A DNA stretch of 64,000 nucleotides from Craspedostauros australis. Taxonomy: Eukaryota; Bacillariophyta; Bacillariophyceae; Mastogloiales; Achnanthaceae. The notes below the pieces were generated by a model, which did not search any database, was not told where the DNA came from, and was given only the letters and a program-made list of their open reading frames with translations. Below are positions 1 through 64,000 of the stretch, in pieces (the stretch's first letter is position 1; every line of letters begins with the position of its first letter). The translations under genes and the position numbers were made by a program. The DNA is taken from positions 1 to 64,000 of the forward strand of contig JAMXDE010000038.1 of assembly GCA_026770025.1 (NCBI GenBank). The letters are read 5' to 3'.

Positions 1-3000
1 TCGTTGGCACCACTTGGAGCATTGCTGTCACCTTCGCTGCTTGGAGCGCTGCTCGGACTCGCACTCTCTGCTGTTGGTGATGCAGTGATGGTTGGGCTGG
101 CTGTGTTTGTTGGTGCGGATGAATGCGAGCTGCTGTCGTTGGCACCACTTGGAGCATTGCTGTCACCTTCGCTGCTTGGAGCGCTGCTCGGACTCGCACT
201 CTCTGCTGTTGGTGATGCAGTGATGGTTGGGCTGGCTGTGTTTGTTGGTGCGGATGAAGGCGAGCATTGCTGTCGTTGGCACCACTTGGAGCATTGCTGT
301 CACCTTCGCTGCTTGGAGCGCTGCTCGGACTCGCACTCTCTGCTGTTGGTGATGCAGTGATGGTTGGGCTGGCTGTGTTTGTTGGTGCGGATGATGGCGA
401 GCTGCTGTCGTTGGCACCACTTGGAGCATTGCTGTCACCTTCGCTGCTTGGAGCGCTGCTCGGACTCGCACTCTCTGCTGTTGGTGATGCAGTGATGGTT
501 GGGCTGGCTGTGTTTGTTGGTGCGGATGATGGCGAGCTGCTGTCGTTGGCACCACTTGGAGCATTGCTGTCACCTTCGCTGCTTGGAGCGCTGCTCGGAC
601 TTGCACTCTCTGCTGTTGGTGATGCAGTGATGGTTGGGCTGGCTGTGTTTGTTGGTGCGGATGAAGGAGCATTGCTGTCGTTGGCACCACTTGGAGCATT
701 GCTGTCACCTTCGCTGCTTGGAGCGCTGCTCGGACTCGCACTCTCTGCTGTTGGTGATGCAGTGATGGTTGGGCTGGCTGTGTTTGTTGGTGCGGATGAA
801 GGAGCATTGCTGTCGTTGGCACCACTTGGAGCATTGCTGTCACCTTCGCTGCTTGGAGCGCTGCTCGGACTCGCACTCTCTGCTGTTGGTGATGCAGTGA
901 TGGTTGGGCTGGCTGTGTTTGTTGGTGCGGATGATGGCGAGCTGCTGTCGTTGGCACCACTTGGAGCATTGCTGTCACCTTCGCTGCTTGGAGCGCTGCT
1001 CGGACTCGCACTCTCTGCTGTTGGTGATGCAGTGATGGTTGGGCTGGCTGTGTTTGTTGGTGCGGATGATGGCGAGCTGCTGTCGTTGGCACCACTTGGA
1101 GCATTGCTGTCACCTTCGCTGCTTGGAGCGCTGCTCGGACTCGCACTCTCTGCTGTTGGTGATGCAGTGATGGTTGGGCTGGCTGTGTTTGTTGGTGCGG
1201 ATGATGGAGCATTGCTGTCGTTGGCACCACTTGGAGCATTGCTGTCACCTTCGCTGCTTGGAGCGCTGCTCGGACTCGCACTCTCTGCTGTTGGTGATGC
1301 AGTGATGGTTGGGCTGGCTGTGTTTGTTGGTGCGGATGATGGCGAGCTGCTGTCGTTGGCACCACTTGGAGCATTGCTGTCACCTTCGCTGCTTGGAGCG
1401 CTGCTCGGACTCGCACTCTCTGCTGTTGGTGATGCAGTGATGGTTGGGCTGGCTGTGTTTGTTGGTGCGGATGATGGCGAGCTGCTGTCGTTGGCACCAC
1501 TTGGAGCATTGCTGTCACCTTCGCTGCTTGGAGCGCTGCTCGGACTCGCACTCTCTGCTGTTGGTGATGCAGTGATGGTTGGGCTGGCTGTGTTTGTTGG
1601 TGCGGATGATGGCGAGCTGCTGTCGTTGGCACCACTTGGAGCATTGCTGTCACCTTCGCTGCTTGGAGCGCTGCTCGGACTCGCACTCTCTGCTGTTGGT
1701 GATGCAGTGATGGTTGGGCTGGCTGTGTTTGTTGGTGCGGATGATGCGAGCTGCTGTCGTTGGCACCACTTGGAGCATTGCTGTCACCTTCACTGCTTGG
1801 AGCGTTGCTCGGACTCGCACTCTCTGCTGTTGGTGATGCAGTGATGGTTGGGCTGGCTGTGTTTGTTGGTGCGGATGATGGCGAGCTGCTGTCGTTGGCA
1901 CCACTTGGAGCATTGCTGTCACCTTCGCTGCTTGGAGCGCTGCTCGGACTCGCACTCTCTGCTGTTGGTGATGCAGTGATGGTTGGGCTGGCTGTGTTTG
2001 TTGGTGCGGATGAAGGAGCATTGCTGTCGTTGGCACCACTTGGAGCATTGCTGTCACCTTCGCTGCTTGGAGCGCTGCTCGGACTCGCACTCTCTGCTGT
2101 TGGTGATGCAGTGATGGTTGGGCTGGCTGTGTTTGTTGGTGCGGATGATGGCGAGCTGCTGTCGTTGGCACCACTTGGAGCATTGCTGTCACCTTCGCTG
2201 CTTGGAGCGCTGCTCGGACTCGCACTCTCTGCTGTTGGTGATGCAGTGATGGTTGGGCTGGCTGTGTTTGTTGGTGCGGATGATGGCGAGCTGCTGTCGT
2301 TGGCACCACTTGGAGCATTGCTGTCACCTTCACTGCTTGGAGCGCTGCTCGGACTCGCACTCTCTGCTGTTGGTGATGCAGTGATGGTTGGGCTGGCTGT
2401 GTTTGTTGGTGCGGATGAAGGAGCATTGCTGTCGTTGGCACCACTTGGAGCATTGCTGTCACCTTCACTGCTTGGAGCGCTGCTCGGACTCGCACTCTCT
2501 GCTGTTGGTGATGCAGTGATGGTTGGGCTGGCTGTGTTTGTTGGTGCGGATGATGGAGCATTGCTGTCGTTGGCACCACTTGGAGCATTGCTGTCACCTT
2601 CGCTGCTTGGAGCGCTGCTCGGACTCGCACTCTCTGCTGTTGGTGATGCAGTGATGGTTGGGCTGGCTGTGTTTGTTGGTGCGGATGATGGCGAGCTGCT
2701 GTCGTTGGCACCACTTGGAGCATTGCTGTCACCTTCACTGCTTGGAGCGCTGCTCGGACTCGCACTCTCTGCTGTTGGTGATGCAGTGATGGTTGGACTG
2801 GCTGTGTTTGTTGGTGCGGATGATGGAGCATTGCTGTCGTTGGCACCACTTGGAGCATTGCTGTCACCTTCACTGCTTGGAGCGCTGCTCGGACTCGCAC
2901 TCTCTGCTGTTGGTGATGCAGTGATGGTTGGGCTGGCTGTGTTTGTTGGTGCGGATGATGGCGAGTTGCTGTCGTTGGCACCACTTGGAGCATTGCTGTC

Positions 3001-6000
3001 GTTGGCACCACTTGGAGCATTGCTGTCACCTTCGCTGCTTGGAGCGCTGCTCGGACTCGCACTCTCTGCTGTTGGTGATGCAGTGATGGTTGGGCTGGCT
3101 GTGTTTGTTGGTGCGGATGAAGGAGCATTGCTGTCGTTGGCACCACTTGGAGCATTGCTGTCACCTTCGCTGCTTGGAGCGCTGCTCGGACTCGCACTCT
3201 CTGCTGTTGGTGATGCAGTGATGGTTGGGCTGGCTGTGTTTGTTGGTGCGGATGATGGAGCATTGCTGTCGTTGGCACCACTTGGAGCATTGCTGTCACC
3301 TTCGCTGCTTGGAGCGCTGCTCGGACTCGCACTCTCTGCTGTTGGTGATGCAGTGATGGTTGGGCTGGCTGTGTTTGTTGGTGCGGATGATGGAGCATTG
3401 CTGTCGTTGGCACCACTTGGAGCATTGCTGTCACCTTCACTGCTTGGAGCGCTGCTCGGACTCGCACTCTCTGCTGTTGGTGATGCAGTGATGGTTGGGC
3501 TGGCTGTGTTTGTTGGTGCGGATGATGGCGAGCTGCTGTCGTTGGCACCACTTGGAGCATTGCTGTCACCTTCGCTGCTTGGAGCGCTGCTCGGACTCGC
3601 ACTCTCTGCTGTTGGTGATGCAGTGATGGTTGGGCTGGCTGTGTTTGTTGGTGCGGATGAAGGCGAGCTGCTGTCGTTGGCACCACTTGGAGCATTGCTG
3701 TCACCTTCGCTGCTTGGAGCGCTGCTCGGACTCGCACTCTCTGCTGTTGGTGATGCAGTGATGGTTGGGCTGGCTGTGTTTGTTGGTGCGGATGATGGAG
3801 CATTGCTGTCGTTGGCACCACTTGGAGCATTGCTGTCACCTTCACTGCTTGGAGCGCTGCTCGGACTCGCACTCTCTGCTGTTGGTGATGCAGTGATGGT
3901 TGGGCTGGCTGTGTTTGTTGGTGCGGATGATGGCGAGCTGCTGTCGTTGGCACCACTTGGAGCATTGCTGTCACCTTCGCTGCTTGGAGCGCTGCTCGGA
4001 CTCGCACTCTCTGCTGTTGGTGATGCAGTGATGGTTGGGCTGGCTGTGTTTGTTGGTGCGGATGATGGCGAGCTGCTGTCGTTGGCACCACTTGGAGCAT
4101 TGCTGTCACCTTCGCTGCTTGGAGCGCTGCTCGGACTCGCACTCTCTGCTGTTGGTGATGCAGTGATGGTTGGGCTGGCTGTGTTTGTTGGTGCGGATGA
4201 TGGCGAGCTGCTGTCGTTGGCACCACTTGGAGCATTGCTGTCACCTTCGCTGCTTGGAGCGCTGCTCGGACTCGCACTCTCTGCTGTTGGTGATGCAGTG
4301 ATGGTTGGGCTGGCTGTGTTTGTTGGTGCGGATGATGGAGCATTGCTGTCGTTGGCACCACTTGGAGCATTGCTGTCACCTTCACTGCTTGGAGCGCTGC
4401 TCGGACTCGCACTCTCTGCTGTTGGTGATGCAGTGATGGTTGGGCTGGCTGTGTTTGTTGGTGCGGATGATGGAGCATTGCTGTCGTTGGCACCACTTGG
4501 AGCATTGCTGTCACCTTCGCTGCTTGGAGCGCTGCTCGGACTCGCACTCTCTGCTGTTGGTGATGCAGTGATGGTTGGGCTGGCTGTGTTGGTTGGTGCG
4601 GATGAAGGAGCATTGCTGTCGTTGGCACCACTTGGAGCATTGCTGTCACCTTCGCTGCTTGGAGCGCTGCTCGGACTTGCACTCTCTGCTGTTGGTGATG
4701 CAGTGATGGTTGGGCTGGCTGTGTTTGTTGGTGCGGATGATGGCGAGCTGCTGTCGTTGGCACCACTTGGAGCATTGCTGTCACCTTCGCTGCTTGGAGC
4801 GCTGCTCGGACTCGCACTCTCTGCTGTTGGTGATGCAGTGATGGTTGGGCTGGCTGTGTTTGTTGGTGCGGATGATGGAGCATTGCTGTCGTTGGCACCA
4901 CTTGGAGCATTGCTGTCACCTTCGCTGCTTGGAGCGCTGCTCGGACTCGCACTCTCTGCTGTTGGTGATGCAGTGATGGTTGGGCTGGCTGTGTTTGTTG
5001 GTGCGGATGATGGAGCATTGCTGTCGTTGGCACCACTTGGAGCATTGCTGTCACCTTCACTGCTTGGAGCGCTGCTCGGACTCGCACTCTCTGCTGTTGG
5101 TGATGCAGTGATGGTTGGGCTGGCTGTGTTTGTTGGTGCGGATGATGGAGCATTGCTGTCGTTGGCACCACTTGGAGCATTGCTGTCACCTTCGCTGCTT
5201 GGAGCGCTGCTCGGACTCGCACTCTCTGCTGTTGGTGATGCAGTGATGGTTGGGCTGGCTGTGTTTGTTGGTGCGGATGATGGAGCATTGCTGTCGTTGG
5301 CACCACTTGGAGCATTGCTGTCACCTTCGCTGCTTGGAGCGCTGCTCGGACTCGCACTCTCTGCTGTTGGTGATGCAGTGATGGTTGGGCTGGCTGTGTT
5401 TGTTGGTGCGGATGAAGGAGCATTGCTGTCGTTGGCACCACTTGGAGCATTGCTGTCACCTTCGCTGCTTGGAGCGCTGCTCGGACTCGCACTCTCTGCT
5501 GTTGGTGATGCAGTGATGGTTGGGCTGGCTGTGTTTGTTGGTGCGGATGATGGCGAGCATTGCTGTCGTTGGCACCACTTGGAGCATTGCTGTCACCTTC
5601 GCTGCTTGGAGCGCTGCTCGGACTTGCACTCTCTGCTGTTGGTGATGCAGTGATGGTTGGGCTGGCTGTGTTTGTTGGTGCGGATGAAGGAGCATTGCTG
5701 TCGTTGGCACCACTTGGAGCATTGCTGTCACCTTCACTGCTTGGAGCGCTGCTCGGACTCGCACTCTCTGCTGTTGGTGATGCAGTGATGGTTGGGCTGG
5801 CTGTGTTTGTTGGTGCGGATGAAGGAGCATTGCTGTCGTTGGCACCACTTGGAGCATTGCTGTCACCTTCGCTGCTTGGAGCGCTGCTCGGACTCGCACT
5901 CTCTGCTGTTGGTGATGCAGTGATGGTTGGGCTGGCTGTGTTTGTTGGTGCGGATGATGGAGCATTGCTGTCGTTGGCACCACTTGGAGCATTGCTGTCG

Positions 6001-9000
6001 TTGGCACCACTTGGAGCATTGCTGTCACCTTCACTGCTTGGAGCGCTGCTCGGACTCGCACTCTCTGCTGTTGGTGATGCAGTGATGGTTGGGCTGGCTG
6101 TGTTTGTTGGTGCGGATGATGGAGCATTGCTGTCGTTGGCACCACTTGGAGCATTGCTGTCACCTTCGCTGCTTGGAGCGCTGCTCGGACTCGCACTCTC
6201 TGCTGTTGGTGATGCAGTGATGGTTGGGCTGGCTGTGTTTGTTGGTGCGGATGATGGAGCATTGCTGTCGTTGGCACCACTTGGAGCATTGCTGTCACCT
6301 TCGCTGCTTGGAGCGCTGCTCGGACTCGCACTCTCTGCTGTTGGTGATGCAGTGATGGTTGGGCTGGCTGTGTTTGTTGGTGCGGATGAAGGAGCATTGC
6401 TGTCGTTGGCACCACTTGGAGCATTGCTGTCACCTTCGCTGCTTGGAGCGCTGCTCGGACTCGCACTCTCTGCTGTTGGTGATGCAGTGATGGTTGGGCT
6501 GGCTGTGTTTGTTGGTGCGGATGATGGCGAGCTGCTGTCGTTGGCACCACTTGGAGCATTGCTGTCACCTTCGCTGCTTGGAGCGCTGCTCGGACTCGCA
6601 CTCTCTGCTGTTGGTGATGCAGTGATGGTTGGGCTGGCTGTGTTTGTTGGTGCGGATGATGGAGCATTGCTGTCGTTGGCACCACTTGGAGCATTGCTGT
6701 CACCTTCGCTGCTTGGAGCGCTGCTCGGACTCGCACTCTCTGCTGTTGGTGATGCAGTGATGGTTGGGCTGGCTGTGTTTGTTGGTGCGGATGATGGCGA
6801 GCTGCTGTCGTTGGCACCACTTGGAGCATTGCTGTCACCTTCGCTGCTTGGAGCGCTGCTCGGACTCGCACTCTCTGCTGTTGGTGATGCAGTGATGGTT
6901 GGGCTGGCTGTGTTTGTTGGTGCGGATGATGGAGCATTGCTGTCGTTGGCACCACTTGGAGCATTGCTGTCACCTTCGCTGCTTGGAGCGCTGCTCGGAC
7001 TCGCACTCTCTGCTGTTGGTGATGCAGTGATGGTTGGGCTGGCTGTGTTTGTTGGTGCGGATGATGGAGCATTGCTGTCGTTGGCACCACTTGGAGCATT
7101 GCTGTCACCTTCGCTGCTTGGAGCGCTGCTCGGACTCGCACTCTCTGCTGTTGGTGATGCAGTGATGGTTGGGCTGGCTGTGTTTGTTGGTGCGGATGAA
7201 GGAGCATTGCTGTCGTTGGCACCACTTGGAGCATTGCTGTCACCTTCGCTGCTTGGAGCGCTGCTCGGACTCGCACTCTCTGCTGTTGGTGATGCAGTGA
7301 TGGTTGGGCTGGCTGTGTTTGTTGGTGCGGATGATGGCGAGCTGCTGTCGTTGGCACCACTTGGAGCATTGCTGTCACCTTCGCTGCTTGGAGCGCTGCT
7401 CGGACTTGCACTCTCTGCTGTTGGTGATGCAGTGATGGTTGGGCTGGCTGTGTTTGTTGGTGCGGATGATGGAGCATTGCTGTCGTTGGCACCACTTGGA
7501 GCATTGCTGTCACCTTCGCTGCTTGGAGCGCTGCTCGGACTCGCACTCTCTGCTGTTGGTGATGCAGTGATGGTTGGGCTGGCTGTGTTTGTTGGTGCGG
7601 ATGAAGGAGCATTGCTGTCGTTGGCACCACTTGGAGCATTGCTGTCACCTTCGCTGCTTGGAGCGCTGCTCGGACTCGCACTCTCTGCTGTTGGTGATGC
7701 AGTGGTGGTTGGGCTGGCTGTGTTTGTTGGTGCGGATGATGGCGAGCATTGCTGTCGTTGGCACCACTTGGAGCATTGCTGTCACCTTCGCTGCTTGGAG
7801 CGCTGCTCGGACTCGCACTCGCTGCTGTTGGTGATGCAGTGATGGTTGGGCTGGCTGTGTTTGTTGGTGCGGATGATGGAGCATTGCTGTCGTTGGCACC
7901 ACTTGGAGCATTGCTGTCACCTTCACTGCTTGGAGCGCTGCTCGGACTCACTCTCTGCTGTTGGTGATGCAGTGCTGGTTGGGCTGGCTGTGTCTGTTGG
8001 TGCGGATGATGGCGCATTGCTGTCGTTGGCACCACTTGGAGCGCTGTCACCTTCACTGCTTGGAGCGCTGCTCGGACTCGCACTCTCTGCTGTTGGTGAT
8101 GCAGTGATGGTTGGGCTGGCTGTGTTTGTTGGTGCGGATGAAGGAGCATTGCTGTCGTTGGCACCACTTGGAGCATTGCTGTCACCTTCGCTGCTTGGAG
8201 CGCTGCTCGGACTCGCACTCTCTGCTGTTGGTGATGCAGTGATGGTTGGGCTGGCTGTGTTTGTTGGTGCGGATGATGGAGCATTGCTGTCGTTGGCACC
8301 ACTTGGAGCATTGCTGTCACCTTCGCTGCTTGGAGCGCTGCTCGGACTCGCACTCTCTGCTGTTGGTGATGCAGTGATGGTTGGGCTGGCTGTGTTTGTT
8401 GGTGCGGATGATGGCGAGCTGCTGTCGTTGGCACCACTTGGAGCATTGCTGTCACCTTCGCTGCTTGGAGCGCTGCTCGGACTCGCACTCTCTGCTGTTG
8501 GTGATGCAGTGATGGTTGGGCTGGCTGTGTTTGTTGGTGCGGATGATGGAGCATTGCTGTCGTTGGCACCACTTGGAGCATTGCTGTCACCTTCGCTGCT
8601 TGGAGCGCTGCTCGGACTCGCACTCTCTGCTGTTGGTGATGCAGTGATGGTTGGGCTGGCTGTGTTTGTTGGTGCGGATGAAGGAGCATTGCTGTCGTTG
8701 GCACCACTTGGAGCATTGCTGTCACCTTCGCTGCTTGGAGCGCTGCTCGGACTCGCACTCTCTGCTGTTGGTGATGCAGTGATGGTTGGGCTGGCTGTGT
8801 TTGTTGGTGCGGATGATGGAGCATTGCTGTCGTTGGCACCACTTGGAGCATTGCTGTCACCTTCGCTGCTTGGAGCGCTGCTCGGACTCGCACTCTCTGC
8901 TGTTGGTGATGCAGTGATGGTTGGGCTGGCTGTGTTTGTTGGTGCGGATGATGGCGCATTGCTGTCGTTGGCACCACTTGGAGCATTGCTGTCACCTTCG

Positions 9001-9411
9001 CTGCTTGGAGCGCTGCTCGGACTCGCACTCTCTGCTGTTGGTGATGCAGTGATGGTTGGGCTGGCTGTGTTTGTTGGTGCGGATGATGGAGCATTGCTGT
9101 CGTTGGCACCACTTGGAGCATTGCTGTCACCTTCGCTGCTTGGAGCACTGCTCGGACTCGCACTCTCTGCTGTTGGTGATGCAGTGATGGTTGGGCTGGC
9201 TGTGTTTGTTGGTGCGGATGATGGCGAGCTGCTGTCGTTGGCACCACTTGGAGCATTGCTGTCACCTTCGCTGCTTGGAGCGCTGCTCGGACTTGCACTC
9301 TCTGCTGTTGGTGATGCAGTGATGGTTGGGCTGGCTGTGTTTGTTGGTGCGGATGATGGCGAGCTGCTGTCGTTGGCACCGCTTGGAGTACTGCTGTCAC
9401 CTTCGCTGCTT
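1..9411. repeat. 135-bp tandem array (about 69 copies), coding minisatellite
   Basis: A 135-bp unit repeats head to tail from the left edge to about 9411, where it passes into non-repeated coding sequence. Copies are nearly identical. On the minus strand the meaningful frame gives a 45-residue Ser/Pro/Ala/Thr unit that includes SSAPTNTASPTITASPTAES and EGDSNAPSGAND. Two junction alleles alternate, read on the plus strand as ggagcattgctg and ggcgagctgctg, giving DSNAPSS or DSSSPSS. Two copies carry an extra 27-bp partial unit (near 2990 and 5990). Length changes that shift the frame lie near 262, 1743, 5550, 7740 and 7949; a 3-bp loss near 8041 keeps frame. Because the unit is a multiple of three, long frames also stay open on the plus strand and in a second minus frame; these are treated as shadows. 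The array continues beyond the window. Confidence 0.97.
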
Positions 9412-12400
9412 GGCGCTTGTGACCCTGTTGCTATTGGGGATGGTGGGAATGTTGGGCTGCCTGTCTCTCCAAGCTCGGTTGGGTTGCTGGACACACTGTC
9501 GTTTGGCGACTGCGTGGATGGTGGAAACGTTGGACTATTGGTGTCGCCTTGTCCCGTTGGTGAGTTGGTCTCTTGGGTCGGATTTGGGCTGGTTGATGGT
9601 GGGAATGTGGGCTGACTTGTTCCATCCTGCGTCGTGGTTGGGTTCACGCTTCTTTGTTCTGCTGTGGTAGGTGCATTGGTCGTCTGTGGGCCTTTCGTTG
9701 GCTCCTGGCTGATGGATGGTGGAAACGTTGGCTGGCCCGTTTCCTGCACTTGCGTCGGCGGTTGTGTTTCCTGGGGAGCTGCGGTGGGAAGTGGAACTGG
9801 CACCTCGGTCGGTGACCTTGTGCCGTCGATTATTGTTGGGTTTGCTGTTGGAGCTTCTGTGTCGATGATCGTGAAGTTAACCTCTTGCACGATTTCCTCG
9901 TCGTCTGTGCTCTGTATGTAAGCGACAAAAATTCGAACGAACCCACCAGGCAGTTGCTCTTCCTCCACAAGCTCCTCAACCTGAATGTCGAATCGTTGGA
10001 CGAAGGCTTTGAAAAGTTGCGTTTGGTCGAGAAGGTTCACGCCAAGCTGAAGTTGTCTGTGACGCTGACGTTCCTTCTTTTCCTGTTCTTCACAACTGCC
10101 AAGGTACCGACATGAGAAGTCGTTGATGGCCGATGCCATCAATCGGCGGCCTTCCTCTTTGGGTGGAATGTCTTCTTCTCTGACAGAGAACAGAGGCTCA
10201 TTCTCAATGCAACCGACACATTCCACCGTGCTGTTGAATCGAATCTCGGTTCCTGTTGTGGTAACGTCACCAAATGTCTGGTTCAAGAATATCTGCTCCG
10301 TCAGCGTTGAATTCATCATCTGCCTTTCGTAGATGGAGTCACAGCCACCGACAACGTCGTTGTATGCTTCAATCAACAGATCTTCCAGAATGGCTGTCTC
10401 GTTTCCAATGAACTGCCGCTCAAAACCTTGCAACACCAGAGTCACAGACCCTGGAAAGAGGCTTGGGTTGAGGGTTCCGCATGATGAGGTGATGCCTGTG
10501 CTGCCTGACACAACGGCTGCAACCCCGACGGCTGCTGCAGATACGGCAGCTGCAGAAACCACAGCAGCTCCAACCGCCTGTGCTGAGCCGGCGGCAACAG
10601 ATGCGGCTGCTGCTCCTGTGGCCGCGGCGCCAGCAGCAGCTCCAGCGGCTGTGCCCGCAGCGACTGAGCCAGCCGCATTCGAAGCGGCCTGTACTGCCAT
10701 TTGCTGCAAGACCAGCTCGCCACCGCTCGGTGGTGGAGCAACAGGTGGAGCAGCCCCAGCTGCGCCGCCGCCAGTGGCAACGCCTCCATCGCCGGATAAC
10801 ATCAAGCCACCTCCATCGTTCATATTCTGTCCTGATGTCACGAGTCCTGGATCCATTGCTATATCATCCTGCTCGCTAGGGAGACATGATGATATGATCC
10901 TCCACAAGACCATGCCAATACTAACCGCAGCCACAAACAAGAGTGTCAAGAAGCCCTGTGCTTGTTCGGATTCATCATCGGACCCATCACCTGTCCGTCC
11001 ATCGTGCGAAAGTTCTTCGTCAGCAGTGTGATTGTCTCGCTTGCTGTTGTCGTTATCGTCTTCGTCGATGTATGCTGGATCATCGTAGAACTCTTCAGTT
11101 TCGTGGCTTCCTTGGTGGCTGCCATTGTCCTCCACGACGCGGCCTTCTTCATCGGTCTGGAAAGAAAAAATGCACTGGTATGGTTGCTGGTTGACGAGCA
11201 CGTCCTCTGTCTGTTGGCCATCGCCTCTATGTGCATTGGCCTCATAGCTCTCAAGCGACATGGTGCTGCGGTGCAGTGCCGCCCTCTCTCGGTGGACCCG
11301 GAACTTGTGCTGGATCAACAGGGCCGCTTCCTCGGATCGTTCCAGCATACGGATGGCACCGGTGCCCCTTGCGACACCCCTGTAGACAGGAGGGATGATG
11401 AGATAGATGCAATGTAAATGCAATGCAAATGCAATGGAATTTGAAAGACTGACGGTGTCAGATAAGCGGGCATTCAATGATCCCCAAGAAGATTGGACTC
11501 TACTTCGTTGATCAGCGTGCCTCGCTGCGTTTTCGGGTACAGCTTTGCATCGCTCCCAACCCCACGACGTATGTGCGCAGCGTCGCGAGATGGTACGTGT
11601 TCAGCGCAGCGAGACGCGTTGCAATTTGGCTCCACTTACCTATTCAAGCGACGGGACCGTTCCATCATCGATTCGCTCCGAACTGACGAATCCACCGTCC
11701 AATTGTCGCGCAGAATCGTCCTGGTGTTGATGAAGAGAAGTGTTGGCGCAAGATACGATTGGGAAGATTGGAAGAAAGGGGAGGAGTAGGATGTGAGACA
11801 AAAGGGAGATGCAAGAAAAGTGCTTCATCCCACCAGTCGGTGTTTACGACGAATTGAACATCGGTGACTGTTCGTGGAATGATCGCCAGGGCGTGTTGAT
11901 GACTTACTGTGTGATCCTGCGAGATCGCTCGTGCGCTGTTTCGCTCCGCAACGTTGCGTCCATGGATCGGAGGTTGATGCTGGTGATGATGGCAGCGATG
12001 GTGACGGAGGTGGTGACAGTGGTGATAATGGTGATCGCGGTGGAAGTGGGCATCGTTACGAATGTGTTGAGAGCATGGCAATGAAGCGAACGTGGAATGG
12101 AGAAGCGCGGATGTCAGAAATGCTATTGCGTGTTCCATGTTGTGTGTTGCGTGTACTTGTGCATAACATAGGCGAAGTGACAATCGCCCTCTTTGGGCCC
12201 ATCATCATCGCGACAGCCTTACCTTCTATCCTCTCGGCGCGAGCCTTCCGTGAATCGATCGCCGCTTCGGATGGATGTGTCCATACTCATCGCGTCTCGG
12301 CTTGGGTGAGAGAATGCACGGAGTATACAGTGGCATGTGTGTACGAGTATAGAGCAGAGCAGAGCAGAGCATAGTACAGTCGTGTTGTGTTGTGTTGTGT

Positions 12401-14010
12401 TGTGTTGCGAAGCGTTGTGAAGTGGAGTGTTGTTGTATTTGAGGATGGAAATGTAGAAGCGAGTAGGATCAAACAAGGTGTGAGTACATGGTCTGGAGCG
12501 CATGGTCTGGAGTGCATGATGCGAAATGGTTGTTACATTGGATTCATAAGAAACGACGATTCGACGGTGTGTCTTCAGCGCCACGTACCTTCGCGCACGC
12601 GCGCGAGACGATCTGGGCATGTTGAATCGAGTTGCGGCTGTGTGGAAGCTTTCGTCTCGAATGAGCGGACCCTGAGGTTGTGCCAACGGGATCATCCGAA
12701 ACAAATCGAAATCCGCATTCGCTTCTTTTTCTGCCTGCCTTTCTGCCTCTATCTCTGCGTCCATCTCCGCGATCTCCCTTTCGAGCCGCAAAATCTCTGG
12801 GTCCATCTCGGGTTCTGGGATCGGTACGGTTGGTGTCACTGCAAGTCGCGACAGGTCCACGTTTTGAGCGACGGCATTGATGTAGTCTGGGATCGAGCCG
12901 TACTGCGGATTGGATCGCAACCATTCCGTCATCTGGTCGATCGTCCTGGAAGTTCCCGGCTGGTAGAGCTCGGCCGGAGTTAAGGTCGACGAAGCTGGCA
13001 CCGACGAAGAATTCTCAGCCGTTGGTTGTGAAACTTCCTGCCGTTCGAAGGAAGGGCGCGAAATTCGTGGTGCGGCTACTGGGTTGGCTGCGTTCTGAGT
13101 TTCGGTGATATGGGACCAGCCTTGCCTCACAGGTACGGTGCCAGCGTTCTGAAGCGATGAAAATGTGCTTGCATCAGAAAGGCCGCTTACTTGACGAGGC
13201 AACGCGCCCGCCAGGTTGCCTGCACCCTGCGTATGGAATCCGGGTTGGCCACTCCTGGTTGCATCGTGTCCGCGTCCATGTTCACGTCTGCGCTCGTTTT
13301 GTTCGGTGGTGAAATTGGTGGTGAGTTGGTGAGTTGATTCCGTCGATCCAGCACGATCATGTGTCAGCCAGCGTTGCATCCATGCGTCGATCCGTCCATT
13401 GATTGATTGATCCGTCCATTGATCCGTTCGTTCGTTCGCCAATCCGTGCGTGCATCCATGAATCCATTTCGAAGTCCGTCGATCATGACGCCGTTGGTCG
13501 AAGCCAGATTCCATCCATCAGTAAATAGCATTCGCCAGAAGGATTCATTCCAAAGAGTGTTGTTGTCCAATGGAGGAGAGAATGTTCATGAAAATGTTGA
13601 TGAGACAGCTTTCCTCTGTGCTGTCATCTTGACGCTGCTCAGCATCACCGTCACATGCACATTCTCGGGCATGAGTTCAGTCCATACACCTACGAGTATG
13701 GATGGCAATCCGTGTCAAACACAGCCGTGCCTGTGTGGACAAGTGCGTATTCGATCCATCCTTCGATGATCCATCCTTCGATGACACGCACGTTGCTCCA
13801 GCATGGGCCACCGGAGTCAAAGGCACTGGATTGAAAGACTCTGGCGATCTACCAGGCGAAAGACACTTGTGGTAGACAGGTAGACAGGTAGACAGGTAGA
13901 CAGGCAAGCGCAACTCACCGTTCGGACTCGTTGAACGAGGCGTCTGATCCCATGAAACTTTCATCATCACTTGCCACGTTCGACATGTGGAAGCCGTTCC
14001 TGCTGCTCAT
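7923..14010 (-). CDS. Single-pass membrane protein with mucin-like Ser/Thr/Pro repeat ectodomain
   Basis: Function unknown; probably a cell-surface or wall-associated protein. Proposed exons are 14010-13919, 13287-12589 and 11379-7923 (1415 residues). Donors are GTGAGT and GTACGT, and the phases match at both joins. In order: an acidic/polar N-terminal region, a charged helix rich in E and A (about 210-240), an IQ-like motif (LIQHKFRVHRER, about 285-296), an acidic stretch, a membrane helix (about 406-426), a Gly/Ala-rich stretch, a Cys-containing globular part, four PTFPPS blocks, then the 45-residue repeat from about residue 920. The frame ends at a stop at 7923, just after a 2-bp loss near 7949; the array continues upstream of that in window coordinates. 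Intron 2 (1209 nt) is long for this region, so two genes or a missed exon are possible. An upstream in-frame ATG at 14187 would add an Asn/Asp-rich extension. Confidence 0.72.
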
Positions 14011-15738
14011 GATGGCCTCCTTGTCGTCGTCGTCGTCGTCGTTGTTGTCGTTGTTGTCGTTGATTAGCTGTTGGTGGTTGCTGTCATTGATTTTCCTCTC
14101 CGTCTCTCTCCCTCCTGTTCGATTCCGTTGCCGTTGTGCGATATGCTGTGTATGCCTTGAATCAATTTTCACTCGAACCAACTTCACCCTGGGGTCTCCC
14201 TCCTGTCAACTCGATACTTCCCCCTCCTTGCTTTGATCCAGTCGTACCAATACTCTGCCGCTGCTCTTGCCGAAGCTCCCACTCTAATTCGTGGCGTGTT
14301 CAATCTGGTGCTGCTGTGCTTGCTGCGACTCAATTTACTCCTGTGTAATCTCGCTCTCTATCTGTCTATCTATCTATCTCTGTTTGCGTCTCAGGGGGGT
14401 TGGTGAGGAGAGCTGAACCTGATCGTAGTTGCGTCGTGCCCTGGTTATGGCTCTGCACCCCTTGTTGGTTGTGTGTCTCTGTTCGCGTCTCTTCTTGTGT
14501 CTCGCTTGGTCACTTCCAACACACTTGTTGTGCGACACGGTTGTGTGCTGGCGAGGACACCAACGGAACAGACGCAGAGAGAGACACCTCTCTCTCTCTC
14601 TGCCGACCACCATGTTTGCCACGCAATGGGCCAGCTTTCTGTCTTCGTGTGGCTTCTTGGTCCGCCAAACCTCCACGGTTCGTCTGTTTTGCTGTCAGTC
14701 GCATCGCTTGAAGAACACACGCGGTTTGATGTGGTGTGGCAACATTGCGCAACGCAACAATCGATGAGAAACCGCGCTTTTGCGCCAACGCCACACAAGC
14801 GCCACGAGCGAGCAAAGGAGGGCCACACTTTAAGCCGAAATTGATAAAGTCCTCCCACACCCAGTCCTTGTATTACAACGTATATCCGGCGAAATATTCG
14901 ATCCATTCCGTTTTTGATATCCCCGTTGGTATAAGATGGTACGTGCGTCTTGACGAAGAACACCCCCGAACGAACACGACCCAAATCACAAACCACATAT
15001 CATGAGCGCCCTTCAGATTCTCCTTTTGTCGCCTGGAAGAACAGTCGATACCTATTGTGCGATGCTGTACATTTTATCAATGAAGCCCAACAAAATATGA
15101 CGAGCAGTTGGACACACAAAATGACGATTGAGGAGAGAATAGATTTCTCTCACTTGGTACTTGGGAATAGCGGAAAGGCACAAGCTGACGCTCCGTCAGG
15201 TTCCGCAAAAACAAACTAAAATGTTACAAGGTGATTGTTCGTGAAAAACGAGAAAAAAGTCACTACGACGTTGTCCTTGAAGGCCTGAGTAAGCACGATT
15301 CACACAACCCAGCAAACACGATCCGTTCACCATCGGTCGCCTGTCAGACGCATATCTGATCTCAGACGAGAGCGGTTTCATTTTAAAAAATGTCACGAAA
15401 AATGACTGTCCGTCATGCGACAGATGTGAGGAAACCAACGTCATTCCGCTCTTTTATTCCGAGTGGTCAAACTCATGACTCAGACAGAAACATCGTGTCA
15501 ACCACAAAATCTTAGACGAACGCACATCACCACAAACACACATCAAATTCAGCCAAGATCTTCTTTTGACAACCACGACGGTTGGATGCACACAACTGAT
15601 CATCCATCTGTTCATCTGTTCATCCATTCATCCATCCATCTATCCATCGATTCATCCGTTGGCACATCCGTCAAGACCTCACAAATTCTGCCACCATACC
15701 GTTACATCTGCCTCCTCTGTCAAGACGCGGCTCCAAGA

Positions 15739-15771
<33 letters not shown>

Positions 15772-15953
15772 TACGAGTACTCCTGAGTGCAACCAATACA
15801 GATTCCAATCGGAGACATCAGCAACTTCACAAACGCAGACGAACGAACGAACGAACGAACGAACGAACGAACGAGATGAATCGCCAACTGGGACAGTCCC
15901 ACCACAAACGGCAACAGCAACGAACGAGGACATCGCTGAAGTCCACACGCATT
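14011..15953. other. Divergent intergenic region with simple repeats
   Basis: This region lies between two divergently transcribed genes and should hold both promoters. Visible simple repeats are a GTC/GTT tract (about 14022-14060), a short TCTA tract (about 14357-14380), ATCC-type repeats (about 15598-15660), GAGCAC repeats (15741-15770) and a GAAC tetranucleotide run (about 15838-15874). Short open frames on both strands show no recognisable protein. No RNA gene was seen. Confidence 0.6.
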
Positions 15954-18900
15954 ATGATGTCAGGATTGGCTCTGTGCGCCTCCACGGGGGCCAGGCAAGG
16001 TGTGCGGGCATGGCAGTCGACTGTCGTCCGTTCCTCCAGAGCTTCCGTTTCTGCGTTTGCGTCGACTGCTGCTTCGCGCCGAACCAACAAGCTGAGGAAG
16101 AGCACGACCGGCTTTGCACCGCCGACTTCTGCAGCGCCATCCGCCGCGTTCGGAATCGGGAACAGCAGAATGCTCACCACGCTTTCGTCTGCTGTTGAGG
16201 ATGCCGCAGCCGAAACCTCCATTGCCGAGGCTTACGATCTCATCAACAAGAGCAAGGGGTTGGAGGGATCGTACGATCCGTCGGAGTTCGAGAAGGACAT
16301 CTACACCTGGTGGGAGAAGTCACAGTGCTTCTCTCCCGACGCCAAGCACAGCAACGACAATGGCAAGCAACCGTACGTCCTTCCCATGCCACCACCCAAC
16401 GTCACCGGACGCTTGCACATGGGCCACGCCATTTTCGTTGCGTTGCAGGACGTCCTGGCGCGTTTCCACCGCATGAGAGGCCGTCCCGTCTTGTGGCTGC
16501 CCGGGACGGATCATGCCGGCATCGCCACGCAACTTCAGGTCGAAAAGCAGCTCATCGCAGAAGGCACCACACGCGAAGAAGTCGGACGTGAGGAGTTCTT
16601 GGACCGCGTTTGGAAGTACAAGGAGGAGCAGGGCGGTCACATCACGCGCCAGCTGCGATCGCTCGGAGCGTCCGCCGATTGGACCCGCGAGAGATTCACC
16701 ATGGACAAGGACTTGAGCGACGCCGTGTCCGAGGCGTTCGTGCGCCTTCACGAGAAGGAATTGGTCTACCGCGGAGAGTACATGGTCAACTGGGCACCCA
16801 TGCTCAAGACCGCTGTCAGCGACCTTGAGGTCGAGTATTCCGAGGAGGAAGGCAAGCTCTACTTCTTCAAGTACAACGTCGACGGCAGCGATGGTGAGTG
16901 TTGGAGTGCGCTTTGCATATGTGTGCAAGAACGGATCAGTCCAGATTTTTGGTGTTTCCGCACATTGCGATTTCCCACTTGCTTCAAAACCAGAATTGCT
17001 CGCGCAACTTTGTTCCACTCTTCTCGACTCACACTCGAAATTCAAAACTCAAATTCACACTCGACTGTCCCAACATCGACATAAACGTTTCAACTCCTGC
17101 TTCGATCACAGAATTCCTGCCAGTTGCGACAACCCGTCCCGAAACCATCATGGGAGACACGGCTGTGTGCGTGCATCCGGACGATGAGCGCTACAAGCAT
17201 CTTGTTGGCAAGGAGGTCGTTGTGCCCATGAGCGACGGCAGGAAGATCCCCATCATCGCAGATGACTATGTCGACATGGAGTTCGGAACAGGCGCATTGA
17301 AGATCACGCCAGGACACGATCCTAATGACTATGCCATCGGCAAGAAGCACGATCTCCCCATCATCAACATCATGAACAAGGACGGGTCTTTGAACGGTAA
17401 CGCTGGAGAATACAACGGGTTGGATCGCTTCGACGCGCGCGAAAAGCTGTGGAGCGACATGGAATCCAGCGAATTGACAATCAAGGTGAAACCGCACACC
17501 CAGCGCGTTCCCAGATCGCAGCGCGGTGGAGAGGTCATCGAGCCGTTGGTCAGCAGCCAATGGTTCGTCAAGACGAAGGGCATGGGGTCCAAGGCCCTCC
17601 AGGCCGTGGAGGACGGCGACGTCCAAATCGTCCCCAAGCGATTCGACAAGATCTGGAACAACTGGCTGGAAGATATCCACGATTGGTGCGTGTCGCGACA
17701 GCTTTGGTGGGGACATCGCATCCCGGTGTGGTACGTTGGCGAGTACGGTTCCAGCGAGTACATCGTCGCCAGAAATGACGAAGATGCAAAGACCAAGGCC
17801 ATCGAGATGGGACACCCGGAATCCGTGCAACTCTTCCAGGATGAGGACGTACTCGATACGTGGTTTAGTTCCGGGCTTTGGCCATTCGCCACAGTGGGGT
17901 GGCCACACAACGAGCACGAGGCAGATTCCGATCTCGCGAGATTCTATCCGGCCACATGCCTCGAAACAGGATACGACATCCTCTTCTTCTGGGTGGCCCG
18001 AATGGTCATGATGGGGATTGAACTGACGGGAAAGAGCCCATTCAGCGTCGTTTACCTTCATGGCCTCGTACGTGCTGCGGATGGTACCAAGATGTCAAAG
18101 ACGAAGGGCAACGTCGTGGACCCGCTTGACACAGTCGCTGAGTACGGTGCAGACAGTTTGCGATACTCCTTGGTCACAGGCGTGACGCCAGGACAGGTAC
18201 GTTTTCTTCGTGTGTGAAAATACCGTGCAAATCCTGCGTCAGTACGACGATGAGTGTTGTGACATGCTGTGTCGTGATGCGTTACGCTGTGATATGCAAA
18301 GTAAAGGCACGACCATACTCTGCTACTCCCACTGCGCATCCTCCAATTTCAGCATGTCCTCGAGTTTCATCTCACCAGTCCATTTCACATGTGCTGTGTG
18401 TGTTCCTCACGGTGATTTGTCATTCACAAATCATTTGCGGGTCACTTCTGTCGCTTACTCCACTCTACTCTACTTGACAGGACATCCCGCTGAACATGGA
18501 AAAGATCGCTGCCAACCGCAACTTTGCAAACAAGCTCTGGAATTGCTGCAAGTTTGTGACTCAGAATGCCCTGAAGAATGTCGGGGAGGAGGAGCTGAAT
18601 GGACTGGGCGTCACGGGACCAATCACCAGCGAGGAATTCGACACCATGCTGCTGCCAGAACGATACATCATCTCCAAGCTCCACATCCTTGCCGAGGACA
18701 TCACCGGTGACATCGAGAGATACCAGCTGGGCGCCGCTGGCAGCAAAATCTACGAGTTCCTGTGGGATCAATTCGCTGACTGGTACATCGAGATTTCGAA
18801 GACGCGCCTCTACGAAGGTGCTGGCGGCACGTCCGAGGAGGACGCAAAGCAGGCGCGCCGCGTCCTCGTGTACGTGCTGGACTCCAGCCTGCGGTTGCTC

Positions 18901-19536
18901 CATCCGTTCATGCCATACGTGACCGAAAACCTCTGGCATCATCTGCCACGTGCCGATGCCAACGGCGACCAAGCAGCACATTCGTTGATGCTGGCCGACT
19001 GGCCGCAGATGGAGGACCAGTCCCTGGTGAAGTGTCAATCGACCATCGAGACGTTCGAATGCTTCCAGGCCCTGACGCGAAGTATCCGCAACGCCCGCGC
19101 GGAGTACAACGTCGAGCCAGGCAAGCGCATCGGCGGGTTCGTTGTTGCATCTGGCGAACTGAAGGAGGAGCTTGAGAAGGAGCTGAAATCGTTGGTGGCG
19201 CTCGCCAAGCTCGATGTCGGCAGCGTTGCCATCTACGAGGCTGGCAGCGACGAGGCGAAGGCGCTGAACAACGACGAAACCATCCAGCTGGTCATCCAGG
19301 ATGGAGTGGAGACGTACCTGCCATTGTCGGGATTGATCGACAAGGAGAAGGAGGAGGCCCGGTTGAAGAAACAGCTGAAGAAGCTCTCCGCCGAGATCGA
19401 AAAACTGAGCAAGAGGTTGGACTCTCCAGGTTTCGCAGAGAAGGCACCCCCGGCCGTTGTCGACAAGGCCAAGAATGAGCTGTCGGAGTTGCAGGACCAG
19501 GAAGAGAAGGTGAAGGAATCCTTATCGACTCTCTAA
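15954..19536 (+). CDS. VARS: Valyl-tRNA synthetase (class Ia)
   Basis: Charges tRNA-Val with valine. Exons are 15954-16893, 17112-18196 and 18481-19536, giving 1026 residues, with donors GTGAGT and GTACGT and in-phase joins. The class Ia signature HMGHA is at about 155-159 within PPPNVTGRLHMGHA, and KMSKTKGN begins at about 640. The editing-domain region contains ATTRPETIMGD. The C-terminus is a charged coiled coil (the tRNA-binding arm typical of ValRS), containing KEKEEARLKKQLKKL. The first 70 or so residues are Arg/Ser/Ala-rich with almost no acidic residues, as in organelle targeting. ATG codons at 15954 and 15957 fit a targeted form; an in-frame ATG at 16170 starts just before the conserved body and could give a cytosolic form. 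An upstream ATG at 15876 is also in frame. Confidence 0.95.
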
Positions 19537-19720
19537 AGACGAGACCTGGGTGAATCAGCGGGACAGTATTGGCAGTAGCACTTCCAAATAATAATGAGGC
19601 ACGATCCCTTCTCAGTCTTATTAGTATTTCTGCCTCGTCTTGAATCCATGAAAGAGCATTGTTTCTGTACCGTGTGTTGCGAAGAGAGCGGCTCCTCTGC
19701 ACTCGTATTAGTCATAGTAG

Positions 19721-19730
19721 CAGCAGCAGC

Positions 19731-19769
<39 letters not shown>
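19721..19769. repeat. CAG/TAG trinucleotide microsatellite
   Basis: A run of four CAG units passes into about twelve TAG units, 3' of the valyl-tRNA synthetase gene. The stretch 19537-19936 otherwise shows nothing recognisable and probably holds the 3' ends of the flanking transcripts. Confidence 0.9.
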
Positions 19770-19770
<1 letters not shown>

Positions 19771-19936
19771 CTAGTAGACTAGCCTGCGGACGATTTCTAG
19801 AGCGTGTTGTTTCGCTGTCACCGGCGGAATTGTTTTTTCGTTCATCGATTTGCACTTGGTCGTGAGTGCGGATTGTGCACAGGAACAACGCGGCAGATGT
19901 CCTTGAAGTTCTTCAGCACACGTGCCAAGTGAACGC

Positions 19937-20213
19937 TTACTGCCTTTCCTGCTTGGGCGCGAAGAAACTCTTCGGGTTGAGAGGGTTGGTGGGACCACAG
20001 ATGTTGAGTTCTGTGGTGTGAGGAACATCCACCTCTCCCCTCTTCGCACTCACCTTCGGCAGCCGCACGAGAGAGCACTGGGATCACAATATAATAATAG
20101 GGTACTGTTGAAGCCTCGGCTGCGATCGCAACCAAAGCATCCAAAACATCGAATGCAACAAAAACAACAGGAGCAACCAGACAGACACGCTCGCACAACG
20201 TACCAATACGCAC
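19937..20213 (-). CDS. Possible small two-exon gene, unrecognised
   Basis: Very tentative. Exons 20213-20054 and 20010-19937 join in phase through a consensus donor (GAAG then GTGAGT) and a CACCACAG acceptor, giving 77 residues. The N-terminus is hydrophobic (about residues 8-35, for example VVFVAFDVLDALVAIAAEA), and the second exon encodes a polar tail ending in NPKSFFAPKQERQ. The 43-nt intron is shorter than all other introns inferred here (80 nt or more), and no family is recognised. It may equally be the 5' flank of the large gene starting at 20287. Confidence 0.2.
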
Positions 20214-20286
20214 GCGTCTGAAGACAGTGGCGCGTGAATGCGCGCTCGTCGATCAAGTCTCAACCAACACGATACATACTACCTAA

Positions 20287-21579
20287 ATGCGTTCCATGCG
20301 CCCCATCGACGACGTCCATGACGCTGTTGGCATCACAGATGATGGTAACGATAATGACAACGATGATGACGTGACTGATTCCGACGATGCCGCAGTCGCA
20401 GGTTCTTCTTCGGGCGCGGAGACGATCTCGTCGATGTCAAGAGCCGACGCAGACGCAGACGCAGGCAGAAGCACGATCTCATCGATCACTGGCGTCACCA
20501 CAAGTGCGAGCACAGGCGTTCACACTGCTGGAGATGCGTCTGACTCTGGCGATACTGGCAGCGGTACATGCAGCGTCGCTTCGGGTGGCCACCAGCATGA
20601 TGGCGCGAGCAACAGCGAAGTGGATGCGATGAGCCAGCCAAGCGGCGACAGCGACAGCACACAAAGCAAGAAAGATGAGCAGACGGTATCCACTTCCGGC
20701 GTCTCAAGCCTCGGCCAAAACGACCATCTGCGAACACGCAATGATGATAGCTGCGATGACCATAGCAACGACAATTATGATGATGCAACAGAGCAACATG
20801 GCGAGAGCCGAAGGCGCGTCCGTCTCGGTGAGGTCGCCAGCACGACTGCCCACACTGCAGATGCAAGATACCAAAACTCCAGGCACGACAAAGGTGACAA
20901 CGACGACGGTACTAAGATCACGAACGGACGTGACCGCGGTCAGAAGTCCGGAGGTTCGCACGATTCCAAGCATGCGTATCCACGCTGCGACCATGATCCT
21001 CAGGCAACACTGGCCTACGAAGGCGAGAGACAGAACAAGAGCAACATTCGCGCAGCGGCGGAGAGAGAATTCGATAGAAAGCACGAGAAGGACCTGGCGG
21101 CAATTCAAAATGTCGACAATGTCGAGGCAGACCCAAAGACAAGGCAGAACAACACCATCTCGCAACAGGTCCGCAACACCAACAACAATTATCACCAAAA
21201 TTCACGGCATGGCAGACTCAACCCTATCGTGGCGCGAGACTCGTTGGACGGTGTTGGCACGGGCGTTCTCGACGCACCCGCTAGCGCGCCATTAGATGAT
21301 CGGATGCGGCGCGGGCAAGACGAGGCTCCAGGATCCAATACGCATGGCATGCATGCGGCGACGGCGCATGTTGGCCCCCGCCCCCAAGACGAACGCATGT
21401 ACGCCGCTCACCTGTACGATGACTTCGTCGATGACGACACGCTTGGTCCGCAGCTCCACGACGGCAACGGAACTGACGATCTTTCACTCCCGCGTGCCTT
21501 TTTGCCGGCATCGATGCGTATCCAATCCGGCCGTCACCATTCGCACCAGCCAAGTGCCACAACATCCAACAACCATCAA

Positions 21580-21629
<50 letters not shown>

Positions 21630-24600
21630 TATGGATACGCGAGGGGCTGCTGGAATGATTCCATCGCCCCGTCCTTCTGGGGAAGTACCTGCGTCTCTTT
21701 CGGGACAAGGCCGACAGCGGTCAGGGGTTCAGGAAGCCCTGGCTCCACAACAGTACGACCCTGCCATGCATGCGGGATTGTACACTGCTCAAGGCGAAAT
21801 CATCGACGAATCCTCAATGGTTGAAGGGGATCAGTTCCGACAGCGCCAAGGTGACAGCGTCGTGGATGCCCATGCGTCGTATGCTCCTCGCAATCGGAGG
21901 AGAAGGAATGGCCGAAGAGGCAACAGAATCACCAACGTGGTGGATCCTGCCCTCGGCGAACCTGTCACCGCCGAAGAGATGGAACGCGCAGTGGTTGACT
22001 ATGATGGAAATGTCATCCATTACGAACCCGGTCCTCGAGGTGCAAATGGTGTACATGGTGCAGATGAAAGCTACGGAGAGGACAATGGAGAAAGCGCTGG
22101 TATAGCTGGTCCATTGCATCATGATCAGAAGCGCTCGTCCGGACTGACAGCCATGTGCGCGTGTATTGTCCTTTCGATCATCGTCGGCATCGTCATGCTC
22201 ACAAGTGCATGCTCTCTCTTTCCCGGGCTGAAGCAATGCAAAGATGACGATTCCGGCAATGGGGCAGAATCAACCCCCACCCACTCCCCAGCCTCCCCCG
22301 CAACAACCTTCCTCACAAGCCTGACATGCGAAGGATCTGTCGCGGTGGGCATTGACGGAGAGGTGGTCGATCTTGTGCGTGAGAAATCTCCAACGGTCAC
22401 GTCATCTCAGACGTCTGGTGGAGCATCGCGCAACATGACGCAAACCACAATAGGTTGTGACGAGCAACAGTCATGGACCGGATATCATTCATGGATAGCA
22501 ATTGATGGGCTTGAAGCCGATGCCAACGGCGGTGGCGAAGCCATCAACATCGAAATGGCGTTGGATTCTCCGCTCGCAACATGGATGGTCGCCTTCGATG
22601 GAGCAAGTTGCGACGATCTCGGTTGTGCGATAGCATTGAGCAAGTGTGCAACAAGACAATGCGCGTTGGTGATTCCACCGGCGAAGAGAGAATCTGTGAC
22701 TGTTGCGATTGGCGGAATGGAGCCATTCGATTACACCATACGATCTCAACTCATCGCGTCAAACGATAGATGTGAGATCGCGAGGTCTCTCGATATCATC
22801 CTGGCCACCACATCAGAGTCCGAAGCATCGATGCCATCCATCAAGCCAGCTGTTGTTGTGACAGGGTCATACGAATATGCGACACCGGCAGACACATCGT
22901 TGGCATCTTGCGGTGTGAAGTCTGGAGTTGCCACGTGGTACTCAGTGAAGACGAACGTGTCGGGCATTGTGACTGCATCCACTTGCACCGACAACGGCAG
23001 TGGCAACGGCAGTGGCAACGGCAGTGGCAGTGGCAGCAGTACGAGCAGTAGCAACGCCAACCCAAGTTCCATCCAAGGCAACGCCCCAGCTTACATCACT
23101 GTGTTCAATGGGGATTGCGGCAGTTTGCAATGTGCCACGGAGACGAGCAGCGTTTCGTGTGGATCTCGCAATCAGGTGACGTGGTATTCAGAACATGACG
23201 AAGAGTATTTCCTCGCCATTTCCGCTCCTCCTGCTGGCCATCCCGATTGGAATCCTGCCGACGGATTATCCACATCCAGTACCAACGGCAACGGTAGCGC
23301 CGAAAATGGTAGCAAGCGCAACGGACTGAGATCGTCGGCATCAGCATCAGCACCTGCAGCAATTTCTACTTCTGCATCCACAATTGACCCTGAGAATGTC
23401 GACTATCAACTGTCGATTCGCCAAACGGCTGACAATGACATCTGTCACAAAGCGCAGTCGATCGATGGGTTGTCATCATTCTCGTTCCGCAAACTGTATG
23501 CTTCCCATCACACCGCGACCAGCGACAACGCACCATCTTGCGAGCTATCCAGCGTACAGGATGTGGTGGATAGGAAGGGAACGTGGTATGCAGTGAATGG
23601 AACAGGATCGTTGATGAAGGTCTCCACTTGTCTGAATGATAACTTTGGCGATGGTGGCAGGGACTCCGGCGATGATGAGATTTCATTCCAATCTGTCAAA
23701 GCGCAAGTCTTCAAGGGATCGTGCGACAACCTGAGGTGCCTCGATGGTGCGGAGACCGTCTTCAACCGAGGATGCAAATCCCCCCACGAAACTCATGCGG
23801 AATTCGACAGCGACTCCAACTTCAACGAAGTTGCGTGGCAATCCAATCTCGACGAGACGTACTTCGTGCACATCTCATCCAAGAAAGTTCGCGGCAAAGA
23901 AGGGACGAATGGCATTGCGCCGGCCGATCCAAATGTAAGCACAGGCATCAATATCAATACCAGCACAACGACGGTCGTCGGTCCTTTGTCGAGCCCCGAA
24001 TTCGCCTTCTCGATCCAATCGGCAGTGCGCAATGACTTGTGCGAATCAGCCGCTGTTCTAGATCTGCGAGGAGGCAACGTGTCCATCCATGGATCAACGA
24101 TGGAAGCAACCTTCCCAACTGAATTCACATCAAGCTGTGACCTTGCATCCAAAGTGGTATCTCCGGGTGTGTGGTACACAGTGGTCGGAGATGACTCATA
24201 CATCGATGTCGATACATGCAAATCTAACGATATGACACCACACGAGTATGATGCCTCGCTCCGGCTTGATCTCCCAGCTCCGCCACCTTTACCGAATGAG
24301 ACGACCTTCCGACTTTTCGACAATCAAATTACGATTCTCAGGGGGAATGACTGCCATTCGTTGGAATGCGTCACTGGAAATGATAGAGTGAACGATCGCT
24401 GCACATTCCAAAGCGAAACGGCGTGGTTCGCACAACGGAACCGACGGTACTTCATTCTCGTCCACAGTACACTCGGCGGACAAGGCGAATTCGTATTGTC
24501 AACCACCAAATCAGACAAAGGTGCATACGATTATCGGTGCGATGCTCCGCAATCTATTGCAATTGGAGAAGTTGTCGTCAACTACAACTCTGCCTTACCG

Positions 24601-27600
24601 GGGACGTTCGGGCCCTTTTGTGGAGGCCTTGGTACAACAGCTCCTGCTACATGGCTCACATTCGTTGGCAATGGCAAACGGCTTGTTGCCTCCACCTGCA
24701 GCACCCGCACATCCTACAGCTCAAGGGTTACTGTGCTCGAAGGTGATGACTGCGGCTCACTGAACTGCAGGCTGAACCAGCGCTATGGCTCTTGTCCCTT
24801 TCAAGATGTGACTGGCGAAATTCTCGAGCAAGCCTACGTCGAGTTTGACTCCAAAGTTGACGTGATGTATCGTGTAATCGTGCATGGTGCCTCAGGTCAA
24901 TTTGGTTGGTTTAGTCTCAGTATCAATGAAGTCGTGCCGAATGACCAGTGCGATAAGGCGGTGGAGTTGGAATTGGGCGACGAACCAATCCAATTCTCAG
25001 CCACGGTAACGAGGTCGAGCTCGGTAGCAGGATGTTGGGATACGAGCAGCAATCCCCCCACTATGGACGCGGTTTGGTATCAGGTCACGAGCCCAGCAGA
25101 AAGATCTCAGCTGACGGTCCACGTTTGCTCTATCAAAGACTTCCGATTCATGGATGTGCGCGTGCTTGACGGGAACTGCACCAGTTATCTGTGTTCTGCA
25201 GTCTCCGGATTCGACCCATTAACGCATGGCATTTGCGGTGATGACACGATGTTAACTCCCACGGTGAGTTGGATTGGTGAGGCAAATTACACGTACCGCA
25301 TTGCAGTAGGGGCAAGATCTCGGTCGTCCGACGACTTGCCAGATTCCTCATTGCTCAACATCTCTGTGTCAAGCGATCCCCTCGAGGGCAACACTGTGTG
25401 CGATGAGGCAGAATTCATCGGAGTTGGCGAATCCATCAATGGATCATTCAAGAGGGCCGCACTGGACGAGAACGCCATGGATTGCTACGTCCAGGACGAT
25501 TATTCGTATCAACGGAGAAACGTGGCTCTCGTGGGTTCATGGTATCACACAATTGGCACCGGTCGGCAGATGATCGCATCCTCATGTCTCGATCAAGTCC
25601 AACTAACGCCAACAATCGTGATTGTGATGGCAGGAGAATGTGGCAATCTCACTTGCATCGATTCCAGCACTCACTTCTGTGGGCTGAATGGGCAAGTGAT
25701 GTGGGAGAGCGAGATCGACGCAATCTATCATGTATGGATCGGGACAGAAGGATTCTCAAAGAGCAACTACTCGTTGCACGTGGCAGACAGCTCATCGGTG
25801 TCATCATCTATGGCACTACCATCGTCGACATCGGCATCGAATCCGTGGAAGGCTTGGAAGGCCTGGGTTGATGTTGACTTCCCTGCATATGACGAGTGCG
25901 AACATGCGGTGACGCTGGAATTGATGAACCATCCCAGCAACACAAGCGACGCCAACACTGGCAACTTGCTGATATCGACGGCCATGGTGACGAATGATGA
26001 TCACGTTGAGATGTGCGGGGCCGCCTACCCCCAACTGGTTGGCGGAGCTTGGTTCCACGTCCATGGAATGGGTGAATTGGTGAAGATGACGGCTGACACA
26101 ACCAAACTCGCTGACAACTCTTTTGAGGTAAGCAAACATTTGACCAGAGACGCGAGATTCGTCGTGTATCAAGCACAGCAGGAACCAGCAGGGGCATCAT
26201 CCGTCTGTGACAACTTGCGTTGCGTGCACGGTAACAGTCAGGGTGGAAGAGGTAGCCAACATACCTTCGCAACATGGTTTGCGGAGGATGGTGTCGATTA
26301 CTACATCCAGGTGTACAATGCATACCCATCCATTGCTGTGCGCCTAACGCTGATCGAGCACACACAGGCAGGTGCCGCATGCGGAGACAACGTGGTTGAT
26401 GACATGCCCACGAATGTAATCGGACGGGGCGACACAGTCCTTTCAGTGACTGGAAGAGTCAATCCCCAGATTGAGGCAGTGCCGGGCGTTTGTGACGGTC
26501 AAGCCGAAACTCCCCATATCACCGGAGCATGGTTTTCATTCATTGGTGATGGCAGGCGCGTCCGTGCGTCCACCAGCAACCCTGGTTCGAACGCGAACAT
26601 GACGATTCAAGTGTACAGTGGCGACAGTTGCGACATGTTGGAGTGTGAAGGAGCAACGTATCATGAGGATGTCATCGAATTCAAGTTCAACGGTATAGGC
26701 TATACTGTGATGGGACACCGAGATGTCGATTGGACAAGCACGCGAGGCCAACGGTACAATCTCTTCGTGCATGCGACTGACAATGACGCCAGCACCACGA
26801 GTATTCAGCACGTCTTCGAACTGAGCATAACAGTTTTGAGATCTGTAGACACCTGTGACGGAGCTCGACCTGCTGGGGTCGGAAAGCGCATCAATTTGAT
26901 TCTTGAAAACGAATTGGGACCAGATATCACGGACTCTCAATGTGACGATCCGTCGGCGGATTGGTGGAACTTTCCTGGCGCTTGGTACACGGTTGTCGGA
27001 GATGGCACTACGATGATGGCATCCACGTGCGGTGAAGTCAGACACACTCGCAGCGCGTTCGACACCCAAGTGAGCGTGTACAGCGGTGCCTGCGGTGCGT
27101 TGATTTGCGTTGGATCGAGCTATGATTACTGCAATGGCGACTCTCAGGTGACATGGCCAAGCGAAGCTGGGATCACTTACTACGTGCTGATCCGCCACCC
27201 CAAGCCCTTCTTTGATCATGATGTTTTGTCTCTACACTCGGCACCACAGGCATCGAGCACCTGCTCCGGCATCGTCACAGCCCCGTTGGAGCTGAGAGAT
27301 GACATGACGTTCGTCATGCCAACACCAACATCAAGCCCAGCCGAAACAAGCGTTGGTGGCGAGCAGGAAGGCCGGGAGGCCAATCGACCACCCGAATGCG
27401 AGTTCAAATTCAGGGCATCATCCAGCAACGTTGCGTGGTTGACTGTGATGGGCAACGGCGGGTACATGATGGTGACCACGCGCGGCTTCGACACGAGATT
27501 CAACTCCACAGTGGAAGTATATTCAGGACGGGACTGTGATCAGCTTGAATGCGTGGATGGTGCGATACAAGCACGAGTCAATGGATGGCTCAGCGAAGGT

Positions 27601-28266
27601 GGCGCGATGGTATTATCTTCTGCCCATGCGGATGGCTCATACATATGGCACGGTTCCATCTCGTGGCAGAGTACGTTGGGCGAGCCATACTTCATCCGCA
27701 TCTCTGCTGTTCAATCCGATGAAAATGTTGGGAACAGCACCGAAGATGATGCTGAAGCCTCCGCTCGTCCCCGTGCGACGAACAGCAATACATCATCAGG
27801 CGGGTCGTTGGTATCGGTTGAAGTCAAGCCGGCGGTGATCAACGACCATTGCGAACGTGCAACTCTTCTGCACGAAGGCGACGAACTGCAAGGCAGCACG
27901 GCATTGGCAATGATCGATGATATTGATCTTTGCCAAGCACGTGGGTATCCAACACGACCTTCCACACGTTCCGATTCACCTGGTGTATGGTACAAGATTC
28001 TTTCATCCGACCTGCAAAGGACGCACTGGGGAATGCGGGTTACATTGTGTGAACTCATCAAGGATTTCAGAATGGCGATCTTTGTTGGTGATGATTGCAA
28101 CAATCTCAGATGCCTCGAGACTGCGGGCAAAAACACGATCGCATCCTGCGTGACATCTGATTTCCCGAAGGACATCGACGGAGACGTCTATCTTTTGCTT
28201 TCTGCAGAGTTCCGGACTGGAAATTTCCGCTTGAAGATTGACGAGCTGTACTTTTGGGATGTGTGA
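20287..28266 (+). CDS. Giant type II membrane protein with about 12 repeated Cys/WY ectodomain modules
   Basis: Function unknown; likely a surface-exposed protein of 2659 residues in one uninterrupted exon. Residues 1-618 are acidic, Ser/Asp/Asn/His-rich and low in complexity, with a GN dipeptide run near 433-448. A membrane helix follows at about 619-644 (AMCACIVLSIIVGIVMLTSA). The outer 2000 residues hold about 12 related modules of about 150 residues. Each has a start like ND-x-C-x-x-A, a central PGVWYTVVGDG-like core followed by a Cys-containing strand, a VYSGxCxxLxC-like strand, and an aromatic Y-[FIV]-[ILV] strand near the end. The paired cysteines suggest disulfide-linked beta-sandwich domains (inference), resembling WY-core modules found in secreted marine microbial and algal proteins. 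The lack of a cleavable signal and a cytosolic N-terminus imply type II topology. The next ATG downstream (20296) is a possible alternative start. Confidence 0.85.
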
Positions 28267-28341
28267 TGATGCTAGTTTGGGCTGACAAATGAAACGGATA
28301 GACGGAGCGAACCCACACTCTAGCCCGTGCTTTAATTTATG

Positions 28342-28365
28342 CTCTCTCTCTCTCTCTCTCTCTCT
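28342..28365. repeat. CT dinucleotide microsatellite in convergent 3' region
   Basis: A (CT)12 run in the 347-bp gap 28267-28613 between the 3' ends of two convergent genes. Nothing else is recognised in that gap. Confidence 0.9.
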
Positions 28366-28613
28366 AGAGTCAAGTTTGGCGCTATGGCACTATGGAGTTA
28401 ACATTAGATTGCATGAGTTCCGTGTGGTTGGAAGCCAACCAGCCTTGTGCTTGGCGAGCTATTCGTACCATGCATCGTAAACCGGATGGAGCATGCATGG
28501 ACCACTCGTGTGAGGTTATCCATCGCGCACGGATGCAAGATGTGGAACTCGGACTTTGAAACGGCCAACAGCCTTCCTCCTTCGGACACGCTGGCAACAG
28601 GGGCTCAACACCT

Positions 28614-29452
28614 CTATGCGGGGAGCTCCGGTTGAATGATGCAGATGTAGTCGCCGCAGCCTTCAATGAGGAGCACTGCATCCGCCCGAAGAGATACATG
28701 ATCGCTGTTGGCCCTGTGTGCCACTGCTGATGAGTGATACAAGTTGTTGTTCCCCGCGAGCTGGTTGATTCGGATACGTTGGGGGGACAAGGGGGCGTAT
28801 TCAAGCGCCTTTCTTTCCATCGCGCCGGTGAGTTGGTTGGTCGATGCGAGAGTGGTGTCCACCTTAGCCCAGTCCAAACCTGAACCATTTTGGTCGATGT
28901 CATCCCTGACAAGCTATTGTGTTATGGCGTGATGTACGATTGTATGACATGATATGATATGGTGGGCGTGTCGACATGGTATAGTACATACCAATGTATT
29001 ACGTATGTCGGAAATTGAACAACAGGAGAACATCCGAGTATAGCAGAGTTGATTGGTGTGAGTCGCGCGTTCAGATCTGGCGGGCGGTTGCTGCACATCG
29101 ATACCATAACTCGACATGAATTACTTTCATATGATATCGCACAGTGATCGCAGGCGTCTCCATCCTTCGTTTCTCTTCCGATACTTACCGCAAGTTTGTC
29201 TTTCACGTCTCTCGCTTCTGCGACAGAGTCCGGACCTACTTGGCCTTGTTCGGTGGAGAACAAGGCCGTCGCAGCCTTGGTGTCAACTGGGCAAGTGATA
29301 GACGGCCCTTCTGCATGACGAGCCGCAGGCATGGTCGGGATCACGTTGATCGTGAACGCTTCAACGCCTGCGTTGCCGCTACCGCTGCCGCCGTGGAGAT
29401 CCGTCAGGTACAGAACGGCAAGGATGAGGGTTGGCATGGAGATGAGCTTCAT
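28614..29452 (-). CDS. Small plastid-targeted protein, unrecognised
   Basis: Exons 29452-29189 and 28913-28614 join in phase (donor GTAAGT, acceptor CAATAG) to give 187 residues. The N-terminus is a signal peptide (MKLISMPTLILAVLYL), followed by VEAF, matching the A-x-A-F type cleavage motif that directs proteins of diatoms and other secondary-plastid algae across the plastid membranes. The mature part has an acidic DDIDQNGSG segment (EF-hand-like in spacing, but only one and incomplete), the phrase LSPQRIRINQLAGNNN, and a hydrophobic C-terminal strand (LLIEGCGDYICIIQPELP). No family is recognised. An alternative acceptor 4 nt downstream leads at once to a stop, which favours the model given. 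Confidence 0.6.
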
Positions 29453-30809
29453 GGTGCTGATGCGTGGCTGGTTTGGTTTGGTTTTGCTGGGCTTGTTCGA
29501 ATGGAGGAGCTACTCGCAGTAAGTATAATAGTACGTTGTTGAGCTTTGTTGGTGGAGATGTGATTTCCGATTTTATGAGAAGCTTCTTCGCATTCTTCGC
29601 ATTGCTTTTGCCGCCATCGTTGGTCGTCACCTGGTCGGTGTTCGATGGGTGGGCTCTTCTCGCGATGTTTGAGCATGGATGGCATGTGTTTGTCACTTGG
29701 ACCCCCTCTCAGTGTTGAGTAACGTCAATCCGGCTCAGAGAGCAAAGACCGCACGGAAAGACGAAACCACGAGACCGAATGGCAGCAAGGATACGAGGAC
29801 GCTCTACGCATACGACTACATACGACCAGTTGTAAGCGTAAGCGCGGAGCAACCAGCTTTCACCGGAACTCTTATTGAGGATGTCATTGCGAGCACGAGA
29901 GTAGCTCGTATGGTGCGTGCATGACCGGGATGTACGATGGAAGGTGATCAGCGCAACGCCCTTCCCTTCGTTGCGTTGCGTTGTTCTTTCTTGTGCGCGG
30001 TTTGGTTTGGCGGAACTGCGGCAGGTCTTCCCTGTTGGCTTCATCTTGTTCCTGTTGTCCCGGCGACTGTGTCTGCTTGGCGGAGACTTCATGGTGGCTG
30101 GATCTCGCTTCCGCCAATGTGCGCAGGGCGGAAGTGACAATGACATTGTGCTAGAGATTCGAATTTATGAGACGACAACATGTGATTCTTGTGGAACAAA
30201 CGGTTTGGCCGAAACATTCTCTATGTCTGGGTGTGTGACTGAATTGCGCGTAATGATATTATATGTTAGAGGAGTAGTTCCTTTGCGTGACACTAGAGAA
30301 TGTCATTAGGACATAATCGTCCCCTGTCTTGAGATCGCCAAACGAGGTGGAAGGTCGTGCGCTTCTTCTCCAGAAACAACAGTTCCACACCACCACTCAC
30401 GTTTCGTGTGTGACTCAGGCTTGTTTGGTCGATGTGATCAATCATTTGAGAACGGTCGTAGTGGTCGAGTGTGGGAATCGGATTATTTCGGTTGGCGCCA
30501 AAACCGCTCGTGACCGATTCGGCACATTTTTTGCAGGAAGGACGAAGTCAGAGAAGCAAAAGTATCGCCGTGTCACGACCAGAAATGTTTGAGCCATCCT
30601 TCGTTTTTTGTGTTGACGAACGAGAGGAAATGCACATGTCTGCGCTCTCTTCCTCTTCTTCGCAAAGAGAGTTGGTGCGCTTGCCAACAGGTTCTTGCCA
30701 CGAGGGTTGCAAGGTGGATCTCTCGTGTGGGTGCAGACTACTGTATTCGCCAGTGCAATCTGCCCATTCTGTCCAGTCTATTATCCATTCTGTCCATCCA
30801 TCTTCGATC
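29453..30809. other. Divergent intergenic region, no gene recognised
   Basis: About 1.36 kb between a minus-strand gene and a plus-strand gene; it should contain both promoters. The frame of the downstream glycosyltransferase stays open back to 30471, but the residues before the ATG at 30810 are of poor coding quality. Other open frames give no recognisable protein. Confidence 0.5.
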
Positions 30810-32417
30810 ATGGTGTTCGTGCAGAGAGCAGGATCGCCCTGCAACACCACAAGGAAGAGGCAACAGAGGATGCCATACTACTACTCGTGCCTCTCAATGC
30901 TGCGAACAGCGATCTGGTGGCTTCGAGTGCTTTCGCTGGCAGTGGGGACGTTCTTTGCTGTCTTTGGGTTCCGTTGGTTCGTCATCTTCCACGATGACTT
31001 CAGACAGACCATCGAAGGACTTCCCGTGGCTGCGTTGCAGTCGCCGATACCGCAATTGCCGCTGACCAACGTTGCTGATCCATGGGGGACAGGCCAGCGC
31101 GACGTGGCCAAAGTCGCCTACATTCTCAGCATCACAAACTGCCAACCCGGCTTCGCAAAGAACCTCTACGATGCTGCTGCCGTGTGGAAGCACTCCATCC
31201 AGCTGCATTCCCATCCACGATCGTCCAAGTCCAAGTACGAGCCACATTTCTACGCCATTGTTCCACCGTCTCTGCAGAACAGTACATGCGCACAAATCCT
31301 CACGACGTCGTCGTCGTCGTCACAATCAGTCCCAAAGGAGATGGATCTGAGCATGACGCTGCTGGTCAGGGATTACCCGGCGACGCCATCCCAAATCCGC
31401 GAAGGGACCTTCCTGCAACGCAAAATCAAGGCGGATGGCTGCTGCGGACACCGCGAGCTGTTGAAGCTGCACACGTACACGATGACCGAGTACGACGTGG
31501 CCGTGCATCTGGATCTGGACACGCTGCTTGTCTCGCCGTTGGATGAACTGCTCGATGCCATGCACTATCCCAGCACCCACCCGGTCGGTCGGGCGGCACG
31601 CAATCATTTGGTGGATGCACAGCTCATCGCACCGACGTACAGAATACGAAGCCCGTTGGTCGACGTTCCGAACATCGCGGCCTTCTACACTCGCGATTAC
31701 AACATGCTGCCGAAGCACAAGGAGAAGCGCGCCGGGATGCAGGGCGGGTTCCTGCTCGTGCGTCCCAATCAGACCGTGTTTGATGAATTGGTGAGCCTCG
31801 TCAAGGACGGCAACTACACGCAAGGTCGCAAGGCCAGGTCCGGTTGGAAGAACAGCGGCTTTGGTCAGCACATTTGGGGCAGCCTCACCATCCAAGGGTT
31901 GCTGGGATATTACTACTGGACGCCTCAGCAGAATGCGCGCAGCATCGAGCTGCACCGTTGCAAGTTCAATCAGGTTGCGGACAATCCGCGTCGATCGACG
32001 TACCACCAGACCTATCCGCGCGGCACGCCATTCGAGCACGCCGACGTCGCGTATCACGATGTGGAATGCAAGGACGGTCGCGATGATTGCGACGATGTCC
32101 AGTGCCAGATCTGGCCCATCGAGGACACGAGGCTGGTGCATTTCACGACGTGCAAGGTGCCATGGTCCTGCCGTTCGCTGCGGTACAACGAGACCTGGAA
32201 CATGATCGGGTGTCGTTCGATGTACAAGGCGTGGTACGAAACACGTCGGTCATTGGAATCGGAATTGCGGGCGCGGTTCGGGGATGTTGTGTCTGCTCAT
32301 GATGGTGGCTTCGAGCCGGAACATCACATGGGATACTGCAGTGCGAAAGGTGGCGATGGTTACATTCCGATGGTTTCGTGGAATGGGCAAATACAAGAGC
32401 ATGGGCGGGGACATTGA
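30810..32417 (+). CDS. Golgi-type GT8-like glycosyltransferase
   Basis: Predicted nucleotide-sugar glycosyltransferase of the secretory pathway, 535 residues. A short basic cytosolic tail (TTRKRQQR) precedes a membrane anchor at about 34-60 (LRVLSLAVGTFFAVFGF), giving type II topology typical of Golgi transferases. The catalytic region starts near VAYILSITNCQPGF. The DxD-type metal/sugar-nucleotide site is HLDLDTLLVSPLDELLDA with Asp235 and Asp237; MQGGFLLVRPNQ and the later WSRSL-like aromatic segments fit the glycogenin/GT8 fold. Several NxT/S sites and paired cysteines occur in the lumenal part. The chosen ATG is the first that leaves a normal short tail before the anchor; upstream ATGs in the same frame would add 113 residues without recognisable content. 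Acceptor and donor sugars cannot be told from sequence. Confidence 0.8.
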   Translation: MVFVQRAGSPCNTTRKRQQRMPYYYSCLSMLRTAIWWLRVLSLAVGTFFAVFGFRWFVIFHDDFRQTIEGLPVAALQSPIPQLPLTNVADPWGTGQRDVAKVAYILSITNCQPGFAKNLYDAAAVWKHSIQLHSHPRSSKSKYEPHFYAIVPPSLQNSTCAQILTTSSSSSQSVPKEMDLSMTLLVRDYPATPSQIREGTFLQRKIKADGCCGHRELLKLHTYTMTEYDVAVHLDLDTLLVSPLDELLDAMHYPSTHPVGRAARNHLVDAQLIAPTYRIRSPLVDVPNIAAFYTRDYNMLPKHKEKRAGMQGGFLLVRPNQTVFDELVSLVKDGNYTQGRKARSGWKNSGFGQHIWGSLTIQGLLGYYYWTPQQNARSIELHRCKFNQVADNPRRSTYHQTYPRGTPFEHADVAYHDVECKDGRDDCDDVQCQIWPIEDTRLVHFTTCKVPWSCRSLRYNETWNMIGCRSMYKAWYETRRSLESELRARFGDVVSAHDGGFEPEHHMGYCSAKGGDGYIPMVSWNGQIQEHGRGH

Positions 32418-32788
32418 TGATGCAGATATCGGAATAACTACTTTCAATTCATAATATAATAGTATATAATACATATGCGAACACAGTACTCTGTAGCATA
32501 CGAGTATAATACAATAGGATTATTGCAATTGTGCAAGAGCACTCTACTCCAATGAAGGTCCTCTCGTGGGAGCAATACTGTAGGTAATACCTGTGATGGT
32601 ATCCCTTTGTTGGCTCTTGCTGTTTCAAAAATTTGCCGTCTCCGTAGCATTCGTATGGCATGGCGCATACAATTACTAGGACCAGTACTACTAGTACTAG
32701 TAGCATGTACCAATACATCAATCAATGTATCAATCAATGCATCACCAGATCCTTCTCTGTTGCTTTGCCAATAGCAACACGTGATGGA
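32418..32788. other. Convergent 3' intergenic region
   Basis: About 370 bp of AT-rich sequence between two convergent genes, with short TACTAG and CAATCAATG repeats (about 32684-32745). It probably holds both polyadenylation sites. No gene was seen. Confidence 0.5.
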
Positions 32789-35700
32789 TCAATGGGTGCC
32801 ATCTGTGAGGACCGACACGTTGTCATTCTCTTCCACCAAGTCCTGCGTGCGCATCTGCGAGGATGCGAGCGACGTGCGTCCTTTCGTCGCCGAGTTCCCT
32901 GTTGGCGTGTACGTCGAGAGCACGTCCAAGACTTTGCTACGTCCTTTGGATAACGCACTCGTCGTGGACGGGTCGACGGCCGCCAGGTGCTGCCGCAAGT
33001 CTTGCGTTACGCTGCTGCGTCCCGGGCTGACCAGGTTCTTGAGGAAGGACTGCCGCCGCTGCATGATGTTTTCGATCAGCGGCGGGCATCCCCACTCGCG
33101 GTAGTACTCGATGGTGTGCACGAAGTAGTCTCCGACCTTGTCCGGGAGATCGTGCAGGACGTAATGTTCACCCGCCAGCTCGCATGCCAGCCCGGCTTCA
33201 TGAGCGCAAGATGCCTTGGCGGCCGCCACGATGGCAATATCGTACGCATTTTTTATCTTCGGGCTGGCCTTGTCCCGTTTCTCGATGGATTTCGCTTCGG
33301 CCTGCAGCAGAAGGGCGTGGTGGCTCCAATTGGTCCCCTTCGTCTTGTCGATGTCGAGGCAAAACTTGATCTTCTTCTTCAGCGTCTTCAGGTAGCGCCG
33401 TTGCCCCGTCTCTCTGTACCGAGCGGCGGCGATCAGGCCGCAGATGAAGCCCCTGGTGATCAAGACGAGGTGGCTGGACATGCTCCTGCCTGTCCACAGG
33501 AAGTTTTTCATCATGCCTTCGGCGATGGCGTACTCTCGATGGTACATGCAGAGGATCGCCCCCATGCAGAACTGCATCATGATCTCGTTGAGTTTGGACG
33601 GATCGATCTCTTCCTTGCGCAGATCTCGATTCGCCGACTCTCGCATCTGATCCCAATCGATGGCCTCGATGCCGATCATATGCCGCATCACCTGATGCGC
33701 CTCGCGAAGGAGTCCGTAGGCCGAGTTGACCTTGTACGCGATGTGCTCCTGCTCGGCAATTTCGATCGCGTGCAAGATGGGCTGCAGCTCAAAACCCGAC
33801 ACGAAGGCGGTCAGGATGCACGATTGCTTGTTGAGCAACGCCATCTCGATCTCGCCGACCTCCATCGAATCCGTGTAGCCCACCCAGCCCTGCTCGAGCA
33901 GCTCGAGGACCGGTTTGCTGAATGGCGTGATGTACGCCATGGTGAGGAGACAGACCGCGCCGCTGGCGAGCTTCCCTTTCGTCTTTTCCAAAATTCTGTG
34001 CGAGATGGACGCACAGCGCTGGGCCAGCGGCTGATCGCCCGAGGACGCGACGATGACACCGAAAAATGCAAAGGCCATGGCGCTGTCCTCCGTGAGGCCG
34101 TGCCGGATGGAATGGTGCAGCATCCGAAGGATGGTGAGCACCGTGACGAGCATGTTCTTGGTCATGTACGAGCGCGTGCTGATATCTCGCAATACCTGCA
34201 TGACGAAGACGGTGTTTGGATCCGTCGCGACGCGAATGTCTAGAATCTGGTCGTCCGTGTTGATCTTCATGTAGGTCTTCATCTTGGACATGTCCTTCAT
34301 GACATGCAGCGCGTACCACTTCTTGGGATACTTGCCGAGCATGCGCAGCAAATTGATCTCGAGATGCATGGCCTCCACGACGCGATTCTCCCTGCCCATC
34401 GCCCTCGCCATGGTGTAGTACGTCGGCAGCTTATCTTGCAACGTCCTCGCGTTCTTGAGCACTTCATCGCCCAACGCGTAGCCGAGTTGGAGATGCGTCA
34501 GCGACAATTCGACGTCGCATCGCGCGCGGTAGAGGCGCAGCCATATCTGATAATCATCCGTATCGCCGTCGTTGCCGCCGCCCGTCATGCTGTATTCGAC
34601 GAGCATCATGCTCGAGGTCGGAGATCGTCGCATGCGTCGCAATGCCGCCGTCGCCTTTTGCAGATACATGGCGGCCGATGGCAAGGCCGCCATCTGCAAG
34701 GCCTTCTCGCCGACTTCGAGATTGAGCGTCGCGGTGAAGAGATGGTTCTTGGTGGGTATGCTGTTGAGATGATCGGCCGCGACGAAGAGCAGGCCGTCGT
34801 TGGCCTTGTGGGTCTTGTAAAGGCTGAGCAGACACTGTCCCAGTCTTAGCTGCAGCTTGTTGCGCAATTCGCCGCTTGGAATCATGCCCTGCGCCGCCTG
34901 CTGGATGCGGTCGTGTATGAAGCGATAGGACGTGCCGCCGATGGTGTTGGCAATGAGCTTTTCCAAGACGGCGCGTTCCAAGATCTTGTACAAGGCGTCG
35001 CTGTTGTCGGCGAATGATTCGGACGTGGCGAAGAGCCCGTCGGGATGGCTCTGTTCGTTGCACACGACTTGTTGCAAGACGCGGATATCGAATGTGGATC
35101 GTATGTTGGCCGCGATGGCGAGAACGTGCTGCAAGGTCAACGGCAATCCCCGCAGTTTGGACTCGATGGCGCTGACGATGTTGTCGCTGATGGGGAGTTC
35201 GAAATCGTCGTCATTGTTGTTATTGTTGCTGCCGAAGTTCCATTCCCATTCGAATGAGATGCGGCTGTAGACGAGGATATTCTTGCGTTCCAACTCCTCC
35301 AACGCCTGCAAGGTGAAGAAAATGTTGCCGTGCGTCTTGTCGTAGAGCTTGCGACACAGCGGTTGGATATCGTCGCGTCCCAGCAGAGCCGACAGCCACG
35401 ACGTCATTTCCGGCAGCGATAGATTGGTGACCGTGATTTGCAGCAGCGCGCGCGAGTCGAGAGGGTTGAGAAGATGCACGGACAAGGGATCATCCGGCGA
35501 CAGCTCGACGACTTCGTCCGTGTTGAGTTCCTGGCGGATGGCGCCCAGCAGCAGGAAATGTCGCAGACTGGCGTCGCCGATGAGGTTGGCGAGGAGTTTG
35601 AGGGCGACGTCGGATGACCATTGCAGGTCGTCGAGGAACATGTATATGGGACGCTGCGACGTGGAGACGGCCTTGATGAAGCTGATGAATAGGTACTGCA

Positions 35701-36847
35701 GCTGGTTCCATGCATTCTCGGTCGACGCCGTCTCTAGGTCGCTGTGCGTGGGCGACAGAATGGACAAGGAGGGCACGAGATGCACGAGCGCATCGAAGCC
35801 ACCCGACGGGAAGGTCTCGCGCACGCAGGCTCGCAATCGATCCAGCTCGTCTACCGGTCCGCGCTGCAGCTGCGACGTGAAGTCCTGCATGGCCTGCACG
35901 ATGGCCGCGAAGGGGCCGCCGCCGACCTTCTCGTCGTTCTTGCCGCAGAGGATGTAGCAGGGCGACGCGTCGCAAGAGGTGCGGAAGAAGTGGTCGATGA
36001 GCTTTGATTTGCCCGTGCCGCTGACGCCCCAGACCAGCGCGGCCGGGTGCAAGGCAGGTTTGGGTGGTGCAGCGGCGATCATGGAACGTCGCTTGGCGGG
36101 CTGTTCTGTCAAAGTGTGGTCGTCGTGGCTGTGGTTATCGTGGCTGTGGTTGTCGTGACTGTGGTTGTCGTCTTGGGCGTCGACGATGACCTGGTTTCGC
36201 AGATGCTCGAGTTGTCTGAGCTCCTCCTTCCTTCCCAGAAAGCAGGAGGAAGCCTGGAAGGAGGAAGGACCGATGTCGCTCGTTCCATCGTCAGGAAGGA
36301 AGGTGGTGGGCAGATCGTTGATGTTCTGCTCTTCCTCCGTGTATCCATCGTCGTAGAAGTCTCTGCCGGATGAGAAGTAGTCACGCTTGGCCTTTGTTGG
36401 TTGTGAGGCCTGTCCTGCCTTCGAGTCTGTTGGATTGTGGTTGTGGTTGTGGTTGATGCTGTGATTGCTGGTGCTGAGGCCATTGGGATCATGGCTGCGA
36501 TTAACGCTGTGACTTGAAGTGCGGTGGACGGTGATGCTCCGGCTTTTGCCCTCTCCTCGCACATGGCCATGGCCGATGCTCTGAGCCTGACTCTGACTGA
36601 GAGTGAGACTGTTGGTTGCGAGTGAGGCATGGCTCTGCGCATCGTTGGCAGTCGCTGCTGCCTGCTTGACCACAGGAGAGGACTTGCTGATGACACTGGC
36701 GGCTGCTGTGACGGCATCGGTGGTGGAGATGGAGACGGACTTGGGCTTCTTCAGCAGGATGCTCTTGGCGTCCGAGTCCTGCGTCAGCGGTGTCAGGATG
36801 GGTGCTGACTTGCGCGTCAACACGCTTCTTGGTGCATGGACTTGCAT
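32789..36847 (-). CDS. STAND-type AAA ATPase with helical-repeat C-terminus
   Basis: A 1352-residue predicted signalling ATPase (large predicted-ATPase class, AAA_16-like), in one exon. Residues 1-200 are Ser/His/Asn-rich and disordered, with NHSHD repeats near 228-242. The ATPase domain begins with CFLGRKEEL (about 202). Walker A is GVSGTGKS at 274-281; Walker B is IYMFLDDLQW with LDD at 405-407. Arg/helical lid segments follow (KLYDKTHGNIFFTLQALEEL). The C-terminal 700 residues look alpha-helical and TPR-like (for example LQLGYALGDEVLKNARTL and CASISHRILEKTKGKLASG). In this class the ATPase acts as a switch coupled to partner or output domains; here no kinase or cyclase output domain is seen, so the effector is unknown. 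The start chosen (MQVHAPRSV) avoids a Thr/Ile-rich leader read from an ATG at 36913. Confidence 0.82.
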   Translation of the reverse strand: MQVHAPRSVLTRKSAPILTPLTQDSDAKSILLKKPKSVSISTTDAVTAAASVISKSSPVVKQAAATANDAQSHASLATNSLTLSQSQAQSIGHGHVRGEGKSRSITVHRTSSHSVNRSHDPNGLSTSNHSINHNHNHNPTDSKAGQASQPTKAKRDYFSSGRDFYDDGYTEEEQNINDLPTTFLPDDGTSDIGPSSFQASSCFLGRKEELRQLEHLRNQVIVDAQDDNHSHDNHSHDNHSHDDHTLTEQPAKRRSMIAAAPPKPALHPAALVWGVSGTGKSKLIDHFFRTSCDASPCYILCGKNDEKVGGGPFAAIVQAMQDFTSQLQRGPVDELDRLRACVRETFPSGGFDALVHLVPSLSILSPTHSDLETASTENAWNQLQYLFISFIKAVSTSQRPIYMFLDDLQWSSDVALKLLANLIGDASLRHFLLLGAIRQELNTDEVVELSPDDPLSVHLLNPLDSRALLQITVTNLSLPEMTSWLSALLGRDDIQPLCRKLYDKTHGNIFFTLQALEELERKNILVYSRISFEWEWNFGSNNNNNDDDFELPISDNIVSAIESKLRGLPLTLQHVLAIAANIRSTFDIRVLQQVVCNEQSHPDGLFATSESFADNSDALYKILERAVLEKLIANTIGGTSYRFIHDRIQQAAQGMIPSGELRNKLQLRLGQCLLSLYKTHKANDGLLFVAADHLNSIPTKNHLFTATLNLEVGEKALQMAALPSAAMYLQKATAALRRMRRSPTSSMMLVEYSMTGGGNDGDTDDYQIWLRLYRARCDVELSLTHLQLGYALGDEVLKNARTLQDKLPTYYTMARAMGRENRVVEAMHLEINLLRMLGKYPKKWYALHVMKDMSKMKTYMKINTDDQILDIRVATDPNTVFVMQVLRDISTRSYMTKNMLVTVLTILRMLHHSIRHGLTEDSAMAFAFFGVIVASSGDQPLAQRCASISHRILEKTKGKLASGAVCLLTMAYITPFSKPVLELLEQGWVGYTDSMEVGEIEMALLNKQSCILTAFVSGFELQPILHAIEIAEQEHIAYKVNSAYGLLREAHQVMRHMIGIEAIDWDQMRESANRDLRKEEIDPSKLNEIMMQFCMGAILCMYHREYAIAEGMMKNFLWTGRSMSSHLVLITRGFICGLIAAARYRETGQRRYLKTLKKKIKFCLDIDKTKGTNWSHHALLLQAEAKSIEKRDKASPKIKNAYDIAIVAAAKASCAHEAGLACELAGEHYVLHDLPDKVGDYFVHTIEYYREWGCPPLIENIMQRRQSFLKNLVSPGRSSVTQDLRQHLAAVDPSTTSALSKGRSKVLDVLSTYTPTGNSATKGRTSLASSQMRTQDLVEENDNVSVLTDGTH

Positions 36848-37919
36848 GGTTGTTGTTATTGCTGTTATTGTTATTGTTATTCTAGTATTGTTCAATACAA
36901 GACAATACAACAATACAATGTTGTGTGATATGATATGCCGCTGTCAACTGCAGTTTGTGCTGCTGTTGGTATCAATGTTGCTCTGCTCTACTCTGCTCTG
37001 CTCTGCTCTTTGGAATCAACATGCGCTGCACTCCACCTCCCTCGTTTCGGCATTGGCTGTCTATCTCTGTCTCTGCCTCTGTGTTTGTGTGTCTCTGTCT
37101 CCCTCCTTTCTGCCTTCTTCTGTTTCTGACTTGTTGTGGACTTTATTCTCCTCCACGAACCTCCTTGCTACTTGTGGCAGCCTGGAACTCTCAACCACCA
37201 GATGCCGATTGTGCTGCATCTCCGTGCAACTTTGGGCCGATTGGCGCCAAAGTCGGAGGTGTTCCTGCCATCGTGGCGACGCAGTAGTCTCCCAGCCTAA
37301 TAAATCCACATTTCGCCGCGTGTCTGCTAAATGATGAACATGTGTCGTACACTTCAGTCCTCTTCCCTACCATGACACTCGTCACGAATCTCCGTGATCA
37401 TGTAGCCCCTCGTGACTTGTGTCACAGACAATCGGTTTCGCCGCGATTTTTATCCTGCATGGAGCGAACACCACGCAATCCGCGTTTATCGTGTCTGCAG
37501 CGACATTCTTTCTAGCAAGACGTTTCGGTGTGGAACCAGGAGACACAGCCTCCTTCTTGTCACTCAGAACTCGTGGAAGTTGTCGCGTCACCTGATGTAG
37601 GCGGACGTGTTTGTCCGTGTTGGATCGTTCGCTGATCGTGGATCCTTTTGGTCGTGACCGTGGGTACAAATCTTTTCGCGATGTGCGTTTGTGACAGTTT
37701 GCGATCTTTCCGCGTTGGTGTTCTGTCCGCATCTTCTGTCATCGACCACCCACCAACAATCACGATGTGGAAGCACTTTGGATCTTGCCGACACCATCGC
37801 TTTGTATTTCTTGGCATTGCAATACCCATGATCACAGATGGGTGCATAGTTGCAATCCACTCCGCACTTCACATGCCACACTCCTCCAATTCAACTATTC
37901 TACAATTCCAATAGAGACG
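36848..37919. other. Divergent intergenic region
   Basis: About 1.07 kb between a minus- and a plus-strand gene, presumably with both promoters. It contains pyrimidine-rich stretches (CTCTG repeats about 36979-37010 and 37064-37115). No gene or RNA was recognised. Confidence 0.5.
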
Positions 37920-39501
37920 ATGCAACCGAGAACGCCACGGCGATGCACGCCACAGCATCTGTCGATCCTCTGTCTCTGCGTCTTGACAATGATCGCAGGC
38001 TCGGTGCATGCCGAATCCAGATCCACAATTGCGCAGTTGCGTATCGCATTGCCTGACAAGGTTGTGCGACCACCGCCATTGCGGGTTGTGCCGACTCGGC
38101 GATTGGACGCCATGGATCGCAATGCAAGCAACGATGGTGACAAGGTGCCGATCACGCAAGTGCCTCCGCCACCCATGCGGCCACCACAAAAGGCACCACA
38201 AAAGCCACCACCACCACCGCCGCCGCCTGCAAACAGAACCCAAACAGCTCCGCATCGCACACCATCGGCCGACGACATCATTGGCAGGTTGGAATCGAAG
38301 ATCGATCAGCGCATATCCAGGATGCTGTCGCACGCACCGTCGCAACGAGACGGCATGGATCCATCATCCATGAAACGCGATCGCGACGCCGACACCACGG
38401 ACGATGTGGCATCCATGCTGTCGCGCGTCGAACAAGGATTCGATCGATTGCTGGATAAGATCGAAGATGTGTTGGGACGGCGACCCAAAGCATCTGCGCA
38501 TACAAATTCAAGATCCGTACCACAACGCGTTCGCGTGCCTCCCGACCATCATGATCGTCACCGCGTTGCAATGCTTCGTCAATCTCGTTTTATTCATTCA
38601 GCTTTGCGATTTCCAATTGGGCTTGGTACCCATCCTGCCGACGATCGTGCACGACGATCTATTCGAACTGCAGCAACGCTACCGTGACGAGCTGCCTGAA
38701 CAACTCACGGCGCAAGAAGAGTGGTTGCTGTTGGAGGCGCAGCTGCAGGAAGTTCTTCCCAGCCTGCGCCATCCCACGGCTGCGTGGTTCCAACTGATGC
38801 GCACGAGATCCATGACGACTGCCGCGAAACGAATGCAACGCAAGATGCGGCGGAAGCTGCGTAAATTCGCCGTTGCGCAATGTACATTGCAGTGGCGTGT
38901 GGCCAAGCAGAAGCAGCGCGTCGTGACAAGAACAAGGCGAGTGCCGCGCAAGACGATGCTGTCCGAGTTGCTCCAGGAGGACGAAGTGATTGCGGAGAAG
39001 TTGGACGATGATGAATTCTTCGAGGCGCTGGTGCGCGATCTGTCGCGGCCCATGATGGTGACGGAATCGTACGAGACTGTGGAGCAGTACACGGTGTACG
39101 AAGACGAGGTCGTCGCAGACGATTGGAAGGGTGGTGCCATTGTTGTGTCCGAAGAGTACTATCTGCCCAAGTTGCAACTCGCGTTGGTCCCGCGGATCGA
39201 CAACAACAAGAAGAACAGACGGGGTGAGAACCTTGGATCGGCCCATACGCAGCACTCTCTGACGGAGACCAGATCGGAAGACGCGCCGGATGAGTGGGAG
39301 GATGATGATCTGCGCTGGGTGGACTTCCCGGTGAGGTATCTTCTATCATTGCAGCTCCAAAAGGCACGCATCTGGTCAAGGAATGGAAATGGCGGCTGGC
39401 GAGCAGATGGATTGCATCGTGGATGGGTTCCAAGCGTGCGGAACCTTCGGTTTGTGGAATTCGCGGTCGATGAGGCCGCGGCCATCCGAGTAGAGAGATG
39501 A
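37920..39501 (+). CDS. Secretory-pathway Pro-rich coiled-coil protein, unrecognised
   Basis: Function unknown. The first frame (37920-38516) and the second frame (38602-39501) are best joined by an 85-nt intron with donor GTACCA and a strong pyrimidine-rich acceptor (TTTTATTCATTCAG), in phase, giving 498 residues. The N-terminus is a signal peptide (LSILCLCVLTMIAGSVHA). Next come a poly-proline block (about 96-112), two amphipathic helices (DIIGRLESKIDQRISRM and VASMLSRVEQGFDRLLDKI), a basic helix (AKRMQRKMRRKLRKF), and an acidic C-terminal part with EEYYLP and DEWEDDDLRWVDFP. If the proposed intron were retained, the second frame would read a hydrophobic stretch instead; a frameshift or two overlapping genes are the alternatives. 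Confidence 0.5.
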
Positions 39502-39640
39502 GTGTCAGTAAGATAATGGATGCAAAAATAGAGATGCGATGAAGTGGGTGTGTGGTAGTCTCCAGAGTTCTTCCGCATGTTGCACTTTGGGAGAGGCGAA
39601 CGAGCCAAAACGAAACAAGTAATTTGTGCGACGAACAAAA

Positions 39641-39722
39641 CGACAACGGAGAGATTCGAACTCTCGCGTTCAAAGAACAATGGATTAGCAGTCCATCGCC
39701 TTAACCACTCGGCCACGTTGTC
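39641..39722 (-). tRNA. tRNA-Ser (anticodon GCU)
   Basis: Reads 5'-GACAACG...CGTTGTC-3' plus discriminator G, so the 7-bp acceptor stem pairs fully. The D-loop region has GGCCGAGTGGTTAAGGC, typical of class II tRNAs. The anticodon stem-loop GGACTGCTAATCC puts GCT at 39689-39687. A long variable arm precedes the T-arm GAGAGTTCGAATCTCTC. No intron, and no CCA is encoded. It decodes AGC and AGU serine codons. Confidence 0.95.
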
Positions 39723-39917
39723 ATGGATTTGTTGCTTTCGCGGAGTGAAATTATGTTATACAATTAAAATATTGAGTTGTGGACGAATCCAAACAACAAC
39801 CAGCATCCAAGTGTTCCTCCATCCACCGATCTGCCACAATTGGATCATAAACTCAACTCAAAGTGAAGCACAACTCAAAGTGAAGCACAAAACAAAGTGA
39901 AGCACAACCCAACAACC

Positions 39918-42194
39918 ATGTTCCACAAGGAGGGATCTAGCGCCGGCGGCAACTCGAACAAGAAGAAGCGGGCGGACGTGCCGCTGGGCAAGAAGGACAA
40001 GAAGCAGCTGCGCAAACGCGTGCAGGCCTACTTCGACAATGTCCTGCAGCTCGATGGCGAGGCCGACAAGGACGCCCTGCGCAGCATCCTCGATGCCTGC
40101 TTCCTGCAAGCCACCAACTTATCGGCGCGCTGCATCCTGCTGGACCGCAAGGCCTGCAAGATGATGCTCTATCTGCGCGCGCCCAGCGACGATGCCTCCT
40201 GGCCTTACCAACGCACGTCCCAATTCGTGTGGATGGCCATGGAAGAGAAGTCCAAGCTGCTGCAGGAGACGCCCACCGTGGCTCTGTGGTCGGCCGTCCT
40301 TGCCAGCCTGCCGTCGGTCGTGCCCATTGCGAACTACGCCGTCACGGTGCCGTGTCCCGTCTCCAAGTTCGTCTGTCGCGGCGCCGATTTGATGAAAGCG
40401 GGCATGCGGTCTGCGCCGCAGGCAGCCAGTGCGACGTCGGCGTCGAGAGGAACGCTCGCGATGCCAACCATCCTGCCCATTGTTCCCATCTGCGTGCAGA
40501 ACAATCCCATTCCATTCGCCGTCGGCGAGCTGCAGAACGTGCAGGAATTCGGACCCGAAACGAAGGGCATCGGCGTGAAGATATGGCATGCCTACGGCGA
40601 TGATCTTTGGCAGCAGCATCAATCGGCGGCAGCGGCTGGGATGCCCGTCAAGGGGATGCCGTCGAAGGAGACCGGCGTCATCAATCCAATAGGTGGCAGT
40701 CACTTTGATGATGGCAACTACGGCAACGTTGGCTTCGTGGATGGCAAGATGGTGTATCCCTTGCAGCGGCAGGAAGGCGATAGCGATGCAGAGGAGGACA
40801 AGGCGATTCAGGAGAAATCAGAATCTGGTGTTCAAGATCAAGGGCAATCGGATCCATCCACCAAGGTCTGGGATGATGTCGAAGGTGGTGCTGACAGCGC
40901 GGTATCTGCAGCTGATGAACCATCCACGCAAGCACCACCACCACCAACAACAACAACAACAACACAGGCTGAATCGATGGCAAATACGGAGACAGCAGAA
41001 GAAGGAACCCAAACGACAGAAACAACAGCAACAACAGCAACAACAGCAGCAACAACAGAAACTGACGCAGAGGAAGAACAAGATGAAGCGCCAGCTGCGA
41101 CGCCGGAAGAAGTTCTGCACGCGACAGTCTGCCAAGCGCTCGTGGCACTCAAGAAGAGCGACCTCCCCATGATCATCTCCACATTCTACTCGCAGCACGT
41201 CCTGCCCAACCGACCCGAAGGCACCACGATCCAGCTCAAGGCAACCAAGTACAAAAAGTTCGGAACCTACCTCAAGGAGCAGGTCGCTCGCGGTCTGCTC
41301 AAGGTCGGACCGGACAAGGGCAAGAAGGATCCCATGGGCATGCTCCTCAGCGTGGAACGACGGCACCAGGATCTGCGCGGATTTTCAAAAAGCGGCGCGG
41401 TCGAATCAATGTCCGCTGCATCCAACAAGAACAACAACAACAACAACAACAAGATGCTCGTCGTCAATCTCTTCGTCGTGCCGCAGCACTGGACGGCGCT
41501 GCTGCGTTTGGATCCCAACGACGTGCGCGCCGCCAACGCCACATCCGAGGAACGCAAAGGCACGGGCATGCTGACGACGTCCGAGGCCCGCAAGATGCTG
41601 GAGGCCTACATCGCGCGCGAGGAATTGGTCGATCCCATCCAACCCGAACAGATCGTCCTCGATGGACCCCTCACGGACGCCCTGTTCAAACTCAACAAGA
41701 AACAACGTCAAAGCACGCCGCAGCACTACCCCGAAACGATCTTGCGCAAGGACGCCGCCAAACTGTGGACCAGCAAATGCGGCAGGGCCTACGCGCTCGT
41801 CGCGATGCCGGGCTCCAAGATCCTGCATCTCGCCAAGGGCACGCCGCCCAAGATCGAGATCGAAGTGACGCGCCGCCAATCGCGAAAGTTCGTGACGTAC
41901 GTGCGCGGATTGGAAGAGTACCACATCGATGCGCATCTCTTTTCCAAGGACGTCGCGAAGCGGTTCGCGTGTTCGGCATCCGCGGATGCAGATCTCGTGG
42001 GGCGCGCGGCGCTGAAGAAGGATCGCGTCGAATTGCTGTTTCAAGGCAATTTGGTGGAGGAACTGACGGCCTTGCTGACGGGGGACGAGAAAGCGTCGAG
42101 CCATGGCGGCGTCAAGGATTCGCCGTACAATCTGCCCAAGGGTGTCATCCAGACCACGTTGCGCAAGGGTGTGCCGGGGAGGAGCAACAAGTGA
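39918..42194 (+). CDS. EIF2D: Translation initiation factor eIF2D (ligatin)
   Basis: Non-canonical initiation and ribosome-recycling factor that delivers or removes tRNA at the P site of the 40S subunit. 758 residues, no intron. Family order is visible: an N-terminal region beginning MF-x-K with RADV-x(7)-KKQLRKRVQ; a PUA domain containing FVCRGADLMKAGM, PICVQNNPIPFAVGE and GIGVKIWHAYGDDLW; a Thr/Glu-rich linker of low complexity (about 300-405); a winged-helix/SWIB-like middle part with MLLSVERRHQDLRGF; and a C-terminal SUI1 domain with RRQSRKFVTYVRGLEEYHID and LPKGVIQTTLRKG near the end. The start at 39918 gives the MF-x-K opening usual for the family; an ATG 21 nt upstream is in frame but adds nothing conserved. 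Confidence 0.93.
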   Translation: MFHKEGSSAGGNSNKKKRADVPLGKKDKKQLRKRVQAYFDNVLQLDGEADKDALRSILDACFLQATNLSARCILLDRKACKMMLYLRAPSDDASWPYQRTSQFVWMAMEEKSKLLQETPTVALWSAVLASLPSVVPIANYAVTVPCPVSKFVCRGADLMKAGMRSAPQAASATSASRGTLAMPTILPIVPICVQNNPIPFAVGELQNVQEFGPETKGIGVKIWHAYGDDLWQQHQSAAAAGMPVKGMPSKETGVINPIGGSHFDDGNYGNVGFVDGKMVYPLQRQEGDSDAEEDKAIQEKSESGVQDQGQSDPSTKVWDDVEGGADSAVSAADEPSTQAPPPPTTTTTTQAESMANTETAEEGTQTTETTATTATTAATTETDAEEEQDEAPAATPEEVLHATVCQALVALKKSDLPMIISTFYSQHVLPNRPEGTTIQLKATKYKKFGTYLKEQVARGLLKVGPDKGKKDPMGMLLSVERRHQDLRGFSKSGAVESMSAASNKNNNNNNNKMLVVNLFVVPQHWTALLRLDPNDVRAANATSEERKGTGMLTTSEARKMLEAYIAREELVDPIQPEQIVLDGPLTDALFKLNKKQRQSTPQHYPETILRKDAAKLWTSKCGRAYALVAMPGSKILHLAKGTPPKIEIEVTRRQSRKFVTYVRGLEEYHIDAHLFSKDVAKRFACSASADADLVGRAALKKDRVELLFQGNLVEELTALLTGDEKASSHGGVKDSPYNLPKGVIQTTLRKGVPGRSNK

Positions 42195-42643
42195 GCGGCG
42201 GGGTGCGTGATTGTTTGTGTATTGTCATATAATAGAATACATAGTATTACATCGCATGTCCAAGATGAGTACGTAGGTACGAGCACTGTGGATGGAAGTT
42301 TGAACCGAGTAGTCGAAAAGTCTACACTGCCAATCGCAAACTAGAGGACACCGTCTTGCCGTCGTACGACCGTTTTGATCTTGGATGTGCGGATTTTGTG
42401 GCAAAGAAGAGCGGCAGTGGCGGCAACAACAAGCAACGCTGGATCCTCACACACGAACACACCCGATCCTTGGGTTTGCGCCAATACTTGACACCTCTTG
42501 TGATGCCACAACAATAGCTCGTGCGAGGAGAGACCATTGGTAATAATACTATTCTACTATTCTACTATTCTAATAGTATTAATGCTTGCAGGCAACAGAA
42601 TCATATCATACCAACATATAATATAGTATCATACTGACACAGC
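42195..42643. other. Short AT-rich intergenic region
   Basis: 449 bp between two tandem plus-strand genes. It contains an AT-rich CTATT repeat near 42546-42575 and ATAATATAGTATC-type sequence just upstream of the next ATG, where a core promoter is expected. No gene was seen. Confidence 0.5.
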
Positions 42644-44920
42644 ATGACATCGAGCTGGACGTCCACCGTGGATGTGTCCACGATGGACAAGTACGAGAAA
42701 CAGGATCTGCGCGCGCAACTGAGCGATCTGGAGGAGGCCGTCGCAGATGAGGAATGGCAGGCGGCGGCCGATCAGTGTCTCGTCTTGCTGGGCATGGCCA
42801 AGTCCAGCAAAGGCAAGCCGCGCATGCTCGTTCCCACGGACCTCATCGCCTCTGTCGTGCAGCTGCTGGGCGTGGCGTTGTTGCAGCTGGAGCAGTACGC
42901 CAAGATCGTGGAGTATGGCAATATTAACAGCAGTAGCAGCAGCAATAATACTAATCAGCTGGCGAAGCAGCCGCAATGGCGCGGCTTTGATCTGTACGCC
43001 AAGTACCGTCTCAAGGAGTACTCTCAGGTTGTCAACAAGGCATCCTCCTTCTCCTCAACGGCAGATGGTGGGAATGCCGAGCTGGAGCGACATGTGGTGG
43101 CGCAATCCCTGTTTCGCCTGAATGACACCAACAAGGCTCTGCAAGCGTACCGTGCGATGTGGGATGATCATATCAGCAATAGCAGCAGCACCAATAGCAA
43201 CGCAGATGATGTGGATGCTGTCGAAGATCAGTTGGAGCTGCTCATCAACGCTCTCAGCGTGGCTTCGTCCAATGTCGTTCCCATGGTCAGCAACACTAAC
43301 AACACCAACGACAATAACGATGACAACGACAATGACGAGGCGAAGCAGGAGACGGACGACCCCACCGCCTGGATAAGGGACGCGGCTGCTGAGACTGTCG
43401 CATCCTCGGACGTTGCTGCGGAAACCACCATCTACCACGATCTTCTCTTCAACTTCGGAACATTAGCGGCCATCTCCGGCGACCACGCAAGCGGCCTCAG
43501 CTGCCTCAAAAAGGCGTCGAAGGCCTGCAAGGCGGAAGCCACGGCCGACGACAGGGACCTCATCCCCATCACTGCCAACGAGGCCTGGGCGCGCCACTGG
43601 AAGGGACTCGACGTCGTGCCCACCGACTACCCCATGGTCAAGAAGGCCGCCACCACCGACGCCCACCAGTCCGCCATCAAGCTCAACCAGGCCATGGCCA
43701 TGGGATTGCCGCAGCTGCCGCACATCCCGCTGGAGCAGCAGCGCGCCAACAACTGGACGCCGTTGCAGAGCCGTCTCTACTGGTACAACCGCACCGTCAT
43801 CCAGCTGCAGGCCAAGAACTATGACGATTGTCTGCAGTCGTGCCAGTCCCTGCGATCCACCGTCGCGTCGTCCAAGAAGGGGGAGTCCGCCAGCGGCAGC
43901 TACGTCGCGTGTCTGTCGCCGCACGACGCTGCGTGGTGGTTGAGTCGCGTCGACGTCCTCACGGCGCACTGCATGATCCAGAAGGACTCGCAGCAGCGAT
44001 CGTCCACCACCGCCCTTTTGGAGAAGCGGTTGGAATCTTTGCAGCAACAGCAGAAGGAAGCAACGTCCACTGCTGTCCTCGACCACGCCATCGCACACAC
44101 CCAGCTCCATCTCTTTCACATCCGCCACAAGGCAAAGGCCTCCGATGCGCAGATCATGGACCTCCTGCAATCCTTGCCGCCTTCCATCCAACCCAAACCC
44201 GCCGTCGTCGCCACGAAGCGTGCCGTCCAGATGAGGATCGCCGCGCACCAGCAGACGCAGGAATCGTCCGCCTTCATGGCCGATGTTCTCTACTCGCAGG
44301 GCCGTTTCCAAGAGGCCGCCGATATGTACGCAAAGCATTTGCCGGCGCTGTCGTCGTCGCTGGACATGGAGCACCTGCAGCAGTATGCGCGTTACGTGCA
44401 GGCTTTGGCACGCAGCGGACAGCATGTCGATGCCGCGCAACTGTGGGACCAATTGCGGCCCATCATTGCGGAGCAGCACCAAGACAATGAGGACGATGAC
44501 ATCAACGGCGACGACGATGCCATCGATGCCGAAGAGCTCGAAAACAAGGAACTGCCAAGAATCCAGAATGCCACCAAACAGCTGCTCAACGTCAACACCG
44601 CCACTACAACCGATACGAACCGCCGCAGCAAGGAATCTATCTTGCGACGACGCGCCCGCAAACGCGAACAATACGTGCAACAGCTCGAAGCACGAGGCCT
44701 GCGCACCAAACCAAATCCCGAACGATGGTTGCCCAAGTACGCACGATCCAACTACCGCCGTCGCACGCATCGTGGTGCGCAGGGTGGTGCCAATGAACGT
44801 GACGCCATGAAGCTCGATGTCGCCGCGCGCAAGGCGGGTGGATACGATATGGGTGCGCCTTCGACGGCCGGCATGAAGGTGTCGTCGGGAAATATCCGCA
44901 AGGGTGGTCGGCGGCGGTAG
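42644..44920 (+). CDS. SRP72: Signal recognition particle subunit SRP72
   Basis: Protein subunit of the cytosolic signal recognition particle; binds SRP RNA together with SRP68 and supports co-translational targeting to the ER. 758 residues, one exon. The first 600 residues are helical TPR-like repeats, starting with ALSDLEEAV-type helices and including LFRLNDTNKALQAYRAMW. Asn/Ser-rich loops interrupt them near 180 and 225. The diagnostic C-terminal RNA-binding region is present: a basic segment (LRRRARKREQ) followed by NPERWLPKYARSNYRRR at about 691-707, matching the P-x-P-E-R-W-L-P-x-x-x-R-S-x-Y motif of SRP72. The last residues are Gly/Arg-rich. The 3' end faces the antenna gene on the other strand about 230 bp away. 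Confidence 0.93.
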   Translation: MTSSWTSTVDVSTMDKYEKQDLRAQLSDLEEAVADEEWQAAADQCLVLLGMAKSSKGKPRMLVPTDLIASVVQLLGVALLQLEQYAKIVEYGNINSSSSSNNTNQLAKQPQWRGFDLYAKYRLKEYSQVVNKASSFSSTADGGNAELERHVVAQSLFRLNDTNKALQAYRAMWDDHISNSSSTNSNADDVDAVEDQLELLINALSVASSNVVPMVSNTNNTNDNNDDNDNDEAKQETDDPTAWIRDAAAETVASSDVAAETTIYHDLLFNFGTLAAISGDHASGLSCLKKASKACKAEATADDRDLIPITANEAWARHWKGLDVVPTDYPMVKKAATTDAHQSAIKLNQAMAMGLPQLPHIPLEQQRANNWTPLQSRLYWYNRTVIQLQAKNYDDCLQSCQSLRSTVASSKKGESASGSYVACLSPHDAAWWLSRVDVLTAHCMIQKDSQQRSSTTALLEKRLESLQQQQKEATSTAVLDHAIAHTQLHLFHIRHKAKASDAQIMDLLQSLPPSIQPKPAVVATKRAVQMRIAAHQQTQESSAFMADVLYSQGRFQEAADMYAKHLPALSSSLDMEHLQQYARYVQALARSGQHVDAAQLWDQLRPIIAEQHQDNEDDDINGDDDAIDAEELENKELPRIQNATKQLLNVNTATTTDTNRRSKESILRRRARKREQYVQQLEARGLRTKPNPERWLPKYARSNYRRRTHRGAQGGANERDAMKLDVAARKAGGYDMGAPSTAGMKVSSGNIRKGGRRR

Positions 44921-45150
44921 GTGGATGTGGCGAACAGCGAATTAGTTGGATGACCACATCGGATAAGATTAATGAATATCCACAGTGTATATACACGACT
45001 TGGCTGGAATGATGTGCCGTGCCATGCGTGTATCACGCATGCGAGTAATCCATTGCATGACACATACTATTATACATACTATACGAGTAGCTTTCCAAAA
45101 TAGTGTTTATGTTTCAATTACAAGTGTGTTTGGTGCAAACGCTTTTGCAT

Positions 45151-46203
45151 TTAGAATGGAAGGGCTGGGAGCTCGAATGCTGGAAGCTCGAATCCGCCAA
45201 CGAGGTGGTCAACAATTCCCTTCTTGTCGGAAAGCTCCTGGGCGAGGAATCCGGCGGAGGCGAGCATGGCAAGACGTCCGTTCTGCAGTTCCTTGGTCTG
45301 CTTCTCGGCGAACTCCTCTGGGTCCTCTGGCTTGAGGCCGAGCGGATCGAAGCCGATGTCACCTGGGACGTAGTCGTCCTTGTACTTGCCGATCTCCTCT
45401 GGCGAGCACACGGCTGGGTCGTAGATGGCACGACGCACGCGCAGGGTCTCGATGGCGAACGTGGCGGCGGCGAACGAGATCCAGAAGGCGGCTGGGACCT
45501 GTCCGATCTGGGTGATGCCAGCTCCGGTCACCTCACCGTCGAACAGCGGTGTGACGCCCTGGACGCCCTCTCCGACGAGGAATCCGAGGAAGGCGACCAT
45601 GGCGACGCGTCCGTGGGTCAGCTCAGCCTCGCGGTACTTGCGAAGGAGGTCTGGGGAGGCGCGGCCGCCGAGGTTGAGTGGATCGAAGAGGCCGACAGGT
45701 GGGATGGCACCTGGGAGGTCCTCGACGGTGAGGTCCTGTTTTTGCATTTGCATTGAGTTATTGGCGTTGCAGGGCGTGGGAGTGTATGGGAATAGGAATG
45801 ACGGGTGGATTTGGTCAGTGACGGAGTGGATGTGTCGTCATTATTGTCGCTATTGTTGCCATCTTGAGAAAGGGACACGCCGCACGTTGTGTTGCCAACC
45901 GCGATTCATTGTGCATCATGTGATCATGCATCGTCGCGCAATTCACAGAGAGCGAGCTGGATTCGTTGCTGCGATGATGCCACGGCAGAGAAGATTCATC
46001 GCAGAAAGCAACCGCTGAGAATGCATGCGCAAAGATCCAAACCCATGCATGGATCCACGCATCCGCTGTAGAGACGCCTCACGGCATGGACTTACGGCTG
46101 GGGCAGACTTGGCAGCGGCTCCCTTCTTTCCGAAGGAGAGGTTGTTGAATCCCTCAACGGCGGAGAGGGAGAGGAGGAGGGCGGCGAAAGAGGTGGTCTT
46201 CAT
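45151..46203 (-). CDS. Fucoxanthin chlorophyll a/c-binding LHC protein (Lhcx/LI818-like features)
   Basis: Thylakoid light-harvesting protein, 230 residues. Exons 46203-46096 and 45735-45151 join in phase 0 (donor GTAAGT, acceptor AACAG). Exon 1 encodes the bipartite plastid presequence and nothing more: a signal peptide (TSFAALLLSLSAVEGF) with cleavage expected before Phe19, then a Lys/Ala-rich transit stretch. The mature part begins near PGAIPPVGLFDPLNLG. The first membrane helix has the chlorophyll-binding motif EAELTHGRVAMVAFLGFLVG; a short second helix follows; the third has TKELQNGRLAMLASAGFLAQE after PGDIGFDPLGL. The ELTHGR and KELQNGRLAM forms and the FDG loop resemble the Lhcx/LI818 photoprotection branch, but assignment to a subfamily needs a tree. 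It shares an upstream region with the divergent galactosidase gene. Confidence 0.92.
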
Positions 46204-47117
46204 CTTGAATGTATCTTTTTGGATTCTGTTGTCGAGCTGCGGTCGTTGTGTTTTTATGAGAAGCGCGAGGACGAACAGGACAAACAGCACAAACAGCAGA
46301 ACACACTCAGATGCACACCAGTGTGCGTCGAGAGCAGGAACAGGTACGACGAGGAGTGGAGCGAAACATGATGCTTGCAACACGAACCAGTGGTGTACAA
46401 GTCGTTGTTGTACACGATGGGATGAAAAACACGGCAGAGAAACGAGAAGAGAACAATCGTAACTGATGGAAGTTGATCAGGGTGTGCGTCATCAAGTGCG
46501 CAGGTCGTTACCATACATTCCAGTGTTGGTTGGCTGTCAGCCGGAAGCATTCAGTTTTCCTCTGTGCGTTTTGGTATCTTTTGCTACGCACGAAGATGCT
46601 TGAGAAATCGAGAATCTGGGGTTTGTCCACGAGAATTGTGAGGCGAACGCACCTGGATTTATCATGATCGTCTGACGTGGAATGGTGCGTTGGCAAACCT
46701 GTGGCTGATTCATCGCGACGCGCGTGTTGCACGTACCTCGATAGCTCTTTTCCAAAACACCGGAAGGAAGGTACTTAATAAAACCCAAATTGTGCTGCCA
46801 AATGGGTCCTTCATTGTAAAACCGAATTTTACAAATGGTGAATGTTGAGACACAGAAAAGAGAAGCCAAAGATCCCTTTTCCAGATTCTCCACGTTGATG
46901 CTTTTGTTCTTCTTTCTCCGCGCTCTGCCTCTCTCCGCGTGGGTGTTCCAACAGTTGCGCAGTCGACAATACTTGTTGGTGGTATGGTGGCCGTAACAAT
47001 ACGTCCCCAGCTTTCTCACAACAATCATCCTCGCAATCATAGCCACATCAATCACCAACCAACCAACCAACCAACCAAGCAGACTGCATAGATCAAGGAA
47101 AGGCAAGGCAAGGCATC
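46204..47117. other. Divergent promoter region of LHC and galactosidase genes
   Basis: 914 bp between the antenna gene (minus) and the galactosidase gene (plus). It presumably holds both promoters. A CCAA tetranucleotide run lies at about 47054-47079, close to the galactosidase start. Short open frames show no recognisable product. Confidence 0.55.
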
Positions 47118-48482
47118 ATGAAGTCGACTCTCATTGCGTTGATGGCGAGCTTCGCCATGGATCCGTTCTCGACCATTCTGCACCACCCATCATCGGTATC
47201 GACGACCTTCGTGGAAGCTGCGAACAACGGCCTCGGTCTCACACCGCCCATGGGATGGAACAGCTGGAACCGTTTCGGTTGCGACGACCTCAACGAAAGC
47301 CTCGTGCTGCAGATCGCGGATGCCTTGCATCAGCACAAGCTCGATGCCGCGGGATACAAGTACATCAACCTGGATGATTGCTGGCAAACCTCGCGCACCC
47401 AGGATGGCACCATCCAAGCCGATGCCGACAAATTCCCATCGGGCATTCGGCATCTGGCCGATCAGATGCATCAACGCGGATTGCTGTTCGGTCTCTACAG
47501 CGACGCGGGGTACATGACCTGCGCGCGGCGCCCCGGATCGGTGGGATACGAGGTCCAGGATGCCGCAACGTACGCCAACTGGACCGTCGACTACCTCAAG
47601 TACGACAACTGCTATTCCAACCCCCTCACGTTGCGATCGCGCTACACTGCCATGCACGATGCTTTGAATGCGACGGGCCGTCCCATCTTCTTCAGCATGT
47701 GCGAATGGGGCTGGCAGGATCCGGCCACGTGGGCATCGGATCTGGGCAACTCGTGGCGCACGACCGGTGACATCAAGCCGACATGGGATTCGTGGACGAA
47801 GATCCTGGATAAGAACGACGCGTGGTACGATCGCGCCGGTCCGGGCGGATGGAATGATCCGGACATGCTGGAGGTCGGCAACGGGGAGATGGAAAACAAC
47901 CTGGTGGAGAGCCGCAGCCACTTCACGCTTTGGTGCTTGATCAAGGCACCGTTGCTGCTGGGCAACGACTTGCGCAATCTCTCCGATGACGTGCTGAAGA
48001 TCATCACCAACCCCGAAGTCATCGCATGGAATCAGGACAAGGCTGGGCACCAAGGACACAAGGTGGCGACGTACAAGTCGAACAGCGCAATCGGCACAAT
48101 CAGCACGCCCGCCGTGGTGACATCGTTGAATCGTCGGCAATTGCGGCAAGCAAGTCACATGGCCGCAGATCATCGTGAAAAGCATGAGGATGACGTCATT
48201 GGTGTGTCTAGCAGTGAAGGCCCCTTGCAGGTCTGGGCTGGAAATCTGACGGATCACAACATTGCTCTCGTTCTGTTCAACCGGTCTCCCGTTCGCGCCA
48301 ACATAACTGCGCACTGGGAGGATTTGGGACTGGCAGCGACGACGAAGATGAACGTGCGTTGCGTGTGGTGGCACAAGGAGCTGGGCAGCTGGTCCGGTTC
48401 CTTCACCACGGACGTCGAATCGCATGGCGTTGCTGCATTCCAGCTTTTGCCCGTGGGCGCACTGCAGAACATGGGCAATTGA
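47118..48482 (+). CDS. Alpha-galactosidase, glycoside hydrolase family 27
   Basis: Retaining alpha-galactosidase that removes terminal alpha-galactosyl residues from glycans; 454 residues, one exon. The N-terminus is weakly hydrophobic (STLIALMASFAM), so a signal peptide or anchor is possible. The mature fold starts at GLTPPMGWNSWNRFGC (about 40-55). Substrate-binding Asp residues are in YINLDDCW (Asp86-Asp87). The nucleophile is Asp163 in YLKYDNC; the acid/base is Asp218 in WRTTGDIKPTW; WNDPDMLEVGN (245-255) is the following family signature. The C-terminal domain is a beta-sandwich with an unusual charged insert (about 336-362). All catalytic residues are present, so it should be active. 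Confidence 0.94.
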   Translation: MKSTLIALMASFAMDPFSTILHHPSSVSTTFVEAANNGLGLTPPMGWNSWNRFGCDDLNESLVLQIADALHQHKLDAAGYKYINLDDCWQTSRTQDGTIQADADKFPSGIRHLADQMHQRGLLFGLYSDAGYMTCARRPGSVGYEVQDAATYANWTVDYLKYDNCYSNPLTLRSRYTAMHDALNATGRPIFFSMCEWGWQDPATWASDLGNSWRTTGDIKPTWDSWTKILDKNDAWYDRAGPGGWNDPDMLEVGNGEMENNLVESRSHFTLWCLIKAPLLLGNDLRNLSDDVLKIITNPEVIAWNQDKAGHQGHKVATYKSNSAIGTISTPAVVTSLNRRQLRQASHMAADHREKHEDDVIGVSSSEGPLQVWAGNLTDHNIALVLFNRSPVRANITAHWEDLGLAATTKMNVRCVWWHKELGSWSGSFTTDVESHGVAAFQLLPVGALQNMGN

Positions 48483-48819
48483 GGAACTGGACTGTGTGAG
48501 TGGTTGTTACAATCTACACCACTAATGCTCTCGAGAGAGGGACTCAAATTTCTTCAGTGATGCGACCAAATCAGCCGCCAGTGTCCGAATGCGAGTATGC
48601 AACAGTCGAACAGAATTGCGAGCAATGGAGTACATTGAGAGCGGCTGTACATAGACGTGTTGGAAGTGATTCAACTTCTACTCTAGAGTATAATCTACGA
48701 GCTATGAGAGTAGACTTTGAGTTGATTCGATGTTCGCGATGCGCGGCTCACAGCGTCGTGCTGCTCTATGAACTCGTCTCTCAACGAGTAGGGAGAGAGA
48801 AAGAGAACAGAATAGTCGC
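48483..48819. other. Convergent 3' region
   Basis: 337 bp between two convergent genes. Nothing beyond probable 3' untranslated sequence is seen. Confidence 0.45.
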
Positions 48820-49697
48820 TTACTTGCTGTGGTACTTGGTCCAGTATTCAGACTCCTTGCGGTAGTCCGAGGACTGGGAGGCAAAGGCGATCAGGTAGAG
48901 GCCGGACATGACACTGATAGTTTGCGTACGAGTATGGCATTGCAAGATGGAATGTATCGTATTGTATTGTTCACAATGCATCAAGAGTTGCATTTGTTGT
49001 TGCGTGGTTGCATTGGAGGTGGGATGGAGAGATGACGACAGCAAGATTGGAACAATGGTTAGACGACAAGTGTAGAAAGAGTGTGGATGGTATCTTCACT
49101 GACGATACGCCACACTGTATTTCGTTCTGTTGCCACCATCACCTTTCCTGGACAGAGTAGACGAGCCTAGAGTCATATGTGGACTCTCCCAACAAGATGA
49201 CGACAACGATATCGGTCCTCGCATCCACATCCACATCTGCATGTGTCTGCGTGTGTGTGGAATTGAATCTGTTGCTATCATTTTGGTTCTTGATGCCTTC
49301 TTGCAACATCATCTATTCCAAACCCACGCAGTCCCTCCACTCCTCCAAATCGTCTCGAGCTCCAATGCGACCCCAACCTCCCTGTCAGGCAACATAAATG
49401 TAACATAAATGCAACAGGTATGCAATATAATGTAACGCTGCATAACACTCACCCGACACCGATGGCAAATGGACGGTTTCCGAAGTGGCTGACCTCGTGA
49501 CGGAACAGGTCAAATCCCTTCATCTGGCGCCAAGTGCCGTTGGCAGCGCGGGCGGCTTGGCGCTTGGCCAATGCCTCTGGTCCGCGGGTGGCCCACTCGG
49601 TCTTGCGCCATTCCAAGTACTTCTTGTGGCTCTCGAAGACCTCGTTGGCACGGGTCTGTGTCAACTCTCCGTAATTGGAAAAAGAAAGCTTCGTCAT
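48820..49697 (-). CDS. Small one-helix protein, possibly mitochondrial, unrecognised
   Basis: Exons 49697-49453 and 48913-48820 join in phase (donor GTGAGT, acceptor CTATCAG), with an intron of 539 nt, giving 112 residues. Residues 1-75 are basic and helical with many aromatic and Arg/Lys residues (KKYLEWRKTEWATRG, ALAKRQAARAA), and no cleavable signal is obvious. One hydrophobic segment spans the exon join (FAIGVGVMSGLYLIAFA, about 77-93), followed by a short polar tail rich in Tyr and Ser. Size, single helix and charge pattern recall supernumerary subunits of mitochondrial respiratory complexes or ATP synthase, but no specific family can be named from sequence alone. Confidence 0.65.
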
Positions 49698-50440
49698 GGT
49701 TACCGATTCTTCTCTTCGTTGTGTGGGTGGGTGTGTGTTTGGGTTGCTCTGTGATGCGCTGCGTTGTTGCGTTGCTGCGTCTGTTTGGCTCTGTTTGACT
49801 GCCTTGGTTGCTTCCTTCTTGGCGTCGTCCTTGCTTGCTGCTTGTTGGCTGTTTGCGTCATGCTCTTTTCTGCTGCGTGTCGTTTGGAGCGGTGCGCCGT
49901 TGTTTTGTTGCCATCGTCAAGGACCAACACAAGCAACACCATGCGAAAGCACGTGACGAAGCGCGCTGCCGTCAAAAAGTCTGCTGCAGTCGAAGTTGTC
50001 GATAGTAGAATTCGGAATCGCAACGTTTGTTCGTTCTAGTCCATCGGGGTGGAATTTGTCGCATGGGACATACACAACACCCTTTTTTCGTTTTCTGGAT
50101 CAAATCTCTCTCTAGCTTCCCTATGTAGATATACGTACTATCTTCGAAGAAGAATGCAGTAACGACAACAACAGGGACAACAGCGATGCCTTTGACGCAG
50201 GAAGCCACACATACCCGCAGAGTCCTGCCTTTTGTTATCATGGATAACATTGTTTATGCCTGTCTTTGCGCTATTTCGTTTCTGCAAACAGTTGCGGTTC
50301 TTATCAATGTGCAAGAATGAGAGATTATGCTATTAGTACAAACTCAGGTACAATTGCGTTGTTCTGGTCTCACGCAGCGCGGCGTGCATGGACGTTGGGA
50401 CGCTCCTCCACGATCTACTCTACTCGCATGTTCCAGTGAT
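49698..50440. other. Intergenic region between two minus-strand genes
   Basis: 743 bp holding the expected 3' untranslated region of the kinase gene and the promoter of the 112-residue protein gene. A Cys/Leu-rich plus-strand frame here is not credible as a protein. No RNA gene was recognised. Confidence 0.45.
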
Positions 50441-51757
50441 TTAGAAGGATCTGGACAGCATTTCCTCGCTCTCAGCGACGTTCGGTTCACGCGAGGTGTC
50501 CTTGAAGACCATGCCGGATAGCATCTTCCGCAGTGGTGTGGATCGCGTGTGTGTAGACGTGGCCCTGATGGGTGATCGCAGCCGCATTCGGCGTCGTGTA
50601 GCGCGTTCCACGCTTCTGCCGCGGCCCTGGAAGGATGCGTGCTTGGGGACCTGGAACTCTGGGTTTTCGCGCTGCAGCAGAGTGATCAACGTGCGCACGA
50701 TCTGCGCAAAGTCTGGTCGAACCTCAGGACATTCATCCCAGCACGATGCGATGAGACGTTTCAGGGTGCCGGACGGGATGCCGCGCAACTGCGGACGGCA
50801 TCTCTGATCGAACACCTTCTCCTTGAACGTCTTCGTGTCCTTGTACGGTGCGTACGGCTTCTTCAGCGTGCACAGCTCCCACAGCAGGACACCGAAGGAG
50901 TAGACATCGACCTTCAACGACACGTTGCCCTTGGACACTTCCGGCGCCATGTACCGCAGCGATCCTGCGATCTCCTTGGGACACGTATGCAGCTCGCGGG
51001 CAAAGCCAAAGTCGAAGAGCTTGACGTTGCCGCTGTGGTCGAAGCCGACGTTGCATGGCTTGAGATCGCGGATGACGACGTTGCGCGAGTGCAGGTAGTC
51101 CATTCCCATGGCGACGCCCAGCGCAACCTGCTCAACGCGTTGCAGCACGGCTCGTCGGCTGGTCTGCGAGGCGAATGCAGGTGGCATGAGCGTCCGTCGG
51201 TGCATTGAGGAGTTGGATGATCGCCATCCCTTGAGCCGGTCGGTGAGTGTGCATTCGAGGAGATCGAGGGCGAGGAAGTACCTGTTGGACTGCTCGAATG
51301 CGTTGGAGATGGGTGACGATGAGACGCCGTGGAGCTTGATGATGTTGGGATGGTCGAGCTTGGAGAGAACGGCGCCTTCCAGCACCAGATCGGCGGCCGC
51401 CATCTTGAGATGGCATGAGTTTCTGTGGTGCAGAGCGTTGGTTCCCAGCACCTTCACGGCCAGCGCCTGCTTGTTGGGCTTCGTGCCGTCGCTGTACTGC
51501 TGCACCTGCGCCATGTGGGCGTCGCAGAAGGCGCCGGATCCCAGCTTCTCGCGCAGTCGCAGATCCTTCCAGTTGATGGTCCGGATGGACTTGCGAGGCA
51601 GCTGCGAGTGCGTCTCTGCGAAATCGAGCTTGCCTTCGGCGTACGATCCTGGCGTCTGGAATGCCATGGATCCATCATCGTTGTATCCCAACGACTTGGT
51701 GGGTCTCAGTGTTGTCAACGGAGCAGGGAAAGACATGGATTCTGTGTTTGGGACCAT
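50441..51757 (-). CDS. TKL-like serine/threonine protein kinase
   Basis: Protein kinase of 438 residues with a 60-residue N-terminal extension and a basic Arg/Ser-rich tail of about 65 residues. The glycine loop is LGSGAF (72-77); the ATP lysine is Lys102 in LAVKVL; the helix-C Glu is probably Glu127; the catalytic loop is IRDLKPCN (229-236); the metal site is DFG (249-251); and MAPEV ends the activation segment (270-274). The catalytic loop has Ile in place of the usual His of HRD, while the catalytic Asp231 and Asn236 remain, so activity is expected. The GFDHSGNVKLFDFG and GSLRYMAPEV phrases resemble a TKL-like kinase group common in diatoms. The substrate is unknown. It is encoded in one exon. 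Confidence 0.9.
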   Translation of the reverse strand: MVPNTESMSFPAPLTTLRPTKSLGYNDDGSMAFQTPGSYAEGKLDFAETHSQLPRKSIRTINWKDLRLREKLGSGAFCDAHMAQVQQYSDGTKPNKQALAVKVLGTNALHHRNSCHLKMAAADLVLEGAVLSKLDHPNIIKLHGVSSSPISNAFEQSNRYFLALDLLECTLTDRLKGWRSSNSSMHRRTLMPPAFASQTSRRAVLQRVEQVALGVAMGMDYLHSRNVVIRDLKPCNVGFDHSGNVKLFDFGFARELHTCPKEIAGSLRYMAPEVSKGNVSLKVDVYSFGVLLWELCTLKKPYAPYKDTKTFKEKVFDQRCRPQLRGIPSGTLKRLIASCWDECPEVRPDFAQIVRTLITLLQRENPEFQVPKHASFQGRGRSVERATRRRMRLRSPIRATSTHTRSTPLRKMLSGMVFKDTSREPNVAESEEMLSRSF

Positions 51758-51810
51758 TGCTGAATCGCTTCAAGAGTTTTTTTGTATTTTGTGAGTCGAA
51801 TTGAGTTGAT

Positions 51811-51856
51811 GGGTGATGTAATGGGTGATGTAATGAGTGATGTAATGAGTGATGTG
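51811..51856. repeat. 12-bp tandem repeat upstream of kinase gene
   Basis: Four tandem copies of a GRGTGATGTAAT unit lie 54 bp upstream of the kinase start codon, inside the 350-bp gap between that gene and the transposon. The rest of the gap shows no gene; near 52024-52076 a short ACCACCGCCAATGYG motif occurs twice. Confidence 0.8.
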
Positions 51857-52110
51857 TGCGTGTTTTTGGGCGTTTCAGAGTTTGGCTCAATTGAATTTTA
51901 TGGAGATGTGGAGCACAGGTGTTTGAGATGTACGAACACGACCACGACCGTAAACATGATCAGAGAGCGAAGATGATCTGATTGAGCGGCTCGCACAATA
52001 GCCGGTGAAATTGTCTCTCTGTGATGTGGACACCACCGCCAATGCGACGTGTGCACCACCGCCAATGTGATGGACATCACGCAACGTGGATCGTGTCTTG
52101 GTTGCGCAAG

Positions 52111-52141
52111 GGAACCGCGGTAAAGACCATATAATGGTCGG
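52111..52141 (+). repeat. Left terminal inverted repeat of the transposon
   Basis: Matches the right end in inverted orientation over 31 bp with one mismatch (position 24 of the repeat). It contains an inner palindrome GACCAT-ATA-ATGGTC that could form a small hairpin or a dimeric transposase site. Confidence 0.9.
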
Positions 52142-53078
52142 ATTTTGCTTTGCTCACGCTTGAGGCGTGTTGTACGGTTTTGGGATCTGTCGAGTCAAGC
52201 ACTAATGGGATTACTAGAGCACGCCTTTCCGGTGTCGACATGACGTTGCGCTTATTTACGTACGTGCTCGACATGTCCTGCACTGTGTGCCAATGCCAAT
52301 GACGTCCGCTTCGCGCTCGTTCAACCCCTGTCGTGTCTGCTCCAAGACATGCCAATTTCCAGACCCACGACATCGCAGCGCTGTCTTCTTGCCAATATGG
52401 CAGTCCCGTACGACAGCCTCGCTTTCCGCACAAATCTTGATTCGCAACAGCCGTTTGCGTTCTTCCGCTTCCTGCTCGTGGGGTTCCTGTTCACACCACG
52501 TTTGATTCAGGTGAAGGGCTCCCAACAATATGCGCCATACCTCGTGCTCCAGAGACTCATTGGCTTCGATTCGCCAACTGCAGAACTCAACACGAGAAAA
52601 GGTCACATTCTTTTTGTTCGTGCCTGCCTGAGCGTCGCGTGACTCCCCAACGTTCCTCGCGATGATGACCGCATTCTTTGCTGATGACCCCATGGCGCTG
52701 GCACGCCAACCGTAGTGGACAGTGGTGGCGACCACAAACCCGTCCCTCCGCTCTACGTCGTTGTGGTTGGGTGGCCAAGATGCCTTGCTGATGTTGCCAT
52801 TCGTTTGTTCATGATGTAAACCGGGACTCTCTTGGGCAAGCGTTGGTGTCTCCTCGTCTCCTTCGTCCTCCTGGACTGGCTATTCAGTGCGTCCCACATG
52901 CAACCACAACAAGGTAGTCCTTCAAACCTCCAACAGCAAAACGTAGCACTAAATTTACTACCCCGTAATCAGGACACCCTAACAACACTCACTCAAACAG
53001 GCAAGGGGGGCATGTGGGATGAACCTTTTGTGCTTGCTAAAGTTGGGCTATTTGTTACTACTAAGTGGGACGGGCTAA

Positions 53079-54328
53079 TTAGTGTGTGTGCTGTTCATCT
53101 GCTTGGGCGATGGCACGTTCGCGTGCTTCTTGCATCGCGACGACCACGTCAAACGAGGGGAAACCGTTGCTCAATTCAATTTGGGTGAGGATGGCAACCG
53201 CGTTGAATGCAAGGCGATGCTTGTCGACGTGGTGCCGCCACTTCAGGTGCATGCATTGCCAGTGCTTGATTCGCCTGTTGACCGTTTCGTGGCGGCACCG
53301 CATGATGCCATCCGCGCGAAAAGTTGGGGGAAACACACAAGGGTCCCCACGGTATCCGGCATCTGCGACGACGACTTCGTGTTGCACTAATTTCGGCTTC
53401 AGGCCCAGGCGGAAGATCGAAAGATCGTTCAACAGGCCACACGGGAAAGGCCCATTCGCCCAAACAATCTCGCCAGTAGAAATCGCAACTGCCAACTCGT
53501 AACGCAAACCGGCAGCGCGAAATTTGAACGAGTACCACTTCTTGTCAAACGGTTTCGGTTCGGTGATTCGCATGTCGGTCCCGTCAACAGTGACAAGAGC
53601 TTTTGCGTTGTGACTTGCGCCAACGAAACGACGGTTCCAGACGATCTGTCAATTGGAGCGGTACCAAGAAAAAGAACATGTGTGAGTGAATGGAGTGAAG
53701 ATAATTTAGTGTCGTAGTTCGGGTGTGCGAATTTATTAGTACTTACAATGCGGTCCTTAACGGTTTCAACGGCTGCCATCATCAGCCACATCCACTTGCG
53801 AAGTGTCTTCGCGGAACACTTGCACACTGCAGCGAGCGCAGTCTCAGACACGTACAGACGAAGAAACGCGCACGTCCAAAGGAGATGTTTGGGTTTGGCC
53901 CCGCGCGGGAGAGCTCGAGCGCCTACGAGCTCGTTCCACAAGATGTGCACGATGTCAGGATGCGTTCCGAACACAGACGCGAACTGTCGCAAGGATTCCA
54001 CGGAAAGATCGTTCGCAAGCATGCCCCTTGGGCGAGACCCAATCAGTCCGAACCCCAAAACAGCGAAAGTTCCGCGTGGGAGTAACATGATTTGACTTCT
54101 TGCGAATTTGTGAGCTCTTTGTTCCTCTTCAAATATCAAAATGAGGCGAAAACCAACAATGTCAAAAAGTAACCGTTGCAACAGTAGAAATAGTGTGTAA
54201 GCAAACTGCAACTTGGTAAGGTGGAATCGGCATTTCTCCGCGAACTCTGCGTGACTCCTGGTAGACCAGTTGTTGTCTCCTTTTGCCGTTGGGGAGCTGC
54301 TCTCATGATGCGCTACCCAGGGGCGCAA
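53079..54328 (-). CDS. PIF/Harbinger-like DDE transposase
   Basis: Catalyses excision and insertion of the element. Exons 54328-53747 and 53645-53079 join in phase 0 (donor GTAAGT, acceptor TTGACAG; 101-nt intron), giving up to 382 residues. Exon 1 holds a helix-turn-helix-like region (about 105-190) with ETALAAVCKCSAKTLRKWMW. Exon 2 holds the nuclease core: Asp215 in TVDGTD, Asp268 in GLLNDLSIFR, and Glu314 in CRHETVNRRIKHW, plus the conserved ADAGYRGD. The phrase GLRYELAVAISTGEIVWANG is typical of the DDE_Tnp_4 type in stramenopile elements. All three catalytic residues are present. The true start may be downstream (for example at MLLPRGTF), since the first 80 residues are less convincing. 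Confidence 0.88.
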
Positions 54329-54769
54329 GACAGCAGAGAACGCAACAAACGCGTACTATTCTCCCACGACGCCGCTGTCAAGTGTGCTTCGTCGTGTCCA
54401 AGATGCCGGCAAAGACAGAATTCAACGGAACAAAACGTCAGATTATATTCTTCGTCGCTGTATATTGTTATTATCCCAGCATCTTCATGACTTCGTGGTG
54501 GCTCTCATGGACGAACGAGTGCGCTGTGCCCTTTGTACGCGTTTGCAAGCAAGGCACACTGCGGAGGGCGGAGAAACGATGTTTCGAGGCTGGAGTCATC
54601 CTTTGTGATGTCTCATCCCTTGCCAACATTGTACTGTATTCTACTACTACTCCATTCCCGAGTGGACTTCCACACAGTCAGAAGATAATTGATCACCAGT
54701 CATGATTACGCTAAACCGATCCTCGCAACGCATTTGAAATCGTGCCCGATGTCGTGACTAGGTCGTGTG

Positions 54770-55070
54770 CAAGTCGCACTCATGTCGCGAATACGTTGCG
54801 TCCACATGCATCCGTGGTGGAGTTCGCGTCGTGCTCTCGTCGTGTTCATGTCACGTTTACGTTGGGTGCATGTCGCGTGCATGTCAAGTTGACGTTGCGT
54901 GCCATGTTGCGTTCACGATGCGTCCATGTCGCGTTGACAACGCGTGCATGCCGCGCTCACGTTGCTTTCGTGTTGCGCTCACGCCGCGTTCACGCCGCGT
55001 TCGCGCCATGTTCACGCCATGTTTACGTTGCGCTCGCGCCATGTTCACGTCGCGCTCGCATGATGTCGAT
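54770..55070. repeat. Degenerate short tandem repeats (CATGTCGCGTTCACG-like)
   Basis: Roughly 12- to 15-bp units resembling CATGTYGCGYTCACG recur about twenty times with much variation, for example cgctcacgccgcgttcacgc. Rich in CpG. Lies inside the transposon. Confidence 0.7.
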
Positions 55071-55439
55071 TGCACGTCGTTTGCATTCCCTTTTGGTGTC
55101 CATCTCTGCGAGATCAACATGTCACATACGACACTATAACTTATAGGAATTTGTCACAATGCCATACGTTCCTAGTATTCAAATCCTGCGGAGTACAACT
55201 CTCATGCTAATTGTGATTGTAAATGCTGTAACCAATCAATATCATTCAAATAGTCTGAATGGTATCGATGGTATGCTATTATCCATCGAAGCTTATTGTA
55301 GTTTATGCACTATTTCGCTGTTTACAACACAACTTGACTCGATAACGTAGCATGGTACAGATTGAGCGCTTGTCACAGCGACAAATCTGCGGTAATTGGA
55401 TGCTCATTTGGTGCTCATTTCGTGTCGATGTGTTCTCTG

Positions 55440-55605
55440 TGACTGTCCTGTGCCGTGTCTCCGGACGTCCTGGTTCGTGTCTGGTGCGATTCTGTGCCAT
55501 GTCTCCACCCATCCTGGCTCGTTTCTAACACGATTCCATGTTGCATCCACGAAGATCCTGGTTCGTGTCTGCGGTTATTCCATGTCGTGTCGGTGTCTAT
55601 TCCGA
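55440..55605. repeat. Degenerate 44- to 60-bp tandem repeat
   Basis: Three to four diverged copies of a unit holding YCATGTC, then ATCCTGGYTCGTKTCT, then CGATT or GTTATT. Lies inside the transposon, between its two genes. Confidence 0.65.
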
Positions 55606-56293
55606 TGCTTGACGTTTAGAGGCACATGGTGCAGCGCACGCGAGTCAAACATCGGTGCTCCAACGGCTCCGCAGATACCAGCTCCCCACGTCGTGCGCCA
55701 TGAAGCACATGGTGAAAGGTCAACGACGAAGACAAGTGGCCGGCGAATACGCCGGGCGAGTGTCGCACACGACAGAAGAACCATGTGCCTCCACAATCGT
55801 CGACTCACCGGAGCCGTCCTTTTTCGTACGTTGAGCATTGAGTCTAGACTAACGGTAGGTATACACTTATATGCCTAGGGATATAGTATAAGATGCTAAT
55901 ACTAACATATATATAGTAGATGTATACATTTATTCTAATTACAGCTAAAGCAAGCCGTACTGAACGTGGGATTGGCCAGGCAAACAGCATGCGTTGAAAA
56001 CTAAATGGGCAGAGTAGAGCTCTACACCACACGTGTTTTGTACAGTGTTTCTCCTGCCGATGTTTCGCGTTGACTGTTACCACGCTGCGACACGTTGATT
56101 GATGGGTCCCTCATCCTCTCAAGCACGGATGCTGCACATCGCAAGCCGCATGTTGATCACCCGCGGCAACCTCTACTCTGCGGAATGCAACGAAGTCAAG
56201 ATGCAGTCTCCATCTCATAATCAACTTGGATCCAACATTGACAGACGTGTAGCTGTTGCTGATCCCCAATTCAACAGTAAGTGCCACTGCAAC

Positions 56294-58214
56294 ATGCCAC
56301 GAAAAGCTGCTACGGAGAAACAGGACAGTCCCGATGGGGTCGCATGGAACGAGTCGCTGTACCCGCAGATCCGCGCACTCAGGGCACAGGTCGAGAGCGG
56401 TGAGATCCCCATGGATAAGCCCGCAAGACTCGTTTGGAGCGAGAACGCCGACTTGGCGTTCTTATCAAGGCGCAACTTTACTCGCAACCTGCGCAATTTG
56501 CGCAATTCCGTGAAAAGAAGTCGCGCCAGGAAAGAAGCCAAAGCTGGTACGTCACTGCGTGTTTGTGAACCAGACACATCACTTCTGAATGAACAAATTT
56601 GAAACCGTTACTAACCCGTTATCCAGTGCGAATGGACACCAAAAACTCTCCGAACGTTTCTGATCTTGTCGCTAATGCCGTACAATACAAACAACAATTT
56701 GACAACACCATCGCAAAAGTATCAACCCAGAAACCAGAAGACGCGAAGCAAACAATGGACACATTCTCTCGTTTGGCGTACGCCTCCCCACCAGCCGGCG
56801 AAACCGAAGTCGCGACAACTGCCCGTCCGTCCGCCCCACCAACCCGGGCGCACGTCGCAGCACCTGTCCCCACCCATCCGCCACCAACCCCCAGACCTGC
56901 ATATGACGCGGCGAGCATGATGACTGTTGCTCCTCCTGAGCCCTCGTCTGTTCCTGTGGCTTCTCCTGCTGCTGTTCGTCCTGCCTCTGCTACCGGCATG
57001 CTTATGAACAGTGCCGTATCTGGGACACCCTTGCAAGAGGGTCCGAGTCGTGCGCAATCCATTTCTGATTGGATGAACAAGAACAGCCTGGTCTTCTTAC
57101 CTGCTGTGCGTCACGTGTACTCTCCTCAAGGCCATGGCGAGGTTTTCGAAATCACTTTCGAATTGCCAGGTGGGACTTGCTACGGTGACGTCAAAGCGTC
57201 CATCAAGGAGCAAGGACGCGTTTTGGAGGTGGGGTTGAAGCAGAACCACGAACTCGGGTCATCTGCGACTACGGACAAGGAGCTGCTTGACCGCCTGAAT
57301 GAGAAGCTTCCTCCACACTTCAACAAGCGTTCTTTTCAGGGACAACGCGAGCGGGGCGAGTCGTATGCGCTTGCTGTCCGCAGGATGTGTCGCGGACACC
57401 CCCAACCCTACCGCATTCACCGGGAGATTCTCCCCATCCAAGTGAGTGACCGTTTTGAGATGACTCCAGATCATGCAATGCACGGTGTCGACTTCCTCAA
57501 TCCGGGTGTCAATCTCAACGACCGTGACAGCGACGTGGAGGCTGATGCGCCTCTCTTGATTGTTCGGTTGGTACCGGTGTACTCTGCGAATCCAGTGGTG
57601 CACAGCGCCACCAACTTGGCACGCTACGGGCGCAAGGCGGAGAATAGAACAACTAAGCATCCCGCGGGCATTACAATGGATGGGGATGATTACTCCTCGC
57701 TTGGGGAGGACGAAGTCACATTTGTTCCGTCCTCTGCTGCTCGTCCCCCGATTCCACAAGGCCGCCGAGGAACCGGATTCGGAGAATGCTACGAGGTAAG
57801 CCCCATCGATGCCACACTCGCCTCTTGCGCATGACATCAACTTGTACACTCACACCTGCTTTCTTTTTGTTTCCGATTGGCCAGTCTGCTCCTTCGCCAT
57901 CTCGTGTGTCCGTGCACAGGATGACAGTCGCTCGTCGCCCTGCGCGCCGTTCTGCTTCTCGCAAACGTGCTCCCCGTGCCATGGCATGCCGTTCCAGCCC
58001 GGCCGCTGTTCCTTCTGTCCCCGTCTCGGTCGTGGTGCCGCCTCGTGTTCCCTCCTGCGCCCGCGCACCGCGCATCGCTAAAACGAAGCGTAGAAAGCGT
58101 GAGGCCGTGTTGATCGACCTCCACATGGACAGCGAGAGCGATAGCGATTTCGAAGTCACACCAGCACCCGCGAACTTGAAAACAGGCGATGACGACAGCA
58201 CAGAGACCGAGTGA
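56294..58214 (+). CDS. Transposon accessory protein, unrecognised
   Basis: Second gene of the transposon, function unknown. Exons 56294-56546, 56627-57795 and 57885-58214 join in phase (donors GTACGT and GTAAGC; acceptors TATCCAG and TTGGCCAG), giving 583 residues. The N-terminal 85 residues are charged, with a basic end (SVKRSRARKEAK), suggesting DNA binding. A Pro/Ala-rich linker follows. A central globular part (about 235-440) includes EVFEITFELPGGTCYGDVKA and GRVLEVGLKQ, whose strand pattern faintly recalls small heat-shock/CS beta-sandwiches (weak). The C-terminus is Arg/Pro-rich (RRPARRSASRKRAPR, AKTKRRKREAV) with an acidic end (DSESDSDFE), like a nuclear-localised protein. In PIF/Harbinger elements the second protein is usually a Myb/SANT DNA-binding partner; a clear Myb domain is not visible here. 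Confidence 0.65.
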
Positions 58215-58382
58215 GACTATCCCGACCACCCCTGAACACACGAACAAGAATAACACTATTAACGAATAACTCTAATCAGCATGATCACACTAGGACGATT
58301 TGTTGTCTACGGTAGTACCTTCTAGATAGTCTAATTTGTTGCAACGGATTACTTGGACTACTATTGGAGTCCCATCGGCAAA

Positions 58383-58413
58383 CCGACCAATATATGGTCT
58401 TTACCGCGGTTCC
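58383..58413 (-). repeat. Right terminal inverted repeat of the transposon
   Basis: Inverted copy of the left end. Read on the minus strand it starts GGAACCGCGGTAAAGACCAT and continues with GACCA-TATAT-TGGTC. Confidence 0.9.
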
Positions 58414-58417
58414 CAAG

Positions 58418-61400
58418 GAACAAATGCGCCGCGAAGATACCAACAAGAGTGAAAGGTGCAACGAAAGAAAGAAAATTGCACAGAGAAACAAAGACGGGAA
58501 CGAGTGTTTGCGCACGGACCCAACAGCCCGCACAAGCAAATTTGGCACATGAGAAACTGTGACATATTTGTTCGCCAGAACATGGGTCCCAAAGAAGGCA
58601 TGGATGGACACAATGAGACGGATCCGTCAATTGTCTTGACGAAACGTAAGGCGCACAAGTGTCAGAACTGTTGCTCAGTCGCACCCAAAAGCTGTGGCGG
58701 CAATACTCAGCAAACAGCTATCAGACCAGAGATACAACTTTTGATCAATGGTTGGCTCAAGCGGCACTCGCGCGACAACGCCAGCTTCACAACAGACAAC
58801 TCTTGCTTGGCCTGCGCGAACCTCACATGTGATGTGTGGGCATAGCTGTTGTTGAGAAAGTGTGCGAAGAACACAATTTCCCGAAGAATGTCATCGAGAG
58901 GGATCTCTGGAGAGATCTCACTACATCAACACAGGGGTATCGAAACAGTTGGGAAAAGTGAGGTCCTGTGTTGTCTTGAGAATGGTCGATGGTCCCTGTA
59001 CCCGAATGGTACGATGGCGGCTGAGACAGTCTGCTTGCAGGAAATCACAAGTCGTCGGAGGTGGAATTGATGGCCATGTTCCGACGAGACGCACCAATTC
59101 ATGATTGCATTCCTAAAGCAGTCTTTGTTTCTACCTTTCTTGGAGCCCTTTGCGCGCAAAGCAAAGCGAAGGAGGCACGCACCCGCCAACAAGACGCGGT
59201 GGAGTGTTCCAGTTTCATCGAGTGTGCTGCTCTGCTCTCGCTCTCTCTAGAGAGACTCTGCTCCGGATCCTCTTTGGTGTTCAGCTGTTTGGCGAAGGTC
59301 AGAGAGCCCATGCGTGGAGGTTCTTGCTTCCGCTGGAACTATCAAGATCTTGGTTGCGATTCGTTCCTGTTCAATAGAGAATTCTCGCAGCCCGATTTCG
59401 GAGTCCCGCGGAGGAACCATAACCAGATAGAGACATTTCTTGTGGGGTCGCCCCAAAAAACGAAATCGGAATCCGGTTTCAAATGGGCTCTCGAAACCGG
59501 GATAATCAATTCTTCCCGATTTCATCGAGTCCCGCGAAAAGGTCTTCCACGTGTAGCAATTTCGGAACTGACCAATCACAAAATTCTTTCGTTGTAGACT
59601 GCGCTCTTCTGTCCAGATGTAGACTGCTCACGCATGTCAATTAGGCTGGTTGCTGTGTTGATGAATGCAAGTCTGGCACGTTTGCAAGCAAGTTTCTCAT
59701 AAACGTTGTTCCAAGTCTTCTTGCTCATGCTGGAGATGGTTAAGAGTGGAGAGAGTGTTTGGGTTTGTGACGAGCACTTTCGAACTTCTCAACGGACGAG
59801 GACACCTTGGCAGAGAATGACAAGCCTCTAAGAACGCAGATGCAAAGCAACGAAGCATGGAATTCAACAACAGAGAGTGATAGTCACATAAATGATACGA
59901 CAAATTCATTGAAGATTGTTCATCAGTGGCAAACGCAACCGAGGGTAGTAGACTCAACATTATCGAGTGGTAGACTAATAGGGACTGATACAGTGCCACA
60001 AAGGCGCTGTTCGCGTACAATTTTGTTCACGAAACGCTCAGCATTTGATTCCTCCGAACAACTTTTTGCGATTTCGGAGCAAACCAAACCGGTGTTGTGC
60101 AGGTTTTTTTCACGTGACCGGAGGTGTTGGGGGGTGAAACCTGTCTGTTCTGAAATATATTATGACTGTGCGGAGCGGTCATTTGCTCAACGTGGATCCT
60201 ACGCGTGGTTTGTGTGGTATCGTCTGTCCATCGACACTCATAGTTCGGATTCGGCCAGATTCGGGAATTGGCACTAAATCTGCACAGGTGTCACATCTCT
60301 GTCTTCGTGGGTGGTTGAAACCGGGAAGTGGCTGCTTGCGAGAATTCTCTAATTTTGTCATCTTTCGTGGATCGAAAAGATCCAAGACTTCGGCGCAAGA
60401 CCACGATTTACCCACCAAGATCATCGACGGCTTCAACCGAGTGACAGATTCGACTACTCTGATGCGTGTTCTCGCACACTTCGGTCAGTGTAGTCGCCAG
60501 GATGAGAAACAAACGAAAGTCTGTGTTCGCCTTGGAAGCATACGATACGAATGCGTTGGTGTCGTCATCACGATCGAGCACAACAGCAAGATCTCCCACG
60601 GCAGGATTGATCTCCGCCCCGCAACGACGCGCTCCACTCCGCAACGCTTTCTCATGTCTTTTTGCTCTTTGGACATAGATCTTGCGGAACAGATCGTGCC
60701 ACATTCCAGTTCTCACAGATGGAATGGTCATTTCGAGAGACTATCTGCGCTATCAAATCAGAGACTGGATGCATACTTTCTTGCCTCCTGGGTGCGATAC
60801 CATACACACGAGGTACCAATGCTGTAGTTTATGAATAGATGTCTGGCTGTGGTGAAGAACTGGGCCTACTTCTCGCAGCGTAGACTGTCGAGCCACGAGT
60901 ACTAGCCAAACGAATCATCTGCGTTTGATCGAATGGGTCTAAAGTTCGGCGAAACATGACGTCATATCGACTTGAGTCTTGCAAAAATAGGTGATACTCC
61001 GATTCTATGTAGTCTGCGGTAAAGTACAAATAAATCATAATTGAATGGGAGTGTTGAGTACCACCGGCATTATGATACTGTATGATAGGTATCTGTTGTA
61101 TTGACAGCAGTAAAACGGGACACCCTTGGAGACGAATCTAGAGCATCATGTAGAGCGCGCAGCGGAGGATAGCACACTGTGCACTTGAGCACTCTACTCT
61201 GTACTCTGCGTATCGATGACTTCGTCAACATCACCAGGTGGCTCGCTTCCAAAAGATCTCGGCTGCAGCAACGTCACCATTTCATCAAACTTGGCAAGGC
61301 GAGCGCTGGGCTTGAGTTCTCGTCTGCCCGAGATGAAGCAGACAGGTTCGAGTTCCATTTTGGGAGCAACTGGAAGCTATCCCAGTGATAGAAATGCAGT

Positions 61401-62169
61401 TTCGAATAGACTTGCACACGTCTCTACTTTCCAGGTTTGCAACCCATCAGAGCCGATCGAGCCCATCGCAGTTCCAACCGCATTCGATGCAGTTGCAGGT
61501 GCGACCAGCAGCAGACTCGAACTTGCCAACACAGCGAAATGCGGTGGCCGATGTTGACTCAGCCGATCAATTCGGAACTGATCAAAAAGAACACACATTC
61601 ATTCCGCGACGTCAGCAATGTGTCAGCAATCGAATCTGGAAGATTCGAAGTTCCAATTGTGTGACATGTCGGACGGATAACCAAGACATTAATACGTCGT
61701 ATCAGACGGTAAATAATGTCAAATAATTAATCGGTTTGGAGAAAGGGACATTGGGAACGACATGTCAAGGAGCAGCACCGTTCGCAACGCCAGCGACAGC
61801 CATCCAAGTGGACATCGTGTTTTTCGTCATCCTCCGGCGCTTCACGAACACACAGCATCGTTCACCTCCCGCCGCCACCCAAGTATCTCCACTGAATCTC
61901 GGTTTTTGGTTTGTGGTGGTTTGCTTTGTTCTTGGCTGGAACTGTCACTCGTTGCTTCAACCCTGTTGACGCACGGAGGAATGTACGAATGTGGTCATTC
62001 ACTTTCACATCAAACAATCACGTCAAACATTCACATCAACATCAACATACTTGCGCTACACTCAAGGAACCTTGAACTACATCGAGAGAGAGCAAGCAAG
62101 TGTGGTGCACACATTACCACAAAACACCCCTAACGCAACAACAGCATCCAACACATCAGACATCCAACA
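58418..62169. other. 3.7-kb region without confident gene
   Basis: Between the transposon and the transporter gene. Several open frames of 80-220 codons exist on both strands (for example plus 60162-60827 and plus 61216-61557), but none shows a recognisable domain, a good splice pattern or a signal sequence. The mix of open and closed segments suggests decayed repetitive DNA or non-coding sequence; no terminal repeats were found by eye. The last few hundred bases should contain the promoter of the transporter gene. Confidence 0.4.
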
Positions 62170-64000
62170 ATGACGGTGCCAGAAGAGGAGAACATTGAGA
62201 AGGAGCTGCAGGAGAAGACTGAGGAGGAAGGCGTGCAGGAGAAGACTGAGGAGGAAGGCGTGCAGGAAACCACCAAGAAGGATGAAGAGAGCGGCGAGAA
62301 TGACGAAGGCGACGACAAGCGAGTGCACATGAAGGTCTCCGCCGATGCACCATGGTCGGAGCGCATGTGGGAAGTCTTCTCCACCTTCTGGCCGTTGGGA
62401 CTTGTCGCATTTGGTGGTCCCCAAGTACGTTGGAATGTCATTGCTCTCGCAGTACATTACATCGCGTTACATTACGATGCGTTGCGATGCAATGTCGTGG
62501 TGATCTTTGTTGGGCAATCATTGCATTGAATGTTGTGGAAGGTCTCATTTGGTGGTCCATCGATAGTAGTGCAATGGAGCAGGTTCATTGATGATGCTAT
62601 GGATGATGCCAAGCGAAAACAAAAGTGCTTCGCCACTTCGTGCGAACATACGTACACATGCAAAACCCTCATTCGTCAGAGTCCGATCATCAATAATCCA
62701 AGTCGGCTCACTCACGCGTTTCCGAACCTTCATTTTTCTTCTCTATTCCACACTATTCTGTCAAACTCAACAACAGGCTCACGTTGCCATCCTGCGAGAT
62801 CACTTGGTCGTCCAAAGAGATTGGCTGGATGAGGAGCAGTTCACGGAATTGTTCGCCATCGGACAGGGTCTGCCAGGACCGACCTCCACCCAGCTCGTCA
62901 TCAGCACAGCTCTCAGCCGTGCGGGACCGTTGGGAGGATTGATGGCCTTCTTCTTGTGGAATCTTCCAGGATTGATCATTCTGACGACGGTACGTTGAAC
63001 TGTGCTATGAACAATCGAGAGTGTATTCATGAAACTTTTCTTGTTTAGTGATTTGCTCTGAATTCCGTGCATGTCCCTCGATGTACCAATCTTCATTCCA
63101 TCACTCACGCTTTGTATTCTTCAATCATGCGATGACTCATTCATACAATCAATGGTCCAATGATCCATTCATTTTCGTGAATGCTCTCACTCACTCATGC
63201 CCTCCCTCGGCTCAATTATACTCATGCAGTGCGGTGTACTGCTAGCAGAATTCGTGGACGCGGACGATCCGCCATTCTGGTTGGCTGGATTGCCACCGGC
63301 CGCCATTTCGCTCGTCTTCAAGGCCTTCTACGGATTCGGAATGAAGCTCGACACCCTCGGAATCTACCTCGCCCTGTGCTCTTGCCTCGTCGCCATCCTC
63401 ATCAACAACGACGCTCGTATCGATGCCACTTCCAGCCAGTTCGTCTTCCCAATCTGCCTCGTCTGCGGAGGCCTCGTCACCTACTTCGATCACAAGCGCG
63501 AGACGCCGTTTTCCAACTACAAGAGCCCGTCGAAGGGATGGGACAGAGAATCAGACGAGACCATGAAGCGCATTGGAATTTCGCTACCGGCCGGAGCGAT
63601 GTACTTCCTCACCTGGTTGCTCGTGCTCATTGCTTGCATCGTCCTCGTAGACGTCTTCGAGGTGGAGAACAAGTACCTCGAAATCTTCGAGACCATGTAC
63701 CGCATCGGTTCCATCATCTTTGGCGGTGGACAGGTCGTCCTTCCCATGCTGCAAGACGAGGTCGTACCCAAGTGGATGACGAAGGATCAGTTCCTGCAGG
63801 GTCTCGGACTGGCCCAATCCATGCCGGGACCGCTCTTCAACTTCTCGTCCTACCTCGGTGCCGTCTACGAGGGCGTACCCGGCGCTCTCGTCGCCTACGT
63901 CGGACTGTTCGGACCCGGTGTCATCCTCATCTTCGGCATGGTCCCGTTCTGGGCCCGTCTGCGACACGTCAAATCTTTCAAGGCCATTCTGAAGGGCGTC
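62170..64000 (+). CDS. Chromate transporter (CHR) family protein, 3' end outside window
   Basis: Membrane transporter of the CHR (ChrA) family, in which members export chromate or move related oxyanions. Exons 62170-62424, 62777-62989 and 63230 onward join in phase (donors GTACGT; acceptors AACAACAG and TCATGCAG); 413 residues are inside the window. An acidic, Glu/Lys-rich N-terminal 55 residues precedes the first CHR half: FGGPQAHVAILRDHLV, then DEEQFTELFAIGQGLPGPTS, then a hydrophobic PLGGLMAFFLWNLPG. The second half repeats the signature: IIFGGGQVVLPMLQDEVV, then TKDQFLQGLGLAQSMPGPLF. Both FGG and PGP-type motifs are therefore present, as in long-chain CHR proteins. The substrate in algae is not established. 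The window cuts the gene within the second half. Confidence 0.92.
62212..62265 (+). repeat. Exact 27-bp in-frame coding duplication
   Basis: Two identical copies of a 27-bp unit (62212-62238 and 62239-62265) encode EKTEEEGVQ twice in the acidic N-terminal tail of the CHR transporter. The perfect identity suggests a recent slippage or unequal exchange. Confidence 0.95.

Follow-up and report, generated by a model that had tools for sequence, protein, structure and literature searches.

The 135-bp array and the N-terminal region

The window is a stretch of 64,000 nucleotides starting at base 1 of contig C36 (C36:1-64000). It belongs to a genome assembly of 74.8 Mb in 90 contigs, and the labels C1, C3, C13, C21, C36, and C55 denote contigs of this same assembly. 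The window opens with a single tandem array at 1-9413, which has a 135-bp period throughout and 97-98% matches according to Tandem Repeats Finder. An exact 26-base anchor occurs 67 times in the array. Its spacing gives 66 full intervals, two of which are double units, and a partial unit is found at either end, which amounts to about 69 copies. This is the number of near-identical copies given in the initial annotation. The array is followed at 9415-11348 by the N-terminal region of the gene, which is read from the minus strand. The features of the locus are as follows.

1-9413, minus strand: 135-bp tandem array of about 69 copies, encoding 45-residue S/A/P/T-rich modules (Tandem Repeats Finder); base 1 is the contig end
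9415-9833, minus strand: linker with four PTFPPS motifs (codon-pattern matches at 9439, 9517, 9595, and 9715)
9834-10487, minus strand: Cys-containing membrane-proximal domain with N-glycosylation sequons
10140-10148, minus strand: R-R-L tripeptide, R and L being invariant in 4/4 aligned paralogues (R-x-L)
10488-10712, minus strand: Ala-rich hydrophobic segment, conserved in 4/4 aligned paralogues
10881-10955, minus strand: transmembrane segment, predicted by hydropathy only
10959-11348, minus strand: acidic N-terminal tail without hydrophobic stretch; likely start Met at 11348
11277-11315, minus strand: IQ-like motif (IQHKFRVHRERAA), below the Pfam cut-off

The repeat module has 45 residues, PTITASPTAESASPSSAPSSEGDSNAPSGANDSNAPSSAPTNTAS. 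The unit is composed of 28.9% S, 20.0% A, 15.6% P, and 11.1% T, with Ser/Thr at 18 of the 45 positions, in agreement with the Ser/Thr/Pro/Ala-rich modules annotated before. Two units are longer by 27 bp, which keeps the frame. Among the 59 units of exactly 135 bp there are 13 distinct sequences, which vary at 11 columns. Eight of these columns are synonymous in the sense frame; two of the remaining three are part of a four-column NAP/SSP variant swap, and one varies in a single unit. No stop interrupts the antisense frame -1 either, and seven of the 11 columns are synonymous in it, so that substitutions by themselves are a weak guide to the strand of the array. The minus strand was assigned because it is fixed by the homology of the N-terminal exon. 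A hydrophobic plus-strand frame is open over long parts of the array; a gene on this strand was rejected, as the conserved N-terminal exon lies on the minus strand. A higher-order repeat was likewise rejected, the top Tandem Repeats Finder row of 405 bp being three units. The order of unit types has no lag above shuffles (maximum 0.29 versus 0.355 at 95%), and no second copy of the 135-bp array was found elsewhere in the genome. The array was annotated as filling more than 9.4 kb and leaving the window. The length stands, but the cut is the end of the contig at C36:1 rather than a mere window edge. Doubled TTAGGG or CCCTAA, which would mark a telomere at the contig end, is absent from window positions 1-20000 and from the stretch of C21 described below.

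From the N-terminus, the C36 protein consists of the acidic tail, the hydrophobic segment, a Gly-rich stretch, the Ala-rich segment, the Cys-containing domain, and the PTFPPS linkers. The acidic tail has approximately 130 residues, the first 128 of which are free of any hydrophobic stretch by hydropathy. The hydrophobic segment spans residues 129-158 and peaks at a Kyte-Doolittle value of 2.23, which upholds the link to a membrane protein made in the initial annotation. This anchor segment and the first repeats lie in one open frame at C36, and the same frame is uninterrupted in the paralogues on C1 and C55. Just upstream of the Met at 11348 there is a splice-acceptor-like sequence, seen by eye, so an additional 5' exon is possible. 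Close to the N-terminus, the pattern S-E-x-A-x-x-x-I-Q-x-x-F-R is found in all three relatives having that region, and its I-Q-x-x-F-R part is aligned. The IQ profiles score below their cut-offs, PF00612 with 15.1 bits in C1 (cut-off 20.3, E 0.02) and IQ_SCN5A_C with 13.5 bits in C36 (cut-off 27.7, E 0.053). C55 has no IQ profile match, and a stricter IQ regular expression matches one of the four sequences, that of C36.

Several N-glycosylation sequons are present in the membrane-proximal domain. The Ala-rich segment may itself cross the membrane, in which case the array and the tail would be found on one side of it. We prefer an odd number of spans and a putatively lumenal membrane-proximal domain, because the sequons and the R-x-L point to a lumenal location. 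Further R-x-L tripeptides are present in these family proteins. The PTFPPS codon pattern has 27 matches in the genome, four of them at C36, versus 11 genome-wide for the reversed control pattern. Hence, single PTFPPS matches mean little, while four within 300 bases and in one frame do matter. The array had been described as flanked by PTFPPS; the four linkers exist, but within the window they are found on its N-terminal side only.

Paralogues and a second contig end

A genome search with the 476-aa N-terminus of the C36 protein returned four loci. Aside from C36 itself, these are on C55 (47% identity over residues 10-476, E 6.6e-105), with a PTS-rich open frame of 3958 aa, on C1 at 3.30-3.33 Mb (44% over residues 44-360, E 8e-59), with a PTS-rich open frame of 8620 aa, and on C13 (39% over residues 184-315, E 1.7e-6), with an open frame of 3401 aa. 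On C13, the sequence was read as far as 484,000 and is PTS-rich up to that point, beyond the 3401-aa frame. With the membrane-proximal domain of C1 as query, the only matches at E up to 1 were C1, C55, and C36, and C13 was not found. The C1 paralogue is a polypeptide of 806 kDa. In the composition of the slices taken, Cys is lacking from the C36 unit and from the C21 and C55 arrays, and amounts to 0.0% in C1. By homology, the family comprises at least four genes predicted to encode such membrane-anchored giants.

The C1 and C55 frames end in a common domain of approximately 130 residues with conserved Cys and 46% identity. Searching the genome with this C-terminal domain identified C55, C1, a 5519-aa frame on C21, and a small protein on C3, all at E 1.8e-24 or better. 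Three extra matches at E 0.04-0.25 contain stops and were dropped. The genome search found no such domain at C13, and the domain is thus not established for every family member. By eye, the small C3 protein begins with a hydrophobic, signal-like sequence; it also has an R-Q-L and a Lys/Ser-rich stretch, and the family C-terminal domain follows them. It contains six K-x-x-K motifs versus a mean of 1.9 in 2000 shuffles (P 0.0035), and its design is what we take to be that of a silaffin-like wall protein. A bacterial origin of the C-terminal domain was also considered and dropped, as a prokaryote-genome scan with one peptide pattern gave one match and none confirmed.

We then looked for known folds. 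Pfam has no match over its cut-off in the three N-termini (C36, C55, and C1) or in the three C-terminal-domain sequences (C55, C1, and C3). Sequence searches of the PDB gave four hits with the N-terminal alignment (best E 0.014), none convincing, and one unconvincing hit with the C-terminal alignment (E 1.1). AlphaFold, run on a single sequence, modelled the membrane-proximal domain with a mean pLDDT of 34.7. The order of strands and helices in this low-confidence model recalls a SEA domain by eye, which we do not claim, and no SEA domain is matched by Pfam up to E 5.

The frame on C21 ends where the contig ends. C21 has 1,095,471 bases, and the minus-strand frame at 1078914-1095470 runs off it, starting within one base of its last base. 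The N-terminus is absent from this frame and the C-terminal domain is present, while C36 lacks the C-terminus; the orientations of the two are complementary. The contig end of C21 is a 162-bp array at 99%. The C21 frame contains 97 copies of the protein motif GD[ST][NS]AP, and the C55, C1, and C13 frames contain none. A 29-base degenerate DNA pattern spanning both arrays has 116 matches in the genome, which are on the minus strand among the matches listed, and its reversed control has none. With a slightly looser pattern, 48 matches in the C21 array and 68 in C36 again make 116. In BLASTP of two joined C36 units with composition correction off, C21 scored 72.4 bits versus 61.6 for C55, 60.8 for C1, and 55.5 for C13. 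Divergence from C55 is similar at both ends, with 47% for C36 at the N-terminus and 44-45% for C21 at the C-terminus, which fits C36 and C21 as one gene. Among the four N-terminal and the four C-terminal loci (E <=1.8e-24), only C36 and C21 are located at a contig end.

Because a shared repeat motif is private to these two contig ends, the orientations are complementary, and so are the missing parts, C36 and C21 very probably represent two parts of one gene across an assembly gap. The combined known length would be at least 3782 + 5519 = 9301 codons, and the polypeptide is estimated from composition at roughly 868 kDa or more. Two separate genes, each coincidentally missing an end, would account for the difference between the repeat units, which are 135 bp in C36 and 150-162 bp in C21 and also differ in sequence, and it is true that the two contig ends are joined by no read or map. 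Such a coincidence is nevertheless unlikely in view of the private motif, the complementary orientation and missing parts, and the position of these two loci, alone among the N- and C-terminal ones, at contig ends; C13, the other locus without a C-terminal match, lies inside its contig.

The assembled reading frame

In the assembly, five stretches interrupt the C36 frame, and reading on from the N-terminal exon meets a stop near 7926. From the N-terminal side, these stretches are as follows.

7850-8114, minus strand: double unit lacking 5 bp, frame-breaking; the frame read from the N-terminal exon ends here, near 7926
7578-7849, minus strand: double unit, 2 bp long, frame-breaking, containing the hybrid string AATGCTCGCC
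5524-5660, minus strand: unit 2 bp long, frame-breaking, containing AATGCTCGCC
1718-1851, minus strand: unit 1 bp short, frame-breaking
231-367, minus strand: unit 2 bp long, frame-breaking, containing AATGCTCGCC

The changes of -5, +2, +2, -1, and +2 bp sum to a net change of zero. All three +2 breaks hold the identical string AATGCTCGCC, a hybrid of two common variants, AGCAATGCTCC with 38 exact copies (counted with the next four bases) and AGCAGCTCGCC with 23. The reciprocal hybrid (AGCAGCTCCA or AGCAGCTCCT) has no copy. The related frames on C1, C55, and C21 are open throughout, and C13 has breaks in its 111-bp array. Of 400 random 100-mers, the share with an exact recurrence is 0.84 for C13, 0.83 for C36, 0.69 for C1, 0.66 for C21, and 0.09 for C55. 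A 45-copy array of C13 at 98% is unbroken.

These observations suggest that the breaks are mostly consensus errors of the assembly, made from mixed reads of near-identical units at a contig end. Self-similarity accounts only in part for which arrays are broken, as C1 is fairly self-identical yet open. If the five breaks and the stop near 7926 were real, C36 would be a decaying or truncated gene whose protein ends after about 10 repeats, the remainder being non-coding satellite, and the +2 string could stem from true crossing-over of the two unit variants at the CTC they share. We regard this as improbable, since an identical hybrid in three of the five breaks with no copy of the reciprocal product is what consensus mixing is expected to leave, the net length change is zero, and C13, with C36 the most self-identical array, is broken too while C1, C21, and C55 are open, although this last match is imperfect.

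The host, known surface proteins, and possible uses

The genome contains 88 matched pieces of silicon transporter (PF03842), and it is therefore that of a diatom. The choice-of-anchor A (CAA) domain, PF20597, which we take to be a mark of the Trailins of raphid diatoms, has eight matches in the genome, two of them within open frames of 9808 and 8027 aa, and none in 14 control genomes. None of the eight is at the family loci on C36, C21, C55, C1:3.30-3.33 Mb, and C13. Given frames of 9808, 8027, 8620, and 5519 aa (the last one cut by the contig end) that carry CAA domains or PTS arrays, the description of the array as extreme for a single gene was too strong for this genome. That description did not include the contig end, the interruptions of the frame, the paralogues, or the second half of the gene that C21 probably carries. 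Another raphid marker, VWD, has a single match in the genome, and a family with VWD is described as abundant in raphid species (PMC7335047). The single match fits poorly with such abundance, so the raphid case rests on the CAA domains; the 20 matched pieces of myosin heads do not discriminate. The host is likely a raphid diatom.

At a probability of about 75%, we identify the C36 array as the N-terminal portion of the extended ectodomain of a mucin-like surface protein, giant in size, anchored in the membrane, and divided between two contigs; the figure covers this identity and not any one use. The short acidic cytosolic tail with its IQ-like motif and the transmembrane segment would form an anchor with the N-terminus inside. 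The Cys-containing membrane-proximal domain would carry a chain of thousands of P/T/S/A residues, whose repeats are probably O-glycosylated and extended, and the extended chain could reach micrometres. It would terminate in the small folded Cys-containing domain encoded on C21. The invariant R-x-L would permit clipping of the ectodomain from the membrane. Candidate uses of the chain are those of an adhesive, an extracellular-matrix, or a protective surface fibre.

Animal transmembrane mucins of the MUC1/MUC16 type have a cytosolic tail, a membrane anchor, a membrane-proximal folded domain, and long PTS tandem repeats. The C36 family matches them in tail, anchor, membrane-proximal domain, and long PTS repeats, and has an anchor in frame with PTS tandem repeats, the mark of a transmembrane mucin-like protein. 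It differs from them in its presumably opposite polarity, with the N-terminus inside, and in the lack of a SEA domain by the Pfam search above. CaFAP1, the mucin-like frustule coat protein of Craspedostauros australis, reportedly has Cys-rich regions alternating with PTS-rich ones, as in gel-forming mucins. P/T/S-rich mucin-like regions on a diatom surface protein are common to both, but the arrays of the C36 family are essentially Cys-free over thousands of residues and are joined to a membrane anchor. By its sequence, the family is not of the alternating Cys/PTS type attributed to CaFAP1.

The giant adhesive-trail proteins of C. australis include CaTrailin4 of ~900 kDa and Ca5609 of >1 MDa (PMC11420354). 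The C36 family is alike in size class (C1 with 806 kDa, C36 plus C21 with roughly 868 kDa or more) and in having a diatom host with CAA-domain frames of 9808 and 8027 aa. The CAA domain belongs to the Trailins and is absent from every locus of the family; judged by its predicted domains, the C36 protein is not a Trailin. The comparison with Ca5609 and CaFAP1 is one of descriptions alone, and the C36 protein may be one of them or a relative. The TpSAPs and Silicanin-1 are diatom silica-vesicle membrane proteins with R-x-L (PMC5647440, PMC5525289). Likened by features, they share with the C36 family a transmembrane segment, an R-x-L, and, for the SAPs, a Ser-rich lumenal part. Their own features include a signal peptide, a C-terminal cytosolic domain, and small size. 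Their R-x-L comes shortly after the signal peptide, whereas that of the C36 family comes after the membrane segment, and their C-terminus is cytosolic, whereas C55, C1, and C21 end in a Cys-containing domain behind the array. Searches for PTFPPS, for PTS-rich adhesive transmembrane proteins, and for diatom mucin-like tandem repeats retrieved no relevant literature within the collection searched, and prior publication is possible. Giant modular and mucin-like diatom surface proteins are already known; within the reach of the tools used, the C36 type, anchored and equipped with an IQ-like tail and the family C-terminal domain, is a variant of them.

Regarding use, an adhesive or mucilage fibre is favoured by the size class and by the presence of CAA-domain giants in the genome. 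A link to the wall is favoured by the R-x-L and by the C-terminal domain shared with the silaffin-like C3 protein. A cell-wall protein, of the frustule coat or the biosilica, would have the same anatomy and differ in use alone: the ectodomain would be clipped at the R-x-L, and the C-terminal domain would dock in the wall to give a mucin coat. The R and L of this tripeptide are invariant in 4/4 paralogues, and as of 2017 R-x-L was reported only from biosilica-associated proteins, with K-x-x-K and R-x-L as traits of silaffin-like diatom wall proteins (PMC5647440). The C3 protein, with its R-x-L, six K-x-x-K motifs, and silaffin-like design, ends in the family C-terminal domain. However, R-x-L is short and occurs at further places in the family proteins, PTS-rich surface proteins may use it too, and the invariant copy comes after the membrane segment instead of after a signal peptide. 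We thus hold a use in the wall to be a tentative alternative, a serious one that we still consider less probable than its opposite.

Much less probable, and best taken as a long shot, is that the transmembrane connector of raphid-diatom gliding is this family or is found among its members. Calmodulin or myosin light chains would then attach to the IQ-motif tail on the side facing actin, and the ectodomain of thousands of residues would pass the raphe slit and relay myosin force to the adhesive trail. A 2023 paper on motility gives the current view that myosins push extracellular mucilage via a transmembrane protein, one which 'has yet to be identified' (PMC10547550). The raphe slit measures 300-500 nm, and giant modular trail proteins are regarded as sufficiently long to span it (PMC11420354). 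For genome assemblies, the locus illustrates how one gene can come to lie in halves on two contigs when the assembly breaks at a very long coding array. For the diatom, the predicted membrane-anchored giants with an IQ-like cytosolic tail would be genes to tag and remove.

Paralogues of the giant mucin-like gene and a small domain-sharing protein

The paralogues of the giant anchored mucin-like gene considered here, and a small protein that shares a domain with the family, lie on other contigs of the same genome:
C55:259261-271134, paralogue frame
C1:3302614-3328473, paralogue frame
C13:463961 to beyond 484000, paralogue
C3:2090741-2091598, - strand, small Lys/Ser-rich protein (locus L047)

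Compared by eye, the last blocks of repeats in the C55 frame closely resemble those in the C1 frame, despite an identity of only ~45% between the folded domains. Judged from this discrepancy in sequence, it is as if the repeats had been exchanged, or conserved, across both genes. In the C13 paralogue, units of 156 bp and 111 bp are present in ~45 and ~85 copies, respectively; its frame has several breaks, which are located in the 111-bp array part, and its predicted cytosolic tail is a different one. The start of the C3 protein is signal-like; the protein also contains R-x-L and K-x-x-K motifs and shares its C-terminal domain with the giant array proteins.

Neighbouring open frames in the window

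Two further open frames lie in the window:
20287-28266, + strand, 2659 aa
32789-36913, - strand, 1374 aa, AAA_16 ATPase domain (Pfam, E 1.3e-16)

By eye, the product of the first frame comprises an acidic N-terminus, a hydrophobic segment, and many repeats of the CD..A...GxWYxVxGxG type, in that order. Its sole Pfam match, GBD_T9SS_assoc, is sub-threshold (E 0.00033, 21.3 bits against a cut-off of 27). This product is possibly a second kind of anchored surface protein near the giant mucin-like gene. That of the second frame resembles a signalling or sensor ATPase.

CAA-domain frames and silicon transporters

Two matches to the CAA domain each lie within one giant open frame:
C23:371210-372049, frame of 9808 aa
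C12:22142-22996, frame of 8027 aa

Both frames match the size class of the trail protein CaTrailin4. A whole-genome profile search with the silicon-transporter family PF03842 yielded 88 matched pieces over many contigs. The best 25 of the 88 are almost full length and without stops, and others are split, partial, or stop-containing, with groups on C2, C3, C10, and C61. Judging from these matches, the silicon-transporter family seems to have expanded greatly, and some of its copies to be broken.
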